From NCBI GenBank assembly GCA_019240395.1, contig JAFAYM010000122.1, positions 1-56,396 of the forward strand: a stretch of 56,396 nucleotides of DNA, written 5' to 3'. The notes under the pieces were generated by a model. That model saw only the letters and a list, made by a program, of their open reading frames with translations. It made no database searches and had not been told where the DNA came from. The DNA comes from Acidisphaera sp. Its GTDB lineage: Bacteria; Pseudomonadota; Alphaproteobacteria; Acetobacterales; Acetobacteraceae. The first letter of the stretch is position 1. Every line of letters starts with the position of its first letter. The position numbers were made by a program, and so were the translations under genes. Shown here piece after piece: positions 1 through 56,396 of this stretch.

Positions 1-641
1 CGGATGTAGGGCCGGATCGCCAGGAGCGTGCGCTGCACGCTGGCGAGGTCGGCTGCATCGGTGCTGTTCGGATCGTGGCCGAGATATTTCAGCACCGTCG
101 GGATCACGTCGATGGCGCTGTCCATCATGGTGATGCCGCAGCCGGCGAGCCGCCTGGCGTTTTCCGGCTTGAACAGCAGGTCCCAGCTGTCGAGCGGGGC
201 GTCCGGTGCGGCGGCGTGGATGCGATCGGCGATGATGCCGAGGCCGGTGGTTCCCCAGAGATAGATGGCGCCGTATCTGTTGCCGGGATCGGAGCTGGCG
301 ACGCGGGCCATCAAGGTCGGATCGAGGCCGGCGAGGTGCGGCAGGCGGGATTTGTCGAGCGGCAGCAGCGCGCCGTCGCGGATCAGGCGGGAGAAGGTCG
401 GCTCGCTCGTCGGCACGATCACGTCATAGCCGGAATGCCCGGCGAGCAGCTTGCCCTCGAGGGTTTCCAGGCTGTCGAACACGTCGTAGCGGATCTTTAT
501 GCCGGTCTGCTGCTCGAAGCGGGTGATGGCTGCCGGGTCGATGTAGTCCGTCCAGTTATAGACGTTGACCACGCGCTCCTGCCCTCGGGCGCCGGAGACC
601 GTGAGAAGCAGCAAGCACATGCATGCGAAACGACGGATCAT
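1..641 (-). CDS. Polyamine-type ABC substrate-binding protein (PotD/PotF-like), 3' end outside window
   Basis: Periplasmic binding protein expected to capture putrescine or spermidine for an ABC importer. The visible 213 residues begin with a short basic and hydrophobic signal peptide (MIRRFACMCLLLL) and continue with VYNWTDYIDP, FEQQTGIKIRYDVFDSLE and GYDVIVPTSEPT, all hallmarks of the PotD/PotF family. The start at 641 follows an AGGAG ribosome site. The gene runs off the left edge, so about 150 residues are missing and the permease and ATPase genes are not visible. The family is clear; the exact substrate is inferred. Confidence 0.88.
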   Translation of the reverse strand, partial: MIRRFACMCLLLLTVSGARGQERVVNVYNWTDYIDPAAITRFEQQTGIKIRYDVFDSLETLEGKLLAGHSGYDVIVPTSEPTFSRLIRDGALLPLDKSRLPHLAGLDPTLMARVASSDPGNRYGAIYLWGTTGLGIIADRIHAAAPDAPLDSWDLLFKPENARRLAGCGITMMDSAIDVIPTVLKYLGHDPNSTDAADLASVQRTLLAIRPYI

Positions 642-671
642 CGGATTCTCCTGCGACAACCCCTTTCCTAG

Positions 672-1568
672 TCATGGGGTCTGGGGCCGACGGGCCCCAG
701 CGGGGTCGAGGGGCGGAGCCCCTCGCCTTCCTTTCTCAGCTTGCTGCCATACCTCCGCCGGAGTCACCCCCGAGGCCCGCAGGTCGCGAAGCGTGGCCAC
801 ACCGTCGCGCTTGGCGAGTCGCCGCCCCGAGGCGTCGGTGAGCAGGGGGTGATGGGCATAGCACGGCGCCGGCCAGCCCAGCAGCGCCTGCAGCAGGCGA
901 TGCAGATCGGTGGCGGGGCGGAGGTCCTCGCCGCGGGTGACCAGGGTTATGCCTTGAACCGCATCGTCGTGGGTGACGCAGAGGTGGTAGCTGGCAGGTG
1001 CGTCCTTGCGGGCCAGCACGACGTCGCCGAAGCGTTCAGGACGGCAGCGGTGCTGCGCGCCGGCTTCCTCGAAGTGCAGGGGATGCGGCGCGGCGGCGGT
1101 GGCGGCCGCCATGTCGAGGCGGAGGGCGTAGGGCGTGCCGGCGGCGATGCGGGACTGCCGCTCGTCCTCGGACAATCCGCGGCAGAGGCCGGGATAGACC
1201 GGGGTGCCGTCCGGGGCATGAGGCGCGCCGGCCGACAGGCTGATCTCGCGCATGATGTCCGCCCGCGTGCAGAAGCAGGGATACAGCAACCCCCGTGCCG
1301 CCAGCCGGTCCAGCGCCGCCGCATACTCCGGCAGGTGGTGCGACTGCACCCGGACCGGGCCGTCCCAGGTCAGGCCGAGCCAGGCGAGGTCATCGAGGAT
1401 GGCGTCGGCGTATTCGGGGCGGCAGCGGCCGGGGTCGATGTCCTCGAGGCGCAGCAGGAAGCGTCCGCCGGCCTCGCGGGCGCGGCCGTGGGCGAACAGC
1501 GCGGCATGGGCGTGGCCGAGGTGCAGATAGCCGGTCGGGCTCGGGGCGAAGCGGGTGACGATGGACAT
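672..1568 (-). CDS. gluQ: Glutamyl-Q tRNA(Asp) synthetase
   Basis: GluQRS paralogue of glutamyl-tRNA synthetase that activates glutamate and attaches it to queuosine in tRNA(Asp). It has the RFAPSPTGYLHLGHAHAA segment (HIGH motif as HLGH), a zinc site made of CFC and the later Tyr/Cys of VYPGLCRG, and the KMSKS-like loop RRLAKRDG. There is no anticodon-binding domain, as expected for about 298 residues. I chose ATG 1568 because the protein alignment begins at MSIVTRFAPSP; longer in-frame starts would run into the divergent esterase gene. The last roughly 20 residues (GRRGAPPLDPAGARR) are encoded by an intergenic hairpin repeat and are unlikely to be native. Confidence 0.93.
   Translation of the reverse strand: MSIVTRFAPSPTGYLHLGHAHAALFAHGRAREAGGRFLLRLEDIDPGRCRPEYADAILDDLAWLGLTWDGPVRVQSHHLPEYAAALDRLAARGLLYPCFCTRADIMREISLSAGAPHAPDGTPVYPGLCRGLSEDERQSRIAAGTPYALRLDMAAATAAAPHPLHFEEAGAQHRCRPERFGDVVLARKDAPASYHLCVTHDDAVQGITLVTRGEDLRPATDLHRLLQALLGWPAPCYAHHPLLTDASGRRLAKRDGVATLRDLRASGVTPAEVWQQAEKGRRGAPPLDPAGARRPQTP
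681..725 (-). repeat. Double-hairpin intergenic repeat, copy A
   Basis: Two perfect stem-loops: CTGGGGCC/GGCCCCAG (681-700, GACG loop) and CGAGGGGC/GCCCCTCG (707-725, GGA loop). The copy overlaps the 3' end of gluQ. Read in the gluQ direction the GAGGGGC hairpin comes first. It is almost identical to copy E at 46150-46194. Confidence 0.85.
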
Positions 1569-1618
1569 GGTGTGGCCTGCAGGGTAGTCCCGCGCCCGGC
1601 AATGCGGGAGGCAGGCGG

Positions 1619-2278
1619 ATGGCGGAGCTGGACGGCCTGCGCTGGGGCCCGCGCTCGGGGGGCCGCGCGAAGCAGCTGGTGGTGCTCTGCCATGGCGTCG
1701 GCGCCGACGGCAACGACCTGATCGATCTGGCGCCGGTCTGGGCACAGGCGCTGCCCGACGCCGCCTTCGTGGCACCGCATGCGCCGGAGCCGTATGACGA
1801 CGCGCCGGAAGGGTTCGGCCGGCAATGGTTCAGCCTGGGCGATCGCAGCCCGGCGCGGCTGGAGGCCGGGGTGCGCCGGGCGGCGCCGGTGCTCGACGGT
1901 TTTCTCGCGGCCGAGCTGGCCAGGCTCGGATTGCCGGGGGACGCTCTGGCGCTGATGGGCTTCAGCCAGGGCGCGATGACGGTGCTGTTCGCCGGCCTGA
2001 GGCGCAACCCGCCGCCCCGCGCGATCCTCGCCTTCTCAGGCGCGCTGCTGGCACCCGGCAGCCTGGCGGAGGCAGCGGGGCGGCCGCCGGTGCTGCTGGT
2101 GCATGGGGAAGCGGACGAGGTGGTGCCGATCGGCCGCACGCGCGATGCCGAGGCGACGCTGCGGCAGGCCGGCTTTCCCGTCGAGACGCTGTATTGCCCC
2201 GGGCTCGGCCATGGCATCGACGAGGCCGGGCTTTCGGCCGGCGCGCTGTTCCTGCAGCGCGCATTTGCGGCGCCGTGA
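1619..2278 (+). CDS. Phospholipase/carboxylesterase (alpha/beta hydrolase fold)
   Basis: A 219-residue single-domain serine esterase of the phospholipase/carboxylesterase (acyl-protein thioesterase-like) family, probably cytoplasmic since no signal peptide is present. The sequence shows the oxyanion-loop segment LCHGVGADGNDL, the nucleophile elbow GFSQGA, an acid region HGEADEVVP and the catalytic histidine in GLGHGIDE. Length is typical. It is transcribed divergently from gluQ with only 50 bases between the two starts. Substrate unknown: such enzymes cleave short acyl esters or lysophospholipids. Confidence 0.88.
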   Translation: MAELDGLRWGPRSGGRAKQLVVLCHGVGADGNDLIDLAPVWAQALPDAAFVAPHAPEPYDDAPEGFGRQWFSLGDRSPARLEAGVRRAAPVLDGFLAAELARLGLPGDALALMGFSQGAMTVLFAGLRRNPPPRAILAFSGALLAPGSLAEAAGRPPVLLVHGEADEVVPIGRTRDAEATLRQAGFPVETLYCPGLGHGIDEAGLSAGALFLQRAFAAP

Positions 2279-2442
2279 CGCTCCGGTGAAAGCCGCGGCC
2301 GGCGCTTGCGGCGCTTGGGCGGCTCTGCGATAACCGCGTGGCTTTCGTGCGCACTTTATCTGGCCGGTGATCAGATGATTCCCACCAGAGGTTGTGGTCA
2401 GGCTTGTGCTCGGGAGTTGCTTGGCCTGCGGAGGAGCAGCGT

Positions 2443-3003
2443 GTGCCCGACGGCGGACAGCATTTCCCGGCGCTGGTCCTGAACGCGGATTTCCGACCGC
2501 TCTCGTATTTCCCGCTCTCCGTCTGGTGCTGGCAGGATGCGGTCAAGGCGGTGTTCCTCGATCGCGTGTCGGTGCTGAGCGAATACGATACCGAAGTGCA
2601 TTCGCCGAGCCTCAGCCTGCGCCTGCCCAGCGTGATCGCGTTGCGCGACTACATCCCGGCGGCGCGGCGGCCGGCCTTTACCCGGTTCAACGTGTTCCTG
2701 CGTGACGCCTTCGCCTGCCAGTATTGCGGCGAGCGGCAGCCGGCGCCGGACCTCACCTTCGATCACGTGGTGCCGCGCAGCCGGGGCGGGCGCACGACGT
2801 GGGAGAATGTCGTCACGGCGTGCGGCGTGTGCAATCTGCGCAAGGGTTCGCGGCTGCCGAAGGAATGCCGGATGTATCCGCGGCTGATGCCGCGCCAGCC
2901 CTCGACATGGGAGCTGCAGGAGAACGGGCGCGGTTTCCCGCCGAACTATCTGCATGAGAGCTGGCGCGATTATCTCTACTGGGACAGCGAGCTGGAGAGC
3001 TGA
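2443..3003 (+). CDS. HNH endonuclease, alphaproteobacterial housekeeping type
   Basis: A 186-residue HNH-fold nuclease. The N-terminal part (FPALVLNADFRPLSYFPLS) and the C-terminal FPPNYLHESWRDYLYWDSELE match the short HNH protein conserved in many alphaproteobacteria. The HNH core lies in the middle: CQYCG, then FDHVVPRSRGGRTTWEN, then CGVCNLRKG, giving the catalytic His and two Cys pairs for a structural zinc. I chose GTG 2443 because GGAGGAG sits six bases upstream; a TTG at 2392 would add an unconserved stretch. Biological role of the family is not established. Confidence 0.87.
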   Translation: MPDGGQHFPALVLNADFRPLSYFPLSVWCWQDAVKAVFLDRVSVLSEYDTEVHSPSLSLRLPSVIALRDYIPAARRPAFTRFNVFLRDAFACQYCGERQPAPDLTFDHVVPRSRGGRTTWENVVTACGVCNLRKGSRLPKECRMYPRLMPRQPSTWELQENGRGFPPNYLHESWRDYLYWDSELES

Positions 3004-3029
3004 TCGCTCGCCCCCATCTGCATGGGCGC

Positions 3030-3917
3030 ATGAAGATTTTTCGAGCCTCGGGGCGACAGACCGGCAAGCTCGCCACCCTCGGGGGGCTGCTGCTGGCGAT
3101 CGGGGTCATGACGACCCTGGTCTCCTATTCCGTGACGCTGTACCGGCTGTTCTGCTCGGTGACCGGGGCCGGCGGCACGACGCAGCGCGTCGCCGCCGAC
3201 ACCGCGAAGGTTTCCGCGCGGACGGTGACGGTGTTCTTCGACACCGACGTAGCGCCCGGCCTGCCCTGGCGCTTCGTGCCGGTGCAGCGGCAGACCGTGG
3301 TGCATCTCGGCGAAGAAGTGCCGGTGTTTTTCGAAGCCGAGAACACTTCCGACCGCGACATCGTCGGCCACGCCACGTTCAACGTGACCCCCGACAAGGC
3401 CGGCATCTATTTCAAGAAGATCGAGTGCTTCTGCTTCACCGAGGAGCGGCTGGCCGCGCATCAGAAGGTCGAGATGCCGGTGGAGTTCTTCGTCGATCCG
3501 GCAATTGCCGACAATCCCTCGACACGCGACGTCGAGCAGATCACGCTGTCCTACACGTTCTTCGAATCGAAGCGCGGCGATGGGGCGCAGGACCTCGCGC
3601 GCTTCGACGCGGCGCCCGACCCGGCGCTCGGGGAAAAGCTGTTCGCCAGCCAGTGCAGCGGCTGCCACGAGATGGCGCGCGCGAAGATCGGTCCGCCGCT
3701 CGGCGGGGTGATAGGGCGGCCGGCGGGCTCGGTTGCGGGGTACCCGTATTCGCCGGCGCTTGCGCAATCCGGGATCACCTGGTCCACGGGAACGCTGGAC
3801 AAGTGGCTCGCAGCGCCGCAGGCCGATGTGCCGGGCTCGCTCATGCCGATGGCGGTGAGCGATGCGGCGGTACGGCGCGACATCATTGCGTATCTGAGCA
3901 GGGCGGACGGTTCGTAA
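3030..3917 (+). CDS. ctaG: Cox11/CtaG copper-delivery protein fused to a class I cytochrome c
   Basis: Residues 1-190 are a complete Cox11/CtaG: one N-terminal membrane segment (GGLLLAIGVMTTLVSYSVTLY), YRLFCSVTGAGGTTQ, FNVTPDKAGIYF and the copper-binding CFCF motif at residues 133-136. Cox11 delivers copper to the CuB site of haem-copper oxidase from the periplasmic side. Unusually, about 100 more residues follow: a mono-haem cytochrome c domain with CSGCH at 209-213 and candidate axial methionines at 272 and 274 (LMPMA). CtaG normally ends near residue 190. No cytochrome oxidase genes adjoin it. The frame is unbroken, so the fusion looks genuine. Confidence 0.9.
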   Translation: MKIFRASGRQTGKLATLGGLLLAIGVMTTLVSYSVTLYRLFCSVTGAGGTTQRVAADTAKVSARTVTVFFDTDVAPGLPWRFVPVQRQTVVHLGEEVPVFFEAENTSDRDIVGHATFNVTPDKAGIYFKKIECFCFTEERLAAHQKVEMPVEFFVDPAIADNPSTRDVEQITLSYTFFESKRGDGAQDLARFDAAPDPALGEKLFASQCSGCHEMARAKIGPPLGGVIGRPAGSVAGYPYSPALAQSGITWSTGTLDKWLAAPQADVPGSLMPMAVSDAAVRRDIIAYLSRADGS

Positions 3918-3920
3918 ACG

Positions 3921-3977
3921 CGAGGGCTCCGCCCCCCGCGCTGAAGTATGGGACCCGCTGGGGCCCGTCGGCGCCAG
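3921..3977 (+). repeat. Double-hairpin intergenic repeat, copy B (degenerate)
   Basis: Starts four bases after the Cox11-cytochrome c stop codon. The first hairpin (3921-3938) is CGAGGGC against GCCCCCCG, imperfect. The second (3958-3977) is CTGGGGCC against GGCGCCAG with one mismatch and a CGTC loop. The spacer between hairpins is longer than in the other copies. Confidence 0.65.
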
Positions 3978-4011
3978 GCCCCATTACTTGTTTTGCTCCG
4001 CCGAGTTTCGA

Positions 4012-4326
4012 TCAGCGGGGGGCCGCCGCAACATGCAGTTCGACGCCGGCCCGCTTTTGCAGGTAACCGATTATGCCGAAGAGATTGCGCGCCTGCGGAT
4101 TGCCGCGCGGACCGAGCATGCGGATGAGGCTCTTCGCCGGCGTGCCGGTCACCTCACCAAGTTTCTCGAATCCGACCGTCGCCTTGATGTAGTCGCGCAG
4201 TATCGCCTTGCCGGTATCGACATCACCGGCGAGCATGGTCTCGATGCCTTCGCGCAGCAGCGCGTGACCGAAGGCGGGATCCCTGGCAATCCGCTGCTGC
4301 ACCAGTTCCTTGAAATCCCGCGTCAG
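4012..4326 (-). CDS. Antitoxin-like HTH protein (addiction-module antidote family), no toxin alongside
   Basis: About 104 residues resembling the small DNA-binding proteins that accompany RelE/HigB-like toxins: an N-terminal helix (FKELVQQRIARDPAFGHAL), then LLREGIETMLAGD, then an HTH-like LGEVTGTPAKSLIRMLGPRGNP ending with NLFGIIGYLQKRAGVEL. The start is uncertain. No ATG/GTG/TTG lies at the conserved beginning, but CTG 4326 has GGAGG eight bases upstream; a GTG at 4395 would add 23 unconserved residues. No toxin gene is found on either side, so it may be a solitary regulator. Confidence 0.68.
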   Translation of the reverse strand: MTRDFKELVQQRIARDPAFGHALLREGIETMLAGDVDTGKAILRDYIKATVGFEKLGEVTGTPAKSLIRMLGPRGNPQARNLFGIIGYLQKRAGVELHVAAAPR

Positions 4327-4435
4327 TGCTATCGCTCGCCTCCGTTCATGCCAGCGGATTGCGCCTCCGCCGGTAGTCCGCGCCCATGGTAACACAGGAG
4401 TTAGCTCATCATAACCGGCCGTATCCCCGAACGCT

Positions 4436-4987
4436 TCAGAGTCTTTCGCTCGCCGCGATCGCCGCTCGGCAGCCGGCCTTGATCAACGCGGAGAGCAGGC
4501 GGTAGCCGGGGGCCTGCTCGGCTTCGTGCGCCAGGCCGATGTCGCGGTGCTCCAGCTCCTCGGCGCGGAATTTCTCGATGGTGGCGCGCAGCTCCGTTTC
4601 GTCCTCGCCGAGTTCCGCCGCCTGCCGGGCATAGTGCGTGTCGATCGCCTCTTCGACGGCGACGGTGCAGGCCATGGCGGCGCGCTCGCCCAGCGCGGCC
4701 GTCGCGGCACCCAGCGCGTAGCCCGCGAGATGCCACAGCGGCAGCAGCGCCGTCGGCCGGACCCGGCGCTGCGCAACCAGGTCGCTGAAGGTCGCGAGAT
4801 GCTGCTGCTCCTGCGCCAGCATGTGCCGCAGCAGCGCGGCCTTGTCGCCGCGACCCAGCACGGCAAGCTGCCCGGCATAGATGCGCGCCGCGCCATACTC
4901 GCCGGCATGATCGACGCGGATCATGCGGGCCACCCGCGCCTGCGGCGTGGGATCGCCGGGCAGCCGCCCGGTTTCGCTGACGCTCAT
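4436..4987 (-). CDS. coq7: Demethoxyubiquinone hydroxylase (Coq7, di-iron)
   Basis: Ferritin-like di-iron monooxygenase that adds the last ring hydroxyl in ubiquinone biosynthesis. The two helix-pair iron motifs are visible: VDHAGEYGA and EQQHL in the first half, VEEAIDTHY and AEELEHRDI in the second. At 183 residues it has normal bacterial length. ATG 4987 overlaps the dsbB stop as ATGA, so translation is likely coupled to dsbB. Presence of coq7 fits a respiring, ubiquinone-using proteobacterium. Confidence 0.93.
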   Translation of the reverse strand: MSVSETGRLPGDPTPQARVARMIRVDHAGEYGAARIYAGQLAVLGRGDKAALLRHMLAQEQQHLATFSDLVAQRRVRPTALLPLWHLAGYALGAATAALGERAAMACTVAVEEAIDTHYARQAAELGEDETELRATIEKFRAEELEHRDIGLAHEAEQAPGYRLLSALIKAGCRAAIAASERL

Positions 4988-5484
4988 CTCCGGACTCCTC
5001 TGCTGCGTCCGAGATAGATGGCAAGCAGCGCCGAGACGCAAAGAGCATAGAGCAGGTTCATCGCCGCCATCGACAGCCTCAGTCCGGGAATGAGATAGCT
5101 CGGCGCGTCGCACGGCTTTGACGGCCGTGCCGGCATCGAGGCGACCATCTGCGCGATGCTGCCATGGGCGAGGCGGGGCGCCAGACATTCCGGCAGCGGG
5201 CTCGGCCAGAAATGCTGCTCCACCCCGACATGCAGCGCCGCCAGCCCGGCGCCGGCCAGCAGGCTCGCCAGCAGCAGGAACAGCAGCGGCCGGGCGAACC
5301 GGCGCGGCAGCAGCAGGACCAGCAGGCCTGCCGCAGCGGCGACGCGGTACGGCCAGCGCTCCCAGAGACACAGCGCGCACGGGGCGAGACCCCCGAAACG
5401 CTCCGTCGCCAGCGCCACCGCCAGCGCCGCCGCTGCTGCCGCTGCGGAAAACAAGGCGATCGCGCGTGGCTCGGGGAGCGGCAT
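4984..5484 (-). CDS. dsbB: Disulfide bond formation protein DsbB
   Basis: Inner-membrane oxidoreductase that reoxidises DsbA and passes electrons to quinone. The 166 residues form four membrane segments, with the first redox pair CALC at 36-39 and a second periplasmic pair in PLPECLAP and SKPCDAP. WERWPYR after the first pair is typical of the family. Start chosen at MPLPEPRAI, just ahead of the first hydrophobic segment. Coupled by a 4-base overlap to coq7, a sensible partner because DsbB needs ubiquinone. Confidence 0.9.
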   Translation of the reverse strand: MPLPEPRAIALFSAAAAAAALAVALATERFGGLAPCALCLWERWPYRVAAAAGLLVLLLPRRFARPLLFLLLASLLAGAGLAALHVGVEQHFWPSPLPECLAPRLAHGSIAQMVASMPARPSKPCDAPSYLIPGLRLSMAAMNLLYALCVSALLAIYLGRSRGVRR

Positions 5485-5607
5485 GGCGGCGATATGGACG
5501 GCTTTGCCGGACGCGGCAAGCGGCCGCGTCCGGATGCGGCAAGCGGAGGCCGATTGCCGGCCCGCGCCGGCGCGCTTACCGTCACCGGAGCAACGGAGGG
5601 ACCGGAC

Positions 5608-6231
5608 ATGCTGCGTCTGTGGGGTCGCGACAATTCCAGCAACGTCATGAAGGTGATCTGGCTCCTCGAGGAGCTGCGCCTGCCCTACGAGCGCCTCGAC
5701 GTCGGCGGCCCGTTCGGCAAGACCGATACTCCGGAATACCGCGCCATGAACCCGACCGGCCTGGTGCCGACGCTCGATGACGACGGGTTCACAATGTGGG
5801 AGAGCAACGCCATCCTGCGCTACCTCTGCGAGGCGCACGCGCCGGAGACGCCGCTGTGGCCCAAGCAGCCGCAAGCGCGGGGGAAAATCGACCAGTGGAT
5901 GGACTACCAGCAATGCGGCATGAACCGCCCGCAAGGCGTGGTCTTCCTTGGCCTGATCCGCACACCTCCGGAAAAGCGCGACATGGCAGCGATCGCCAAG
6001 GGGGCCGAGGAGGCCGGACGCTCATGGGCCATCGTCGACGCCGCGCTCGGTCGGCATCCCTTCGTCGCGGGCGAGGCGTTCTCGCTCGCCGACATCGTGT
6101 TCGGCGTGCACGCGCATCGCTGGCTGCAGTTCCCGGTCGCGCGGCCGGACACGCCGCATCTGAAAGCCTGGTACGAGCGGCTGCTCACCCGGCCGATCTA
6201 CGCCAAGCACATCGCCCGACCGCTGACGTGA
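5608..6231 (+). CDS. Glutathione S-transferase family protein
   Basis: Cytosolic GST of 207 residues. The thioredoxin-like N-terminal domain (residues 1-80) begins MLRLWGRDNSSNVMKVIW, with the glutathione-contacting NPTGLVPTLDDDG and WESNAILRYL; the helical C-terminal domain carries VAGEAFSLADIVFG. The start follows a GGAGGG site, and longer in-frame starts would overlap dsbB on the other strand. The S-N pair after GRD suggests a Ser-type (theta/beta-like) active site. Substrate unknown. Confidence 0.9.
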   Translation: MLRLWGRDNSSNVMKVIWLLEELRLPYERLDVGGPFGKTDTPEYRAMNPTGLVPTLDDDGFTMWESNAILRYLCEAHAPETPLWPKQPQARGKIDQWMDYQQCGMNRPQGVVFLGLIRTPPEKRDMAAIAKGAEEAGRSWAIVDAALGRHPFVAGEAFSLADIVFGVHAHRWLQFPVARPDTPHLKAWYERLLTRPIYAKHIARPLT

Positions 6232-6262
6232 CCGACGCGGCGGCCAACCCGCTTGCGGCGGG

Positions 6263-7171
6263 ATGACACACCGGATGCGGCGCCGCGTCGGCTACGACCG
6301 GCCCGCCTTCGCCTATCTCCTCAACCTTCCGTCGCTCGCGGCGATCCTGCTGCTGGTCGGCTATCCCATCGCCTCCTCGAGCTGGGTCAGCCTGCATCGC
6401 TACAATCTAAAACGGCCGCGGGTGTTCGCCTTCGTCGGTCTGGACAATTACCGCGATATCGTCGGGTCGGAGGAGTTCTGGTCGGCGCTGCGCGTGACGC
6501 TGATCTTCACCGTGCTCGCCGTCGTCATCGTCGTGGCGCTCGGGTTGGCGGTGGCGCTGCTGCTCAGCCAGGCATTCCCGGGCCGCGGCCTGGTGCGCGC
6601 GCTGATCCTGATCCCCTGGGCCATTCCGCCGGTTGTCAACGGGCTGATGTGGCAGTGGATCTACGACCCGAAAATCGGCGCGTTGAATGCGCTGCTGCGC
6701 GGGCTCGGGCTGATCCGCGAGTATCAGGGGTGGCTCTCCGATCCCGGCTATGCCGTGGGCGGGCTGCTCTGCGCCCATGTCTGGAATGAGTTTCCGTTGG
6801 CCGCCATCCTGCTGATGGGCGCGCTGCAGCGGGTGCCGGGCGACCTCTACGACGCCGGCCGGGTGGACGGCTGCAAGGCGCGGCACCTGTTCCGCCACGT
6901 CACCCTGCCCTGGCTGTCGCAGACCTTGCTGGTGGTGCTGATCCTACAGACCATGCTGGCGATCCGCGTGTTCGACATCATCTACGTGCTGACCGCCGGC
7001 GGCCCGGGCACCGCGACGACCACGCTCGCCTGGCAGACCTACCTCACCACCTTCACCAGCCTCGATTTCGGCCATGGCAGCGCCTATGCCTACATCATCA
7101 CGCTGATCACGCTCGGGCTGGCGCTGGCGTATTTCCGCATCCTGTACGGGCGCGGGGAGTTCGAGGCGTGA
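6263..7171 (+). CDS. Sugar-type ABC transporter permease, MalF/UgpA-like
   Basis: Inner-membrane permease of the carbohydrate uptake-1 type, 302 residues with six predicted membrane segments starting at LLNLPSLAAILLLVGYPI. The EAA loop that docks the ATPase is DAGRVDGCKARHLFRHVTLP in the second half. It is the first gene of a three-gene importer and ends in a GTGA overlap with the next permease. A second in-frame ATG four codons downstream is an equally possible start. Substrate cannot be read from sequence. Confidence 0.88.
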   Translation: MTHRMRRRVGYDRPAFAYLLNLPSLAAILLLVGYPIASSSWVSLHRYNLKRPRVFAFVGLDNYRDIVGSEEFWSALRVTLIFTVLAVVIVVALGLAVALLLSQAFPGRGLVRALILIPWAIPPVVNGLMWQWIYDPKIGALNALLRGLGLIREYQGWLSDPGYAVGGLLCAHVWNEFPLAAILLMGALQRVPGDLYDAGRVDGCKARHLFRHVTLPWLSQTLLVVLILQTMLAIRVFDIIYVLTAGGPGTATTTLAWQTYLTTFTSLDFGHGSAYAYIITLITLGLALAYFRILYGRGEFEA

Positions 7172-8043
7172 GGCTGGCCTCGCGCCCGCAGGCGCAGCGC
7201 CTGATGCTGATGGGCGGCGGGCTGTTGGTGGCCGCGTTCGTGCTCGCGCCGTTCTCCTGGCTCGTGCTGACCAGCCTGATGCACGAGCGCAACGTGCTGT
7301 CGGTGCCGCCGGAGCTCGGCTGGAACAGCCTGACGCTGCAGAATTACGTTTCCTTCATCAATCCCACCGGCATCCGCGCCGTCGTCGGCAGCCGCGCCGC
7401 CGAAGACACCCTGCCGAGCCTGGCCAATTCGCTGATCGCGGCTTCCGGCACGGCGGCGCTGAACCTCATCCTCGGGACACTTGCGGGATACAGCTTCGCG
7501 CGCCTGAAGTTCCGCGGGCAGACATCGCTGCTGGTGCTGTATCTGGGCTCGCGGATGGTGCCGGGCATCGCGCTGATCGTGCCGCTCTATCTCACCATCA
7601 AGACCTACGGGCTGCTGGACAATCTGGCCGCGCTCGCCATCACCTACCTGACCTTCACCCTGCCGTTCACGATCTGGCTGCTGAAGAGCTACTTCCAGGG
7701 CATTCCGCGCTCGCTCGAGGAAGCCGCGCTGGTGGACGGCTGCGGCTGGTGGCAGATGCTGTTCCGCATCCTGCTGCCCGCGGCGGCTCCCGGGCTGGCG
7801 GCGGCCGGGATGTTCGCCTTCATGACGTCCTGGAACGATTACCTGTTCGCCGTCATCCTGACCACGACGATGGCCGCGAAGACCGTGCCCGTCGTGGTCG
7901 CCGGGTTTGCAACCGACGTCACCACTGAGCGGACGCTGATGGCGACCGGCGGCGTGCTGGCGGTGCTGCCGCCGCTGCTGCTGGCGCTGTTCTTTCAGCG
8001 GCTGATCGTGCAGGGTCTGACGACCGGCGCCGTCAAGCAATGA
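7168..8043 (+). CDS. Sugar-type ABC transporter permease, MalG/UgpE-like
   Basis: Second permease of the importer, 291 residues, with GTG start overlapping the previous stop. It shows the first membrane segment GGLLVAAFVLAPFSWLVL, a periplasmic region, and the EAA loop LEEAALVDGCGWWQMLFRILLP that contacts the nucleotide-binding subunit. It presumably forms a heterodimer with the upstream permease. No ATPase gene follows. Confidence 0.88.
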   Translation: MRLASRPQAQRLMLMGGGLLVAAFVLAPFSWLVLTSLMHERNVLSVPPELGWNSLTLQNYVSFINPTGIRAVVGSRAAEDTLPSLANSLIAASGTAALNLILGTLAGYSFARLKFRGQTSLLVLYLGSRMVPGIALIVPLYLTIKTYGLLDNLAALAITYLTFTLPFTIWLLKSYFQGIPRSLEEAALVDGCGWWQMLFRILLPAAAPGLAAAGMFAFMTSWNDYLFAVILTTTMAAKTVPVVVAGFATDVTTERTLMATGGVLAVLPPLLLALFFQRLIVQGLTTGAVKQ

Positions 8044-8074
8044 CATCCCCGCGCAACCCAAGGGAAAGCAGGAC

Positions 8075-9400
8075 ATGACGACATTCGTACGAGCTCCCCT
8101 CCCCCGCCTCTCCCGACGCGGTCTGCTGGCAGGAGCGGTGGCTGGCGGCCTCGGGGTGCGCCGCGCCGGCGCCGCCGGAAAGACCACGGTGACGTTTGCG
8201 GGCTGGGCGTTCGAGCCGCAGGTGACCGAGGCCGACGTCAACCGGTTCATGCAGGAAAATCCGGATCTCGAGGTGAAATACACGCCGCTCGATCTGCAGC
8301 TCTACAACGCCAAGATGGTGGCGCTGTTCTCCGCCGGTTCGCAGCCCGACGCGTTCTATATCCGCGACACCGATCTCGGCGCCTGGGTCGAGGCGGGATG
8401 GGTGCAGCCGATCGAAGGAATGAAGAACCTCGACAGCCTGGATGCCGACATCTTCCCGTTCAACCTGCAATCGCTGAAATACCGCGGCAAGCAGTACGGC
8501 ACGCCCTATTACGGCGACATCTTCATCTACATCTACGCCAAATCGGCTCTCGCCAAGGCGGGTATGAAGCCGCCGGTGACGCTCGACGAACTCAAGAATG
8601 CGGCGCTGGAAGTGAAGAAGGCCGGGATCGCCGAGTATCCGATCCTCAAGGGCTACAAGACCGATGTCGACGGGCTGAGCGAGTTCTGGTCGATGGTGTT
8701 CGCCTCGGGCGGCCATCTGTTCGATGCGGACATGAACCCCGTCTATCCCACGCAGGACAAGACCGCGCTCGGCGTGCTGGAATGGCTGGTCGATGCGATG
8801 CACACCTGGAAGATCCTCGATCCGCGTGGCCTGGAGCTCGACCAGACGCAGGCGCGGGATGCTTATATCGGCGGCCAGGGCGTGTTCACCTCGAATGTCG
8901 GCAACGTGTTTCCGCGCGCCAACAATCCGCAATACAGCAAGCGCGCCGGCGACCTGCAGCTCACCCGCTTTCCCGGCCTGCAGGATGTCGGCAAGGGGCC
9001 GATGGGATGGACCCGCCTGTATGGCATCAGCGCCGACACCAAGGTGCGCGATGCGAGCTGGCGGCTGATCTACTACATGGGCGGCAAGGATGCGGCCGGC
9101 GCCTACTCCACCGCGAAGGACTGGTATCTGCGCTACGGCGTCGGCTACGCCTTCAAGTCGCTGGACAAGGATCCCGACATCATCGCCCTGCAGCAGAAGG
9201 CCGGATACGACCTCGACGTGCGCAGCCAGCAATACGGCACCGCCCAGGCGCGGGAGAATATCAGCGCGCCGTGGTACAGCGACTGGGACCGCTACACGCA
9301 GCAGCAGATCCAGAACGTGCTGCTCGGCCAGACCAAGCCGCAGGAGGCGCTGATGGCGTCGGCGCAGAAGGCGCGCGAGCTGAAGAAGAGCGGGGGCTAG
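8075..9400 (+). CDS. ABC transporter sugar-binding protein (family 1) with Tat-like signal
   Basis: Extracellular solute-binding protein of 441 residues that should feed the two permeases upstream. The N-terminus has a twin-arginine motif (SRRGLLAG, arginines 14-15) followed by a small-residue region ending AGAAGKTT, so export is probably by the Tat route. Family-1 features include VTFAGWAFEPQVTEADVN, SAGSQPDAFYIRDTDLG and a C-terminal segment with GKDAAGAYSTAK. Separated by 31 bases from the permeases. Substrate unknown. Confidence 0.87.
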   Translation: MTTFVRAPLPRLSRRGLLAGAVAGGLGVRRAGAAGKTTVTFAGWAFEPQVTEADVNRFMQENPDLEVKYTPLDLQLYNAKMVALFSAGSQPDAFYIRDTDLGAWVEAGWVQPIEGMKNLDSLDADIFPFNLQSLKYRGKQYGTPYYGDIFIYIYAKSALAKAGMKPPVTLDELKNAALEVKKAGIAEYPILKGYKTDVDGLSEFWSMVFASGGHLFDADMNPVYPTQDKTALGVLEWLVDAMHTWKILDPRGLELDQTQARDAYIGGQGVFTSNVGNVFPRANNPQYSKRAGDLQLTRFPGLQDVGKGPMGWTRLYGISADTKVRDASWRLIYYMGGKDAAGAYSTAKDWYLRYGVGYAFKSLDKDPDIIALQQKAGYDLDVRSQQYGTAQARENISAPWYSDWDRYTQQQIQNVLLGQTKPQEALMASAQKARELKKSGG

Positions 9401-9405
9401 TTCGG

Positions 9406-10140
9406 GTGCAGGCGATCGAGCGCCCGGGTGCCGGGCCGGCGGTCCTGTTCATCCACGGCTTCTGCCAGTCCTCGGCGTATTGGCAGCCGACGCTGGACCG
9501 GCTGGCGGGCGGCGGCCTGGCCGTGGATCTTCCGGGCTTCGGTGCTTCGGCGGCGCTGCCCGGGCCGTACACGATGCCGGGCTATGCCGATGCGCTGGCG
9601 CGGCTGCTAGACGAGCGCAATCTCGACCGTGTCGCCGTGGTCGGCGGCTCGATGGGGGGCGTGGTCGCGCAGTTCCTGGCGCTTCGTCATCCCGCGCGCG
9701 TGTCGCGGCTGCTGCTGGTGGCGACGGGCGCATTTACCGCCGATCCCGCGGGCGCGCTGGCCAAGGCCGATGCGCTCGCCGCCGGCGCCTGGGACGAAGC
9801 GACGGTGGCGCCCATCGTCGCGGGATTTTTCCGCAGGCCGCCGGAAGGCGTCGACGCATTCCGCCGGATTGCGCTCTCCGCCTCGCAGCACGCGGCGGTC
9901 GCGGCGGCGCGGTCCAATGCGCAGTCACGCACGTTCGAGGAGTTGCACGCGATCACGGCCCCGACGCTGATCATCCAGGGGCGCCACGATCGCGCGCGCA
10001 CGCCCGAGCACGGGGAAGCGATGCGCGCCCGCATTCCGGGGGCGCGGCTGGCGGTGCTCGAGGGCTCCGGGCATACGCCGCAGCTCGAAGAGCCGGAGGC
10101 GTTCCACGCCTTGGCGCTGCCGTTCCTGGGTCCCGCTTAA
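9406..10140 (+). CDS. Alpha/beta hydrolase
   Basis: A 244-residue alpha/beta hydrolase with LFIHGFCQSSAYW (oxyanion loop), nucleophile elbow GGSMGG, acid in IQGRHDRARTPEHG and catalytic histidine in GSGHTPQLEEP. Begins at GTG 9406, five bases after the binding-protein stop, and is followed three bases later by the SDR gene, so all are likely one operon. Similar to small esterases and lactonases. In this context it may hydrolyse a lactone or ester derived from the imported compound (inference). Confidence 0.85.
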   Translation: MQAIERPGAGPAVLFIHGFCQSSAYWQPTLDRLAGGGLAVDLPGFGASAALPGPYTMPGYADALARLLDERNLDRVAVVGGSMGGVVAQFLALRHPARVSRLLLVATGAFTADPAGALAKADALAAGAWDEATVAPIVAGFFRRPPEGVDAFRRIALSASQHAAVAAARSNAQSRTFEELHAITAPTLIIQGRHDRARTPEHGEAMRARIPGARLAVLEGSGHTPQLEEPEAFHALALPFLGPA

Positions 10141-10155
10141 GTCATGGAGGCAGCC

Positions 10156-10926
10156 ATGCTCATTGAGGACCTGAAAGGCAAAGTCTGCCTGATCACCGGA
10201 GCCAGCCGCGGCATCGGCGCCGCCGTGGCACTCGGCCTCGGGCGCAGCGGCATGCACCTCGGCGTGCACTACAACACCGGCGCGGCGCTCGCCGCCTCGG
10301 TGCGCGACGGTGTGGAAGCGGCCGGGGGCGAGGCCTTTCTCCTGCAGGGCGACATCGCCGTCCCCGGCACGATGGAGCGCCTGCTCGCCGAGACGGTGGC
10401 GCAGTACGGCCGGCTCGACATCCTGATCAACAACGCCGGCGACCTCATCGAGCGGCGGCTGATCACCGAGACGCCCGACACCTTGTTCGAGCAGCAAGTG
10501 GCGATCAACATGCGCCCGGTCTTCGCGGGCTGCCGCGCCGCGGTCGCGCAGTTTCGCGGACAGGGCAGCGGCGGCGTGATCATCAATCTGAGCTCGGTCG
10601 CGGCGCGCACCGGCGGCGGGGGCGGCTCTTCGCTCTACGCCGCGAGCAAGGCGTTCGTCGCGACGTTCACGCGCGCCTTGGCCAAGGAAGTGGCGGCCGA
10701 GGGCATTCGCGTGAATGCGGTCTCGCCCGGCGTGATTGCCACCCCGTTGCAGGACCGCACGACCTCGCCGGAACAGCAGGAGGCGGCGCGCCGACAGATC
10801 CCGATGGGCCGGATCGGCGCCGCCGACGAATGCGTCGGCGCGTTTCTCTTCCTGTGCTCCGAGCGGCTGAGCAGCTACGTCACCGGGCAGATCATCGAGG
10901 TCAATGGCGGGCTCGTCATGCCCTGA
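10156..10926 (+). CDS. Short-chain dehydrogenase/reductase (SDR)
   Basis: Classical NAD(P)-dependent SDR, 256 residues: cofactor motif TGASRGIG at 14-21, NNAG, catalytic YAASK with Tyr161 and Lys165, and the C-terminal SYVTGQIIEVNGG. I prefer ATG 10156, which has GGAGG five bases upstream, over the ATG at 10144. Last gene of the ABC importer operon; the family includes sugar, sugar-alcohol and 3-oxoacyl reductases, and the context favours a sugar or polyol dehydrogenase. Confidence 0.87.
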   Translation: MLIEDLKGKVCLITGASRGIGAAVALGLGRSGMHLGVHYNTGAALAASVRDGVEAAGGEAFLLQGDIAVPGTMERLLAETVAQYGRLDILINNAGDLIERRLITETPDTLFEQQVAINMRPVFAGCRAAVAQFRGQGSGGVIINLSSVAARTGGGGGSSLYAASKAFVATFTRALAKEVAAEGIRVNAVSPGVIATPLQDRTTSPEQQEAARRQIPMGRIGAADECVGAFLFLCSERLSSYVTGQIIEVNGGLVMP

Positions 10927-11049
10927 GAAGCACTTCCGCACCCGGACCGTTCCCGGTGCGAAATTGCTTGCGAATGCGACGGCATGGGATTACGATGACC
11001 GAGATCGAGAGTGTCGGTGTCCCTGCAAGCGGCCGAGATCAGGAAGCCC

Positions 11050-11631
11050 ATGATCCGATTTGCCCTCTTCGCTGCATTGTCCCTCGGCCTGCTTTCCGGC
11101 TGCTGCACCCCGCCGCTGGTGGCCTCGGTCAACGTGCCGACCTTGCCGCAGCAGGCGTCGAACTGGTGCTGGGCGGCGAGCGGCCAGATGACCATGGCCT
11201 ATTTCGGCCATGGCGTGAGCGAGTGCACCCAGGCCAACAACGAGTTCTCCCAGACGAAATGCTGCCAGGACAATTCGGGCAGCTGCAACAACGGGGGCTG
11301 GCCGGAATACGGGAAATACGGCTTCACCGCGACGCAGACCTCCAACGCGGCGTTGAGCTGGGCGGATGTTCAGAGCCAGATCTTCTGCGCCAACAAGCCG
11401 GTGGCGTTCAGCTGGCACTGGACGGGCGGGGGCGGGCACATGATGGTGCTCAAGGGCTATGCCGTCGTGAACAACACGCAATATGTCGACGTGAACGATC
11501 CCGAGCCTTACACCAATCTTTCGACCCCGACCGGGGGAACCGAGACGATCATGACCTACGCCCGCTACGTCAGCGACACCGACCACACGCACTGGAACGA
11601 CTACTACAACATCACCTACACCGGTCAGTGA
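11050..11631 (+). CDS. Papain-like cysteine protease lipoprotein (AvrRpt2/C70-like)
   Basis: Predicted lipoprotein of 193 residues: hydrophobic signal then the lipobox LLSGC with the modified Cys near residue 20. The mature part looks like the AvrRpt2-type papain-like peptidases, with catalytic Cys40 in NWCWAAS, His130 in GGGGHMMVLKGY and an Asn/Asp pair in VDVNDPEPY (147-150). Two further cysteines in TKCCQDNSGSC could form disulfides, fitting an extracytoplasmic enzyme. ATG 11050 follows AGGAAG. The next lipoprotein gene begins two bases after its stop. The catalytic assignment is by motif only. Confidence 0.8.
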   Translation: MIRFALFAALSLGLLSGCCTPPLVASVNVPTLPQQASNWCWAASGQMTMAYFGHGVSECTQANNEFSQTKCCQDNSGSCNNGGWPEYGKYGFTATQTSNAALSWADVQSQIFCANKPVAFSWHWTGGGGHMMVLKGYAVVNNTQYVDVNDPEPYTNLSTPTGGTETIMTYARYVSDTDHTHWNDYYNITYTGQ

Positions 11632-11632
11632 G

Positions 11633-12295
11633 ATGCGGGTCAGTGGGATGTGGAAGTTCGCACTCGCGCCGGTCACCGCCTTGCTGCTGCTCGGGGGGTG
11701 TGCTGCCGGGACCGGCGCCGCCATGGAGCCGCCGCCGGTGCCCGGCCCGCCAGAGACGGCACAGCTCGGCGCGGCGCAGCAGGGCCTGGCCACCTTCCGC
11801 AGCCTGGTGACCCCGCAGAATTATCGCGGGCTGGGCTTTGCCTCGCCCGACGACATCGGCCGCGCCGAGCTCGGAACGCCGCTGCCGTTCTATCGCATCG
11901 AGCTCGAGGCGCTGCGGCGCTACACGCCGAACACTCCAGCGCAGGATCTTCTGGTCAATGCTCAGCGCAGCCTCTATCCCGTGATGGTCGACGGCCGCGT
12001 CGCCTCCTCGATCTTCGTCACCGGCCACAACGACGGCTGGCGGGCGACGGATTTCGGCAATGCCGATCTGGCGCGCGCCACCTCGGCGATGCGCCGCGTC
12101 CCGAGCGACATCGTCGTGCAGATTCCCGCGGCCAAGCTCACCTTCATCGCCCGCGGACAGGGTGCCGACATGACGCTGACGCCGGTGATGGACGATCCGC
12201 GCTTCGGCTTCAGGGCCGGCCAGGCGCTCCCCGCCTCGCGCGTGCTGCCGATCGTGCAGCGCGGCATGGCGGACTACAACGGGCTGCCGCAATAG
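11633..12295 (+). CDS. Uncharacterised lipoprotein paired with cysteine protease
   Basis: A 220-residue protein with a lipoprotein signal: hydrophobic ALAPVTALLLLGGC followed by a Pro-rich linker. The remainder (residues 40-220) is soluble and matches no family I recognise; a possible domain starts at LVTPQNYRGLGF and includes DGRVASSIFVTGHNDGW. Its start is one base from the upstream stop, so it is co-translated with the protease and may be its substrate, inhibitor or anchor partner. An in-frame ATG at 11648 is an alternative start. Confidence 0.75.
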   Translation: MRVSGMWKFALAPVTALLLLGGCAAGTGAAMEPPPVPGPPETAQLGAAQQGLATFRSLVTPQNYRGLGFASPDDIGRAELGTPLPFYRIELEALRRYTPNTPAQDLLVNAQRSLYPVMVDGRVASSIFVTGHNDGWRATDFGNADLARATSAMRRVPSDIVVQIPAAKLTFIARGQGADMTLTPVMDDPRFGFRAGQALPASRVLPIVQRGMADYNGLPQ

Positions 12296-12310
12296 CCTGA
12301 TCGGGCCACA

Positions 12311-13294
12311 TTACTCGCCCCACACGTCGCCCAGGAACCGCAGCCAGTTCTCGCCCATGATCCCGCGGATGCGGCTCTCCGGCCAGCCGCGGGCGACCAT
12401 GGCGCGGGTCAGGTTGCCGAAATCCTCAATCTTCTCGAGACCTTTCGGCTGCGGCGGCACCTCCGGATCGGCGGTCACCTGGCGCCCGTCGCCCTTGTCG
12501 CTGGCGAGGTATTTGAAGAAGGCGAGGTCCTGATCCTGGGTGAAGTCGGTGCCGATGCCGACCGAGCCTTCCCCCATCACGTCGATGAAATGCTCGATGC
12601 CGGTCAGGCAGTCGCCCACCGTCGTCTCGCCACCTTTCGGCAGGAACGGCGTGTAGGTTGCGAAGCCGACGAAGCCGCCATGGTCGGCCAGGACGCGTAG
12701 CTGCTCGTCGGTCTTGTTGCGGGGGTGCGGCTTCTGCGCCGCCGGGCAGCCATGCGTCACCGCCACCGGCTTGCGCGAGTGGCGCACCGCGTCGTCACTG
12801 GTCTTCGCGCCGACATGCGACAGGTCCACCAGGATGCCGAGCGCGTTCATCTCGTCGATGACGTCGCGGCCGAAATCGGACAGGCCGCCGTCACGGCTCT
12901 CCCAGCAGCCGGTGCCGACCCAGTTCTGCGTGTTGTAGGTCAGCTGCATCACCCGCACGCCGAGATCGCGGAAGAGGCGCAGGAACTCGATGCGGTCCTC
13001 GATGCCGCTGGTATTCTGCCAGCCCAGGATGATGCCGACCTTTCCCTCGGCCTTGGCGCGCCGGATGTCGGCCGTGCTGTGCACCTGCAGCAGGATGTCC
13101 TGGTACGCGGTGAACCAGGCCTTCCATTGCGCGATGTTGGCCATCGAGCCGCGAAAGCCCTCCCACACCGAACAGGTGCAGTTCACCGCGGTCAGCCCGC
13201 CGCGCTGCATGTGCTCGAACACCGAGCGGCTCCAGTTCGAGATCATCAGGCCGTCGATGACGATGGCATCGCGGTGCAGTTGCTCGGCGTCCAA
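12311..13294 (-). CDS. Membrane dipeptidase (peptidase family M19)
   Basis: Zinc dipeptidase related to renal dipeptidase, about 327 residues, amidohydrolase-type barrel. Signatures: HRDAIVIDG near the N-terminus, the TYNTQN segment, VDLSHVG, VAVTHG and GSVGIGTDFTQ with the conserved Asp. The start is uncertain: TTG 13294 has GGAGG five bases upstream and gives the usual family N-terminus, while TTG 13333 would add 13 residues with no ribosome site. Family members cleave dipeptides, some with D-residues or beta-lactams. No signal peptide, so probably cytoplasmic here. Confidence 0.88.
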   Translation of the reverse strand: MDAEQLHRDAIVIDGLMISNWSRSVFEHMQRGGLTAVNCTCSVWEGFRGSMANIAQWKAWFTAYQDILLQVHSTADIRRAKAEGKVGIILGWQNTSGIEDRIEFLRLFRDLGVRVMQLTYNTQNWVGTGCWESRDGGLSDFGRDVIDEMNALGILVDLSHVGAKTSDDAVRHSRKPVAVTHGCPAAQKPHPRNKTDEQLRVLADHGGFVGFATYTPFLPKGGETTVGDCLTGIEHFIDVMGEGSVGIGTDFTQDQDLAFFKYLASDKGDGRQVTADPEVPPQPKGLEKIEDFGNLTRAMVARGWPESRIRGIMGENWLRFLGDVWGE

Positions 13295-13361
13295 GCTGTC
13301 CTCCAGGAATGCAAGGCCAGGGCTCTGCCCCAAGCGCTGAAGCCATGGTTTCGCAGGCGGC

Positions 13362-13919
13362 CTATGGCGGCGAGGGACAGAGCCCCTCGCCTTTTTTCTT
13401 CTCCCGTTCCATGGCTTCGCTGATCAGCCGGCGCGCTTCATCGGCATCGCCCCAGCCCTTGACCTTCACCCACTTGCCGGGTTCCAGATCCTTGTAGTGC
13501 TCGAAAAAATGCTGGATCTGCACCAGCGTTATCGAGGGAAGATCGGTATAGGTCTTGATGTCGACATAGCGCTGCGTCAGCTTGGGCGACGGCACCGCGA
13601 TGATCTTCTCGTCGCCGCCGCTTTCGTCCTCCATCTTCAGCACGCCGACCGGGCGCACGTTGATCACCGCACCCGGCACGATCGGCCGCGTATTCGCCAC
13701 CAGCACGTCTATCGGGTCGCCGTCCTCCGACAGCGTGTGCGGCACGAAGCCGTAATTCCCGGGATAGCGCATCGGCGTGTAAAGGAAGCGATCGACGAAC
13801 AGCGTCCCGGCTTCCTTGTCCATTTCGTATTTGATCGGCTCGCCGCCGATCTCGACCTCGACGACGACATTGACGTCATCCGGAGGATGATTGCCGGTGG
13901 CGATGGCATCGATGCGCAT
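13362..13919 (-). CDS. ppa: Inorganic pyrophosphatase (family I)
   Basis: Soluble Mg-dependent pyrophosphatase that hydrolyses PPi to phosphate. Shows the family core: [22 protein letters not shown] and the metal-binding [10 protein letters not shown], then IKTYTDLP and [17 protein letters not shown]. The start MRIDAIATG follows GGAG. The final [12 protein letters not shown] is not a usual end; it is encoded by an intergenic hairpin repeat, so the native reading frame seems to have lost its original stop. Activity should not be affected. Confidence 0.93.
13371..13389 (-). repeat. Double-hairpin intergenic repeat, copy F (one clear hairpin)
   Basis: CGAGGG pairs with CCCTCG around a 7-base loop, and is flanked on the pyrophosphatase side by the purine-rich stretch common to the repeat. 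The second hairpin (about 13341-13367) is poorly preserved. Sits in the end of ppa and the gap before the dipeptidase. Confidence 0.55.
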
Positions 13920-13985
13920 GAGAAATCTCCGAAATGCGGCGCCGAAGCTTAGCACCGGCGAGCCGGCCTGTCCCGGCCGGCCGGC

Positions 13986-15290
13986 TCAGGCGGCCCGGCG
14001 GTCCTGCCAATCCCAGGCGCGCATCACCCAGGGCACGAACCACGGATTGCCGGCGTAGAGCGGCACGGTGGGGAACGGTCGGTCGGCGAACACCGTCGCC
14101 GCGTCACCGGCGCCGAGGATCCGCCGCGCCGCCTTCATGCCGAGATAGGTCCCCATCGGCACGCCGGCAAAGCAGTAGCCCATGGCATAGGTGATGCCCT
14201 GGTGACTGCCGAGATGCGGCCAGAGATCGAAGGTGCCGGCGCAGCGGCCGGTCCAGGCGCGGCTCAGCGACACGCCGGCGAGATCGGGCAGCAGCCGGTC
14301 GAGCCGCGCCTGGAGCACGCCGGCCATGACCAGCGGATCGGTCTCGCCGTTGCCGGTGCAGCCGCCGAACAGGATGCGGCTGCCGTCCGGCGAGCGGCGC
14401 ATGAAGTCGATGTTGTGATTGTCGTCGAGATAGGTACGCCCATGCGGCAGCACGCGATCGAGCGTCGCCGCCGGCAGCGCCTCGGTCGCCACCATGAAGG
14501 CGTCGAACGGCACCACGCGGCGCTGCAGCCACGGCGTCGCCGCCCCGGTGTAGCCGTTCGTCGCCACCAGCACCTGGCGCGCCTGCACCGTGCCGCGCGC
14601 GGTCGTCACGGCGAAGCCCGAGCCGTTCGCCGCGATGCCGGTGACCGCTGTCTGCGGATGCATCTCCGCACCGGCCGCCTGCGCGCGATCGAGCAGGCCC
14701 TGGTGGTACAGGCCTGGATGGATCGAGCCGAGATCAGGCACCACGGCGCCGCCGTGATAGGCGTCAGAACCGATCTCCTCGTGCTGGCGCGCCCGCGGCA
14801 CCATCTCGAAATCCTGTCCGAGGTGCCGCCGCCGCAGCTCCAGCTCGGCGGCGATGCGCTCGTACTGCCCGGGCGAGACCGCCATGATGAAGCGCCCGCA
14901 AATGCGGAAATGGCAGTCGATGGCTTCGCGGCTCACGGTCTCGGCGACGCTGTCGAAAGCCGCCTGCATGTCGCGATAGACGGCGACGGCGAAGTCGAGC
15001 CCGCGTTTGCGCAGCAGCTTGCCGAAGGAATGCTTCAGCGTGCGTCCGACATAGCCGGCATTGCGCGAGGAAGCGCCGATGCCGAGCGCGTCGCGCTCCA
15101 GCACCGCCACCTGCATGCCGCCGCGTGCCAGATGCAGCGCCGCCGACAGGCCGGTGAAGCCGGAACCGACGATCGCCACATCCACCCGCGTCGGCAGCTC
15201 GGGTGCCATTGCTGCGGGCCTCGGTGCGGCGTCCCACCAATGCGGCGCCACCCGGAAATCCGCCGCCAGGCGCGCCGCCGGCCGGCGCAT
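13986..15290 (-). CDS. FAD-dependent amine/amino acid oxidoreductase (DAO fold, PuuB-like)
   Basis: A 434-residue flavoprotein of the D-amino acid oxidase superfamily. An N-terminal arm with HWWDAAPRP precedes the dinucleotide fold VAIVGSGFTG (GxGxxG at 42-47), then LERDALGIGASSRNAG, as in gamma-glutamylputrescine oxidase and related enzymes. Near the C-terminus are GRCAGTFDLWPHLG and YAMGYCFAGVPMG. ATG overlaps the upstream stop as TGATG, so it is translationally coupled to the acyl-CoA dehydrogenase-type gene. Probably oxidises a secondary or primary amine, releasing an aldehyde or keto acid. Confidence 0.87.
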   Translation of the reverse strand: MRRPAARLAADFRVAPHWWDAAPRPAAMAPELPTRVDVAIVGSGFTGLSAALHLARGGMQVAVLERDALGIGASSRNAGYVGRTLKHSFGKLLRKRGLDFAVAVYRDMQAAFDSVAETVSREAIDCHFRICGRFIMAVSPGQYERIAAELELRRRHLGQDFEMVPRARQHEEIGSDAYHGGAVVPDLGSIHPGLYHQGLLDRAQAAGAEMHPQTAVTGIAANGSGFAVTTARGTVQARQVLVATNGYTGAATPWLQRRVVPFDAFMVATEALPAATLDRVLPHGRTYLDDNHNIDFMRRSPDGSRILFGGCTGNGETDPLVMAGVLQARLDRLLPDLAGVSLSRAWTGRCAGTFDLWPHLGSHQGITYAMGYCFAGVPMGTYLGMKAARRILGAGDAATVFADRPFPTVPLYAGNPWFVPWVMRAWDWQDRRAA

Positions 15291-16261
15291 CACGCAGCCC
15301 CCGCGCGCTGCCGATCCAGCGCCAGCCAGCGGAACAGCTCCGCCATGCGCGCCCGCAGCAGCGCCTGATCGTCGCGACGCGTCCAATCATGCACGCCGGG
15401 ACGCACACCCGAGCCGGGGTCGCCCGCGAGTTCGGCGACCCGCGCCGGCGGCTGCGGCGAGCGATCGAGGTCGGGCTGCAGCGAGCGGGCGAACTGGACC
15501 ATCGTTTCGAGGCCGCCGAGATCGGCCGATTCGAGCGGCCCGGTGATCGCCAGCCGGCGGCCGAAGCTGTTGCGCACCACCGCGTCGATCGCCTCGGCGG
15601 AGGCGGCGCCGCTCGCCCACAGCGACCAGGCCTCCCGCAGCATGGCGAATTGCAGGCGGTTGCCGATGAAACCGGGAATCTCGCGGTCGATCACCACCGG
15701 CTCCTTGCCGGCCTCGCGCAGCCGGGCGCAGGTCCAGGCCAGCACTTCCGGCGCGCAGAGCGGCCCGCCGCACACCTCGACGAGCGGAATGAGCTGCGGC
15801 GGATACCAGAAATGCGTGGCAATGAGGCGCTCCCGCCGGATCACCCCTTCTGCCAGCGCGCCCGGCGGCTGTCCGCTCGAAGAGGCCAGCACGGCAGCGG
15901 GTGCGCACAGCGCATCGAGCTGCGCGAACAGACGACGCTTCAGCGCCAGATCCTCGGTGACTGCCTCGATGACCAGCTCGGCCTCCGCGGCTCGAGCGAG
16001 TTCCGTTGCAAACGTGATACGGTCGAGCGTCGCCGCGGCCGCCGCGTCGGTCAGGATTCCCTGGGCGACGAAATCGTCGAGGCTGGTGCGGATGCGTTCG
16101 CGCGCGGCGGCGAGGCTCTCGGCGGAACGGCCGATCAGCAGCACGCGCTTGCCGGCGGTCGCGAAAACCTGCGCGATGCCATGGCCGATGATGCCGTTGC
16201 CGATCACCGCCACGCTGCTGAGCGTGGGCAGCGTGGCAGCGTCTTCGCCCGGGTTCGTCAT
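15290..16261 (-). CDS. 3-hydroxyacyl-CoA dehydrogenase family protein (carnitine dehydrogenase-like)
   Basis: NAD-dependent dehydrogenase of 323 residues. The N-terminal Rossmann domain has VAVIGNGIIGHGIA (GxGxxG at 21-26), and the family Glu-rich VIEAVTEDLALKRRLF, SSSG and ATHFWYPPQLIPLVEV follow; the C-terminal helical domain begins PGFIGNRLQFAMLREA. The catalytic His lies in ATHFW. I chose ATG 16261; longer in-frame versions add an unconserved N-terminus. Coupled to a DAO-type oxidase, which suggests catabolism of a hydroxylated amine or carnitine-like compound (inference). Confidence 0.85.
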   Translation of the reverse strand: MTNPGEDAATLPTLSSVAVIGNGIIGHGIAQVFATAGKRVLLIGRSAESLAAARERIRTSLDDFVAQGILTDAAAAATLDRITFATELARAAEAELVIEAVTEDLALKRRLFAQLDALCAPAAVLASSSGQPPGALAEGVIRRERLIATHFWYPPQLIPLVEVCGGPLCAPEVLAWTCARLREAGKEPVVIDREIPGFIGNRLQFAMLREAWSLWASGAASAEAIDAVVRNSFGRRLAITGPLESADLGGLETMVQFARSLQPDLDRSPQPPARVAELAGDPGSGVRPGVHDWTRRDDQALLRARMAELFRWLALDRQRAGAA

Positions 16262-16529
16262 CTCCGCCTCGCTGCCTGCCTTCGGCTCGATTGGAAGCAT
16301 GCCCGAACGCGACAGCGTGCGGTAGATCGGCCGCCAGACATCTTCTATTTGTAGCACATGTCGGTATTCGTCTTTTTATTGTTGTGTCCGCTGCGGCGAT
16401 CCGTTAACTCCTTTCCAGGCCGGACGGCAAGTCGCGACCCATCAACCGCAAGTTAAACAGCGCATCAGGCGAGACACGCCGGGATGTGCATAAGAATAGG
16501 CTGGTCCTGCAAGCCGGAGCTGAAGCGTC
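16262..16529. promoter_or_regulatory. Divergent intergenic region ahead of the glycan locus
   Basis: A 268-base region between two divergent transcription units, the largest gap in the window. It includes a stretch at 16341-16386 that is clearly more AT-rich than its surroundings (for example TCTTTTTATTGTTG), a plausible place for two back-to-back promoters. I could not pick out a convincing -35/-10 pair. No RNA gene or riboswitch recognised. Confidence 0.4.
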
Positions 16530-19388
16530 GTGGAAGTCACCTCGAGGCGCACAAAATCGGAGGGCGGCTTCTCCTCCAACTCCGAGGAGGCTGATGACGC
16601 AGATGATCTGGGCCTGAGTTCGCCGATCCGGCAGGCGACCCGCGACCGTTGCGTCCTCGATTCGGTCTTCCTTGACGAAGACTATCTGTTCAAGGGATTC
16701 GGCCTGCGGCGCGCGCAGCGCCGGGAGTTCCTCGAGACCTATGACAAACTGCCGATCCAGGAGCGGCCGAATCTGTCGCCGTTCTTCGATACGCGATGGT
16801 ACCTCACGATCAATGGCGACGTCCGGACCGCCGGCCTGGACGCGTTCAGCCATTTCTGCTGGGGCGGCATAAAGGAAATGCGCTCGCCCCACCCGCTGGT
16901 CTGGCCCGGCTTCGTCCTGCCGGTGGGCTCCGAGTTCCAGGATTGCAGCGAACCGCTGGCGGCACTTCGCGAGGCTCTCGAGAACAATACGCGCGCGCCG
17001 AACTCCTATTTCGAACTCGACTACTATCTCGAGAGGTGTCCTGGCGCAGCGACACACCCCGGAGGGGCCTTGAGGCACTTCCTGGAAGCGCCGCTGATCG
17101 AGCTCGTCATTCCGAACCGCTACTTCGATCCGGCCTGGTACCAGGAGCGCTACCCCGACGTGCCGCGCGATCCGCGTGCCGCCTTCCTTCACTTCGCGAC
17201 CCAGGGTGATCGGGAGAAGCGGGTCCCGGGGCCGGCTTTCGACCCGGAATACTATCTCTGGAACAACCCCGACGTGGTGCAGGCCGCGGTGCCGCCGCTG
17301 GAGCATTTTCTTATTTCCGGCGAGAAGGAGGGCAGGCGGCCGACCAGCAATGCGGCGATCGGCCTGCGCGGGCCGACGCGGCAGCCGAGCCACCCGCACC
17401 CCACGCCGGGTGAGGCGCTCCCGGACATTGCGGAAGGTCGGACGCGGTACCGCAACCTGCGCACCCTCATCGCAGAGCGCCGCCACGCGCGGAAAGTGGC
17501 GTTTGCCGAGAGGGAAGCACGCCCGGTGGTGGTGCGCGACATCAACGCCGCGATCGCGCAATTGCGTTTCCCGCGCTGCAAGCGTCCGCGGGTCTCGATC
17601 ATGGTGCCGTTCTACAACGAGATGAAGGTCACGGTCGAATGCCTGACCTCGGTGATGCGCTGCAAGCCCGCCTGCGGCTACGAGATCATCGCCGCCGATG
17701 ACTGCTCATCTGACGAGCAGGCGCGGCTGCTGTCGAAGGTCCCCGGTCTGCTCCACCTGCGGCAGCCGGCGAACGTGAATTTCCTGAAGAACTGCAACGA
17801 GGCGTTTGCGCGCCTGAAGGGCGAGTACGTTCTCCTGCTGAACAATGATGCGCAGCTCTGCGAGGGCGCCATCGACGAACTCGTCGCGGCGCTCGACCAG
17901 GATCCCGGGCTGGGCGCGGTCGGACCGAAGATCCTGTTTCCCGACGGACTGTTGCAGGAGGCCGGCTGCGCCATCAATCGCGACTGCACCTCGACGATGG
18001 TTGGGCTTTGGGAAGACCCGGACGCAGACCGCTTCGGCTATCCCCGGGACGTCCACTATGTCTCCGGCGCCGTGCTGATGTTCCGGCGATCGCTGGCGCG
18101 CGAGAGGCTGTTCGACGAGGCGCTGGCGCCGGCGTACTGCGAAGACCAGGATCTCTGCCTCGACATCGCCGCCAAGGGCTTTCGCATCCGCTACGTCCCG
18201 ACCGCCACGGCGGTGCACCATCTCAGCGTCACCATGGCGAACCGGCAGCAGAAGCTGCGGCGGATCCATGCCAACCAGCAGAAGCTCTCGGAGAAATGGG
18301 GCGAGCAGCTCGACGCGATGAACCGGGTGCGCACGATCGCCTTCTACCTCCCGCAATTCCACCCGATCGCGCAGAACGATCTCTGGTGGGGTGCCGGATT
18401 CACCGAGTGGACGAATGTCGCCAAGGCGCAGCCGAGCTACGCCGGGCACTACCAGCCGCATCTCCCGGCGGATCTCGGCTTCTACGATCTGCGCGTCGCC
18501 GACGTGCTCCGCCAACAGGCGAAGCTCGCCGATCGTTATGACCTCGCGGGATTCTGCCTCTACTATTACAATTTCGGTGGCGAACCGATACTGAACGGGC
18601 CGCTCGAGACGGTGCTGCGCCATCCCGACATCCCGTTCAATTTCTGCCTCTGCTGGGCCAACGAGAATTGGAGCCGGCGCTGGGACGGCGGCACCAACGA
18701 TCTCCTGCTTGAACAAAGCTATGACACGGCCACCCTGGACAGACTGGCGCAGGATGTCGGCAAAGCCACCCGCGATCCCCGTTACATCAGGGTGAACGGC
18801 GCGCCGGTGCTGCTCATCTATCGGCCCCTGCTGATCCCCGAGCCGGGGAAGACGGTGGCGCGCCTGCGGCGCTCGGTGCGGGAGGCGGGGGGCGGCGAAC
18901 TGCACCTCGTCTTTGTCGAGAGCATGGAGTCCGTCGACAGCGGCGTCGACCCATGCGAACTCGGGTTCGATGCGGCAGTGGAGTTTCCGCCGCAAGGCTC
19001 TGGCGTTCGCGCCATCGACGAGCGCGAGGTCTACAAGCCCGACTGGGACGGCCGGCGCTATGACTATGAAAGCACCGCCCTGAAGGCGGTGCTCAATCGA
19101 GCGCCCGGCTATCCCCGCTATCCCGCGGTCTTCCCGTCCTGGGACAACACGGCGCGCCAGCCGCTGCGCGGGTCATCCTTCGACAACGCCTCGCCCGAGT
19201 GCTTTCAGGCCTATGCCGAGGAAAAAATCGAGGAGTGCAAGAACTTCTTCGTCGGCGAGGCCCGCCTGCTGTTCGTCAACGCCTGGAACGAGTGGGCGGA
19301 AGGCGCGCATCTGGAGCCGGACCGGGCGTACGGCCACCGCTGGCTGGAGGCGCTTCGCCATGCGCTGTTCCGCCAGGGCTGCGCGTGA
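16530..19388 (+). CDS. Three-part glycan enzyme: repeat domain, GT2 glycosyltransferase, WbsX-like domain
   Basis: A 952-residue cytoplasmic protein. Residues 85-250 contain four copies of a motif FDxxxYLxxNPDV (for example FDPAWYQERYPDV and FDPEYYLWNNPDV). Residues 350-590 are a GT2 domain: VSIMVPFYNEM, ADDCSSDEQ, LLLNNDAQL (DxD-like) and CEDQDLCLDIAAKG. Residues 600-945 match the WbsX/GT99-like domain of LPS O-antigen genes: IAFYLPQFHPIAQND, FTEWTNVAKA, CWANENWSRRWDG and NAWNEWAEGAHLEPD. It should transfer sugars to a surface polysaccharide. Starts with GTG, GGAG ten bases upstream. First gene of the locus. Confidence 0.88.
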   Translation: MEVTSRRTKSEGGFSSNSEEADDADDLGLSSPIRQATRDRCVLDSVFLDEDYLFKGFGLRRAQRREFLETYDKLPIQERPNLSPFFDTRWYLTINGDVRTAGLDAFSHFCWGGIKEMRSPHPLVWPGFVLPVGSEFQDCSEPLAALREALENNTRAPNSYFELDYYLERCPGAATHPGGALRHFLEAPLIELVIPNRYFDPAWYQERYPDVPRDPRAAFLHFATQGDREKRVPGPAFDPEYYLWNNPDVVQAAVPPLEHFLISGEKEGRRPTSNAAIGLRGPTRQPSHPHPTPGEALPDIAEGRTRYRNLRTLIAERRHARKVAFAEREARPVVVRDINAAIAQLRFPRCKRPRVSIMVPFYNEMKVTVECLTSVMRCKPACGYEIIAADDCSSDEQARLLSKVPGLLHLRQPANVNFLKNCNEAFARLKGEYVLLLNNDAQLCEGAIDELVAALDQDPGLGAVGPKILFPDGLLQEAGCAINRDCTSTMVGLWEDPDADRFGYPRDVHYVSGAVLMFRRSLARERLFDEALAPAYCEDQDLCLDIAAKGFRIRYVPTATAVHHLSVTMANRQQKLRRIHANQQKLSEKWGEQLDAMNRVRTIAFYLPQFHPIAQNDLWWGAGFTEWTNVAKAQPSYAGHYQPHLPADLGFYDLRVADVLRQQAKLADRYDLAGFCLYYYNFGGEPILNGPLETVLRHPDIPFNFCLCWANENWSRRWDGGTNDLLLEQSYDTATLDRLAQDVGKATRDPRYIRVNGAPVLLIYRPLLIPEPGKTVARLRRSVREAGGGELHLVFVESMESVDSGVDPCELGFDAAVEFPPQGSGVRAIDEREVYKPDWDGRRYDYESTALKAVLNRAPGYPRYPAVFPSWDNTARQPLRGSSFDNASPECFQAYAEEKIEECKNFFVGEARLLFVNAWNEWAEGAHLEPDRAYGHRWLEALRHALFRQGCA

Positions 19389-19415
19389 TGCCCGCCCTGG
19401 TGGACGACCGGGGCG

Positions 19416-19449
19416 CGGGCTGAACGCCCGACCGGCCTGCGAACGCCGG
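19416..19449 (+). terminator. Pair of small GC-rich hairpins after the GT2-WbsX gene
   Basis: CGGGC/GCCCG (19416-19430) and CCGGC/GCCGG (19432-19449) form two short adjacent stems 28 bases past the stop codon. There is no clear T-run, so this may weaken rather than end transcription. Confidence 0.3.
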
Positions 19450-19535
19450 CCGGACCGAATTTCCGATTAATTGACGAACCGCTGTGCAGATGGACCGGAG
19501 GCTTTGCGGCCCGCACGGCATTCCGGAGGAGCCTG

Positions 19536-20282
19536 ATGGCAGACGGCGGGGGGACGACATTCCTGGAAGTCCAGGGCAGGTGCCCGATCTGCGGTCCGGA
19601 CGCGACGTTCGCCGCCAGCAGCACCTGGCTGCGCGACAGCTTCGCCTGCACGCGCTGCCACTCCCTGCCCCGCGAGCGCGCCGTGATGGCGGCAATCGAG
19701 ATGTTCGTGCCGCAATGGCGCGACAAGCTGATCCACGAATCCTCGCCGGTCTGGCGCGGCGTCAGCGCCCGGCTGCAGCAGGACGCCAAGGGCTACTCGT
19801 TTTCCTATTTCGATCACACCCGCCCGCTCGGCGGCCCGCATTTCGTGAGCGGGGCGGTCAACCAGAACATCGAGTCCATGACGTTCGAGGACGCCAGTTT
19901 CGACCTCTTCCTCACCCAGGACGTGTTCGAGCACATCTTCCGCCCCGACCTGGCGATCCGCGAAATCGAGCGTGTCCTGAAGCCTGGCGGCCACACCATC
20001 ATGACCGTGCCGATGGTCAACCGCGAGCAGCCGTCGGAGCGCCGGGCCGCGCTCGAAGGCGACACCGTCCGCCACATCAAGCCGGCCGCCTATCACGGCG
20101 ACCCGGTGAACGCTGATGGTACCCTGGTGACCTTCGACTGGGGCTTCGACGTCTGCGCCTATTTCAGCAGCTGGAGCGACCTGCGCGGATCGATGCTGAT
20201 CATCGACGATCTCGGCCGCGGCATCCGCGCCGCCTACAACGAAGTCATCGTCATGCGCCGGGGTCCATGGCCACCGCTCTAG
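19536..20282 (+). CDS. Methyltransferase-fold protein with N-terminal zinc-ribbon-like pair
   Basis: A 248-residue protein. The N-terminus carries CPICG and CTRCHSLPRERA, a likely four-Cys zinc site. The rest is a class I methyltransferase fold: FEDASFDLFLTQDVFEHIFRP and IERVLKPGGHTIMTVP are Methyltransf_11 hallmarks. The usual SAM loop (GxGxG) is replaced by LIHESSPVWRGVSARL, a pattern I have seen in a family next to glycosyltransferases. Preceded by a strong GGAGGAG. Likely modifies a sugar or polysaccharide end; SAM use is not certain because of the altered loop. Confidence 0.8.
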   Translation: MADGGGTTFLEVQGRCPICGPDATFAASSTWLRDSFACTRCHSLPRERAVMAAIEMFVPQWRDKLIHESSPVWRGVSARLQQDAKGYSFSYFDHTRPLGGPHFVSGAVNQNIESMTFEDASFDLFLTQDVFEHIFRPDLAIREIERVLKPGGHTIMTVPMVNREQPSERRAALEGDTVRHIKPAAYHGDPVNADGTLVTFDWGFDVCAYFSSWSDLRGSMLIIDDLGRGIRAAYNEVIVMRRGPWPPL

Positions 20283-21433
20283 CCAAGCCTGCCGAGAGCA
20301 GGACGGCGAGCAGCGTCACCGTCGTCGGCCACCCCTTCTCGACGGTCGGCATGGGCGAGCAGGCACGCGCCGGGTTCCGCGCCCTGCAAGCCGCCGCCGT
20401 GCCGGCGAGCGTGCACGACGTGTTCCGCTACACCCGCCGCGGCGATCCCGATTTGCGCGACCTGGTCCTGCTGCACGAAGAATCGGTGGTGCCGGCCGGG
20501 GGCGTCCGGGTCTTTCACATCAACGGCGACGAGGTCGGATCGGTGCTGGAGGCATTCGCCCAAAGCTCGGACTTCGCCGCCGGCTACAACATCATCGTGC
20601 CGGCATGGGAACTTCCCCGCTACCCCGATATCTGGAAGCCCCAGCTGCAACGTTTCGACGAGGTCTGGGCGATTTCGCACTTCGTCCGCTCTTCGATCGC
20701 CGCAGCCGGCCTGGCGGTCCACCATGTCGGCCAGTCCGTCGAGGCGGATTTCGGCAATCACCTGCCGCGGCGCTTCTTCGACATACGAGAGTCTGCCTTC
20801 GCGCTGTTGTCCCAGTGCGACACCGCGTCCTACATCTCTCGCAAGAACCCGTTCGCGGTGATCGAGCTGTTCACCCGCTTCCGCAAACTCCGGCCCTTCG
20901 ACGATGTCCAGCTGGTGCTCAAGCTGCGCGCCGGTGATTGCGATCTGCAGGAGGATTTCATCCGTCCGGCAGACCTGCCCAGGGGCACCGCATTGCTGCG
21001 CGAGAACTATTCCAGCTATGCCGCGCGCAGCCTTATCGAGTGCTGCGATTGCCTGCTCTCGCTGCACCGCTCCGAGGGCTTCGGACGCGGCATGGGAGAG
21101 GCGATGATCTCGGGAAGGCTGGCCCTGGCGACCGGCTGGTCGGGCAATTGCGACTATATGACGGAGGAGAACTCGCTGCTCGTCCGCTACACCCTGATCG
21201 ATGTGAAGGAGGGAGAATATCCCCACGCCGCCGGCCAGCAATGGGCCGAGCCGGATATCGATCATGCGCTGCATCTGCTGCTGAAGGCGCTCGACGATCC
21301 GTCCTGGGCGCGCCAGATCCGCCGGCGCGGCCGGCTGGACGCGAGCCGCACCATCAGCAACCGGAGCGTCGGCCTGCGCATGCTGGCGCGCCTGCGCAAC
21401 GCCTGCACCGAACGCGGCCTGGCCTTGCCATGA
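20267..21433 (+). CDS. Glycosyltransferase, GT-B fold (GT4/GT1-like)
   Basis: A 388-residue glycosyltransferase overlapping the methyltransferase gene by 16 bases. The N-terminal half has VTVVGHPFSTVGMGEQAR, typical of nucleotide-sugar GT-B enzymes. The donor-binding C-terminal half has LIECCDCLLSLHRSEGFGRGMGEAM, the E-x7-E type motif, then GNCDYMTEENSLLV. No signal peptide; expected at the cytoplasmic face of the membrane. Sugar and acceptor are unknown. Confidence 0.85.
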   Translation: MATALAKPAESRTASSVTVVGHPFSTVGMGEQARAGFRALQAAAVPASVHDVFRYTRRGDPDLRDLVLLHEESVVPAGGVRVFHINGDEVGSVLEAFAQSSDFAAGYNIIVPAWELPRYPDIWKPQLQRFDEVWAISHFVRSSIAAAGLAVHHVGQSVEADFGNHLPRRFFDIRESAFALLSQCDTASYISRKNPFAVIELFTRFRKLRPFDDVQLVLKLRAGDCDLQEDFIRPADLPRGTALLRENYSSYAARSLIECCDCLLSLHRSEGFGRGMGEAMISGRLALATGWSGNCDYMTEENSLLVRYTLIDVKEGEYPHAAGQQWAEPDIDHALHLLLKALDDPSWARQIRRRGRLDASRTISNRSVGLRMLARLRNACTERGLALP

Positions 21434-21488
21434 TCGCTCCAGCCCGTGACCTCGCAGTGGCGCTCGCCTCGCACCCGGAATCCGGCGC

Positions 21489-22853
21489 GTGAGCGAGCGA
21501 AGCGCCTGGCTGGAGATGGACTTCCTTCCCGGGGGAGATGCCGGCGCCCGCCTCGGCGAGGGCTGGTCGTTTCAGGAAGACGGCGGCATCTGGGCGGTCG
21601 GGCCGGCCAGCGCGATCACGCTGCCGCCGGCGCCGTCTGCCGAGCGTGGACGGCTGGAGTTCTTGTGCTGGCCGATGCTCATGCCGCCGCATCTGCCGCG
21701 CCAGCGTCTGGAAATCCTGCTGAACGATCGCCCCCTTTACAGCGGCGAACTGACAAGTCTCGAGCCGGTACGCATCGGCTGCGACATCCCTCCCGGCACG
21801 CTGCGCAGCGATGGCGAGAACCGGCTGGCGCTGCTGCATCCGGATGCGGCCGCTCCCGCCGCCTTCAGCCCGGATCGGGGCGACCGGCGACCACTCGCCA
21901 TCTTGGCCATGGCGCTGCGCATCGATGCTCCGGTCGAGACCCCGGCCGAACTCCAGCCGGCAGCGGTGCAAGCCGATGCACAGGGTCCGACGGGACGCGG
22001 ACTGGTGCTGTGCAGCTTCAGCCCGGTGGCGTTCGAGATCGGCCGCATCCTGGATTCCTTTCCGCCCTTCGAGGACGCGTTCGAGCTGCGCTTCGTGCAG
22101 AACGACGTCGACTCCGGAAACATCCTGCAGACGCTGGCGGAAGCCGATCGCCGGCGCGTCGTCGCGGTGTGGGAGGAAGTGGCCGATCGCCCCGCCGAGC
22201 CGTACACCAATTCCCGCCACCCCATCCCGCGCTCGATCGCGCGCGTCAGGTTTCCGCGACTGACGATGCGCTGTCTATGGCCACTGGCGGGGCCCGACCC
22301 GAGATCGGTGCCCGAGCCGCCCTTCTATCCGAAGGGGCGCTATACCCACACCGACGGCGCGGCGCTGCAACTGCTTGACGAAGCGAAGCTCGCCGACGCC
22401 GCGCTGTACGACCGCTATATCGCGGTCTCGCACGCGATGCTGCGCGATCCCGAGAGCGGCCTCGCCGAGGATGCCGCGCGCTGGCGGGCGCTGGATGCAC
22501 GCTGCGACGTCAAGGTGACCGGCTTCATCCTGGAGAATTTCCGCTCGGTCGCGCTGTTCTACGCCCCGGAGGTTCCGGCCGGCGCCTTGCTCGCCTATGT
22601 CACCGAGCACCTGCTGGCCAGCCTGCTGCCCGGATTGGCGATGCGCCCGTCGGAATTGTACCGGCAGTTCGCCTTCTACATCCACGGGTATGCCGGATCG
22701 TTCTTCGATCAGGCGCCGATCCATCCCGCGCTCGTCGAAACATTCGGCTTGTCCTACCTGCCGGCGGAGCCGCGCTATCGGCGCGGCTACGGCGCGCGGA
22801 CCTTCCGGGAGCATATCCTTGACTACATCCGCTGGGCTCCATGGTTTTCCTGA
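21489..22853 (+). CDS. WcbI-like protein lacking the active-site NCQ motif
   Basis: A 454-residue protein starting at GTG 21489. Residues 1-160 are an extra beta-rich domain of unknown type. Residues 165-454 align with the WcbI-like protein encoded next: VAVWEEVAD, RVRFPRLTM and LWPLAGPDPR match VCVWEQIS, IRFPALTAS and IWPFAAPDPR. Where that protein has YANCQADHL this one has SFSPVAFEI, so the Cys thought to act in WcbI acyl transfer is missing. It may be a non-catalytic partner or bind a glycan through the extra N-terminal domain. Confidence 0.72.
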   Translation: MSERSAWLEMDFLPGGDAGARLGEGWSFQEDGGIWAVGPASAITLPPAPSAERGRLEFLCWPMLMPPHLPRQRLEILLNDRPLYSGELTSLEPVRIGCDIPPGTLRSDGENRLALLHPDAAAPAAFSPDRGDRRPLAILAMALRIDAPVETPAELQPAAVQADAQGPTGRGLVLCSFSPVAFEIGRILDSFPPFEDAFELRFVQNDVDSGNILQTLAEADRRRVVAVWEEVADRPAEPYTNSRHPIPRSIARVRFPRLTMRCLWPLAGPDPRSVPEPPFYPKGRYTHTDGAALQLLDEAKLADAALYDRYIAVSHAMLRDPESGLAEDAARWRALDARCDVKVTGFILENFRSVALFYAPEVPAGALLAYVTEHLLASLLPGLAMRPSELYRQFAFYIHGYAGSFFDQAPIHPALVETFGLSYLPAEPRYRRGYGARTFREHILDYIRWAPWFS

Positions 22854-22884
22854 AACTGCCGCCTTCCCGGTGAACGAGACTTCG

Positions 22885-23862
22885 ATGGACAAACGCTTGG
22901 GGAACGAAAGCTTCGGGGATGAAAACCTCGGCGGCGAAAGTTCTGCCGATCCTTCCCCGCTGGCGGCTCCGGCCGTCACCGCCTCGCGCCGGTCGGCGAA
23001 ACCCGTCCTGCTGATCTACGCCAATTGCCAGGCCGATCACCTCGCAAAGGTGCTCCCCCGGGTGCCGGAAGCCGCCGACCAGGTTGCCGTGAAATACCTG
23101 TTCATCCACTCGCTCGAGGAGCCCGGGCTAACCTGGGACACCTATCCCAGCGACTACCTCGACGGTGTCACCTGCGTCTGGGAGCAGATAAGCGAAGCGT
23201 TCCCGGGGCCGCGCGAAGAGCTGCATCGGCGCCTGCCCTCCGGGGTTCGGCGGATCCGCTTCCCCGCGCTGACCGCGAGCATGATCTGGCCCTTTGCCGC
23301 TCCCGACCCGCGCCCCTCGAAGCGCAACCTGTACATGTACGGCGATTCCATCGCTGCGCGCCTGGGTATGCGCCTCGCCGGGAAGCTCGTCACTGACGAC
23401 GAGATCTTCGAAGAATACATGGCGGTCAGCAGCCGGCGGATGCCGGACCTCGACCGCCGGCTCGAGCTCGAGGAATGGGCATGGCGCAAGCGTGACCTGG
23501 AGTCCGACTTCGCGGCGGCGGACTACCTGCACGCCAATTTCCGGCGCACCCAGCTCTTCTATGAGCCGGGGCGGATCACCCGCGACCCGCTGCTCTATCT
23601 GATGTCGCAGCTGGTGCTGGCGACCTTCGACGGTCCCTGGAGCGGCGGTGCGGAGATCCTGGCCGCCTTGCAGCAGCTCCTCCGCTATCACGTCGGATAC
23701 GACACGATCAGCCAGCCCGTGCATCCCATGGTTGCGGAGCGGCTGAAACTGCACTGGTACGATCCGGAAGCGCGCTATCGCTGGTTTGCGCACGACTGGA
23801 GCTTTCGTGAGTGGGTCGTGCGCTGCGTGCGATTCACGCCGTACGTCGCGACTCTTTACTAG
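22885..23862 (+). CDS. WcbI-type polysaccharide acyltransferase
   Basis: About 325 residues with LLIYANCQADHLAKVL, the signature of WcbI-type capsule acetyltransferases; the Cys is residue 48. Further conserved segments are VCVWEQISE, IRFPALTAS and IWPFAAPDPR. The first 30 residues are a polar, repeat-like leader. The start is either ATG 22885 or GTG 22870, neither with a strong ribosome site. WcbI is known to bind CoA; here the donor could instead be the ACP encoded 4 kb downstream (inference). Tandem paralogue of the preceding gene. Confidence 0.78.
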   Translation: MDKRLGNESFGDENLGGESSADPSPLAAPAVTASRRSAKPVLLIYANCQADHLAKVLPRVPEAADQVAVKYLFIHSLEEPGLTWDTYPSDYLDGVTCVWEQISEAFPGPREELHRRLPSGVRRIRFPALTASMIWPFAAPDPRPSKRNLYMYGDSIAARLGMRLAGKLVTDDEIFEEYMAVSSRRMPDLDRRLELEEWAWRKRDLESDFAAADYLHANFRRTQLFYEPGRITRDPLLYLMSQLVLATFDGPWSGGAEILAALQQLLRYHVGYDTISQPVHPMVAERLKLHWYDPEARYRWFAHDWSFREWVVRCVRFTPYVATLY

Positions 23863-23898
23863 CGCGCGCATGCAAATGCACTGCATCATGGCGTCGAG

Positions 23899-25311
23899 AT
23901 GAACAATTCATTGATTGAATCTCGCATTTCGGGATATATGGACGGCGTCAATTCCACCATGCAGGTTTCCCGGATGCCGGCTCGCGGCGGCGACCGCCTT
24001 CCCCTTGTGTTCATGGACGAGAGCGGCTTTCACGAAGGCGTTCTCGCGAACTTCAAGGGGGTGATCTCGGCGTGCCAGGTTTCGCCACTGGTGAAATACG
24101 GCGAGTTTTCCTCGGGTCGCCGGCAATTCGTGCACCGGCGCCTCGGTGAACTCGGCGACGACAAGGGCTACCTCGTGCTTGGCCTTTTCGGCAATCCGAC
24201 CAACTGGTTTGGCGCCGACGGCACGGGCACGCCGCCGCTGTCCCAGTTGATCCCCGATCTGCGGCCGCTGCTGGACCGTCACCGCGGCTTGCAGCTGCTC
24301 ATCGACTATTCGTGGGAGGCCGGGCTCGGCGAGGGCTTCTTCTCCGGCATGGATGCGTTCCTCCGCGACATCGGCGTCGATCCCGGTCGCGTCGTCGTCC
24401 TGGTCTCCAACCAGGGCATCGAGGAGCGGCTGGTGCGCTATCTCCGGGCCCAGAAACGCGAGGCCTCGCGCTGCTTTCGCGTCATCGGCGCCGATCTCTG
24501 GCTGATGTATTCGGCCGTCGAGCTCCAGCGCAAGCACTGGTACGGGGCGCCGGAAACCCTGGTGCTGGAGACCGAGATCGAGGCGCGGTGCCGTACCCTG
24601 CGGCCGCGCAAATTCCTTTCCTTCAATCGCCGGCCGCGCTGGCAGCGCTTTCTTTTCGCCCTCATGGTCGGTCGCCTCGGCCTGGAGCGGCAGGCCTTCA
24701 TCTCGATGTCCAGCCCGGAGTATCGCGGCGACTGGGTGCCGGAAGACAGCCGCATCGACGAGTACGGCGCGCTGATGTCCGGCGATCGCTGGCGCGCCCT
24801 GAAGTCGGTGCGCGAGCGGGTATTCGCCAGCCTCCCCTGGACGATCGACATCAACATGGACGCCCATAGCGGCCGGCCGGAAGCCTACCTCTATCACACC
24901 CAGGACCGGCAACTTTTCCTCGACAGCTACAGCCAGGTAATCACCGAGAGCTACATGGAGGGTGAGCCGGTGGACGTGTTCATCACCGAAAAGACCTGTC
25001 GCGCGCTCGGCAATCTTCAGCCCTTCCTCGTCTTCGGGCATTCCGGAATGTTGCGCCGGTTGCGCCAGCACGGGTTCGAGTCCTCCGCGTTCTTCGACGA
25101 CACCTATGACGGGATCGTCGATCTGGGAGAACGCCTGGATCGGCTCTATGACGCCATGGAGGAGCTGAGCGCTGCCTCCATTCGCGATCTGCACGAGCGC
25201 TATCACGCCGATCTCGATGTGCTGCGGTTCAATCGCCGCCGGCTGTTCGAGATGCCGGAGGTGCTGGCGGAGCGGGTGGCAGCGCGGCTGCACGCGGAAC
25301 TCTGGGCCTAG
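23899..25311 (+). CDS. Uncharacterised glycan-locus protein
   Basis: A 470-residue soluble protein I cannot place firmly. It has a central PRKFLSFNRRPRWQRFLFAL stretch and a C-terminal segment VFITEKTCRALGNLQPFLVFG followed by LRQHGFESSAFFDDTYDGI. The ITEKT...PFLVFG pattern resembles the donor-site region of fucosyltransferase-like (GT10-like) and phage-island glycosyltransferases, so a GT-B type transferase is possible. No signal peptide or membrane segment. Sits between the WcbI-like genes and the repeat protein in the same orientation. Confidence 0.62.
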   Translation: MNNSLIESRISGYMDGVNSTMQVSRMPARGGDRLPLVFMDESGFHEGVLANFKGVISACQVSPLVKYGEFSSGRRQFVHRRLGELGDDKGYLVLGLFGNPTNWFGADGTGTPPLSQLIPDLRPLLDRHRGLQLLIDYSWEAGLGEGFFSGMDAFLRDIGVDPGRVVVLVSNQGIEERLVRYLRAQKREASRCFRVIGADLWLMYSAVELQRKHWYGAPETLVLETEIEARCRTLRPRKFLSFNRRPRWQRFLFALMVGRLGLERQAFISMSSPEYRGDWVPEDSRIDEYGALMSGDRWRALKSVRERVFASLPWTIDINMDAHSGRPEAYLYHTQDRQLFLDSYSQVITESYMEGEPVDVFITEKTCRALGNLQPFLVFGHSGMLRRLRQHGFESSAFFDDTYDGIVDLGERLDRLYDAMEELSAASIRDLHERYHADLDVLRFNRRRLFEMPEVLAERVAARLHAELWA

Positions 25312-25494
25312 CAGGTTTCCATGCAGCGCTCTACCCCCTCGGCAACTCGACGTAAATCCGGCCGTGCTAATTCCCAAGGTCGGTCCCCCCGAGATGAGAC
25401 CCCCGAGGATCTGACAACCGCCGAGCGCGCGAATCCGGGGGTGAGCGAGCGGCGTCCCGAGCCAATTTCTCCAGCACAGGTAGCAAGAAGCGAG

Positions 25495-26010
25495 ATGGCA
25501 CCGAAGAGCAACGCAAAAGAGATGGTCGATCCGACGCCGATGCAGGCGGAGCCGGGGTTCTTTCCCTGGCCCGATGACTTCGCCGACTATGTCGGCGTGC
25601 CGTTGGAGGAATTCCGGGGACCACGGAAGGTTCTCGTCGGCCTCGACGTCCTCAGGCTGCTGATCGGGATGGCGGCGACGGCCGCCTCCTTTGACGAGGA
25701 GTTCTATCTCGAGCGCAACCCCGACTTGCGCAGGGCGGTGAAGCAGGGCGAGCTGACGGACCCTCGCGCCCATTTCCTCAGCGACGGCTACTTCGAGCGC
25801 CGCCCGGCGTCGCGCAAGCTGCTCTCTCCCGTCAATGAGAGCTGGTACCTCAAGCAGTACGCCGACGTTGCGGAGGGAATGAAGGCAGGCAAGGTGGATT
25901 CCGCGACCCACCATTACATCACCACGGGGCGCAAAGAGGGCCGGGTGCCGTCCGACGATCTTCCCGCCGAGATCCGGCGCCTGCTGGACCTGCTGCACTC
26001 GGGCGTCTGA
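25495..26010 (+). CDS. FDxxxYLxxNPDx repeat protein
   Basis: A 171-residue protein with two copies of the motif found four times in the GT2-WbsX enzyme: FDEEFYLERNPDL near residue 66 and NESWYLKQYADV near 113. A hydrophobic helix (VLRLLIGMAATAASF) precedes the first copy. ATG 25495 has AAGAAGCGAG upstream; an in-frame ATG at 25321 would add a basic, low-complexity leader that looks non-native. No catalytic motif is seen; a scaffold or docking role with the GT2 enzyme is inferred from the shared repeats. Confidence 0.65.
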   Translation: MAPKSNAKEMVDPTPMQAEPGFFPWPDDFADYVGVPLEEFRGPRKVLVGLDVLRLLIGMAATAASFDEEFYLERNPDLRRAVKQGELTDPRAHFLSDGYFERRPASRKLLSPVNESWYLKQYADVAEGMKAGKVDSATHHYITTGRKEGRVPSDDLPAEIRRLLDLLHSGV

Positions 26011-26029
26011 GGCGGAATCAGCCGCGGGG

Positions 26030-27919
26030 ATGACAACCGCGCCGAGCCTGCACTGGCTGCCGGAGACCGAAGACTGGCGACCCCAACTCTCGGCGCTGCG
26101 CGCCATGCCGCCCTCGCTCGAGTCCTGGAACACGGCGATCGCGCTGGCCAACACCCGGCTCGACTTCGTGCGCACGAACGCGCTCGATGCCGCGGTTCGC
26201 GAGCTGTTCGGCGATACGCCTCCGGATGGCCTCGCGGCAAAGCCGGTGCGTCTTGCCGTGCTCGGCTCCTCCACGCTGGCGCATCTGCACGCCGGGCTGC
26301 GCGTCGCGGCGCTGCGGCGCGGAATCCCGCTCGTCACCTACGAGAACGAGTACGGTCAGTATCGCGGCGAATTGCTGGATGCCGCGTCGGGCCTGCACGC
26401 GTTTCGGCCGAGCGCGGTGCTGTTCGCCTTCGATTGCCATCATCTCGCGGCCGGCCTTCACGCCGGGATGTCCGCCGCCGGGGCCGAGGCCGCGCTGGAG
26501 CGTGTGCGCGAGGAAATGCTGCTGTGCTGGCGCGCGGCGCGCGAGGCGTTTCGCTGCCCGGTCCTGCAGCAGACGGCGCTGCCCGCGCTGCCGGAGCTGA
26601 TCGGCGGCAACGAGCACCGGTTGGCTGGATCGCGCGCCGGCTGCATCGCCCGGATCAACGCCATGCTGCCGAGCCTGGCCGATGCCGAGGGAGTGGACCT
26701 GGTCCGGCTCGATGCACGGGCCGCGCGGGACGGCATCGCCGCCTGGCACGACGCGGTACTCTGGGCGCGCGCCAAGCAGGAAGTCGCGGTGGCCGCCGGC
26801 CCCGTGTACGGCGAGCTCGCGATCCGGCCGATCGCGGCGCGGCAGGGGCGGTCGGCAAAGGCGCTGGTGCTCGACCTCGACAACACGATCTGGGGCGGCG
26901 TCATCGGCGACGACGGCCTCGAGGGCATCGTGCTCGGCCAGGGCAGCGCGCTCGGCGAGGGCTTCCTCGCGGTCCAGCGCTATGCCCTCGAGCAGTCGCG
27001 CCGCGGCGTCATACTCGCGGTCTGCTCCAAGAACGACGAAGCCAACGCCGCCGAGGCGTTCGACCGGCATCCCGAGATGCTGCTCCGGCGCGACCATGTC
27101 GCCAGCTTCGTCCTCAACTGGAACGACAAGGCGGCCAATCTGCGCATCGTCGCCGAGGAGCTGAATATCGGGCTGGACGCATTGGTGTTCGTCGACGACA
27201 ACCCGTTCGAGCGCACGCTGGTCCGCCGGGAGCTGCCGATGGTGCTGGTGCCGGAAGTCCCGGCCGACCCGGCGCTGGTGCCTCAGGCACTCGCCGACGC
27301 GGGCTATTTCGAGGCCGTCGCGATCACCGAGGATGATCGCCGGCGCTCGCAGCAATACCAGGGCAATCGCGCCCGCGCCGCGCTGGCCGCTTCGGCCACC
27401 GACATGCAGGGTTACCTGCGCAGCCTCGAGATGCAGCTGCTCTGGCGGCGCTTCGATCGGGTCGGCCTGCCGCGCATCGTGCAGCTCATCAACAAGACCA
27501 ACCAGTTCAATCTCACGACCCGCCGCTACACCGCGGAAGAAGCGCTCGCGGTCATCGGGGATGCGCGGGCCCTCGGCCTGCAGCTGCGGCTGCTCGACCG
27601 CTTCGGGGACAACGGCGTGATCGCCGTCGTCATCGGCCGCCTCGACGACGACGGCGATCTGCAGATCGATACCTGGCTGATGAGCTGCCGCGTCCTCGGC
27701 CGCGAGGTGGAGGCGGCAACCCTCAATCTGCTGGCCGCCCAGGCCTGCGCGCTCGGTGCGCGGCGGCTGGTCGGCGAGTATCGCCAGACCCCGAAGAACG
27801 GGATGGTGCGAGACCATTATGCCAGGCTCGGCTTCGTGGCGCTCACCGAGACCACGAGCGTGCTCGAGCTCGAGCGCTTCGCGCCGCTGGCGAATTGCAT
27901 CGAGACCAGGGAGGGCTGA
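26030..27919 (+). CDS. FkbH-like HAD-IIIC enzyme with GNAT-like C-terminus
   Basis: A 629-residue protein of the FkbH family. Residues 1-270 form the N-terminal domain (VRLAVLGSSTLAHLH); 275-430 are the HAD domain, with motif VLDLDNTIWGGVIGDDG (Asp282, Asp284), CSKNDEANA, NWNDKAANL and VFVDDNPFERTLV; 440-629 include INKTNQFNLTTRRY and a GNAT-like acyl-transfer fold. FkbH proteins take 1,3-bisphosphoglycerate (or a similar C3 phosphate) and load a glyceryl or lactyl group on an ACP. An ACP gene starts three bases after the stop, which strongly supports this role. Confidence 0.85.
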   Translation: MTTAPSLHWLPETEDWRPQLSALRAMPPSLESWNTAIALANTRLDFVRTNALDAAVRELFGDTPPDGLAAKPVRLAVLGSSTLAHLHAGLRVAALRRGIPLVTYENEYGQYRGELLDAASGLHAFRPSAVLFAFDCHHLAAGLHAGMSAAGAEAALERVREEMLLCWRAAREAFRCPVLQQTALPALPELIGGNEHRLAGSRAGCIARINAMLPSLADAEGVDLVRLDARAARDGIAAWHDAVLWARAKQEVAVAAGPVYGELAIRPIAARQGRSAKALVLDLDNTIWGGVIGDDGLEGIVLGQGSALGEGFLAVQRYALEQSRRGVILAVCSKNDEANAAEAFDRHPEMLLRRDHVASFVLNWNDKAANLRIVAEELNIGLDALVFVDDNPFERTLVRRELPMVLVPEVPADPALVPQALADAGYFEAVAITEDDRRRSQQYQGNRARAALAASATDMQGYLRSLEMQLLWRRFDRVGLPRIVQLINKTNQFNLTTRRYTAEEALAVIGDARALGLQLRLLDRFGDNGVIAVVIGRLDDDGDLQIDTWLMSCRVLGREVEAATLNLLAAQACALGARRLVGEYRQTPKNGMVRDHYARLGFVALTETTSVLELERFAPLANCIETREG

Positions 27920-27922
27920 GCC

Positions 27923-28168
27923 GTGACCCAGGCGGAGATCTACGCGGGGCTGACCGAACTCTTCCGCGACATCTTCATGCGCGATGACCTGGTGCTGACC
28001 CCCGAGATGACGGCGCGCGATGTCGAGGGCTGGGATTCGATGCGGATGATCGAAATCATCATGGCGGTCGAGCAGCAGTATGACTTCAAAATGCAGTCCA
28101 GGGATCTCGACACCCTGCAATGCGTCGGCGATCTGGTGGGCGCCATCGAGCGGCACGCGGCCAGGTAA
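27923..28168 (+). CDS. Acyl carrier protein
   Basis: An 81-residue stand-alone ACP. The phosphopantetheine site is Ser39 in GWDSMRMIEI, in the usual DS-M/L context, followed by helix III (DLVGAIERH). Starts with GTG three bases after the FkbH stop, so the pair is co-translated. It likely carries the three-carbon group loaded by the FkbH-like enzyme rather than serving fatty-acid synthesis. Confidence 0.87.
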   Translation: MTQAEIYAGLTELFRDIFMRDDLVLTPEMTARDVEGWDSMRMIEIIMAVEQQYDFKMQSRDLDTLQCVGDLVGAIERHAAR

Positions 28169-28205
28169 GAACGGCCGCAGACCCCATTCGTCCAAGTACC
28201 GGTTT

Positions 28206-28251
28206 CCAAAGGCATTGCCTTTGGTGGGGGTCGAGGGGGCGAAGCCCCTCG
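28206..28251 (+). repeat. Double-hairpin intergenic repeat, copy C (diverged stem)
   Basis: First hairpin CCAAAGGC/GCCTTTGG (28206-28224, ATT loop) is perfect but has a different sequence from the CTGGGGCC stems of copies A, B and E. Second hairpin CGAGGGG/CCCCTCG (28232-28251), one bulged G. Same linker and trailing CCTTCC as copy A. Located 37 bases after the ACP gene. Confidence 0.75.
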
Positions 28252-28355
28252 CCTTCCCCTCACAAAATCCTTCCGCTGGAAGCGCGAACCCACTAAGTAC
28301 GGCTTCCCGATTCGATCGCATCCAGCGGTCGATCCAGAAGGAGCGATCATCCCCA

Positions 28356-28607
28356 ATGCCCACAGAAGAGACTTCCACGAGGGCCCCACGGGGCACCAAG
28401 GTCGTCAGCAGAGCGTTTTTCGCTGCTCTGGAAGGCGTACCTGAGGAACAGCGCAACGCCGTCGCCAAGGCCGCCCACGCGGTGATCCGCGATGAGCTGA
28501 AGCTCCGCCGCGCCAAAACGAAGGCTGGGGCCGCTAAATCGAAGGGCCGCACGCCCGCCGCCAAATCGGCGAACGGCGGAAGCAAGACCCGTCGCCGGAC
28601 CGCCTGA
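28356..28607 (+). CDS. Small basic protein with histone H1-like tail
   Basis: An 83-residue protein. The N-terminal half is a helical region (SRAFFAALEGVPEEQRNAVAKAAHAVIRDELK split here as two helices), and the C-terminal 35 residues are almost only Lys, Arg, Ala, Gly and Ser with AK repeats, ending RRRTA. This resembles bacterial histone H1-like tails, so nucleic acid binding is plausible. AAGGAG lies about 12 bases upstream of the ATG, rather far. No family recognised. Confidence 0.6.
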   Translation: MPTEETSTRAPRGTKVVSRAFFAALEGVPEEQRNAVAKAAHAVIRDELKLRRAKTKAGAAKSKGRTPAAKSANGGSKTRRRTA

Positions 28608-28620
28608 TCGGGGCGCGATC

Positions 28621-28647
28621 AGGTCGGCGTAGACGTCACGCCGACCT
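28621..28647. terminator. Hairpin between convergent genes
   Basis: A perfect 10-bp stem AGGTCGGCGT/ACGCCGACCT with a 7-base loop lies between the ends of the small basic protein gene and the VOC gene. It overlaps the VOC stop codon. No U-run, so it may be a factor-dependent or bidirectional 3' end structure. Confidence 0.5.
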
Positions 28648-29064
28648 GGCCCGGGTGGCGCGCTGCTGCCGCTCGCCGAATTTCATGCCCTCGAGCTTCA
28701 GGCCATCCGGATCGAGGAAGAACACGGCGTAGTAGTCTTCGTAGTACTCCGCCGCCGGATCGACGATCGTCACACCCTCGGTCTCGAGAAAAGCCTGTAA
28801 GGCGTCCACGTCCTTACGGCTGCGCAGCTGGAAGGCATAGTGGTGAAAGCCGATATCGCCGTCGCGATGGCGGCGTTTGCGGCCTTGCGCGTCCGCCGGA
28901 TAGATCCAGAAGCGGGTGCGCCCATTGGTCCAGCCGATGGCGCTTTCGAATTCATCGGAAACCTCGAAGCCGAGGAACTCGAACAGCCGGCCGTAGAAGG
29001 CCTTCGATCTCCGGTAGTCGCCGACCCGGATCACGAGGTGGTCGATCCCGACGACGCGCGCCAT
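28636..29064 (-). CDS. VOC-family metalloprotein (glyoxalase/dioxygenase fold)
   Basis: A 142-residue vicinal oxygen chelate protein with two babab modules: VVGIDHLVIRVGDYRRSKAFYG at the start, FHHYAFQLRS in the middle and YAVFFLDPDGLKLEGM at the end. The metal ligands His and Glu are visible (DHL, HHY, LEG). Length and architecture match the small glyoxalase-like proteins. Function within the superfamily (lyase, dioxygenase or resistance protein) cannot be set. Confidence 0.85.
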   Translation of the reverse strand: MARVVGIDHLVIRVGDYRRSKAFYGRLFEFLGFEVSDEFESAIGWTNGRTRFWIYPADAQGRKRRHRDGDIGFHHYAFQLRSRKDVDALQAFLETEGVTIVDPAAEYYEDYYAVFFLDPDGLKLEGMKFGERQQRATRARSA

Positions 29065-29179
29065 TCCTCACCCTCTACCTGCCAAAACATACTTGCGCGC
29101 CCGAAACGGCTGGGCGACACTGCATGAGAAACACCGTATCGGCAATCCGGCTCAGGTCTCTCCGGAAAAAGGGCTCTTG

Positions 29180-29827
29180 ATGTCCAACGTGGCGGGCAAA
29201 GCCTACGGCATGAATGTCATCACGCCCATGCAGCCGCACTGGACCTGGCTGAACCGGCTGATCTTCATGCTGGCTCGGTCTCTCCCCGCCACCTTGGCCG
29301 GACTGCTCGGTCTCTCGCTCATCCACTTCGCCCGCTGGGTGATCATCAAGCGCGATCAATGGCCCGATCTCGGTCAGGGCCGGCCGCGGCTGCGCAACGA
29401 CTACATGCTATTCTGCAGCAATTTCAACGGCACCTGGGACCAGTATATCGACGCCTTCGCGGACGGCATTCCCAATGGTCTCGACCTGTTCTGGTACTGC
29501 AGCACCAAATATCCGCACTCGATTCCGGTGACCCCGTTCAAGGACTACATCAGGCAGAACCAGATCGACACCGACTACTACTACAACGCCACGCCCGGAT
29601 CGGGCCAGCGCGACATCAAGGCGGCGTTGCGCGTGCGCCGGGCACTGCTCGATCTCGCGGCGCAGCATGCCAGCCTGCCGTCCGACGGCTTCGCCCGCGA
29701 ATACCGCCGCGCGCTGATCGCCATCCAGAACGATCTCGGCTCGCCCGGATACGCGCCGGTCGCCAGCATCGATACCGAGCGCGCGGACACAAATCGGCGC
29801 GAGCGGGTGAAGGCGCTCTGGGGCTGA
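29180..29827 (+). CDS. Uncharacterised protein 1 of DyP-P450 cassette
   Basis: A 215-residue protein. A membrane segment at residues 35-60 (LPATLAGLLGLSLIHFARWVII) precedes a soluble domain: NDYMLFCSNFNGTWDQYID, then IPNGLDLFWYCSTKYPHSIP and YYYNATPGSGQRDI. The MLFCSNFNG segment resembles an edge of the ferredoxin-like fold in DyP-type relatives and recurs loosely in the next protein (YLLFAADFDA). Start at ATG 29180. The next gene starts three bases past the stop. Function unknown. Confidence 0.72.
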   Translation: MSNVAGKAYGMNVITPMQPHWTWLNRLIFMLARSLPATLAGLLGLSLIHFARWVIIKRDQWPDLGQGRPRLRNDYMLFCSNFNGTWDQYIDAFADGIPNGLDLFWYCSTKYPHSIPVTPFKDYIRQNQIDTDYYYNATPGSGQRDIKAALRVRRALLDLAAQHASLPSDGFAREYRRALIAIQNDLGSPGYAPVASIDTERADTNRRERVKALWG

Positions 29828-29829
29828 TC

Positions 29830-30810
29830 ATGCCGAATTTCGATGGCGGACACTATTTCCTGACCGCGCTGATCCCGGTTCGCGCCGATCTCACCCACGC
29901 GCTGCGCGGCGCCGGCGGCGAGCAGCCGCCGATCGCCTCGCACGTCCACGCGTTGCGGGAGATCCTGGCGACGCTGCCGACGGCTCTGCAATCCCCGGCG
30001 ACGGAGGAGACCGGCGTCAACAGCCCGTTCGCCCGCTGCCGGCGTACCCACTTCGCCCGCTTCGTGCTGATCGACGACGTCATGTTCAACGGCCGCGACG
30101 GAGAGGATTCCCTGGCCGTCGCGCTGTTTCGCCGCAACCCCACGATCCCCGGCCCGGTGGATCGGCTGCCGATGCCCTACCTGCTGTTCGCCGCCGATTT
30201 CGACGCCGCGAGCGACGCCCCCTCCGAGCTGCGCGATTATCTGCAGGGCCTCTGGCGGCTGATGCATCGCGAACTGGAGCAGATCCTGCAGCATTGCGTC
30301 GGCTTCGATGCCAAGGAGGGCGCGGCAGGCTTCGCCCGCACCATTGCCCGATGCCAGGTCGAGACGACCATGCCGTTCAACGACTACTGGCCGCAGGCGC
30401 CGCGATTGCCGAGCCTCTCGGTCCCCGGCTTGGTCGCGCCGATCGCGGTATCGGCTTTCGTGTTCCTGGTCGGACTGGTCGGCGCGATCGCCGCTGGGAT
30501 GATGGGCGCGCGCTGGGGCGGCTGGGCGGTCGCCACGCTGATCGGCCTCGTCGGCATCTTCGCCGCGGCGGCGGTCGCGTACGCCACCATCCTGCGCCGC
30601 GGGGCCGCACCGTTCCCGACGGCACCGGACTGTGATCTCCCCTCGGTGCTGAAGGCCCTCTACCTCCAGCAACGATTCGCCCGTTTCGCCATCGACGCCC
30701 AGGGGCGGGACGCGGCGGCGCTGCACGCACTGTTCGGCAGCTTCCTGGAAACCCACAAGCCCGAAGCCCTGACGACGCCGACCCAGTCCTCCGGGGTGGT
30801 CCGATCGTGA
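29830..30810 (+). CDS. Uncharacterised membrane protein 2 of DyP-P450 cassette
   Basis: A 326-residue protein. The N-terminal 190 residues are soluble and include THFARFVLIDDVMF and MPYLLFAADFDA, the same style of beta-strand motif as in the preceding protein. Two adjacent membrane helices follow (VAPIAVSAFVFLVGLVGAI and WGGWAVATLIGLVGIFAAA), then a short helical tail. The stop overlaps the DyP start as GTGA. No known family; it may anchor the peroxidase or P450 at the membrane (inference). Confidence 0.72.
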   Translation: MPNFDGGHYFLTALIPVRADLTHALRGAGGEQPPIASHVHALREILATLPTALQSPATEETGVNSPFARCRRTHFARFVLIDDVMFNGRDGEDSLAVALFRRNPTIPGPVDRLPMPYLLFAADFDAASDAPSELRDYLQGLWRLMHRELEQILQHCVGFDAKEGAAGFARTIARCQVETTMPFNDYWPQAPRLPSLSVPGLVAPIAVSAFVFLVGLVGAIAAGMMGARWGGWAVATLIGLVGIFAAAAVAYATILRRGAAPFPTAPDCDLPSVLKALYLQQRFARFAIDAQGRDAAALHALFGSFLETHKPEALTTPTQSSGVVRS

Positions 30811-32453
30811 CACCGCCCATGGTCAGCCCGCTCGATCTCGCCGACATCCAGGGCAACATCCTGTTCGCCTATGGCAAGCAGGGGTTCCCGGTCGGCCGCC
30901 TGCTGCTGTTCAACGTGTCCGACGCCGCCCGCGGCCGGGATTTCGTCGAAGCGGTCCGGCCGATGGTCACCACGGCCTTGCGCTGGCCCTCCAAGGTCAA
31001 CCCGCACCACGCCGCGAGCACCACCACCGTGGCCAAGCCGGCGGTCGCCCTGAACATCGCCTTCACCTTCTGGGGTCTGGTCGCGCTGAAAGTGTCCACG
31101 CGCAGCCTGCGCGGCATGCCGGACGAGTTCATCGATGGCATGTACGCGCGCGCCCACATCCTCGGCGACGACGTGCCGACCAATTGCATCGACGACTGGG
31201 ACCCCGTCTGGAAGCTGCCCAGGGACGGCCCGGCGCATCGCCCCCACATCATGATCGCGCTGAACGCCCAGATCACGCGGACCGGCGCGCCGGTTCCCGA
31301 GCTCGACGCGATCACCGAGCAGCTCCGCCAGCTCTGCGCGAACTCCGGCCGCGGCGTGACGCTGATCTCCGGCCATCGCGGGGCGGAGCCGGACTACCAG
31401 GCGCTCTCGGCGATCATGACGACGGCCGCAGACGGCACGGTCCGGCCTCAGCCGACGGAGCATTTCGGCTTCGCCGACGGCATCAGCGATCCGGTCTTCG
31501 TCGGGCAATACCCGCACACCAAGGAAGCCGTCGCCGTCGTCGGCAACGGCAAGATCATGCCCGATCAGAGCTGGCAGCCGCTGGCCACCGGGGAATTCCT
31601 GCTCGGCCATCCCGACGAGGCGCAGGAAATCGCCGGCCTGCCGATGCCGCTCGATTTCAGCCGCAACGGCACCTTCATGGCGTGTCGCAAGCTGCATCAG
31701 AATGTCGTCGCGTTCCGCCGCTATCTCGAACGCACCGCGCTGGACTTCGCCGCGATCATGGAAATCTCGCCCGAGGAGGCGCGCGATACGCTGACCGCCA
31801 AGATGTCCGGGCGCTGGCCGGATGGCGTGCCGCTGATCGCGGCCGGCAGCTTCGCGGAATGGCAAGCCTTCCGGCAGCGTCGCGCCGACGCCGCCCGGGC
31901 GAACGACCAGGCGACGCTCGCGGCCATGGATCGCGCCCTCAGCGAGTTCATGTATCGCGGCGATCCTGCTGGCGCCCGATGCCCGGCCGCCGCGCACACC
32001 CGCCGCGTCAACCCGCGCGATATGCTCGATCCGCGGTTCAGTTCGCCCGATCCGAAGCAGTGGAACGGCTCGGTCCTGAACAACCGACGGCGAATCCTGC
32101 GGCGCGGCCTACCCTACGGCAGTGTCGCCCCGGACGCTGCCGACGACAGCGGCGAGCACGGCATCGTCATGCTGGTGGTCTGCGCCAGCCTGTTCCGGCA
32201 ATTCGAATTCGTGACGCAGCAATGGCTGCAATACGGCCTGGATTCCAGCGTCGGCAACGACACCTGCCCGATGCTCGGCAACCACGGCAGCGAGGCGAAG
32301 TTCGTCATTCCCGCCGACCCGGCCGGCGGCAAACCCCCCTTCATCTGCGACCGCCTGCCGCAATTCGTGCAGACTCGCGGGGGCGATTACTTCTTCGTGC
32401 CCAGCATGACCGCACTGCGCATGATCGGCACGGGGATCATCGACCCGACCTGA
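30807..32453 (+). CDS. DyP-type haem peroxidase
   Basis: Dye-decolorising peroxidase family, 548 residues. The hallmark GxxDG motif is in FGFADGISDP (near residue 222), with the catalytic Asp and downstream Arg, and the haem-ligating His near residue 394 in AAAHTRRVNPRD. Starts MVSPLDLADIQGNILFAYG, as in the longer class of DyPs. No signal peptide, so it is not exported on its own. It is coupled to the upstream membrane protein and followed by a P450. Likely uses peroxide to oxidise an organic substrate; substrate unknown. Confidence 0.88.
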   Translation: MTPPMVSPLDLADIQGNILFAYGKQGFPVGRLLLFNVSDAARGRDFVEAVRPMVTTALRWPSKVNPHHAASTTTVAKPAVALNIAFTFWGLVALKVSTRSLRGMPDEFIDGMYARAHILGDDVPTNCIDDWDPVWKLPRDGPAHRPHIMIALNAQITRTGAPVPELDAITEQLRQLCANSGRGVTLISGHRGAEPDYQALSAIMTTAADGTVRPQPTEHFGFADGISDPVFVGQYPHTKEAVAVVGNGKIMPDQSWQPLATGEFLLGHPDEAQEIAGLPMPLDFSRNGTFMACRKLHQNVVAFRRYLERTALDFAAIMEISPEEARDTLTAKMSGRWPDGVPLIAAGSFAEWQAFRQRRADAARANDQATLAAMDRALSEFMYRGDPAGARCPAAAHTRRVNPRDMLDPRFSSPDPKQWNGSVLNNRRRILRRGLPYGSVAPDAADDSGEHGIVMLVVCASLFRQFEFVTQQWLQYGLDSSVGNDTCPMLGNHGSEAKFVIPADPAGGKPPFICDRLPQFVQTRGGDYFFVPSMTALRMIGTGIIDPT

Positions 32454-32466
32454 CCGGAGACCCCCT

Positions 32467-33801
32467 TTGGCGATCCTCGTCGGCTTCTTCTCCGGGCTCG
32501 CCGTGCGGCTCGGCATGCTGGCCGCTTCGTTGGGCGCGGCAGCGACGCTGCTGGCGCGGATCCTGCCCTCTCTCTCCGCCGGCAAGGGCCGGCTGATTGC
32601 GGTGCTGACGACGCCGGAGAACCAGCGCCGCGTCTTCACGATCCTGCGCGCCCTGTCGCCCAACCTGGTGCTGTCGCGGCGGCTGGTCACCGCCTATGAC
32701 AGCACCGGCACCGCCCTCGTCACCCGCTTCAGCGACGTCGTCGAGGTGCTGGATCGCGACGCCGATTTCGCCGTGGTCTACGAGCCGAAGATGCGCGAGA
32801 TCACCGCCGGCAGCAATTTCTTCCTCGGCATGCAGGACAGCGCGGAATACACGCGCGATGTGTCGAACATGCGCCTGGCGGTGCGGCGCAGCGATGTCGA
32901 CGGGATCGTCATCCCGCTGGCCGCCGAGGCCGCCACCGCCCTGGTCTCTGCCTGCTCCGAGCAGATCGACGTGCCGCAGCAATTGACCTTGCGCGTGCCG
33001 GCGGCACTCCTGTCCGGCTATTTCGGCACCGGCGGCCCGTCGGAAGCGGCCATGATCGCCTGGACGACGGTCATGTTCTGGTATCTCTTCATCGATCTCG
33101 CCGGCGATGCTGCTCTGCGGGAGCGCGCGTTGTCGGCGGCTGCCGCCTGCCGCGACTATCTCGACACCGCGATCAGCCAGCGGAAGGCCTCCCCGACGGA
33201 AGGCGACGATGTCCTGAACCGATGTCTGCGCATGCAGGACGCCGGACTGCCGGGCATGGACGACCTCGGTATTCGCAACAACCTGATCGGTCTGCTGATC
33301 GGCCTGGTGCCGACCCTGTCGGAAGCGTGCGTGCAGGCGCTCGACCAGCTTCTCGATCGGCCCGCGGCGCTCGCCGGGGCGCAAGCCGCGGCGCAGGCGA
33401 ACGACGACGCCATGCTGGCGGCCTATGTTTTCGAGGCGCTCCGCTTCGCTCCGATCAATCCCATCATCTACCGGCGCGCCACGCGCGACACGGTGATCGC
33501 CCGCAACACGCTGCGTCAGCGGCGCGTGCCTCAGGGGACGATGGTGCTGGCCGCCAATCTCTCGGCGATGTTCGATCCGCTGGCAATTGCCGCACCCCAG
33601 GCGTTCCGCACCAATCGGCCGTGGAGCGCCTACATGCTATGGGGCTACGGCATGCACGGCTGCTTCGGCGCACATATCAACCGCGCCGTTATTCCGCAGA
33701 TCCTCAAGCCGCTGCTGAAACAGCCGGGATTGCGCCGCCTCGGCCCGATCGATCGAGCCGGCACACCTTTTCCCGTCCATTTCACCGTGTCCCTCGGCTA
33801 G
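32467..33801 (+). CDS. Cytochrome P450 (unusual)
   Basis: A 444-residue P450, TTG start after CCGGAG. The K-helix ExxR motif appears as EALR (near 322), and the haem-binding loop is GYGMHGCFGAHI with Cys near 398. The I-helix oxygen-activation motif is not the usual AGxxT (GLVPTLSEA instead), so it may act as a peroxygenase or isomerase rather than a monooxygenase. A hydrophobic N-terminal stretch (FFSGLAVRLGMLAASLG) could bind the membrane. Its position directly after a DyP peroxidase suggests shared peroxide-driven chemistry. Confidence 0.85.
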   Translation: MAILVGFFSGLAVRLGMLAASLGAAATLLARILPSLSAGKGRLIAVLTTPENQRRVFTILRALSPNLVLSRRLVTAYDSTGTALVTRFSDVVEVLDRDADFAVVYEPKMREITAGSNFFLGMQDSAEYTRDVSNMRLAVRRSDVDGIVIPLAAEAATALVSACSEQIDVPQQLTLRVPAALLSGYFGTGGPSEAAMIAWTTVMFWYLFIDLAGDAALRERALSAAAACRDYLDTAISQRKASPTEGDDVLNRCLRMQDAGLPGMDDLGIRNNLIGLLIGLVPTLSEACVQALDQLLDRPAALAGAQAAAQANDDAMLAAYVFEALRFAPINPIIYRRATRDTVIARNTLRQRRVPQGTMVLAANLSAMFDPLAIAAPQAFRTNRPWSAYMLWGYGMHGCFGAHINRAVIPQILKPLLKQPGLRRLGPIDRAGTPFPVHFTVSLG

Positions 33802-33833
33802 CAAGGAAGGGGAGCCGGGGACCGAGAACCCGT

Positions 33834-34439
33834 TTACTTCGAACGCTTTTTCCGGGAGGGCAGCCACCATTTCACGGGCTGCGGCTCGCGAGTCGGCGGG
33901 CGACCCAGTCTTTTTGGTTTCGCACGCACGGCAGCCGGTTTCGCGTCCTGCAGCGCCCGCTCCGCCAGCTCGCGAGCCTGGCGTTCCGCCGCGAGCTCCT
34001 CGCGATGCGCCAGCTCCGCATGCGCCAGCCTGGTCTGCAGGGCGTGCAGGCTCGCCTGCGCTTCGCGCAGCAGCCGCTCCGCCTGCTCGCGCGCGCCCCG
34101 CTCGGCCTTCAGCGCGACTTCCGCCATCTCGACCCGGTTGACCGGGGGCGCGTCGGCCGCATGATTCCCCAGGACGACGACGGGAACCTCGCCTTCACGG
34201 GTGAATCGCCGGCGGCGATCCTGCTCGCGCCGCTGCTGTGCCGGTCCATCCGCCCCTGACTCGCTCAGGCCCAGAGCCTGACGCATCCGCGCTTCTTCTT
34301 TCTGCAGCAAGGGTGAAACATCCACTGATGGTGTTGCCTTCGATGGCGCGCGCCCGCGTGCGGGTGAAGCAGCGCCGGCAACCGGTTGCCGGTTGCGGGA
34401 TGCGCGAGGAGGACGGTCGGATGAGCGATTCTGGCCCAC
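33834..34439 (-). CDS. Coiled-coil protein with C-terminal VKWWLP motif
   Basis: A 201-residue protein starting at GTG 34439. Residues 1-45 are low-complexity. RRRRFTREGEVPVVVLG follows at about 75-90, then a long coiled coil (EMAEVALKAERGAREQAE, with continuing heptads to about 165). It ends in a basic RLGRPP patch and PVKWWLPSRKK. I recall similar uncharacterised proteins in Acetobacteraceae but know no function. Convergent with the P450 gene with 32 bases between the two stops. Confidence 0.65.
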   Translation of the reverse strand: MGQNRSSDRPPRASRNRQPVAGAASPARGRAPSKATPSVDVSPLLQKEEARMRQALGLSESGADGPAQQRREQDRRRRFTREGEVPVVVLGNHAADAPPVNRVEMAEVALKAERGAREQAERLLREAQASLHALQTRLAHAELAHREELAAERQARELAERALQDAKPAAVRAKPKRLGRPPTREPQPVKWWLPSRKKRSK

Positions 34440-34467
34440 AGGGACAGTTGCTGCCGTGAGAACGAGC

Positions 34468-34479
34468 GACTAGCTAGTC
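34468..34479. promoter_or_regulatory. Perfect 12-bp palindrome upstream of coiled-coil gene
   Basis: GACTAGCTAGTC, a perfect inverted repeat with two CTAG sites, 29 bases ahead of the coiled-coil gene start. A site of this kind could be an operator for a dimeric regulator. CTAG is rare in many GC-rich proteobacterial genomes, which makes the double occurrence notable. Confidence 0.35.
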
Positions 34480-34527
34480 AGTCGCATAGCACTCCGTCAA
34501 GGGCGGCGCCACAGCTGTAATACACGA

Positions 34528-36354
34528 TCAGCCGCGGGACAACCTGGTGAAACCGTCGGCACTCCAGGCTTCGCTGCCGACGCCGTGGTGGACAAAAAAC
34601 AGGCCGGTGGGGTCGTATCGCTCCTTCACGTCGCGCAGTCGCGCATAATTGGCGCCCCAATAGGCGCTCTGCCACGCGGTTTGAAAGAAACCGCTTTCCG
34701 CCACATAGGCGCCGGCATCGGGCGCCACCTTCCTCAGTTCGGTCATCGCCGCGCCGATCGCCCCGGCGTGTCGTCGCGCCACGACCAGGTCCGGTTCGTG
34801 GCCATGCAGCCCGGGATAAGCTGGCGGAGCTTCACCGGCGATGATCGCCAGGACGAAGGCATCGAGCACCGCCGGATTGGTCGCAGTATCGCGGGCGGCC
34901 GCGACAGCCTCCTCCGGGGCGCCCGCCAACCCCTTCTGGAAGTGCAGTTCGATCGCCCAGTGCCGGCTCGCCGCGAACAGCGCGTCGGCGAGTTGCTCCT
35001 GCCGATCCGCCTGCAACAGTGAAACCGGCAGCCACGCTGATTCGAAGCCATGCAGGAAATGGCCGGCCTCGCTCAGATTGGCCGACCAGAATACATTATC
35101 CGCGGGTGCCCCGGGTCGATCGTCGGAACGCAGCGCGCCCGGCACATGCGCGTTAAGGAATGCGGCGTCCCAGCGACTCCGCGCCGGGCCGGCCAGGATG
35201 CGCGGCGCCATGCTGAACGTGAAATCATGCGGGGATGCGTCGATCCAGTCGAAAAACGGCTGCCATACCGCGGTTGCCTGCTCGCGGTCGAGACCCTGGA
35301 AATTCATCGACATTTCCAGCCTGTTCGGTGACCGGAGGTTGACGATTTCGCCCCAATGCGGATTGAGCAGGCTGTCGGCATAAAAAGCGATGAAACGGCC
35401 GACCAGCCGGCGAAACGCCGCATCGGAGGAGGCCTGGATCGTCGCCATCGCCACGCCGAAGAATGCCGGCAACTCGCGCGTGCGCAAGGTCAGCCGGGTG
35501 ACGACACCGAACGTGCCCCCACCACCGCCCTTCAGCGCCCAGAACAGGTCGGCGTTCGTGCAGGCATTGGCGATCCGCACCTCCCCGTCCGCCGTTACGA
35601 TCTCGGCCTCCAGCAATCCCGCCGCCGCCGTGCCGTAATTCTTGGAAAAGCTGCCGAACCCGCCGCCCTGCACGAGGCCGGCGACGCCGACCGTGAGGCA
35701 GCCGCCGCCCTGTACGTAGCGCCCGCCCCGGGTCGTCACGGCGTCATAGACGTAGCGCCAGATCGTCCCTGCCCCGACCGATACGGCCGGTTGCGCGGCC
35801 GCGCAGCCCTGGGGAACGAACGCATCGTGCAGCGCGACGTCGTTCATCGCGCGCGTCCAGATCAGCAGCGAATCCGGTGCATTCGAGGTGCCGAGATAGC
35901 TGTGGCCGCCGCCCTTGATGACGAGCCGCAGATTGTTGTCGCGAGCGAAATTGACGGCCGCGACGACGTCTCCGGTGGTCCGGGCCGCCACGGCGAAGAC
36001 GCTCGGCCGGCACGTCCATGCATCCACCCACCCCGTGGTCTGGGTGAGCGCGACCTGGTCGCCGACGGCGTAGGGATTCTTCAGCTCCTTGAAGAGCTCG
36101 GCGCAGGCCGCGCCGTCCGGCGCTTCCCGGCACGCATCCAGCGGCCACTGTACCCTTATGAGGCGGCCATTCGTCTGTCGGTCCAGCTGCTTCCAGCTTG
36201 TCTCGGAAGGCCAGCCCGCATCGTCGGGGCGCACGCGCGAGACCGGCCGGCTCGGCCCGGTGCCCTCCGCCGATGCCGATCGGAACGCGAACGGCCATCG
36301 GGTCGGCGCGAATGCGGACGCCGCCGCGGCCTGGAGCAAGCCGCGTCGGTCCAC
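34528..36354 (-). CDS. Tat-type FAD-linked oxidase (berberine bridge enzyme-like)
   Basis: A 608-residue flavoprotein with FAD_binding_4 and BBE-type C-terminal regions. The start is GTG 36354 (GGAAGG upstream), giving VDRRGLLQAAAASAFA, a Tat-like signal. Flavin attachment residues are visible: His151 in KGGGHSYLG and Cys219 in GGGCLTVGVAG, the pair that makes a bicovalent flavin in this family. The BBE tail has YWGANYARLRDVKERYDPTGLFFVHHG. Probably a periplasmic oxidase of sugars or alcohols producing peroxide. It is divergent from the amidohydrolase at 36480. Confidence 0.86.
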   Translation of the reverse strand: MDRRGLLQAAAASAFAPTRWPFAFRSASAEGTGPSRPVSRVRPDDAGWPSETSWKQLDRQTNGRLIRVQWPLDACREAPDGAACAELFKELKNPYAVGDQVALTQTTGWVDAWTCRPSVFAVAARTTGDVVAAVNFARDNNLRLVIKGGGHSYLGTSNAPDSLLIWTRAMNDVALHDAFVPQGCAAAQPAVSVGAGTIWRYVYDAVTTRGGRYVQGGGCLTVGVAGLVQGGGFGSFSKNYGTAAAGLLEAEIVTADGEVRIANACTNADLFWALKGGGGGTFGVVTRLTLRTRELPAFFGVAMATIQASSDAAFRRLVGRFIAFYADSLLNPHWGEIVNLRSPNRLEMSMNFQGLDREQATAVWQPFFDWIDASPHDFTFSMAPRILAGPARSRWDAAFLNAHVPGALRSDDRPGAPADNVFWSANLSEAGHFLHGFESAWLPVSLLQADRQEQLADALFAASRHWAIELHFQKGLAGAPEEAVAAARDTATNPAVLDAFVLAIIAGEAPPAYPGLHGHEPDLVVARRHAGAIGAAMTELRKVAPDAGAYVAESGFFQTAWQSAYWGANYARLRDVKERYDPTGLFFVHHGVGSEAWSADGFTRLSRG

Positions 36355-36479
36355 TACGCGAGTCCTTCCGGGCGCGGCAGCACCGGGACGATGTACCGGT
36401 GTCTTGCGGGTGCCGCAACGGCTCACCGAAGCCGGCGCCGGGTGCGTGACACGGCCGGCGGCTGGCGCTTCAATGCGGC

Positions 36480-37352
36480 ATGGACCTGCCGCTGCCTGTC
36501 AGCCCTGACCCGATCGCGCCGCTGCGTCTGTGCTGCCCGGAAATCCAGACCGTGCCGCTGGTCTTCGCCTCGCCGCATTCCGGGCGCGACTATCCCGTCG
36601 ATTTCGTTGCCGATGCGCGGCTCGACCCGCTCAGCCTGCGGCGCAGCGAGGACAGCTTCGTCGACGAGCTGTTCGCCGCCGCGCCGGCGCATGGCGCGCC
36701 GCTGCTCGCCGCCACCTTCCCCCGCGCCTTCTGCGATCCGAACCGCGAGCCGTGGGAGCTCGACCCGACGATGTTCGAGGAGGAGCTCCCGCCCTGGGTC
36801 AACACCTCGAGCCCACGGGTCGGCGCCGGGCTCGGCACCATCGCCCGCGTGGTTGCCTCGGGCGAGTCCATCTATCGCCGCAAGCTCCGCTTCGTCGAGG
36901 CGGAAAACCGGGTGAACGGGCTGTGGCAGCCCTATCACGACGCGCTGCGAGACCTGATCGCCGCGACGCGGCGCCGATTCGGCATCTGCCTGCTGATCGA
37001 CTGCCATTCCATGCCGGCGAACGGCCTGGGGCGCGGCTGCAGCGCAGATTTCGTCCTGGGCGATGCCCACGGCACCGCCTGCGCGCCACACGCCACGCGG
37101 CGGGTGGAGCAGCTGCTCTCCGGGCTCGGCTACGCCGTCCGCCGCAACGACCCCTACGCCGGCGGCTATATCACCCGCCACTACGGGCGCCCGCGCGAGG
37201 GCGTGCACGCCATCCAGATCGAGATCGCCCGCAGCCTCTATATGGACGAGGTACATATCTGCAAGCTGCCCCGCTTCGCTGCCTTGCAGCGCGATCTGAC
37301 CCGCCTGGTGGCTATGATGGCCGAAGCGGGCTCCGGGCTCCTGGCGGCCTAA
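36480..37352 (+). CDS. N-formylglutamate amidohydrolase family protein
   Basis: A 290-residue zinc hydrolase. Hallmarks: FASPHSGRDYP at the start, SEDSFVDELF, AFCDPNREPWELDP, CHSMP (metal site) and HYGRPREGVHAIQIEI near the end. The family includes N-formylglutamate deformylase of histidine breakdown and related deacylases. No other histidine-degradation gene is nearby, so the true substrate is open. 125 bases separate its start from that of the divergent FAD oxidase, leaving room for two promoters. Confidence 0.88.
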   Translation: MDLPLPVSPDPIAPLRLCCPEIQTVPLVFASPHSGRDYPVDFVADARLDPLSLRRSEDSFVDELFAAAPAHGAPLLAATFPRAFCDPNREPWELDPTMFEEELPPWVNTSSPRVGAGLGTIARVVASGESIYRRKLRFVEAENRVNGLWQPYHDALRDLIAATRRRFGICLLIDCHSMPANGLGRGCSADFVLGDAHGTACAPHATRRVEQLLSGLGYAVRRNDPYAGGYITRHYGRPREGVHAIQIEIARSLYMDEVHICKLPRFAALQRDLTRLVAMMAEAGSGLLAA

Positions 37353-37380
37353 AAAAATGGCGGCGCTTGTGGCGCCGCCA
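37351..37380 (-). terminator. Intrinsic terminator (minus strand)
   Basis: A perfect 9-bp stem TGGCGGCGC/GCGCCGCCA (37358-37380). In the minus direction it is followed by a run of seven T, the classical Rho-independent signature, so it should end transcription of the acyl-CoA dehydrogenase unit about 190 bases past its stop. The amidohydrolase stop is inside the T/A run on the other strand. Confidence 0.78.
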
Positions 37381-37492
37381 AGTTTAGGGAGGAAACGTCC
37401 AAGAAGCAGCAGCGCGGCAGAGCCGCATTGCTGCGCTGCACAAGATAGTCACTCGCCTCCGGTTCGGCAAGGTCTTTTGCGCCGCAGCAAGG

Positions 37493-37569
37493 CTCGCCCC
37501 CTCACATTCCCGCGAAGCGAGGGACCAGGTCCGCCCCGGAATCCTGGGGCTACAGCCCCCACCGGGGGC
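37493..37569 (-). repeat. GC-rich intergenic element after acyl-CoA dehydrogenase
   Basis: Contains hairpin GGGGCT/AGCCCC (about 37543-37556) and CCCGC/GCGGG-like half-sites, next to a stop codon, like the double-hairpin repeats. The stem sequences and spacing differ, so I list it separately. Confidence 0.35.
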
Positions 37570-38739
37570 CTAGTAGCTTCTCGGCAACCCGAGCACGTGC
37601 TCGGCCACATAGGAGAGCACCAGGTTCGTGCTGATCGGCGCCACCTGATACAGCCGGGCTTCCCGGAACTTGCGCTCGACGTCGTATTCCTCGGCGAAGC
37701 CGAACCCGCCATGCGTCTGCACGCAGGCTTCGGCGGCGGCCCAGGCCGCCTCGGCACCCAGCATCTTGGCCATGTTGGCCTGTTCGCCGCAGTGCAGCCC
37801 GGCCTCGAAGCGCGCAAGTCCCTCATGCACCAGCAGCTCCGCCGCCCGCATCTGGGCATAAGCGCGGGCGATCGGGAACTGCACCCCCTGGTTCTGGCCG
37901 ATCGGCCGGCCGAACACGATGCGCTCCTTCGCATAGTCCACCGAGCGCCGGGTGAACCATTTGGCATCGCCGATGCTCTCCGAGGCGATCAGCAGGCGCT
38001 CGGCGTTCATCCCGTCCAGGATATAACGGAAGCCGCGCCCCTCGTCGCCGATCAGGTTGTCCGCCGCAACCGCCATGTTGTCGAAGAAGACCTCCGTGGA
38101 GTTGTGGTTCATCATGGTGCGGATCGGCCGGATGGTCAGGCCCTGGCCGAGCGCCTGGCGCATGTCGACGATGAAGGCGGAGAGCCCCTCGGTGCGGCTG
38201 CGGATCTGCTCCTTGGGCGTGGTGCGCGCCAGCAGGAGCATGAGGTCGGAATGTTCGGCGCGGCTGGTCCAGACCTTCTGGCCGTTGACGATGTAGCGGT
38301 CGCCCTCGCGCCGCGCGAAGGTGCGCAGGCTTGTGGTATCGGTGCCGCTGGTGGGCTCGGTCACCCCGAACGCCTGCAGGCGCAGCTCGCCGCTGGCGAT
38401 CTTCGGCAGGTAACGCTGCTTCTGCGCCGCCGAGCCGTGCCGCAGGATGGTGCCCATAATGTACATCTGGGCGTGGCAGGCGGCGGCGTTGCAGCCGGCT
38501 TCGTGGATCGTCTCGAGGATCGCCGCGGCCGCGGAGAGCGGCAGGCCGGCGCCGCCGTATTCCTCGGGAATCAGGGCGGCGAGATAACCGGCCTCGGTCA
38601 GCGCCGCCACGAACTCGGTGGGATAGCCGCGCGCCTGGTCGAGCTTGCGCCAGTATTCGCCGGGAAAGCGGGCGCAGAGCTTCGCCACCTCCTCCCTGAT
38701 TTCGGCGTGGGACGGCTTGTCGAGCAGCGACTGGTCCAT
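37570..38739 (-). CDS. Acyl-CoA dehydrogenase
   Basis: FAD-dependent enzyme of 389 residues that oxidises acyl-CoA to enoyl-CoA. Signatures: IPEEYGGAGLP, the FAD-binding LQAFGVTEPTSGTDTTSL, GQKVWTS, GFRYILDGMNAERLLIASESIG and QTHGGFGFAEEYDVERKFREARLYQVAPIS split over the C-terminal domain; the Glu in HGGFGFAEEYD context aligns with the catalytic base region. Starts at ATG 38739 after GAAGGA. Chain length preference is not readable from sequence. Monocistronic with the terminator above. Confidence 0.92.
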   Translation of the reverse strand: MDQSLLDKPSHAEIREEVAKLCARFPGEYWRKLDQARGYPTEFVAALTEAGYLAALIPEEYGGAGLPLSAAAAILETIHEAGCNAAACHAQMYIMGTILRHGSAAQKQRYLPKIASGELRLQAFGVTEPTSGTDTTSLRTFARREGDRYIVNGQKVWTSRAEHSDLMLLLARTTPKEQIRSRTEGLSAFIVDMRQALGQGLTIRPIRTMMNHNSTEVFFDNMAVAADNLIGDEGRGFRYILDGMNAERLLIASESIGDAKWFTRRSVDYAKERIVFGRPIGQNQGVQFPIARAYAQMRAAELLVHEGLARFEAGLHCGEQANMAKMLGAEAAWAAAEACVQTHGGFGFAEEYDVERKFREARLYQVAPISTNLVLSYVAEHVLGLPRSY

Positions 38740-38975
38740 GTGCGTCCTTCTCGGGCGACCTCGCTCGCTTCGGATTAACGCAATCCGCCTGCCGCGACGC
38801 AAGCGGCGCACGCACAAGCTGCTGGCCCTTGGCGGCAGTGTCGGGAATAATGCAACCTGCCGATAACGTGCCGTTCACCCCGGTCCAGGATTACTGCAAG
38901 GCCATGAAATTGACTTTGCTGTTGGTTGCCGTGTGACGTGTTGCAAAGCAGCATTCCCGGGCCAATCAGGGCTCT
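38740..38975. promoter_or_regulatory. Divergent promoter region, acyl-CoA dehydrogenase / RND pump
   Basis: A 236-base gap between divergent starts. A TTGACT at 38910-38915 could be a -35 box for the pump, but the -10 at the right distance (GTGACG) is poor. No regulator gene and no clear operator repeat are visible. Confidence 0.3.
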
Positions 38976-40154
38976 ATGAGCACCCCCAAGACAACTCCTC
39001 GGGCTTGGCCTTGGCTTCTGCTGGTCGCCTGCCTGGCCGCCGGGATCGGCGGGTGGCGGCTGCTCTCGGCCTCGCGCGCGGACGAGCCGCAGGCTCAGCC
39101 GGCGGCGCCGCAGAGCGTTCCGGTCACCACCGCCCAAGCGACGCGCCGCGATGTGCCGGTGAACCTGACGGGCATCGGCACGGTGCAGGCGCTCAATGCC
39201 GTGCTGGTGCGCGCCCGCGTCGACGGCACGCTCGACAGCGTGAACTTCACCGAGGGTCAGGAGGTCAAGAAGGGCGACTTGCTGGCGGTGATCGACCCGC
39301 GGCCGTACAAGGCCACCCTCGACCAGGCGCTTGCCAAGAAGGCGCAGGACGAGGCGCAGCTCGCCAACGCGCGGCTCGATCTCGCGCGCTATACGAACCT
39401 GGCGCGCAGCGATTTCGCCTCCCGGCAGAGTGTCGACACGCAGCAAGCCACGGTGAACCAGCTGACCGCGACCGTTCAGGGCGATGAAGCGGCTATCGAG
39501 GCGGCGGCCCTGAATCTCTCCTTCACGCACATCACCTCGCCGCTGGACGGGCGGGTCGGACTGCGCCAGGTCGATCCGGGCAATCTCATCCACGCCACCG
39601 ACACCACCGGCCTGGTGACGATCACGCAGCTGCGCCCGATCACTGTGATCTTCACCTTGCCCGAGCAGGATCTGCCGCAAGTCGTTGATGGTATGCATAA
39701 TGGCCAGCTTCCGGTGCTGGCTTACGACTCGCAGGGCAAGGCAAAACTGTCGGAGGGAATGCTGCTCACCCCCGACAACACGATCGATACCGCCACCGGC
39801 ACATTCCGGCTGAAGTCCGTCTTCCCGAACCAGGAGAACCGGCTCTGGCCCGGCCAGTTCGTCACCGCCCGCGTGCAGGTGGCAACCGACCGCAACGTCG
39901 TCACGGTGCCCAGCCGGGCCGTGCAGCGCGGCCAGGACGGGCTGTTCGTCTTCGTGGTCAAGCCGGATCAGACCGTGGCAGTTCAGCCGGTGCAGGTGCC
40001 GCTCGATGAGGACGGCACGGCGGTGGTCGCCCAGGGCCTGAACGGCGGCGAGCAGATCGTGGTGAACGGCCAGTCGCGCCTGTCCAACGGGACCAGGGTC
40101 ACGCCCAACGGCGGTGCCCCCGCCCCGCCGTCTTCTGCGCCGTCCGGGAGCTGA
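38976..40154 (+). CDS. RND efflux periplasmic adaptor (MdtA-like)
   Basis: Membrane fusion protein of 392 residues. An N-terminal membrane anchor (WPWLLLVACLAAGIGGWRLL) is followed by the lipoyl-like halves, an alpha-helical hairpin with QALAKKAQDEAQLANARLDL and FTHITSPLDGRVGLRQVDPGN, and a C-terminal membrane-proximal domain. Similar to MdtA. It joins an inner-membrane RND pump to an outer-membrane channel. The pump gene starts nine bases after its stop. No outer-membrane factor gene is present, so a shared TolC-type channel is expected. Confidence 0.9.
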   Translation: MSTPKTTPRAWPWLLLVACLAAGIGGWRLLSASRADEPQAQPAAPQSVPVTTAQATRRDVPVNLTGIGTVQALNAVLVRARVDGTLDSVNFTEGQEVKKGDLLAVIDPRPYKATLDQALAKKAQDEAQLANARLDLARYTNLARSDFASRQSVDTQQATVNQLTATVQGDEAAIEAAALNLSFTHITSPLDGRVGLRQVDPGNLIHATDTTGLVTITQLRPITVIFTLPEQDLPQVVDGMHNGQLPVLAYDSQGKAKLSEGMLLTPDNTIDTATGTFRLKSVFPNQENRLWPGQFVTARVQVATDRNVVTVPSRAVQRGQDGLFVFVVKPDQTVAVQPVQVPLDEDGTAVVAQGLNGGEQIVVNGQSRLSNGTRVTPNGGAPAPPSSAPSGS

Positions 40155-40163
40155 CCGCCCCTC

Positions 40164-43100
40164 ATGAGCATTTCGACGCCGTTCATCCGCCGGCCGATCG
40201 GCACCTCGCTGCTGATGGCCGCTTTCTTGCTGGCCGGCATCGCCGCGTACCCGTTCCTGCCGGTCGCCCCCCTGCCCAATGTCGACTTCCCGACCATCGT
40301 CGTCTCCGCCGGGCTTCCCGGCGCCAGCCCGGAGACCATGGCCTCCTCCGTCGCCACCCCGCTGGAGGAGCATTTCGCGCTCATCCCCGGCGTCTCGCAG
40401 ATGACGTCGATCAGCGTGCTCGGCCAGGCGCAGATCACCATCCAGTTCGACCTCAACCGCGACATCGACGGAGCGGCGGGCGACGTGCTGGCACAGATCA
40501 ATGCCTCCAGCGGCCAGCTGCCGAAGACCCTGCCGAGCCCGCCCAGCTACTTCAAGTCGAACCCGGCCGACAGCCCGATCCTCATCCTCGCCGCGCAGTC
40601 CGACACCCTGCCGCTGACCGTGGTGGACGACTACGCCGAGAACGTCATCAGCCAGCAGCTCTCGCAGATCCAGGGCATCGGCCAGGTGTCGATCGGCGGC
40701 CAGCAGAAGCCGGCGATCCGCGTGCAGATCGACCCGGCGAAGCTCGCCTCGCGCGGCATGACGCTCGAGGACGTCCGCGGCGTGATCACCAATGCAACCG
40801 TCGACAGCCCGAAGGGCAGCATCGACGGTCCGAATCGCTCCTTCGCTCTCTACGACAACGACCAGATCACCAAGGCCGACGAGTTCAACAACGTCATCAT
40901 CGCTTACCGCAACGGCTCGCCGGTGCGTATCCGCGACATCGGCCGCGCCGTGGACGGCGCGCAGAACCGCGAACTGGCGGGTTGGCAGAACGGCAAGCAC
41001 GGTGTCCAGCTCGTACTGTTCAAGTCCCCCGGTGCCAATGTCATCGACGCGGTTCAGCGCGTGCTGGCGAAGCTGCCGCAACTCGAGGCGTCGATTCCGC
41101 CGGCCATCCACATCTCCACGATCATGGACCGCACCGTCACCATCCGCGCCTCGGTGAATGACGTCGAGTTCACCCTGGCGCTGGCCATCAGCCTGGTGGT
41201 GATGGTGATCTTCCTGTTCCTGCGCAGCTTCTGGGCGACAGTGATCCCGAGCATCACGGTGCCGCTGGCGCTGGTCGGCACGCTCGGCATCATGTACGTG
41301 ATCGGCTACAGCCTCGACAATCTCTCGCTCATGGGGCTGACGATCGCCGTCGGCTTCGTGGTGGATGACGCGATCGTCATGCTCGAGAACATCTACCGCC
41401 ACATCGAGGAAGGCATGAAGCCGATGGACGCGGCGCTGAAGGGCGCCGGCGAGATCGGCTTCACCATCGTCTCCATCAGCTGCTCGCTGGTCGCCGTGTT
41501 TATCCCGCTCCTGCTGATGAGCGGCATCGTCGGGCGGCTGTTCCGCGAGTTTGCGATGACGGTCACCATCGCGGTGATGGTTTCGGCGGTGGTCTCGCTG
41601 ACGCTGACGCCGATGATGTGCTCGCGGTTCCTTCGCCACGATGAGGGCAAGCACGGCTGGTTCTACCGGACGATCGAGCGGATGTTCGATCTGGTGGTTG
41701 GCTTCTACGAACGCACGCTCGACATCGCTCTCCGGTTCCGCTTTCTCACCCTGATGATCTTTCTGGGGACGGTCACGCTGACCGGCTTCCTCTATGTCTT
41801 CGTCCCCAAGGGCTTCTTTCCCTCCCAGGATACCGGCGTGATCATGGGTCTCTCCGAGGGGGCGCAGGACGTCTCCTTCGAGGAGATGTGCCGTCGCCAG
41901 ATGGCGCTGGACAAGGTCGTCGAGGACGATCCGAACGTCGCCGCCTACTCCGCGACGGTCGGCTCGGGCGTCGGCGGCCAGACCGGCAACAACGGACGCA
42001 TCTTCATCAGCCTGAAGCCGTTCGATCAGCGCAAGCTGACCGCTGACCAGGTCATCGAGGAGCTGCGGCCGAAGCTCGCGGCCGTCGAGGGTGCGAGGCT
42101 CTTCCTGCAGGCCGCCCAGGACATAAGGGTCGGCGGACGCCTGTCGCGCACCCAGTACCAGTTCACGCTGCAGGATCCGGATCTCGGAGAGCTGGACAGC
42201 TGGGCGCCGAAAGTGCTGGACCGGCTGAAGACGCTGCCGATGCTGCGGGACGTGGCGACCGACCAGCAGATGGCCGGCACCACCGCCACACTCGCCATCG
42301 ACCGCGACCGCGCTGCGCGTTTCGGCATCCAGCCGCAACAGATCGACGACACGCTCTACGACGCCTTCGGCCAGCGCGAGGTGACGCAGTATTTCACCCA
42401 GCTCAACACCTACTACGTCATCCTCGAAGTGACGCCGGATCTGGTCGGCAAGCTGGACACGCTCAACGAGCTGTACGTGCGCTCGGCGACCGGGCAGACG
42501 GTGCCGCTCTCCACCTTCGTGACGGTGGACACCAACAAGCTGGCGGCGCTGTCGGTCAGCCACCAGAGCATGTTCCCGGCGGTGACCATCTCGTTCAACC
42601 TGGCGCCCGGCGCGGCGCTCGGCGACGCGGTGAAGGCGATCCAGCAGGCGGAAGGCCAGATGGGTCTGCCGTTCACCGTGCAGGGCACGTTCCAGGGCAC
42701 GGCGCAGGCCTTCCAGTCCTCGCTCAGCAGCCAGCCCTACCTGATCGCGGCGGCGCTGATCACCGTCTACATCATCCTCGGCATCCTGTACGAGAGCTAC
42801 ATCCTGCCGCTGACCATCCTCTCCACCCTGCCCTCGGCCGGTGTCGGTGCGCTGCTGATGCTGCTGATCATGCGCTACGACCTCAGCGTGATTGCGCTGA
42901 TCGGCATCATCCTGCTGATCGGCATCGTCAAGAAGAACGGCATCATGATGGTGGATTTCGCCATCACGGCGGAACGGCGGGACGGTCAGTCGCCGCTGAA
43001 CGCCATCCGCACCGCCTGCCTGCTGCGCTTCCGGCCGATCCTGATGACCACCATGGCGGCTCTGCTCAGCGGCCTGCCGCTGATGCTGTCGAGCGGCGCC

Positions 43101-43283
43101 GGCGCCGAGCTGCGCCGCCCGCTGGGCATCGCCATGGTCGGCGGACTGGCGCTGAGCCAGATGCTCACGCTCTATACGACGCCGGTAATCTATCTCTATC
43201 TCGATCGCCTGCAGCACTGGCTGATGCCGCGGCGCACTTCGCGCATGCCGGTGCTGGCGTCGAAGATGGGTGCCGCGGATTGA
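40164..43283 (+). CDS. RND efflux pump, MdtB/MdtC-like
   Basis: Proton-driven multidrug pump of 1039 residues with 12 membrane segments and two large periplasmic loops. Starts SISTPFIRRPIGTSLLMAAF, with PLPNVDFPTIVVSAGLPGASPE as in MdtB/C. The proton-relay pair is in TIAVGFVVDDAIVMLENIYRH, with the Lys of the second half in GIVKKNGIMMVDFA. Enterobacterial MdtABC uses two pump genes; here only one is present, so the pump is probably a homotrimer. Likely exports hydrophobic compounds or bile-salt-like agents. Confidence 0.93.
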   Translation: MSISTPFIRRPIGTSLLMAAFLLAGIAAYPFLPVAPLPNVDFPTIVVSAGLPGASPETMASSVATPLEEHFALIPGVSQMTSISVLGQAQITIQFDLNRDIDGAAGDVLAQINASSGQLPKTLPSPPSYFKSNPADSPILILAAQSDTLPLTVVDDYAENVISQQLSQIQGIGQVSIGGQQKPAIRVQIDPAKLASRGMTLEDVRGVITNATVDSPKGSIDGPNRSFALYDNDQITKADEFNNVIIAYRNGSPVRIRDIGRAVDGAQNRELAGWQNGKHGVQLVLFKSPGANVIDAVQRVLAKLPQLEASIPPAIHISTIMDRTVTIRASVNDVEFTLALAISLVVMVIFLFLRSFWATVIPSITVPLALVGTLGIMYVIGYSLDNLSLMGLTIAVGFVVDDAIVMLENIYRHIEEGMKPMDAALKGAGEIGFTIVSISCSLVAVFIPLLLMSGIVGRLFREFAMTVTIAVMVSAVVSLTLTPMMCSRFLRHDEGKHGWFYRTIERMFDLVVGFYERTLDIALRFRFLTLMIFLGTVTLTGFLYVFVPKGFFPSQDTGVIMGLSEGAQDVSFEEMCRRQMALDKVVEDDPNVAAYSATVGSGVGGQTGNNGRIFISLKPFDQRKLTADQVIEELRPKLAAVEGARLFLQAAQDIRVGGRLSRTQYQFTLQDPDLGELDSWAPKVLDRLKTLPMLRDVATDQQMAGTTATLAIDRDRAARFGIQPQQIDDTLYDAFGQREVTQYFTQLNTYYVILEVTPDLVGKLDTLNELYVRSATGQTVPLSTFVTVDTNKLAALSVSHQSMFPAVTISFNLAPGAALGDAVKAIQQAEGQMGLPFTVQGTFQGTAQAFQSSLSSQPYLIAAALITVYIILGILYESYILPLTILSTLPSAGVGALLMLLIMRYDLSVIALIGIILLIGIVKKNGIMMVDFAITAERRDGQSPLNAIRTACLLRFRPILMTTMAALLSGLPLMLSSGAGAELRRPLGIAMVGGLALSQMLTLYTTPVIYLYLDRLQHWLMPRRTSRMPVLASKMGAAD

Positions 43284-43302
43284 TTGGCTAAGCGAGTCCG
43301 CC

Positions 43303-43755
43303 TCATCCCTGCTGCCCGAGCTGCTTGCGCAGGAAAATGCGGGTGTGGTCCCCAACCGCGAACTCCACGCGACCGAACTCCTCGTAGCCGTGCCGCTTGT
43401 AAAATCCGGGCGCCTGGAAGCTGCTCGTCTCGACCACCGCTTTTTTGCAGCCGCGCCGGATCGCTTCAGCTTCGACGGCGGCGAGGAGGCGGGCTCCCAA
43501 CGCATTCCCTCTGGCCTCTTTCCTGACAAAGAACATGTCCAGGAACAGGAGGCCGAGTTCCGTTCTTCCCCATAAGCCGCCGATCACTGTCCCGCTGTCC
43601 GGATCGGAAATCCGCGCCCCGATGGGAATGCGGTCTGCGAAGCCCGTCTTCTCGAGATTGTGCTCATCAAGCGCCGCGCCGGCTGCCGCCTTCGCTTCCG
43701 AGTCGGGCGTACTCACCAGCTTCAGCACGAACTCCTGTGCAGGCCGGTTCTTCAT
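43303..43755 (-). CDS. GNAT-family N-acetyltransferase
   Basis: A 150-residue GNAT enzyme: acetyl-CoA pyrophosphate loop VRKEARGNALGARLL, then AVEAEAIRRGCKKAVVETSSFQAPGFYKRHGYEEFG, the typical end of the fold with the GFYKRHGY strand. Start chosen at MKNRPAQ. It probably acetylates an amine of a small molecule; the target is unknown. Convergent with the RND pump gene. Confidence 0.85.
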   Translation of the reverse strand: MKNRPAQEFVLKLVSTPDSEAKAAAGAALDEHNLEKTGFADRIPIGARISDPDSGTVIGGLWGRTELGLLFLDMFFVRKEARGNALGARLLAAVEAEAIRRGCKKAVVETSSFQAPGFYKRHGYEEFGRVEFAVGDHTRIFLRKQLGQQG

Positions 43756-43769
43756 GCCCGATCGTCCGC

Positions 43770-45074
43770 TCAGCCGGCCAACCGCGCCACCCCACACCAC
43801 TCAGCAATGGTCAGGGCCAGCACCTTCGTGACCTCGTGCATCGCGGCGAGGCTGACGCTCTCGTCGATGCCGTGGATGGCGTCCGCCTCCGGGCCGTAGC
43901 AGGTGGCCTGCGTGTCCTGGTAGAGCCTGTAGAACCGCGCATCGGTCAGCGCCGCCGCTTCGTAGTGCTTCACCGCCTCGCCGGTGATGTCGCGATGACA
44001 CTCAGACAGCAGGCGCGAGATCGGCTGGGTCGGCTCGAAGATCGCGCCGTCCGCCATGAAGCCTTTGAACGCGACCTGAACCTTCGCGCCCTTGAGCCGC
44101 GGATCGGCTGCGGCGTCGGCGACCAGCTGCTCGATCTCGCGCGCCGCGTCGCGACAGGAATGGCCGGGCATGACGCCGACGCGCATGCCGATGCGGGCCC
44201 GCGTCGGCACCGAGCTGTTCCACTCGCCGCCCTCGATGCTGCCGAAATTGACGTTGATCGGGTGGTTGTGGCCGGCGAAGGCGGGGTGCCGGCGCTCCGC
44301 CGCGTTCATCGCGGCTTCGTAGCCCTTGAAGCGCGCGGCGATGGCATTGGCCGCCTCGATGGCGTTCACCCCGGCCTGCATGTCGCGGACATGGGTGGGC
44401 CGGCCGGTGACCGTCACCCAGGCCCAGACCACGCCCACCTCCGCGGTATAGAGCGCGTTGTAGCCGGGGCCGGGCTCGGGGATGACGCAGGCGTCGGGCC
44501 TGGGCAGCGCCTGCATCACCGCGAGCGCGCCGTTGCCGGTGCACTCCTCCTCGATGACCGCCGCCATCTGCAGCTCGGCGGCGGGCTGCAGCCCGGCGCG
44601 GCACAGCGCCCGCCAGGCCATGATCGCGGCGACCAGCCCGGCTTTCATGTCACCGGCGCCGCGGCCGTACATGCGCCCGTTGCGCACCTCCGGCTGGAAG
44701 GGCGGCGTGGTCCACAAATCGGCGGCACCCTCCGGCACCACGTCCACATGCCCCTGCAGCATGAGGCTGCGGCCGCGGTGCTCGCGCGGCTGGTGGCGGG
44801 CGGCGACGTTGTCGCGGCCGGCATAGTCGATCAGCGGCGGCGAGAATCCGGGATGGTCGGCGAGATCGGCCGGGCGGACGGGCACGCGGAACGGCTCGAG
44901 GCCGCTCTCGGCGAAGACCTCCGCCATGTCCTCGAGGCAGGACGCTTCCTTCCCCAGCAGGCTGCGATGGCGGACCAGGCGAGCCAGCAGGGCGACGGCG
45001 TCCGTCTCCAGCGAGACCGCCGCCTCGAGAATGGCGCGGCGGGCGCCCGGGTCGATCAGCATCGCGTCAGTCAA
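43770..45074 (-). CDS. Peptidase M20 family amidohydrolase (ArgE/DapE-like)
   Basis: A 434-residue di-zinc enzyme of the acetylornithine deacetylase / succinyl-diaminopimelate desuccinylase group. Metal-site motifs LQGHVDVVP, GRGAGDMKAG and VIEEECTGNG are all intact, and the dimerisation domain has GRPTHVRDMQAGVNAIEAAN. The start is likely TTG 45074 (GGAG six bases upstream); ATG 45062 is the alternative. No arg or dap genes adjoin it, so a deacylase of another N-acylated compound is possible. Confidence 0.87.
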   Translation of the reverse strand: MTDAMLIDPGARRAILEAAVSLETDAVALLARLVRHRSLLGKEASCLEDMAEVFAESGLEPFRVPVRPADLADHPGFSPPLIDYAGRDNVAARHQPREHRGRSLMLQGHVDVVPEGAADLWTTPPFQPEVRNGRMYGRGAGDMKAGLVAAIMAWRALCRAGLQPAAELQMAAVIEEECTGNGALAVMQALPRPDACVIPEPGPGYNALYTAEVGVVWAWVTVTGRPTHVRDMQAGVNAIEAANAIAARFKGYEAAMNAAERRHPAFAGHNHPINVNFGSIEGGEWNSSVPTRARIGMRVGVMPGHSCRDAAREIEQLVADAAADPRLKGAKVQVAFKGFMADGAIFEPTQPISRLLSECHRDITGEAVKHYEAAALTDARFYRLYQDTQATCYGPEADAIHGIDESVSLAAMHEVTKVLALTIAEWCGVARLAG

Positions 45075-45121
45075 GGGGCTCTCCTGGTGCGGTGGTTGGC
45101 GTAATCGCGGCGAGGGAGAAT

Positions 45122-46135
45122 ATGATGCACCCCGTAAGAGCCGATCCAGGATTTGATGCGATGACATCCGCGGAATGGGACATCCCGCTGAAGCTGCAGC
45201 CCGATCCGGACGACTACCCCTTCGATCTGGAGCGCATGCTGCAGGCGGTGGTGGGCCTGAAGACCGCCGTGCCGTCGGACGCTTTCACCGCGAACTCGCT
45301 GGGCACCGAGCGGGCCGGCAGCGGGGTGGTGATCCGGGCGGACGGCCTGGTGCTGACCATCGGCTACCTGATCATGGAGGCCGAGACGGTCTGGCTGATT
45401 TCGGCGGACGGGCGCGCCACCCCGGGGCATGCCCTGGCCTATGACCAGGAGACCGGGTTCGGCCTGGTGCAGCCGCTCGGCCGGCTGGCCCTGCCGGCGC
45501 TGGAACTCGGGAAATCCGGAAGACTGAGGGTCGGCGATGCGGCGATCATGGCCTCGCATGGCGGCCGCCGCCATGCCGTCGAGACGAAGGTGATCGGCCG
45601 GCAGCAATTCGCCGGGCATTGGGAGTATCTGCTGGAGGAGGCGATCTTCACCGCGCCGGCGCACCCGTTCTGGGGCGGGGCCGGGCTGATCTCGCCGGAG
45701 GGCAAGCTGCTGGGGATCGGCTCGTTGATCCTGCAGCAGGGCGACCGGAGCGGTCGGCGGCTCGACCGCAATATGGTGGTGCCGATCGATCTGCTGCCGC
45801 CGATCCTCGACGATCTGCTGAGTTATGGGCGGGTAGACCGGCCGCCGCGACCGTGGCTCGGCATGTATGCCATGGAGAGCGAGGACGCGATCGTTGTCGG
45901 CGGCTTGGCGGAAGGCGGGCCGGCGGACCGCGCCGGCGTGCAGACCGGCGACCGCATCCTGGCGGTCGGCAACTCCGAGGTGACCGATCTCGGCGGCCTC
46001 TGGCGCATGGTGTGGGCGACCGGCACGGCAGGCGCGGAGGTGACCCTGCGGCTGGTGCGGGACGAGGAGATGGTGACCATCACCGCCCGCTCGGCGGACC
46101 GGGCGTCGCTGCTGCGTTCACCGCGGATGCACTGA
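45122..46135 (+). CDS. HtrA-like pseudoprotease with PDZ domain
   Basis: About 337 residues with the trypsin-like HtrA fold (residues 40-215) followed by a PDZ domain (230-325: WLGMYAMESEDAIVVGGL, GPADRAGVQTGDRILAVG). The catalytic triad positions are all altered: His in TNxHV is Tyr82 (LTIGYLI), Asp is Gly in YDQETGFGLVQ, and Ser in GNSGGP is Trp184 (PFWGGAG). No signal peptide is seen, so it would be cytoplasmic. It may act as a chaperone or adaptor through the PDZ domain. ATG 45122 follows AGGGAG; the next codon is also ATG. Confidence 0.8.
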   Translation: MMHPVRADPGFDAMTSAEWDIPLKLQPDPDDYPFDLERMLQAVVGLKTAVPSDAFTANSLGTERAGSGVVIRADGLVLTIGYLIMEAETVWLISADGRATPGHALAYDQETGFGLVQPLGRLALPALELGKSGRLRVGDAAIMASHGGRRHAVETKVIGRQQFAGHWEYLLEEAIFTAPAHPFWGGAGLISPEGKLLGIGSLILQQGDRSGRRLDRNMVVPIDLLPPILDDLLSYGRVDRPPRPWLGMYAMESEDAIVVGGLAEGGPADRAGVQTGDRILAVGNSEVTDLGGLWRMVWATGTAGAEVTLRLVRDEEMVTITARSADRASLLRSPRMH

Positions 46136-46149
46136 GCTTCCAAAAAAGG

Positions 46150-46194
46150 TGAGGGGCGCTGCCCCTCAACCCCGCTGGGGCCCGTCGGCCCCAG
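46150..46194 (+). repeat. Double-hairpin intergenic repeat, copy E
   Basis: TGAGGGGC/GCCCCTCA (46150-46168, GCT loop) and CTGGGGCC/GGCCCCAG (46175-46194, CGTC loop) are both perfect. Lies between the converging HtrA-like and LLM genes. Inverted relative to copy A, with near-identical sequence. Confidence 0.85.
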
Positions 46195-46204
46195 ACCCCT
46201 TGAC

Positions 46205-47371
46205 TTAAGTAACTTGTTTCGCTTTCCGCTCCGCCTCGTGCTTGTCGAACATCCGCTTCGCCGCGCCTTCCTGCAGCGCATTCAGCTCGCCCACGTTGTC
46301 GAACACCCAGGCCAGGCTGTCCACGCGATTGACGTTCGACCCGCGGAAGTGCGGCACGACATAGCGCGCGTACAGCTCGAAGGATTTCTTCGTCGCCTCG
46401 AAATCCGCCCAGTTGTGCGCGAGCTGCAGCAGCGCGCCGAACTCGCCCTGCTTGGCGCGCAGCCGATCGATCAGCGCGATCGCGTCGTCCGGCGTGCCGA
46501 TCACCGCGCGGCGGCTCTCGTTCAACGTGTCCACGGCATCGCGGCCTTCGACGTCGGCGAAGCGCGCCGGGTTGATGCGATTGAAGTAGCCGAGCCATTC
46601 ATGCAGGCCGAAGCGCACATTCTCCCGCGCCTTTTCACGACTCTCCGCAATATGGATCGGCGCCACCAGGCGAAGCACGTCGGGGTTCATGGTCCGGCCG
46701 TGCTGCGCCGCCGTCTCGCACGCCACCTGCCAGTTGGTGGCGAGCGCGTCGAAGCCGCTCGCCTGGGTGGCGGCGACGCAGAGCATGCTCACCCCGTACT
46801 TGCCGGCCGCCCGCCCGCCCGACGGCGTGATCGAGCTGGCCACCGCCACCTCGGGGTGTGGCTTCGTGTATGGCAGCAGGTGCACGCGGGCATTGCGCAG
46901 CGTGTACCAGTCCGTCTCCTCGGTGATGGTCTCGCCCGTGAACAGGCGCAGGATGAGATCGAGCCCCTGCATCATGCGGTCGCGCTGCACATTCGGGTCG
47001 ATGCCCAGCATCATCGCATCCGACGTCAGCAGCCCCGGCCCGACGCCGAGCATGACTCGCCCCATCGTCATGTGATCGAGCTGGATGATGCGGTTCGCCA
47101 CCATCAGCGGGTTGTGGTACGGCAGCGAGACCACGCCGGTGCCGAGGCGGATGCGCTTCGTGCGCTCGGCCGCCGCGGCGATGAACAGCTCCGGCGAAGC
47201 GATGACCTCGAACCCCGCGGAGTGGTGCTCGCCGATCCAGGCTTCCTCGTATCCGAGCTTGTCCAGCCACTCCACGAGCTCGAGGTCGCGCCGGATGCAG
47301 AGCGTCGGATCCTCGTTCGTCGGGTGGAACGGGGCGAGGAAGATGCCGCCGCGCAGGCTCATCCCGGCCAT
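46205..47371 (-). CDS. LLM-class flavin-dependent oxidoreductase
   Basis: Luciferase-like FMN-dependent monooxygenase, 388 residues. N-terminal GGIFLAPFHPTNEDPTL and LGYEEAWIGEHH, then RLGTGVVSLPYHNPLMVA and DHMTMGRVMLGVGPG are the usual family strands. Close in style to limonene/alkane-sulfonate-type monooxygenases of the LLM class. Needs a separate flavin reductase, not visible here. Next to a hydrolase gene in the same direction, so the two may act on one compound. Confidence 0.88.
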   Translation of the reverse strand: MAGMSLRGGIFLAPFHPTNEDPTLCIRRDLELVEWLDKLGYEEAWIGEHHSAGFEVIASPELFIAAAAERTKRIRLGTGVVSLPYHNPLMVANRIIQLDHMTMGRVMLGVGPGLLTSDAMMLGIDPNVQRDRMMQGLDLILRLFTGETITEETDWYTLRNARVHLLPYTKPHPEVAVASSITPSGGRAAGKYGVSMLCVAATQASGFDALATNWQVACETAAQHGRTMNPDVLRLVAPIHIAESREKARENVRFGLHEWLGYFNRINPARFADVEGRDAVDTLNESRRAVIGTPDDAIALIDRLRAKQGEFGALLQLAHNWADFEATKKSFELYARYVVPHFRGSNVNRVDSLAWVFDNVGELNALQEGAAKRMFDKHEAERKAKQVT

Positions 47372-47438
47372 CGGTCGCGCTCCGTGTTTCGCGGCAGCCT
47401 ATCGATGCGACGGGCGAGCGACAACCCGGGCGTCAGCC

Positions 47439-48302
47439 TCAGCCCGGAAGGATGCGCCCGAAGAAGCCGGCGATCTCCGCCGCTGCCCGGTCGGGGTCCT
47501 CCCGGTGCGGGAAGTGGCCGACATCGGGTAAGGTCGCGAAATCGAGGTCGGTGAAGACCTCGCCCAGCCGATCTGCCCAGGCCACGGGGAAGATCGCGTC
47601 GTGCTCGGCCCAGCGCACACAGGTGGGCACAGAGATAGGCTGCGGGGCGGGCGCGTGGCCGGCGATCATCGCCATGCGCCCGGCGTGGGCGGCGCGATAA
47701 TAGGCGAAGCCGCCTTCGAGATTGCCGGGGCGGAGGAAATTGTCCACCCAGTCCTCCAGCACGTCATCGAACGCGTCCTTGCGATGCGCCCAGTGCCGGA
47801 GGAAGTGGCCGATGTAATCGCGGCAGGTGTCGCGGCTGGCGCCGACCAGCGCGGGCGCCATCGGCATCTGGTGGAAGGACTGGTACCAGATCTCGTTCAG
47901 CCGGCCGGGCGCTCCCATGCGGGGGCCGATGCCGGGATAAACGAAGTCGAAGAAGAACAGGCCGGCGAGGCGCTCCGGTGACGCGCGGGCGAGAGACAGC
48001 ATCACCGCGCCGCCGACATCGTGCCCGACCACACCGACACGGCCGAGGCGCAGGGCATCGAGCAGCGCGATCACGTCGCGCGCATGGTCCTCGGCACCCC
48101 ACGGTCCGGCGGGCTTGTCGCTCTCGCCGAAGCCGCGCAGGTCCGGCGCCACGAGCGTGAACCGGTCGCCCAGGCGCTGCATGACCGGTTCCCAGGTGCG
48201 CCAGTATTCCGGCCAGCCGTGCAGCAGCAGCACGGCCGGCCCGGACCCGGCGGTGGCCACGTGAAATCGGCCACCGGCGGCGGTCACGGTGCTGTGCTGC
48301 AT
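47439..48302 (-). CDS. Alpha/beta hydrolase (epoxide hydrolase-like)
   Basis: A 287-residue hydrolase with HGWPEYWRTWEPVM, PDLRGFGESDKP, nucleophile Asp in VGHDVGGAV, and a His in DVGHFPHREDP. An Asp nucleophile (GHDVGG) and the HGWPE loop are marks of the epoxide hydrolase / haloalkane dehalogenase group. The start follows GGGAGCCAGGC. A lid domain lies between. Pairing with the LLM monooxygenase would give an oxygenase-plus-epoxide-hydrolase route (inference). Confidence 0.87.
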   Translation of the reverse strand: MQHSTVTAAGGRFHVATAGSGPAVLLLHGWPEYWRTWEPVMQRLGDRFTLVAPDLRGFGESDKPAGPWGAEDHARDVIALLDALRLGRVGVVGHDVGGAVMLSLARASPERLAGLFFFDFVYPGIGPRMGAPGRLNEIWYQSFHQMPMAPALVGASRDTCRDYIGHFLRHWAHRKDAFDDVLEDWVDNFLRPGNLEGGFAYYRAAHAGRMAMIAGHAPAPQPISVPTCVRWAEHDAIFPVAWADRLGEVFTDLDFATLPDVGHFPHREDPDRAAAEIAGFFGRILPG

Positions 48303-48351
48303 GCCTGGCTCCCCGGTGTCCGTGCTATCTGGCCAGCCCCGAATCCGCAGC

Positions 48352-49011
48352 TCAGCCCTGGAGAAACGGATTGCTCCTCCGCTCGGTGCCAAGATCCGAC
48401 CCGGGACCGTGGCCGCACAAGAAGCTGATGTCGTCGCCCAGCGGCAGCAGCTTTTCGGTGATCGCGGCGATCAGCGCGGCGTGATCGCCATAGGGAAAGT
48501 CGGTACGGCCGATCGAGCCCTGGAACAGCACGTCGCCCACCACCGCAAAGCGCGCCTTCCGGTCGACCAGCACGACGCTGCCGGGGGTGTGGCCGGGGCA
48601 GTGCAGCACGTCGAAGCGGTGGCCCCAGAGATCGACGGCGTCACCCTCCTTCAGCCAGCGGTCCGGGCGCACGTTGCGCACGCCCGCCATGCCGTAGCTG
48701 CGGTTCTGCGCCTCCAGCGCCACCAGCAGGAAGCGGTCGCGGTCGTCCGGCCCCTCGATCGGCACCGGGCCGCCGGTGCGCGCCTCCAGCGCGTCCTTCA
48801 GCCCGGCCGCGCCGCCGGCGTGGTCGATATGGCCGTGCGTCAGCAGGATGCGCTCGGGTGCGACGCCGAGCTTGTCGGCGGCGGCCAGGATGCGCTCCAC
48901 CTCGCCGCCGGGGTCGATCACCACGGCCCGCCGGCTCGGCTCGTCCCAGAGGATCGTACAATTCTGCTGGAACGGCGTGACCGGGATGATCGCGGCTTTC
49001 AGGTCGGGCAT
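48352..49011 (-). CDS. Metallo-beta-lactamase fold hydrolase (YcbL/GloB-like)
   Basis: A 219-residue MBL-fold protein: the zinc motif THGHIDHAGG at about residue 60 (HxHxDH), then CPGHTPGSVV, VGDVLFQGSIGRTDFP and a terminal CGHGPGSDLGTERRSNPF. This is the small YcbL-type hydroxyacylglutathione hydrolase-like group. It may hydrolyse S-lactoylglutathione or a related thioester. Start at MPDLKAAIIPV. Divergent from the tadE-like gene. Confidence 0.88.
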   Translation of the reverse strand: MPDLKAAIIPVTPFQQNCTILWDEPSRRAVVIDPGGEVERILAAADKLGVAPERILLTHGHIDHAGGAAGLKDALEARTGGPVPIEGPDDRDRFLLVALEAQNRSYGMAGVRNVRPDRWLKEGDAVDLWGHRFDVLHCPGHTPGSVVLVDRKARFAVVGDVLFQGSIGRTDFPYGDHAALIAAITEKLLPLGDDISFLCGHGPGSDLGTERRSNPFLQG

Positions 49012-49166
49012 GTCCGGCTCCGGCAGGGTCGGGCGGCCTTGTAGCAGCCGCCCGGCCAGTTGTCCGCAGGGCCGCCCCGTTAACCCCGGCCAAACCATGC
49101 CGCCCCTATGCTGCGGGAGGCTGCGCGCGCGGCCTTCCCTCGCGCGCCTGGAGCGCCCTGCCGGCC

Positions 49167-49730
49167 ATGCGAGACGATCGAGCGAAAGCCCCGCGCACCC
49201 GGCGCCGCCGCGCCGGCGGCCTCACGGCACCCGGCCGCACCGCACCCAGCCTGATCGCTTTGGGGCGCGACCGCTCGGGCGACACCACCGTCGAGTTCGC
49301 CGTCGTCGGCAGCGTGATGATCTCGCTGATGCTGCTGATGCTCGAAACCGGCTGGCAGATGGTGACCGAGACGGCGCTCGCCTACGGTGCGCGCACCGCC
49401 AGCCGCTTCGGCATCACCGGCCAGACCACGGTTCCCGGCGCCAACCCGCAGCCGGCGACGCGCGCGGCGGCGATCCAGTATCTCGTTACCGCGCGCACCG
49501 CCGGCATTCTCGACCCGATGCAGGTGTCGCTCAGCACGAAAAGCTACGGCTCGCCGGCGCAGTTCGGCAACGCCAGCGACGCGACCGCCGGCGCCGGCAG
49601 CAGCGGCTCCATCGTCGAGTACGACGTGTCCTATACGCAGCCCTATCTGACACCGATCGCGGTTGCCATCACCGGGCAGACCGGGGTGACGCACCACGCG
49701 ACGGTGATCGTGCAGAATGAGCCGTTCTGA
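49167..49730 (+). CDS. TadE-like pseudopilin protein
   Basis: A 187-residue protein. A basic N-terminus is followed by a GDTTVEFAVVGSVMISLMLLM segment, the TadE-type prepilin-like helix with a conserved Glu. The rest is a small extracytoplasmic beta domain with VEYDVSYTQPYLTP. TadE proteins are minor pilin-like parts of Flp/Tad pili. It overlaps the next gene by 14 bases. A GTG/ATG start nearer the helix is possible but unsupported. Confidence 0.82.
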   Translation: MRDDRAKAPRTRRRRAGGLTAPGRTAPSLIALGRDRSGDTTVEFAVVGSVMISLMLLMLETGWQMVTETALAYGARTASRFGITGQTTVPGANPQPATRAAAIQYLVTARTAGILDPMQVSLSTKSYGSPAQFGNASDATAGAGSSGSIVEYDVSYTQPYLTPIAVAITGQTGVTHHATVIVQNEPF

Positions 49731-50310
49731 CCGGGCGCCGCGCGACGGATGGGGCGAGCGGCGCGGCGTCGCCGCGCTCGAGTTCGCGCTGATCGCGCCG
49801 TTCGTGCTGATCCTGCTGGTGGGCACCGCCGACGCGGTGCTGTGGCTGCAGACCTGGATCCGCCTGGAATCCGCGGCCGCCGAGACCGCGGACATCACCT
49901 CGCAATACACCAGCCTCTATCAGTCCGACATCACCGGCACGATCTTTCCGATCGCCCAGGACATCGCCGAAAACACGCAGATCAGCGGCAGCGGCGGTGC
50001 CACGATCATCAGCAGCATCGTCAACAGCACCGGCCAGCCGACGATCACCTGGCAACAGCGCACCGGTAGCGCCGCCTATGCCAGCGCCTTCGGCACCGCC
50101 GGCGGCAATGCCACGCTGCCCGCCAACTACGTGCCGACGACCGGCGAGTCGCTGATCGCCGTCGAGGTGTTCACCGCGCCGCATCCCTGGGTGTTCAGCG
50201 CCGGACTGCTCGGCGCGATCGGCATGTCGACTATGTACGAATATGCGCTGTTCACGCCGCGCACCAGCCAGCTTTCGACCCTGCAGTCCGGCAACCGGCC
50301 GGGGAGCTGA
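49717..50310 (+). CDS. TadE/TadF-like pseudopilin protein
   Basis: A 197-residue protein with the same pattern: RGVAALEFALIAPFVLILLVG, the helix with its Glu, then a soluble domain rich in Ser, Thr and Gly (SGSGGATIISSIVNSTGQP). Probably the second minor pilin, TadF. Begins inside the previous gene and ends three bases before the TadG-like gene. Confidence 0.82.
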   Translation: MSRSDRAPRDGWGERRGVAALEFALIAPFVLILLVGTADAVLWLQTWIRLESAAAETADITSQYTSLYQSDITGTIFPIAQDIAENTQISGSGGATIISSIVNSTGQPTITWQQRTGSAAYASAFGTAGGNATLPANYVPTTGESLIAVEVFTAPHPWVFSAGLLGAIGMSTMYEYALFTPRTSQLSTLQSGNRPGS

Positions 50311-50313
50311 GGC

Positions 50314-51834
50314 ATGGACCGGCGCGCTTCCGTCTCCGTGATCGCGGCGCTGGCCGCGGTGCCGCTGATCCTGATGACCGGGCTCGCCGTGGATGCGGCG
50401 CGGCTCTACCTGCTCGACCAGCGGCTGCAGACCGCGGTGGATGCGGCCACCATCCTGGCGGCCAAGGAGATGGGCACCTCGGGCGAGGTGGCGGACGCGC
50501 AGGCGTTGTTCTGGGGCAATTTCGGCCGGGGCTACCGGGTGCAGGGCAACAGCGTCACCTACACCGACGTCGGCTTCCTCAATGCCAGCACCGCGGGCGC
50601 CACCGTCACGGCGATCGATTCGGCGCACGTGCAGGTGAGCGCGCAGGCGGCCCTGCCGATGACCTTCATGATGCTGGGCGGCTTCAGCACGATGACGGTC
50701 TCCGCCTCGGCGACGGCGCAGAAGGGCGGCGGGTTCGAGCTGGCGATGGTGCTGGACGTCAGCGGCTCGATGCTCGACTCCGCCGGCACCGGCCAGACCA
50801 AGGAGCAGGCCCTGCAACAGGCCGCGGACGACGCGCTCGACACGCTGTACGGCGTCAATAACGACACCCAGCCGAATCTCTGGGTATCGGTGGTGCCGTT
50901 CCAGGCTTCGGTGAGCCTCGGCGCGCACACCGGCTGGCTCGCCGCCGGGACGTACAGCGCCGCCAATTACGCGTCGCAAGGCTGGCGCGGCTGCATGGAG
51001 GCGCGGACCAACGGGCACGACGCGACCGAGGACAACCCGGCGACGGCACCGTTCACCCCGTATCGCTGGGCCTCCACCTACGACCAGTATTCCACAACCA
51101 TCAACGGCCGCACGTCGTACCTGCCGGGCGACAATGACTGGCAGCCCGGGAATATCACCAACACCAACCCGCCGGGCGGCGGATCCCCCTACACCGGGCT
51201 GACCTACGGACCCAATCTCGGCTGTCCGATGACCTCGGTGCTGCCGCTGACGGCGAGCAAGGCAACGGTCAAGAACGCCGTCAACAGCATGGTCGCGATC
51301 TCCGGCGGCAGCACGCTGATCAATCTCGGCCTGCAGGCCGGCTGGTTCACGCTCAGCCCGCTTTGGGAGGGATACTGGGGCAGCAACACCTCCCCGCTCG
51401 CCTACAACACGCCGGACAACACCAAGGTCATCATCCTGATGACCGACGGCAACAATGAGTGGGACCACCAGTCGAGCGTGGCGCCGGAGAGCCAGCGGGT
51501 CGACGCGTACTACACCTCCTACGGGCGCGCGTCGCAGAACCGGCTGGGTGTCGCGATGCCGAGCACCGGCAACCTCGCGAACGACGAGAACACGCTGCAA
51601 CCCGAGCTGCAGGCGGCACTCGACAACAAGACGCTCGCCCTCTGCACGACGTTGAAGAACCAGGGCGTGCTGATCTACACGATCGGCTTTCAGGCCGACC
51701 AGACCTCGATCAACCTGCTGCAGGGCTGCGCCACCTCGCCCGCGGACTTCTTCAACAGCCAGGACGGCAGCGACATCGAGAACGCGTTCCAGCAGATCGC
51801 CGCGAAGCTCTCGGTGCTGCGCCTGACGCAGTAA
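50314..51834 (+). CDS. TadG-like protein with von Willebrand A domain
   Basis: A 506-residue protein. One N-terminal membrane helix (SVIAALAAVPLILMTGLAVDAA) in the Flp-prepilin style is followed by DQRLQTAVDAATILAAKE, then a vWA domain with the MIDAS motif MVLDVSGSM near residue 148 and a later GITGG-like MTDGNNEWDHQ. Matches the TadG group, which binds surfaces or other pilus parts with a metal-ion-dependent adhesion site. No TadA ATPase, CpaA peptidase or secretin is in the window. Confidence 0.85.
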   Translation: MDRRASVSVIAALAAVPLILMTGLAVDAARLYLLDQRLQTAVDAATILAAKEMGTSGEVADAQALFWGNFGRGYRVQGNSVTYTDVGFLNASTAGATVTAIDSAHVQVSAQAALPMTFMMLGGFSTMTVSASATAQKGGGFELAMVLDVSGSMLDSAGTGQTKEQALQQAADDALDTLYGVNNDTQPNLWVSVVPFQASVSLGAHTGWLAAGTYSAANYASQGWRGCMEARTNGHDATEDNPATAPFTPYRWASTYDQYSTTINGRTSYLPGDNDWQPGNITNTNPPGGGSPYTGLTYGPNLGCPMTSVLPLTASKATVKNAVNSMVAISGGSTLINLGLQAGWFTLSPLWEGYWGSNTSPLAYNTPDNTKVIILMTDGNNEWDHQSSVAPESQRVDAYYTSYGRASQNRLGVAMPSTGNLANDENTLQPELQAALDNKTLALCTTLKNQGVLIYTIGFQADQTSINLLQGCATSPADFFNSQDGSDIENAFQQIAAKLSVLRLTQ

Positions 51835-51848
51835 GCATCAGCGGTCCC

Positions 51849-52871
51849 TCAGCTTCCGGGATACAAGTGGCACGCCACGAACTGACCGGGCTCGGGCTCG
51901 GCCAGGCGCGGCTCGCGCTCGCGGCAGACTGGCATCACGTGCGGACAGCGGGTGTGGAAGCGGCAGCCGGGGGGCGGATGCAGCGCGCTCGGGATCTCCC
52001 CGCCGACGAGGCGGCGTCGCGCCCGTCCGTGCGCACGATCGGCCGGCCGCAGCACCGGCACCGCGGCGATCAGTGCCTGCGTGTAGGGATGCAGCGGATT
52101 GGCGTAGAGCGCGCGCTTGGCGGCGATCTCCGCGATCTTGCCGAGATACATCACCGCGACCCGGTCGGCGATGTGCTTCACCACGGCGAGGTCGTGGGCG
52201 ATGAACAGATAGGTCAGCCGCAGCTCGGCCTGCAGATCCTGCAGCAGGTTGACGATCTGCGCCTGCACGGAAACATCCAGGGCCGAGACCGGCTCGTCGC
52301 AGACGATGAAGCGCGGCCGCAGCGCGAGCGCGCGGGCGATGCCGATGCGCTGGCGCTGGCCGCCGGAGAATTCGTGCGGAAAGCGGCCGAGGTAACGGCG
52401 CGACAGGCCGACCAGGTCGAGCGCCTCGGCGACCCGGCGCTGCGCTTCCTGGCGGGCGACGCCATGCACGTCCAGCGGCTCGCGCACGATCGCCTCGACG
52501 GAGAGGCGTGGGTCGAGCGCGCCGTACGGGTCCTGAAAGATGATCTGCATGACGCGTCGCTGTTCGCGCAGGCCTCTTGCGTCGAGCGCCAGGATGTCGC
52601 GTCCTTCGAACAGCACGCGCCCGCCGGTCGGCTCGATCAGCCGCAGCAGCATGCGCCCCAGGGTTGACTTGCCGCAGCCGGACTCGCCGACCAGCCCGAG
52701 CGTCTCGCCGGACAGGATCGCGAAGGAGACGTCGTCGACGGCGTGAAGCACGCCATGGTCACGGGCGAGCCAGCCGCCGGCCAACGGGAAGTGCTTGGTG
52801 AGACCCTGCGCCTCGAGCAGGGCGGCCGGAGCGTCAGGCGGCACGGTCGGCGCGGATGCAGGCGGCGGCAT
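51849..52871 (-). CDS. dppF: Oligopeptide/dipeptide ABC transporter ATPase (DppF/OppF-like)
   Basis: ATP-binding subunit, 340 residues: Walker [13 protein letters not shown]-loop [17 protein letters not shown] signature [15 protein letters not shown], Walker [14 protein letters not shown]. The C-terminal oligopeptide-ABC domain has [20 protein letters not shown]. Its start lies 38 bases inside the end of the DppD-like gene. Acts with the paired ATPase as heterodimer to drive import. Confidence 0.9.
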
Positions 52872-53805
52872 GGCCCGGCGCCACCGGGTCGAGCGGCGGC
52901 ACCGCCCGCGAACATTCGGCAATGGCGATCGGGCAGCGCGGCGCGTACGGGCAGCCCGGCGGTCGGTGCGCGGGATCGGGCTGCAGCCCGGGGATCGCAA
53001 CCAGCCGCGGCCGGTCGGCCGCCAGCGAGGGTACGCAATCCAGCAGGCCGCGGGTGTAGGGATGCGCGGGACGCTCGAACAGGCGATCGACGGGCGCGGA
53101 TTCCACGACGCGCCCGGCATACATGACCAGCACGCGGTCGGCGGTCTCGGCGATCACGCCCATGTTGTGGGTGATCATCAGGATCGCCATGCCGAGCTCG
53201 TCGCGCAAATCCATCAGCAGGTCGAGAATCTGCGCCTGGATGGTGACGTCGAGTGCCGTGGTCGGCTCGTCGGCGATCAGCAGGCGGGGCCGGCAGGCCA
53301 GCGCGATGGCCAGCATCACGCGCTGGCGCTGGCCGCCGGAGAGCTGGTGCGGGTAGTCGCTGAGCCGGCGCTCGGGCGAGGGGATGCCGACCTTTTGCAG
53401 CATCTCGACGGCGCGGGCGCGCTGGGCGCGCGGCGACAGCCGCTCGTGCACGCGCAGCGTCTCGATGACCTGCTCGCCGATCGTGAAGACCGGGTTCAGC
53501 GAGGTCATCGGTTCCTGGAACACCATGGCGATGCCCGGACCGCGCACCGTTCGCAGCCGCGCTTCCGGCAGCGCGACCAGGTCCTGCCCGGCGAACAGCA
53601 CGGCGCCGGCGGCGACGCGGGCCGGCGGGCGCGGCAGCAGGCCCATCACGGTCAGCGCGGTCACGCTCTTGCCGCTGCCGGACTCCCCGACGATGCCCAG
53701 GAACTCGCCCGCGTCCAGCGAGAAGCTCACGTCCTCCACCGCACGAATTTCGCCCTGCCCGGTCGCGAAAGCCGTCGTGACGTTCCGCACCTCGAGGAGC
53801 GTCAT
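52834..53805 (-). CDS. dppD: Oligopeptide/dipeptide ABC transporter ATPase (DppD/OppD-like)
   Basis: ATP-binding subunit of 323 residues. Walker [13 protein letters not shown]-loop [13 protein letters not shown], signature [15 protein letters not shown], Walker [14 protein letters not shown], and C-terminal [16 protein letters not shown] with the conserved cysteines of oligopeptide ATPases (often an Fe-S site). ATG 53805 is preceded by an intergenic double-hairpin repeat and has no clear ribosome site. Confidence 0.9.
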
Positions 53806-53831
53806 CGAGCGCCGCGCAGCGCTGACGGGGT

Positions 53832-53878
53832 TTGGGGCCGCTGGCCCCAATGGGGCTCCAGGGGGCAACGCCCCCTGG
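53832..53878 (-). repeat. Double-hairpin intergenic repeat, copy D
   Basis: TTGGGGCC/GGCCCCAA (53832-53850, GCT loop) and CCAGGGGGC/GCCCCCTGG (53858-53878, AAC loop), both perfect. It lies in the 79-base gap between the dppC stop and the dppD start within an operon, so it could lower ATPase expression relative to the permeases. Confidence 0.85.
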
Positions 53879-53884
53879 CCTGTT

Positions 53885-54772
53885 TCACTGCTGCACCCGC
53901 AGCCGCGGATCGAGCACGTCGCGCAATCCATCGCCCAGCATGTTGAGCCCGAGCACCGTCACCATCAGCGCCACTCCGGGAATGGCGATGATCCACGGCG
54001 CCTCCACCATGTATTGCCGGCCCTCCGCCATGATGTTGCCCCAGGTCGGCGTCGGCGGCACCGCGCCGAGTCCGAGGAAGCTCAAGGTCGCCTCGGTCAG
54101 CACCGCGTACGCGAACAGGAAGCTGAGCTGCACGATCAGCGGGGCCATCGAATTGGGCAGGATGTGCCGGCGCAGGATACGCCAGTCGCCGGCGCCGCAG
54201 GCGCGCGCCGCCTGCACGTATTCCATTTCCCGCACCACGATCACCGAGGAGCGCACGATGCGCGCGGTGCGCGGAATGTAGACGATCGCCAGCGCCAGGA
54301 TGACGTCGCCGGTCGACGGCCCGAGCACGGCGGTGATGCCGATCGCCAGCAGGATCGCCGGAAACGCCATCAGCGCGTCGTTGATGCGCATCAGCACGTT
54401 GTCGAGCCGCCGGTAGTAGCCGGCGAGCGCGCCGACGGCGGTGCCGAACACCGCGTTCAGGCCCACCACCGCGAGGCCCATCAGCACCGACAGCTGGGCG
54501 CCCCAGATCACCCGCGACCACAGGCTGCGGCCGAGATTGTCGGTGCCGAACAGGTGCCCGGCACCCGGCGGCAGGAATTTCTGGCGCATCGCGATGCGCG
54601 TGGGGTCGGCCGGCGCGATCACCGGCGCCAGCACGGCGGCGGCGAGGATCACGCCGAACAGCACGAGCCCGCTGACGAACAGCCGGTGGTGCAGCAGCCG
54701 CCCCAGCGTCTCGGCGGCGGGCGAGCGGCCGCGCACCGGCGCGGCGTCCAGGACGGCGGCCTCACCGGGCAT
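53885..54772 (-). CDS. dppC: Oligopeptide/dipeptide ABC transporter permease (DppC-like)
   Basis: A 295-residue permease: N-terminal extension, first helix LFVSGLVLFGVILAAAVLAP, the segment HLFGTDNLGRSLWSRVIWGAQ typical of DppC, and the EAA loop VQAARACGAGDWRILRRHILP. Its start overlaps the end of the DppB gene by 11 bases. Ends eight bases before repeat copy D. Confidence 0.92.
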   Translation of the reverse strand: MPGEAAVLDAAPVRGRSPAAETLGRLLHHRLFVSGLVLFGVILAAAVLAPVIAPADPTRIAMRQKFLPPGAGHLFGTDNLGRSLWSRVIWGAQLSVLMGLAVVGLNAVFGTAVGALAGYYRRLDNVLMRINDALMAFPAILLAIGITAVLGPSTGDVILALAIVYIPRTARIVRSSVIVVREMEYVQAARACGAGDWRILRRHILPNSMAPLIVQLSFLFAYAVLTEATLSFLGLGAVPPTPTWGNIMAEGRQYMVEAPWIIAIPGVALMVTVLGLNMLGDGLRDVLDPRLRVQQ

Positions 54773-55712
54773 CGTAGCGCACGCGCGGATCGAGCAGGGC
54801 GTAGCAGAGGTCGATGCCGATATTCACCAGCACCAGCAGCGCCGTCATGATCAGCAGCCCGCCCTGCACCAGCGGATAGTCGCGGTTGAGGATGGCCGAA
54901 GTCAGCAACTGGCCGATCCCCGGGATCGAGAACACGGTCTCCGTCACCACCGAGCCGGAGACCAGCAGCGTGATGACGATGCCCACGACCGTGGTTATCG
55001 GGATCAGCGCGTTGGCCAGCGCATGCTTGCCGACGACCATGCGGCCCGGCAGGCCTTTCGCGCGCGCGGTGCGTATGAAGTCCTGGCGCAGCGTCTCCAG
55101 CATCGTCGAGCGGGTGATGCGCGCGAGCAGCCCGACCTGCAGCAGCGCGAGCGAGATCGCCGGCATCGTCGCCGTCCGCAGCCAGCCCAGCGGGCTCTCG
55201 GTGAACGGCACGTAGCCGCCGGTCGGCAGCCAGCCGAGCTTGACGGCGAACAGGATGATCATCAGCAGCGCGAGCCAGAAGCTCGGCACGGAGATGCCGA
55301 ACATCGCAAACATCATCACCGCCTGGTCGGCCAGCGTGTTCTGCCGCAGCGCGCCGACGATGCCGGTGGCGAGCCCGAGCAGCAGGGTGATGACGAGCGC
55401 GTAGAGCGAGAGCGAGAGCGTGACCGGCAGGCGCTGCACGGTCGCCTGTGCGACGCCCTGGCCGAGCAGGATCGAGCGCCCGAGGTCGCCGTGCAGCAGG
55501 CCGGCGTAGTAGAGCCAGAGCTGCACCCAGAGCGACCGGTCGAGGCCGAGATCGTGGCGCAGCTGCGCGAGTTCCGCCGGCGTCGCACTGAGCCCGCCCA
55601 AGGCCGCGCTGGGATCACCGGGCACCATGTGGATCAGCCCGAACGTGATCAGGCTGACCATCAGCAGGATCGGCACGGCGGTGAGCAGGCGCTGCAGGAA
55701 GAAGCGGCCCAC
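54762..55712 (-). CDS. dppB: Oligopeptide/dipeptide ABC transporter permease (DppB-like)
   Basis: A 316-residue permease of the DppB group: GRFFLQRLLTAVPILLMVSLITFGL at the start, HMVPGDPS, the DLGRSILLGQGVAQA segment, and EAA loop FIRTARAKGLPGRMVVGKHALAN. GTG 55712 is directly preceded by a 7-bp hairpin; no Shine-Dalgarno can be seen between the two, which suggests translation control. Confidence 0.9.
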   Translation of the reverse strand: MGRFFLQRLLTAVPILLMVSLITFGLIHMVPGDPSAALGGLSATPAELAQLRHDLGLDRSLWVQLWLYYAGLLHGDLGRSILLGQGVAQATVQRLPVTLSLSLYALVITLLLGLATGIVGALRQNTLADQAVMMFAMFGISVPSFWLALLMIILFAVKLGWLPTGGYVPFTESPLGWLRTATMPAISLALLQVGLLARITRSTMLETLRQDFIRTARAKGLPGRMVVGKHALANALIPITTVVGIVITLLVSGSVVTETVFSIPGIGQLLTSAILNRDYPLVQGGLLIMTALLVLVNIGIDLCYALLDPRVRYDAR

Positions 55713-55713
55713 C

Positions 55714-55732
55714 CGCTCGCGTCCGGCGAGCG
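55714..55732 (-). promoter_or_regulatory. Hairpin between binding protein and dppB
   Basis: CGCTCGC/GCGAGCG with a 5-base loop fills the whole 21-base gap between the binding-protein stop and the dppB GTG, ending one base from the start codon. It would hinder ribosome access to dppB and could stabilise the upstream message. Confidence 0.55.
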
Positions 55733-55733
55733 C

Positions 55734-56396
55734 CTACTGGATGTAGACGTTGGACATGCGGGGGATCCGGAACGGCCGGAAGCCGTGCACGTCCGAGCGC
55801 ACCGCCTGCACCTTGGTCAGCGAGCCGAACGGATAGGCGTACACGCGCTCGAACGTCAGCTTCTGCATCCGGGCAAAGGCATCCTGCCTCCCCTGCGCGG
55901 TCGGCAGATTGTTCATGTCCTGCCAGGCGGCGACCATGTCGGGATCGTCCTTGCCGTTGGGCGGCCAGTAGCCGGCGTTCGGCGGCGCCAGGAACTGCAT
56001 GGTTGCGAGCGCGCCGAGCGCCGGCTGCGTGCCCCAGGCGGTGAAGAACAGGTTCCAGCCGGTCTCAGGCTTCTGGAACTGCTGCACCGAGGTCGGCCAG
56101 TCCACCACCGACAGCTTGGTGTTGATGCCGATCGACTTCAGCTCCTGCTCCACCACGAGCGCGGCGTTGTACATGCTCGGGTAGTCCTTGTTGGTGAGCA
56201 AGGTCACCGTCTCGCCCTTGTAGCCGGACTCCTGCAGGTATTTTTTCGCCAGCGCCGTGTCGTGCAGGTCGTAGAGTTCCTTGCCGGCGTCGGTGTAGTC
56301 GGGCTGGTTCGGGTACTGGAAGCCGACATTCAACTGGTAATTGCCGTCCGAGGCGGCGTCCATGATCTCATCCATGTCGAGCGCTGCCTGGATGGC
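55734..56396 (-). CDS. Extracellular solute-binding protein family 5 (dipeptide-type), C-terminal part
   Basis: Only the last 220 residues are in the window, the start lies beyond the right edge. Family 5 marks: NQPDYTDAGKELYDLHDTALAKKYLQESGYKG, VEQELKSIGINTKLSVVDW and FNVYAYPFG-like ERVYAYPFGSL near the end. It should deliver the substrate to DppB/DppC; the operon order binding protein-B-C-D-F is typical. Peptides, nickel, glutathione or opines are possible ligands. Confidence 0.87.
   Translation of the reverse strand, partial: AIQAALDMDEIMDAASDGNYQLNVGFQYPNQPDYTDAGKELYDLHDTALAKKYLQESGYKGETVTLLTNKDYPSMYNAALVVEQELKSIGINTKLSVVDWPTSVQQFQKPETGWNLFFTAWGTQPALGALATMQFLAPPNAGYWPPNGKDDPDMVAAWQDMNNLPTAQGRQDAFARMQKLTFERVYAYPFGSLTKVQAVRSDVHGFRPFRIPRMSNVYIQ

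Follow-up and report, generated by a model that had tools for sequence, protein, structure and literature searches.

In the D-alanylation of teichoic acids by DltA-DltC-DltB, a dedicated carrier protein activates an acyl group for an envelope polymer, with an adenylation-domain enzyme as loader and a membrane MBOAT protein as transferase. Members of the GT2-WbsX, GT-B and WcbI families are typically encoded in surface polysaccharide loci. The WcbI structure, solved in 2013 (PDB 4bqn/4bqo, PMC4104973), contains CoA; the ligand is bound at Cys14/His201, the Cys facing a CoA/pantetheine-binding cleft. No acetyltransferase activity was seen for this protein, and a partner presenting the acceptor was proposed, as was acetyl-CoA as donor for WcbI of the Burkholderia pseudomallei capsule (PMC4104973). 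FkbH-like enzymes of tetronate pathways form glyceryl-ACP from 1,3-bisphosphoglycerate (1,3-BPG) (PMC7489565). The flagellin glycan of Campylobacter jejuni carries methylated glyceric acid (PMC3068675).

We analysed a 56,396-nucleotide stretch of DNA from Acidisphaera sp. (Acetobacteraceae; contig JAFAYM010000122.1), here called the window. As an earlier note on this DNA had described, positions 16530-28168 hold nine ORFs in one direction, joined by short gaps or overlaps (Table 1). The widest intergenic gap, between g1 and g2, is 147 bp, g2 and g3 overlap by 16 bp, and g8 and g9 are 3 bp apart. A sigma-70 promoter scan, which carries little weight for this organism, returned no match. The flanking genes bear no relation to the operon (dipeptidase, DAO and 3HCDH upstream; glyoxalase, DyP peroxidase, P450 and an RND pump downstream).

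Table 1. The nine genes in operon order, with their positions in the window and the matches behind each assignment.
Gene	Assignment	Position	Strand	Evidence
g1	Bifunctional glycosyltransferase (GT2-WbsX)	16530..19388	+	Pfam PF14307 395.5 bits, PF00535 63.5 bits
g2	Class I SAM methyltransferase	19536..20282	+	Pfam PF08241 47.2 bits
g3	GT-B (GT4-like) glycosyltransferase, weak assignment	20267..21433	+	Sub-threshold Pfam; phrog_2170
g4	WcbIa: CBM/BcsB-like jelly-roll N-terminus and WcbI-fold domain	21489..22853	+	Foldseek
g5	WcbIb: WcbI family	22885..23862	+	Pfam 45.1 bits; Foldseek 4bqn
g6	Near-orphan, 470 aa	23899..25311	+	No family match
g7	Small repeat protein	25321..26010	+	Repeats common to g7 and the g1 N-terminus
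g8	FkbH	26030..27919	+	NCBIfam TIGR01686 297.8 bits vs cut-off 146.65
g9	Dedicated ACP	27923..28168	+	Pfam PF00550 35.9 vs 20.8 bits

The Pfam and NCBIfam scores confirm the GT2-WbsX, methyltransferase, FkbH and ACP assignments made earlier. The absence of a polyketide synthase was likewise borne out, with no PKS domain among the nine genes in Pfam or NCBIfam and no ORF on the contig long enough for a modular enzyme, the longest other ORF being that of the RND pump. Within g1, N-terminal 'YPDV..HY..GxxEGRxP' repeats precede the GT2 (356-471) and WbsX (603-942) domains. The proposed GT-B nature of g3 stands in part: a match to the phage glycosyltransferase family phrog_2170 (E 8e-6) favours it, but the GT-B Pfam scores, although positioned as expected, are sub-threshold at 14-15 bits.

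Judged by sequence, WcbIa and WcbIb are non-equivalent, forming a pair of one degenerate and one catalytic-residue-bearing protein. The score of g5 lies above the 29.2-bit cut-off of the WcbI family (PF18588) and that of g4, at 19.6 bits, below it. The AlphaFold models of both have WcbI as top PDB match in Foldseek (g5, 4bqn, E 4.5e-10, TM 0.61-0.63; g4, 4bqo, E 1.2e-7), while the N-terminal domain of g4 matches BcsB and the carbohydrate-binding modules CBM35/36. The active-site Cys14 of WcbI is kept as Cys48 in g5, and this Cys is present in 18/18 WcbIb or single WcbI proteins as against 0/11 WcbIa proteins. His occupies the His201 position in 14/18 of the former and 0/11 of the latter. Since this His is not universal above the family cut-off, g5 is counted as a WcbI member by score, fold and Cys; g4, like all 11 WcbIa proteins compared, has neither residue and is therefore described by its WcbI fold rather than as an enzyme of that family. 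Hence the plural 'WcbI-type acyltransferases' of the earlier note overstates g4.

The His201 position is Arg in g5 and in the proteins of loci L112 and L115. This replacement sets g5 apart from B. pseudomallei WcbI and speaks against acyl transfer from the ACP by WcbIb. As a sign of FkbH-linked WcbIb proteins the Arg was rejected, because L114, L116, L117 and L118 retain His. The jelly-roll 'GWS' domain was likewise rejected as module-specific: about 110 matches in 46/145 relatives lie mostly distant from FkbH or WcbI, so that we regard it as a common accessory domain only.

The g8 protein comprises an FkbH_N-like domain (PF21211, 25.2 bits against a gathering score of 27), a HAD-IIIC domain with a DLDNT motif and a C-terminal transferase domain containing Cys553, and its residues 57-435 align with PDB 3slr (E 1.3e-59). 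D282, D284, D389, D390 and C553 are all present, the HAD aspartates and the Cys being invariant in 40/40 FkbHs. The phosphopantetheine site of g9 reads WDS(39)M, with the Ser39 of WDS invariant in 14 ACPs. The predicted role of g8 is to load glyceryl (or lactyl) onto the ACP.

Where the Dlt system uses an adenylation-domain loader and an MBOAT, the window encodes FkbH and WcbI proteins instead. Compared with the FK520 and tetromadurin clusters, in which FkbH and a standalone ACP are associated with tetronate and methoxymalonate, it lacks the polyketide synthase, the FabH-like tetronate enzyme and the FkbI/FkbK-type dehydrogenases, and has glycosyltransferases and WcbI proteins instead (PMC7489565). 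With B. pseudomallei WcbI, g5 shares the predicted fold, the active-site Cys and a setting among glycan genes; unlike it, the window has a tandem degenerate/catalytic pair, a CBM-like domain, and a linked ACP and acyl-loading enzyme. The O-polysaccharide genes wfpC-wfpG of Flavobacterium psychrophilum resemble the window in that a dedicated ACP is predicted to serve a glycan precursor via a glycan acyltransferase; there, however, a fatty-acid-like pathway makes the acyl chain, the transferase is of PglD type, and the account mentions neither FkbH nor WcbI (PMC6519341). The flagellin locus of C. jejuni likewise has an FkbH-domain gene, cj1302, among glycan genes (PMC7099621), but its glycan is built on pseudaminic acid, and the excerpts consulted of PMC7099621 and PMC3068675 neither tie FkbH to glyceric acid nor mention WcbI.

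The neighbourhood of the set was surveyed using a narrow WcbI alignment (A2) as query; most of the comparison loci belong to a single bacterial family, and a large number come from draft MAGs. An ACP lies near the tandem WcbIa-WcbIb in 10/11 pair loci, within 3 kb in 9/11. At a distance of up to 6 kb, FkbH accompanies 7/11 pair loci and 0/29 single-WcbI loci (p = 1.8e-5). Overall, 13 WcbI loci have an ACP within 3 kb (0.4 expected), and 25/29 single WcbIs are without one. Six loci outside query building gave ACP in 6/6 and FkbH in 5/6, the sixth stopping at a contig end. Pairs with both ACP and FkbH were found in Endobacter, Rhodopila, other Acetobacteraceae and Caulobacter sp. S45, in four gene orders (FkbH-ACP-a-b, ACP-FkbH-a-b, a-b-ACP-FkbH and a-b-FkbH-ACP). 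Moreover, the WcbI-linked FkbHs fall into two well-supported clades, and the tree forces at least four label changes. On a Niveispirillum (Azospirillaceae) plasmid, NCBI annotation gives a contiguous HAD-IIIC phosphatase, acyl carrier protein and WcbI, the FkbH and ACP being 52% and 45% identical to those of the window. At L095 a different kind of loader, an AMP-ligase, stands in one operon with an ACP and WcbI, which favours a carrier-bound donor for WcbI. As WcbI was present in just 7/385 genomes across the class, the conclusion rests mainly on Acetobacteraceae, Caulobacter and Niveispirillum.

On balance, we lean towards an operon that builds a glycan and decorates it with an acyl group donated as a carrier-protein thioester. 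The FkbH/ACP/WcbI set probably places a three-carbon acid on the carrier and then on a sugar. From knowledge of its family we infer that g8 would remove phosphate from 1,3-bisphosphoglycerate and transfer glyceryl to the phosphopantetheine of g9, probably via the conserved Cys. WcbIb would pass the acyl group from the ACP to a sugar hydroxyl, with WcbIa as its partner presenting the acceptor glycan; g1 and g3 would make that acceptor, and g2 may add an O-methyl group to either the sugar or the acyl moiety. Here the genes, predicted folds, residues and recurrent neighbourhood are observed, whereas acyl transfer by WcbIb, the part played by WcbIa, the identities of acyl group and acceptor, and a surface glycan as product are inferred. 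The proposal of a WcbI-type enzyme supplied by an ACP that FkbH has charged is partly supported: recurrent neighbourhoods, shuffled gene order and two FkbH clades argue for it, and the occurrence of most FkbH-ACP pairs away from WcbI against it.

In an alternative, which we consider unlikely but worth some weight, the glyceryl or lactyl group that FkbH loads onto the ACP is transferred by g6 or an enzyme elsewhere, and the WcbIs are O-acetyltransferases in their own right that use acetyl-CoA and modify the same glycan. In about 20 relatives FkbH-ACP occurs with no WcbI, beside an MBOAT (L060) or other proteins, so WcbI is not a requirement for FkbH-ACP. MBOAT also adjoins ACP-FkbH in Rhodobacteraceae SC52 and S. 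meliloti, in sets that look closer to Dlt than the window does. One further WcbI pair of this genome (C82, L037) lies near neither ACP nor FkbH. Also counting against the preferred reading, pairs L036, L038 and L113 have an ACP and no FkbH within the stretch examined. The solved WcbI binds CoA, and the B. pseudomallei protein takes up free CoA with a Kd of 58 uM, so a CoA donor would suit it (PMC4104973); likewise against the preferred reading, WcbI and ACP are 4 kb apart in the window operon. Against this stands the linkage of WcbIa-WcbIb to ACP/FkbH, which goes far beyond that of other WcbIs and recurs with different FkbH clades. In L114, L115 and L118, moreover, FkbH, ACP, WcbIa and WcbIb form an unbroken block, uninterrupted by any further candidate acyltransferase.

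The product could also be something other than a surface polysaccharide, namely a small glycosylated metabolite, a glycolipid or a glycoprotein glycan with a glycerate-derived unit. We regard this as rather improbable, although neither the nine genes nor the flanking genes scanned include one for a flippase, polymerase, chain-length protein or ABC exporter, and unrelated genes flank the operon. The fkbH-domain gene of C. jejuni and the di-O-methyl glyceric acid on its flagellin glycans (PMC3068675, PMC4975691) point the same way, whereas the families of g1, g3 and g5, the lack of any PKS/NRPS-sized ORF on the contig, and another WcbI locus with nucleotide-sugar and polysaccharide genes as neighbours favour a polysaccharide. 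That the ACP bears an ordinary fatty or hydroxy-acyl chain, with FkbH as phosphatase or scaffold, appears very improbable. An AMP-ligase - ACP - WcbI operon without FkbH (L095) is consistent with it and suggests that an ACP and WcbI can also handle different acyl groups. However, FkbH directly adjoins the ACP in the window and about 20 relatives, its HAD aspartates and transferase-domain Cys are invariant, and by Pfam the operon encodes neither FabH nor an acyl-ACP synthetase, nor any acyl loader besides FkbH.

The FkbH-ACP-WcbI set would represent a new form of ACP-dependent glycan acylation, and its recurrence with WcbIa and WcbIb gives the WcbI family a candidate donor and partner, testable with four proteins of harmless bacteria. 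If correct, our preferred reading reveals a route of glycerate into surface glycans, with FkbH chemistry, known from polyketides, also serving envelope glycans. More tentatively, and with less than even confidence, the WcbI family may consist in part of carrier-protein-dependent glycan acyltransferases that draw acyl-ACP from interchangeable loaders (FkbH or AMP-ligase), the counterpart of the WcbI partner being a degenerate CBM-fused paralogue that presents the acceptor.

The window has a VOC gene downstream of the operon, and in three plasmid loci VOC genes occur near FkbH. A link of FkbH-ACP with VOC/glyoxalase was discarded, since the window VOC is remotely related at best to the plasmid ones (E 1e-4) and none was found in the other loci. 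No match to g6 was found in Pfam, NCBIfam, PHROGs, the PDB or plasmids, and a single weak relative (26%) among the 145 genomes; its C-terminus may be GT10-like. Pfam matched no family to g7, and g7-like proteins adjoin FkbH-ACP in L047 and L051.

The operon's nine closely spaced ORFs lie on a window that is one entire contig within a 4.5-Mb Acetobacteraceae draft genome. It is flanked on both sides by genes of metabolism or efflux and thus forms an isolated unit; no exporter, polymerase or polyketide synthase was found within it. Its FkbH is the only one in the genome, while WcbI matches number nine and include three tandem pairs, on contigs C284 (the window), C185 and C82. No family match in Pfam or NCBIfam was obtained for g6 or g7. 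The 470-aa g6 is a near-orphan, with one weak relative (26%) among 145 related genomes. The standalone protein g7 shares short repeats (F/WYxxxxPDVxxA..HFxxxGxxEGRxP) with the N-terminal part of the GT2-WbsX protein. A dispersed 50-bp palindromic repeat, with six genome copies at ≤1 mismatch, follows directly downstream of the ACP gene.

Coordinates and assignments of the operon genes and comparison loci (gene assignments from Pfam/NCBIfam)
Feature	Location	Strand	Content
Operon	window 16530-28168	+	nine ORFs
g1		+	GT2+WbsX
g2		+	methyltransferase
g3		+	GT-B, sub-threshold
g4 (WcbIa)		+	WcbI, weak match
g5 (WcbIb)		+	WcbI, clear match
g6	window 23899-25311	+
g7	window 25321-26010	+	short repeats (25495-26010)
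g8		+	FkbH
g9		+	ACP
GT2-WbsX N-terminus	window 16530-17400	+	short repeats
Jelly-roll domain	window 21513-21926		GWSxxE..TW
Palindromic repeat	window 28206-28255
L043	5597-8225		jelly-roll domain
L044	7396-8595		jelly-roll domain
L051	7084-8235		jelly-roll domain
L036 (window's genome)	G000:C185, 1881-4495		ACP-WcbI
L040 (window's genome)	G000:C110, 2823-3984		ACP-WcbI
L095	G060:C24, 55-3678		ligase, ACP, WcbI
L136 (Rhodobacteraceae SC52)	6494-11347		ACP-FkbH-MBOAT
L137 (S. meliloti pSymB)	8661-13695		ACP-FkbH-MBOAT
L060 (Acetobacteraceae genome)	8335-13090		ACP-FkbH-MBOAT

The two WcbI proteins were compared with the solved Burkholderia pseudomallei WcbI, which is the top PDB match of both AlphaFold models (mean pLDDT 84 for WcbIb and 74 for WcbIa). 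CoA occupies a cleft in that structure; its thiol is at Cys14, and the acyl group is hydrogen-bonded to Cys14 and His201 (PMC4104973). In an alignment of 29 proteins (18 WcbIb or single WcbI, 11 WcbIa), the active-site cysteine is present in 18/18 of the former and 0/11 of the latter, and the His201 position is histidine in 14/18 and 0/11, respectively. Because both residues are absent from all 11, WcbIa, the first of the pair, is a degenerate paralogue. Its N-terminal domain of ∼140 residues, present in most loci and without a Pfam match, shows likeness to carbohydrate-binding modules and BcsB in the g4 model. In the work of Vivoli et al. WcbI showed no acetyltransferase activity, which led to the proposal of an acceptor-presenting partner (PMC4104973); we infer that WcbIa, non-catalytic, bearing a carbohydrate-binding-like domain and encoded beside catalytic WcbIb, fits this role.

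The pair recurs with ACP and FkbH. A WcbIb profile run against 84,980 species genomes hit nine loci, including one distant single WcbI, and neighbourhoods were read with a simple gene caller and by profile searches. With the pair written a-b, the order is FkbH-ACP-a-b in Endobacter medicaginis, ACP-FkbH-a-b in Caulobacter sp. S45, and a-b-ACP-FkbH in two Rhodopila MAGs and one other Acetobacteraceae MAG (with an intervening opposite-strand gene in two cases), a second contig of which carries a-b-FkbH-ACP; one further locus reads a-b-ACP before the contig ends, and the sister species of the window's organism, from the same genus group, has ACP-a-b. The non-redundant set, mostly draft MAGs from one family, comprises 11 loci with the pair and 29 with a single WcbI; an FkbH gene is present at a distance of up to 6 kb in 7/11 and 0/29, respectively (Fisher p 1.8e-5). 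By an ACP profile derived from these same loci, ACP lies within 3 kb in 9/11 and 4/29, that is, 13 observed against 0.4 expected from the background of the same loci; the window, with an ACP-WcbIb distance of 4.1 kb, brings the pair loci to 10/11 at ≤4.1 kb. The query was built from the window and four pair loci, and in the six pair loci outside it ACP was found in 6/6 and FkbH in 5/6. In a tree of 40 FkbHs, whose support values are rough, those linked to WcbI pairs fall in two well-supported clades and supported branches force at least four label changes, indicating repeated formation or exchange of the association, not simple inheritance. A further case, from another family (Azospirillaceae), is Niveispirillum cyanobacteriorum: on its plasmid NZ_CP025615.1 the NCBI annotation shows a contiguous HAD-IIIC family phosphatase, acyl carrier protein and WcbI family acetyltransferase, and identity to the window proteins is 52% for FkbH and 45% for ACP.

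The window FkbH retains its HAD aspartates and transferase-domain cysteine (invariant in 40/40), the ACP carries a WDS site, and WcbIb has a predicted pantetheine-binding cleft containing its cysteine. Pfam and NCBIfam gave no enzyme in the operon for further oxidation of glyceryl-ACP. In tetronate pathways, FkbH-like enzymes make glyceryl-ACP from 1,3-bisphosphoglycerate (PMC7489565). The simplest chain here would run from 1,3-bisphosphoglycerate to glyceryl-S-ACP and thence, via WcbIb/WcbIa, to a glycan esterified with glyceryl, and g2 would methylate the sugar or the acyl group. By sequence, lactyl in place of glyceryl is possible. Methylated glyceric acid on a bacterial surface glycan is known from Campylobacter jejuni flagellin, where pseudaminic acid bears di-O-methyl glyceric acid (PMC3068675, PMC4975691) and the glycosylation locus includes the fkbH-domain gene cj1302 (PMC7099621); the cited passages contain no statement joining the two.

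ACP-dependent glycan acylation has already been proposed for Flavobacterium psychrophilum O-polysaccharide (PMC6519341), and flagellin glycosylation islands with ACPs are described (PMC4875605, PMC7874193). FkbH-ACP is known from polyketides (PMC7489565) and WcbI from one capsule, in a structure paper that does not mention ACP (PMC4104973). A literature search covering few subscription papers found none linking FkbH-ACP to a polysaccharide pathway, or WcbI to ACP. The FkbH-ACP-WcbIa-WcbIb combination, its recurrence and the catalytic/degenerate split of the pair appear to be new.

Partial sets give the picture of a dedicated ACP surrounded by interchangeable loaders and transferases. ACP directly adjoins WcbI, with no FkbH in the surrounding stretch, in six loci (L036, L040, L038, L095, L097 and L102). 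Two of these are in the window's own genome, and our guess is that its single FkbH may act in trans to charge the ACPs on C185 and C110. In L095 the gene preceding the ACP encodes an AMP-binding ligase whose C-terminus is DIP2-like, and ligase, ACP and WcbI are contiguous. The ligase is another route to a charged carrier, the second kind of loader found next to a WcbI protein. Conversely, about 20 relatives carry FkbH-ACP without WcbI. The ACP-FkbH-MBOAT sets look as if they would carry out a Dlt-like transfer of an acyl group made by FkbH. In some loci the FkbH-ACP partner is another protein bearing the jelly-roll domain (∼140 aa, without a Pfam match), which has about 110 matches in 46/145 relatives and is fused, beside FkbH-ACP, to a second domain lacking a Pfam match ('SLGxxCExGxxQR..AEPLGLLRF'), which we take to resemble DUF1796. 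Small proteins resembling g7 adjoin FkbH-ACP in L047 and L051.
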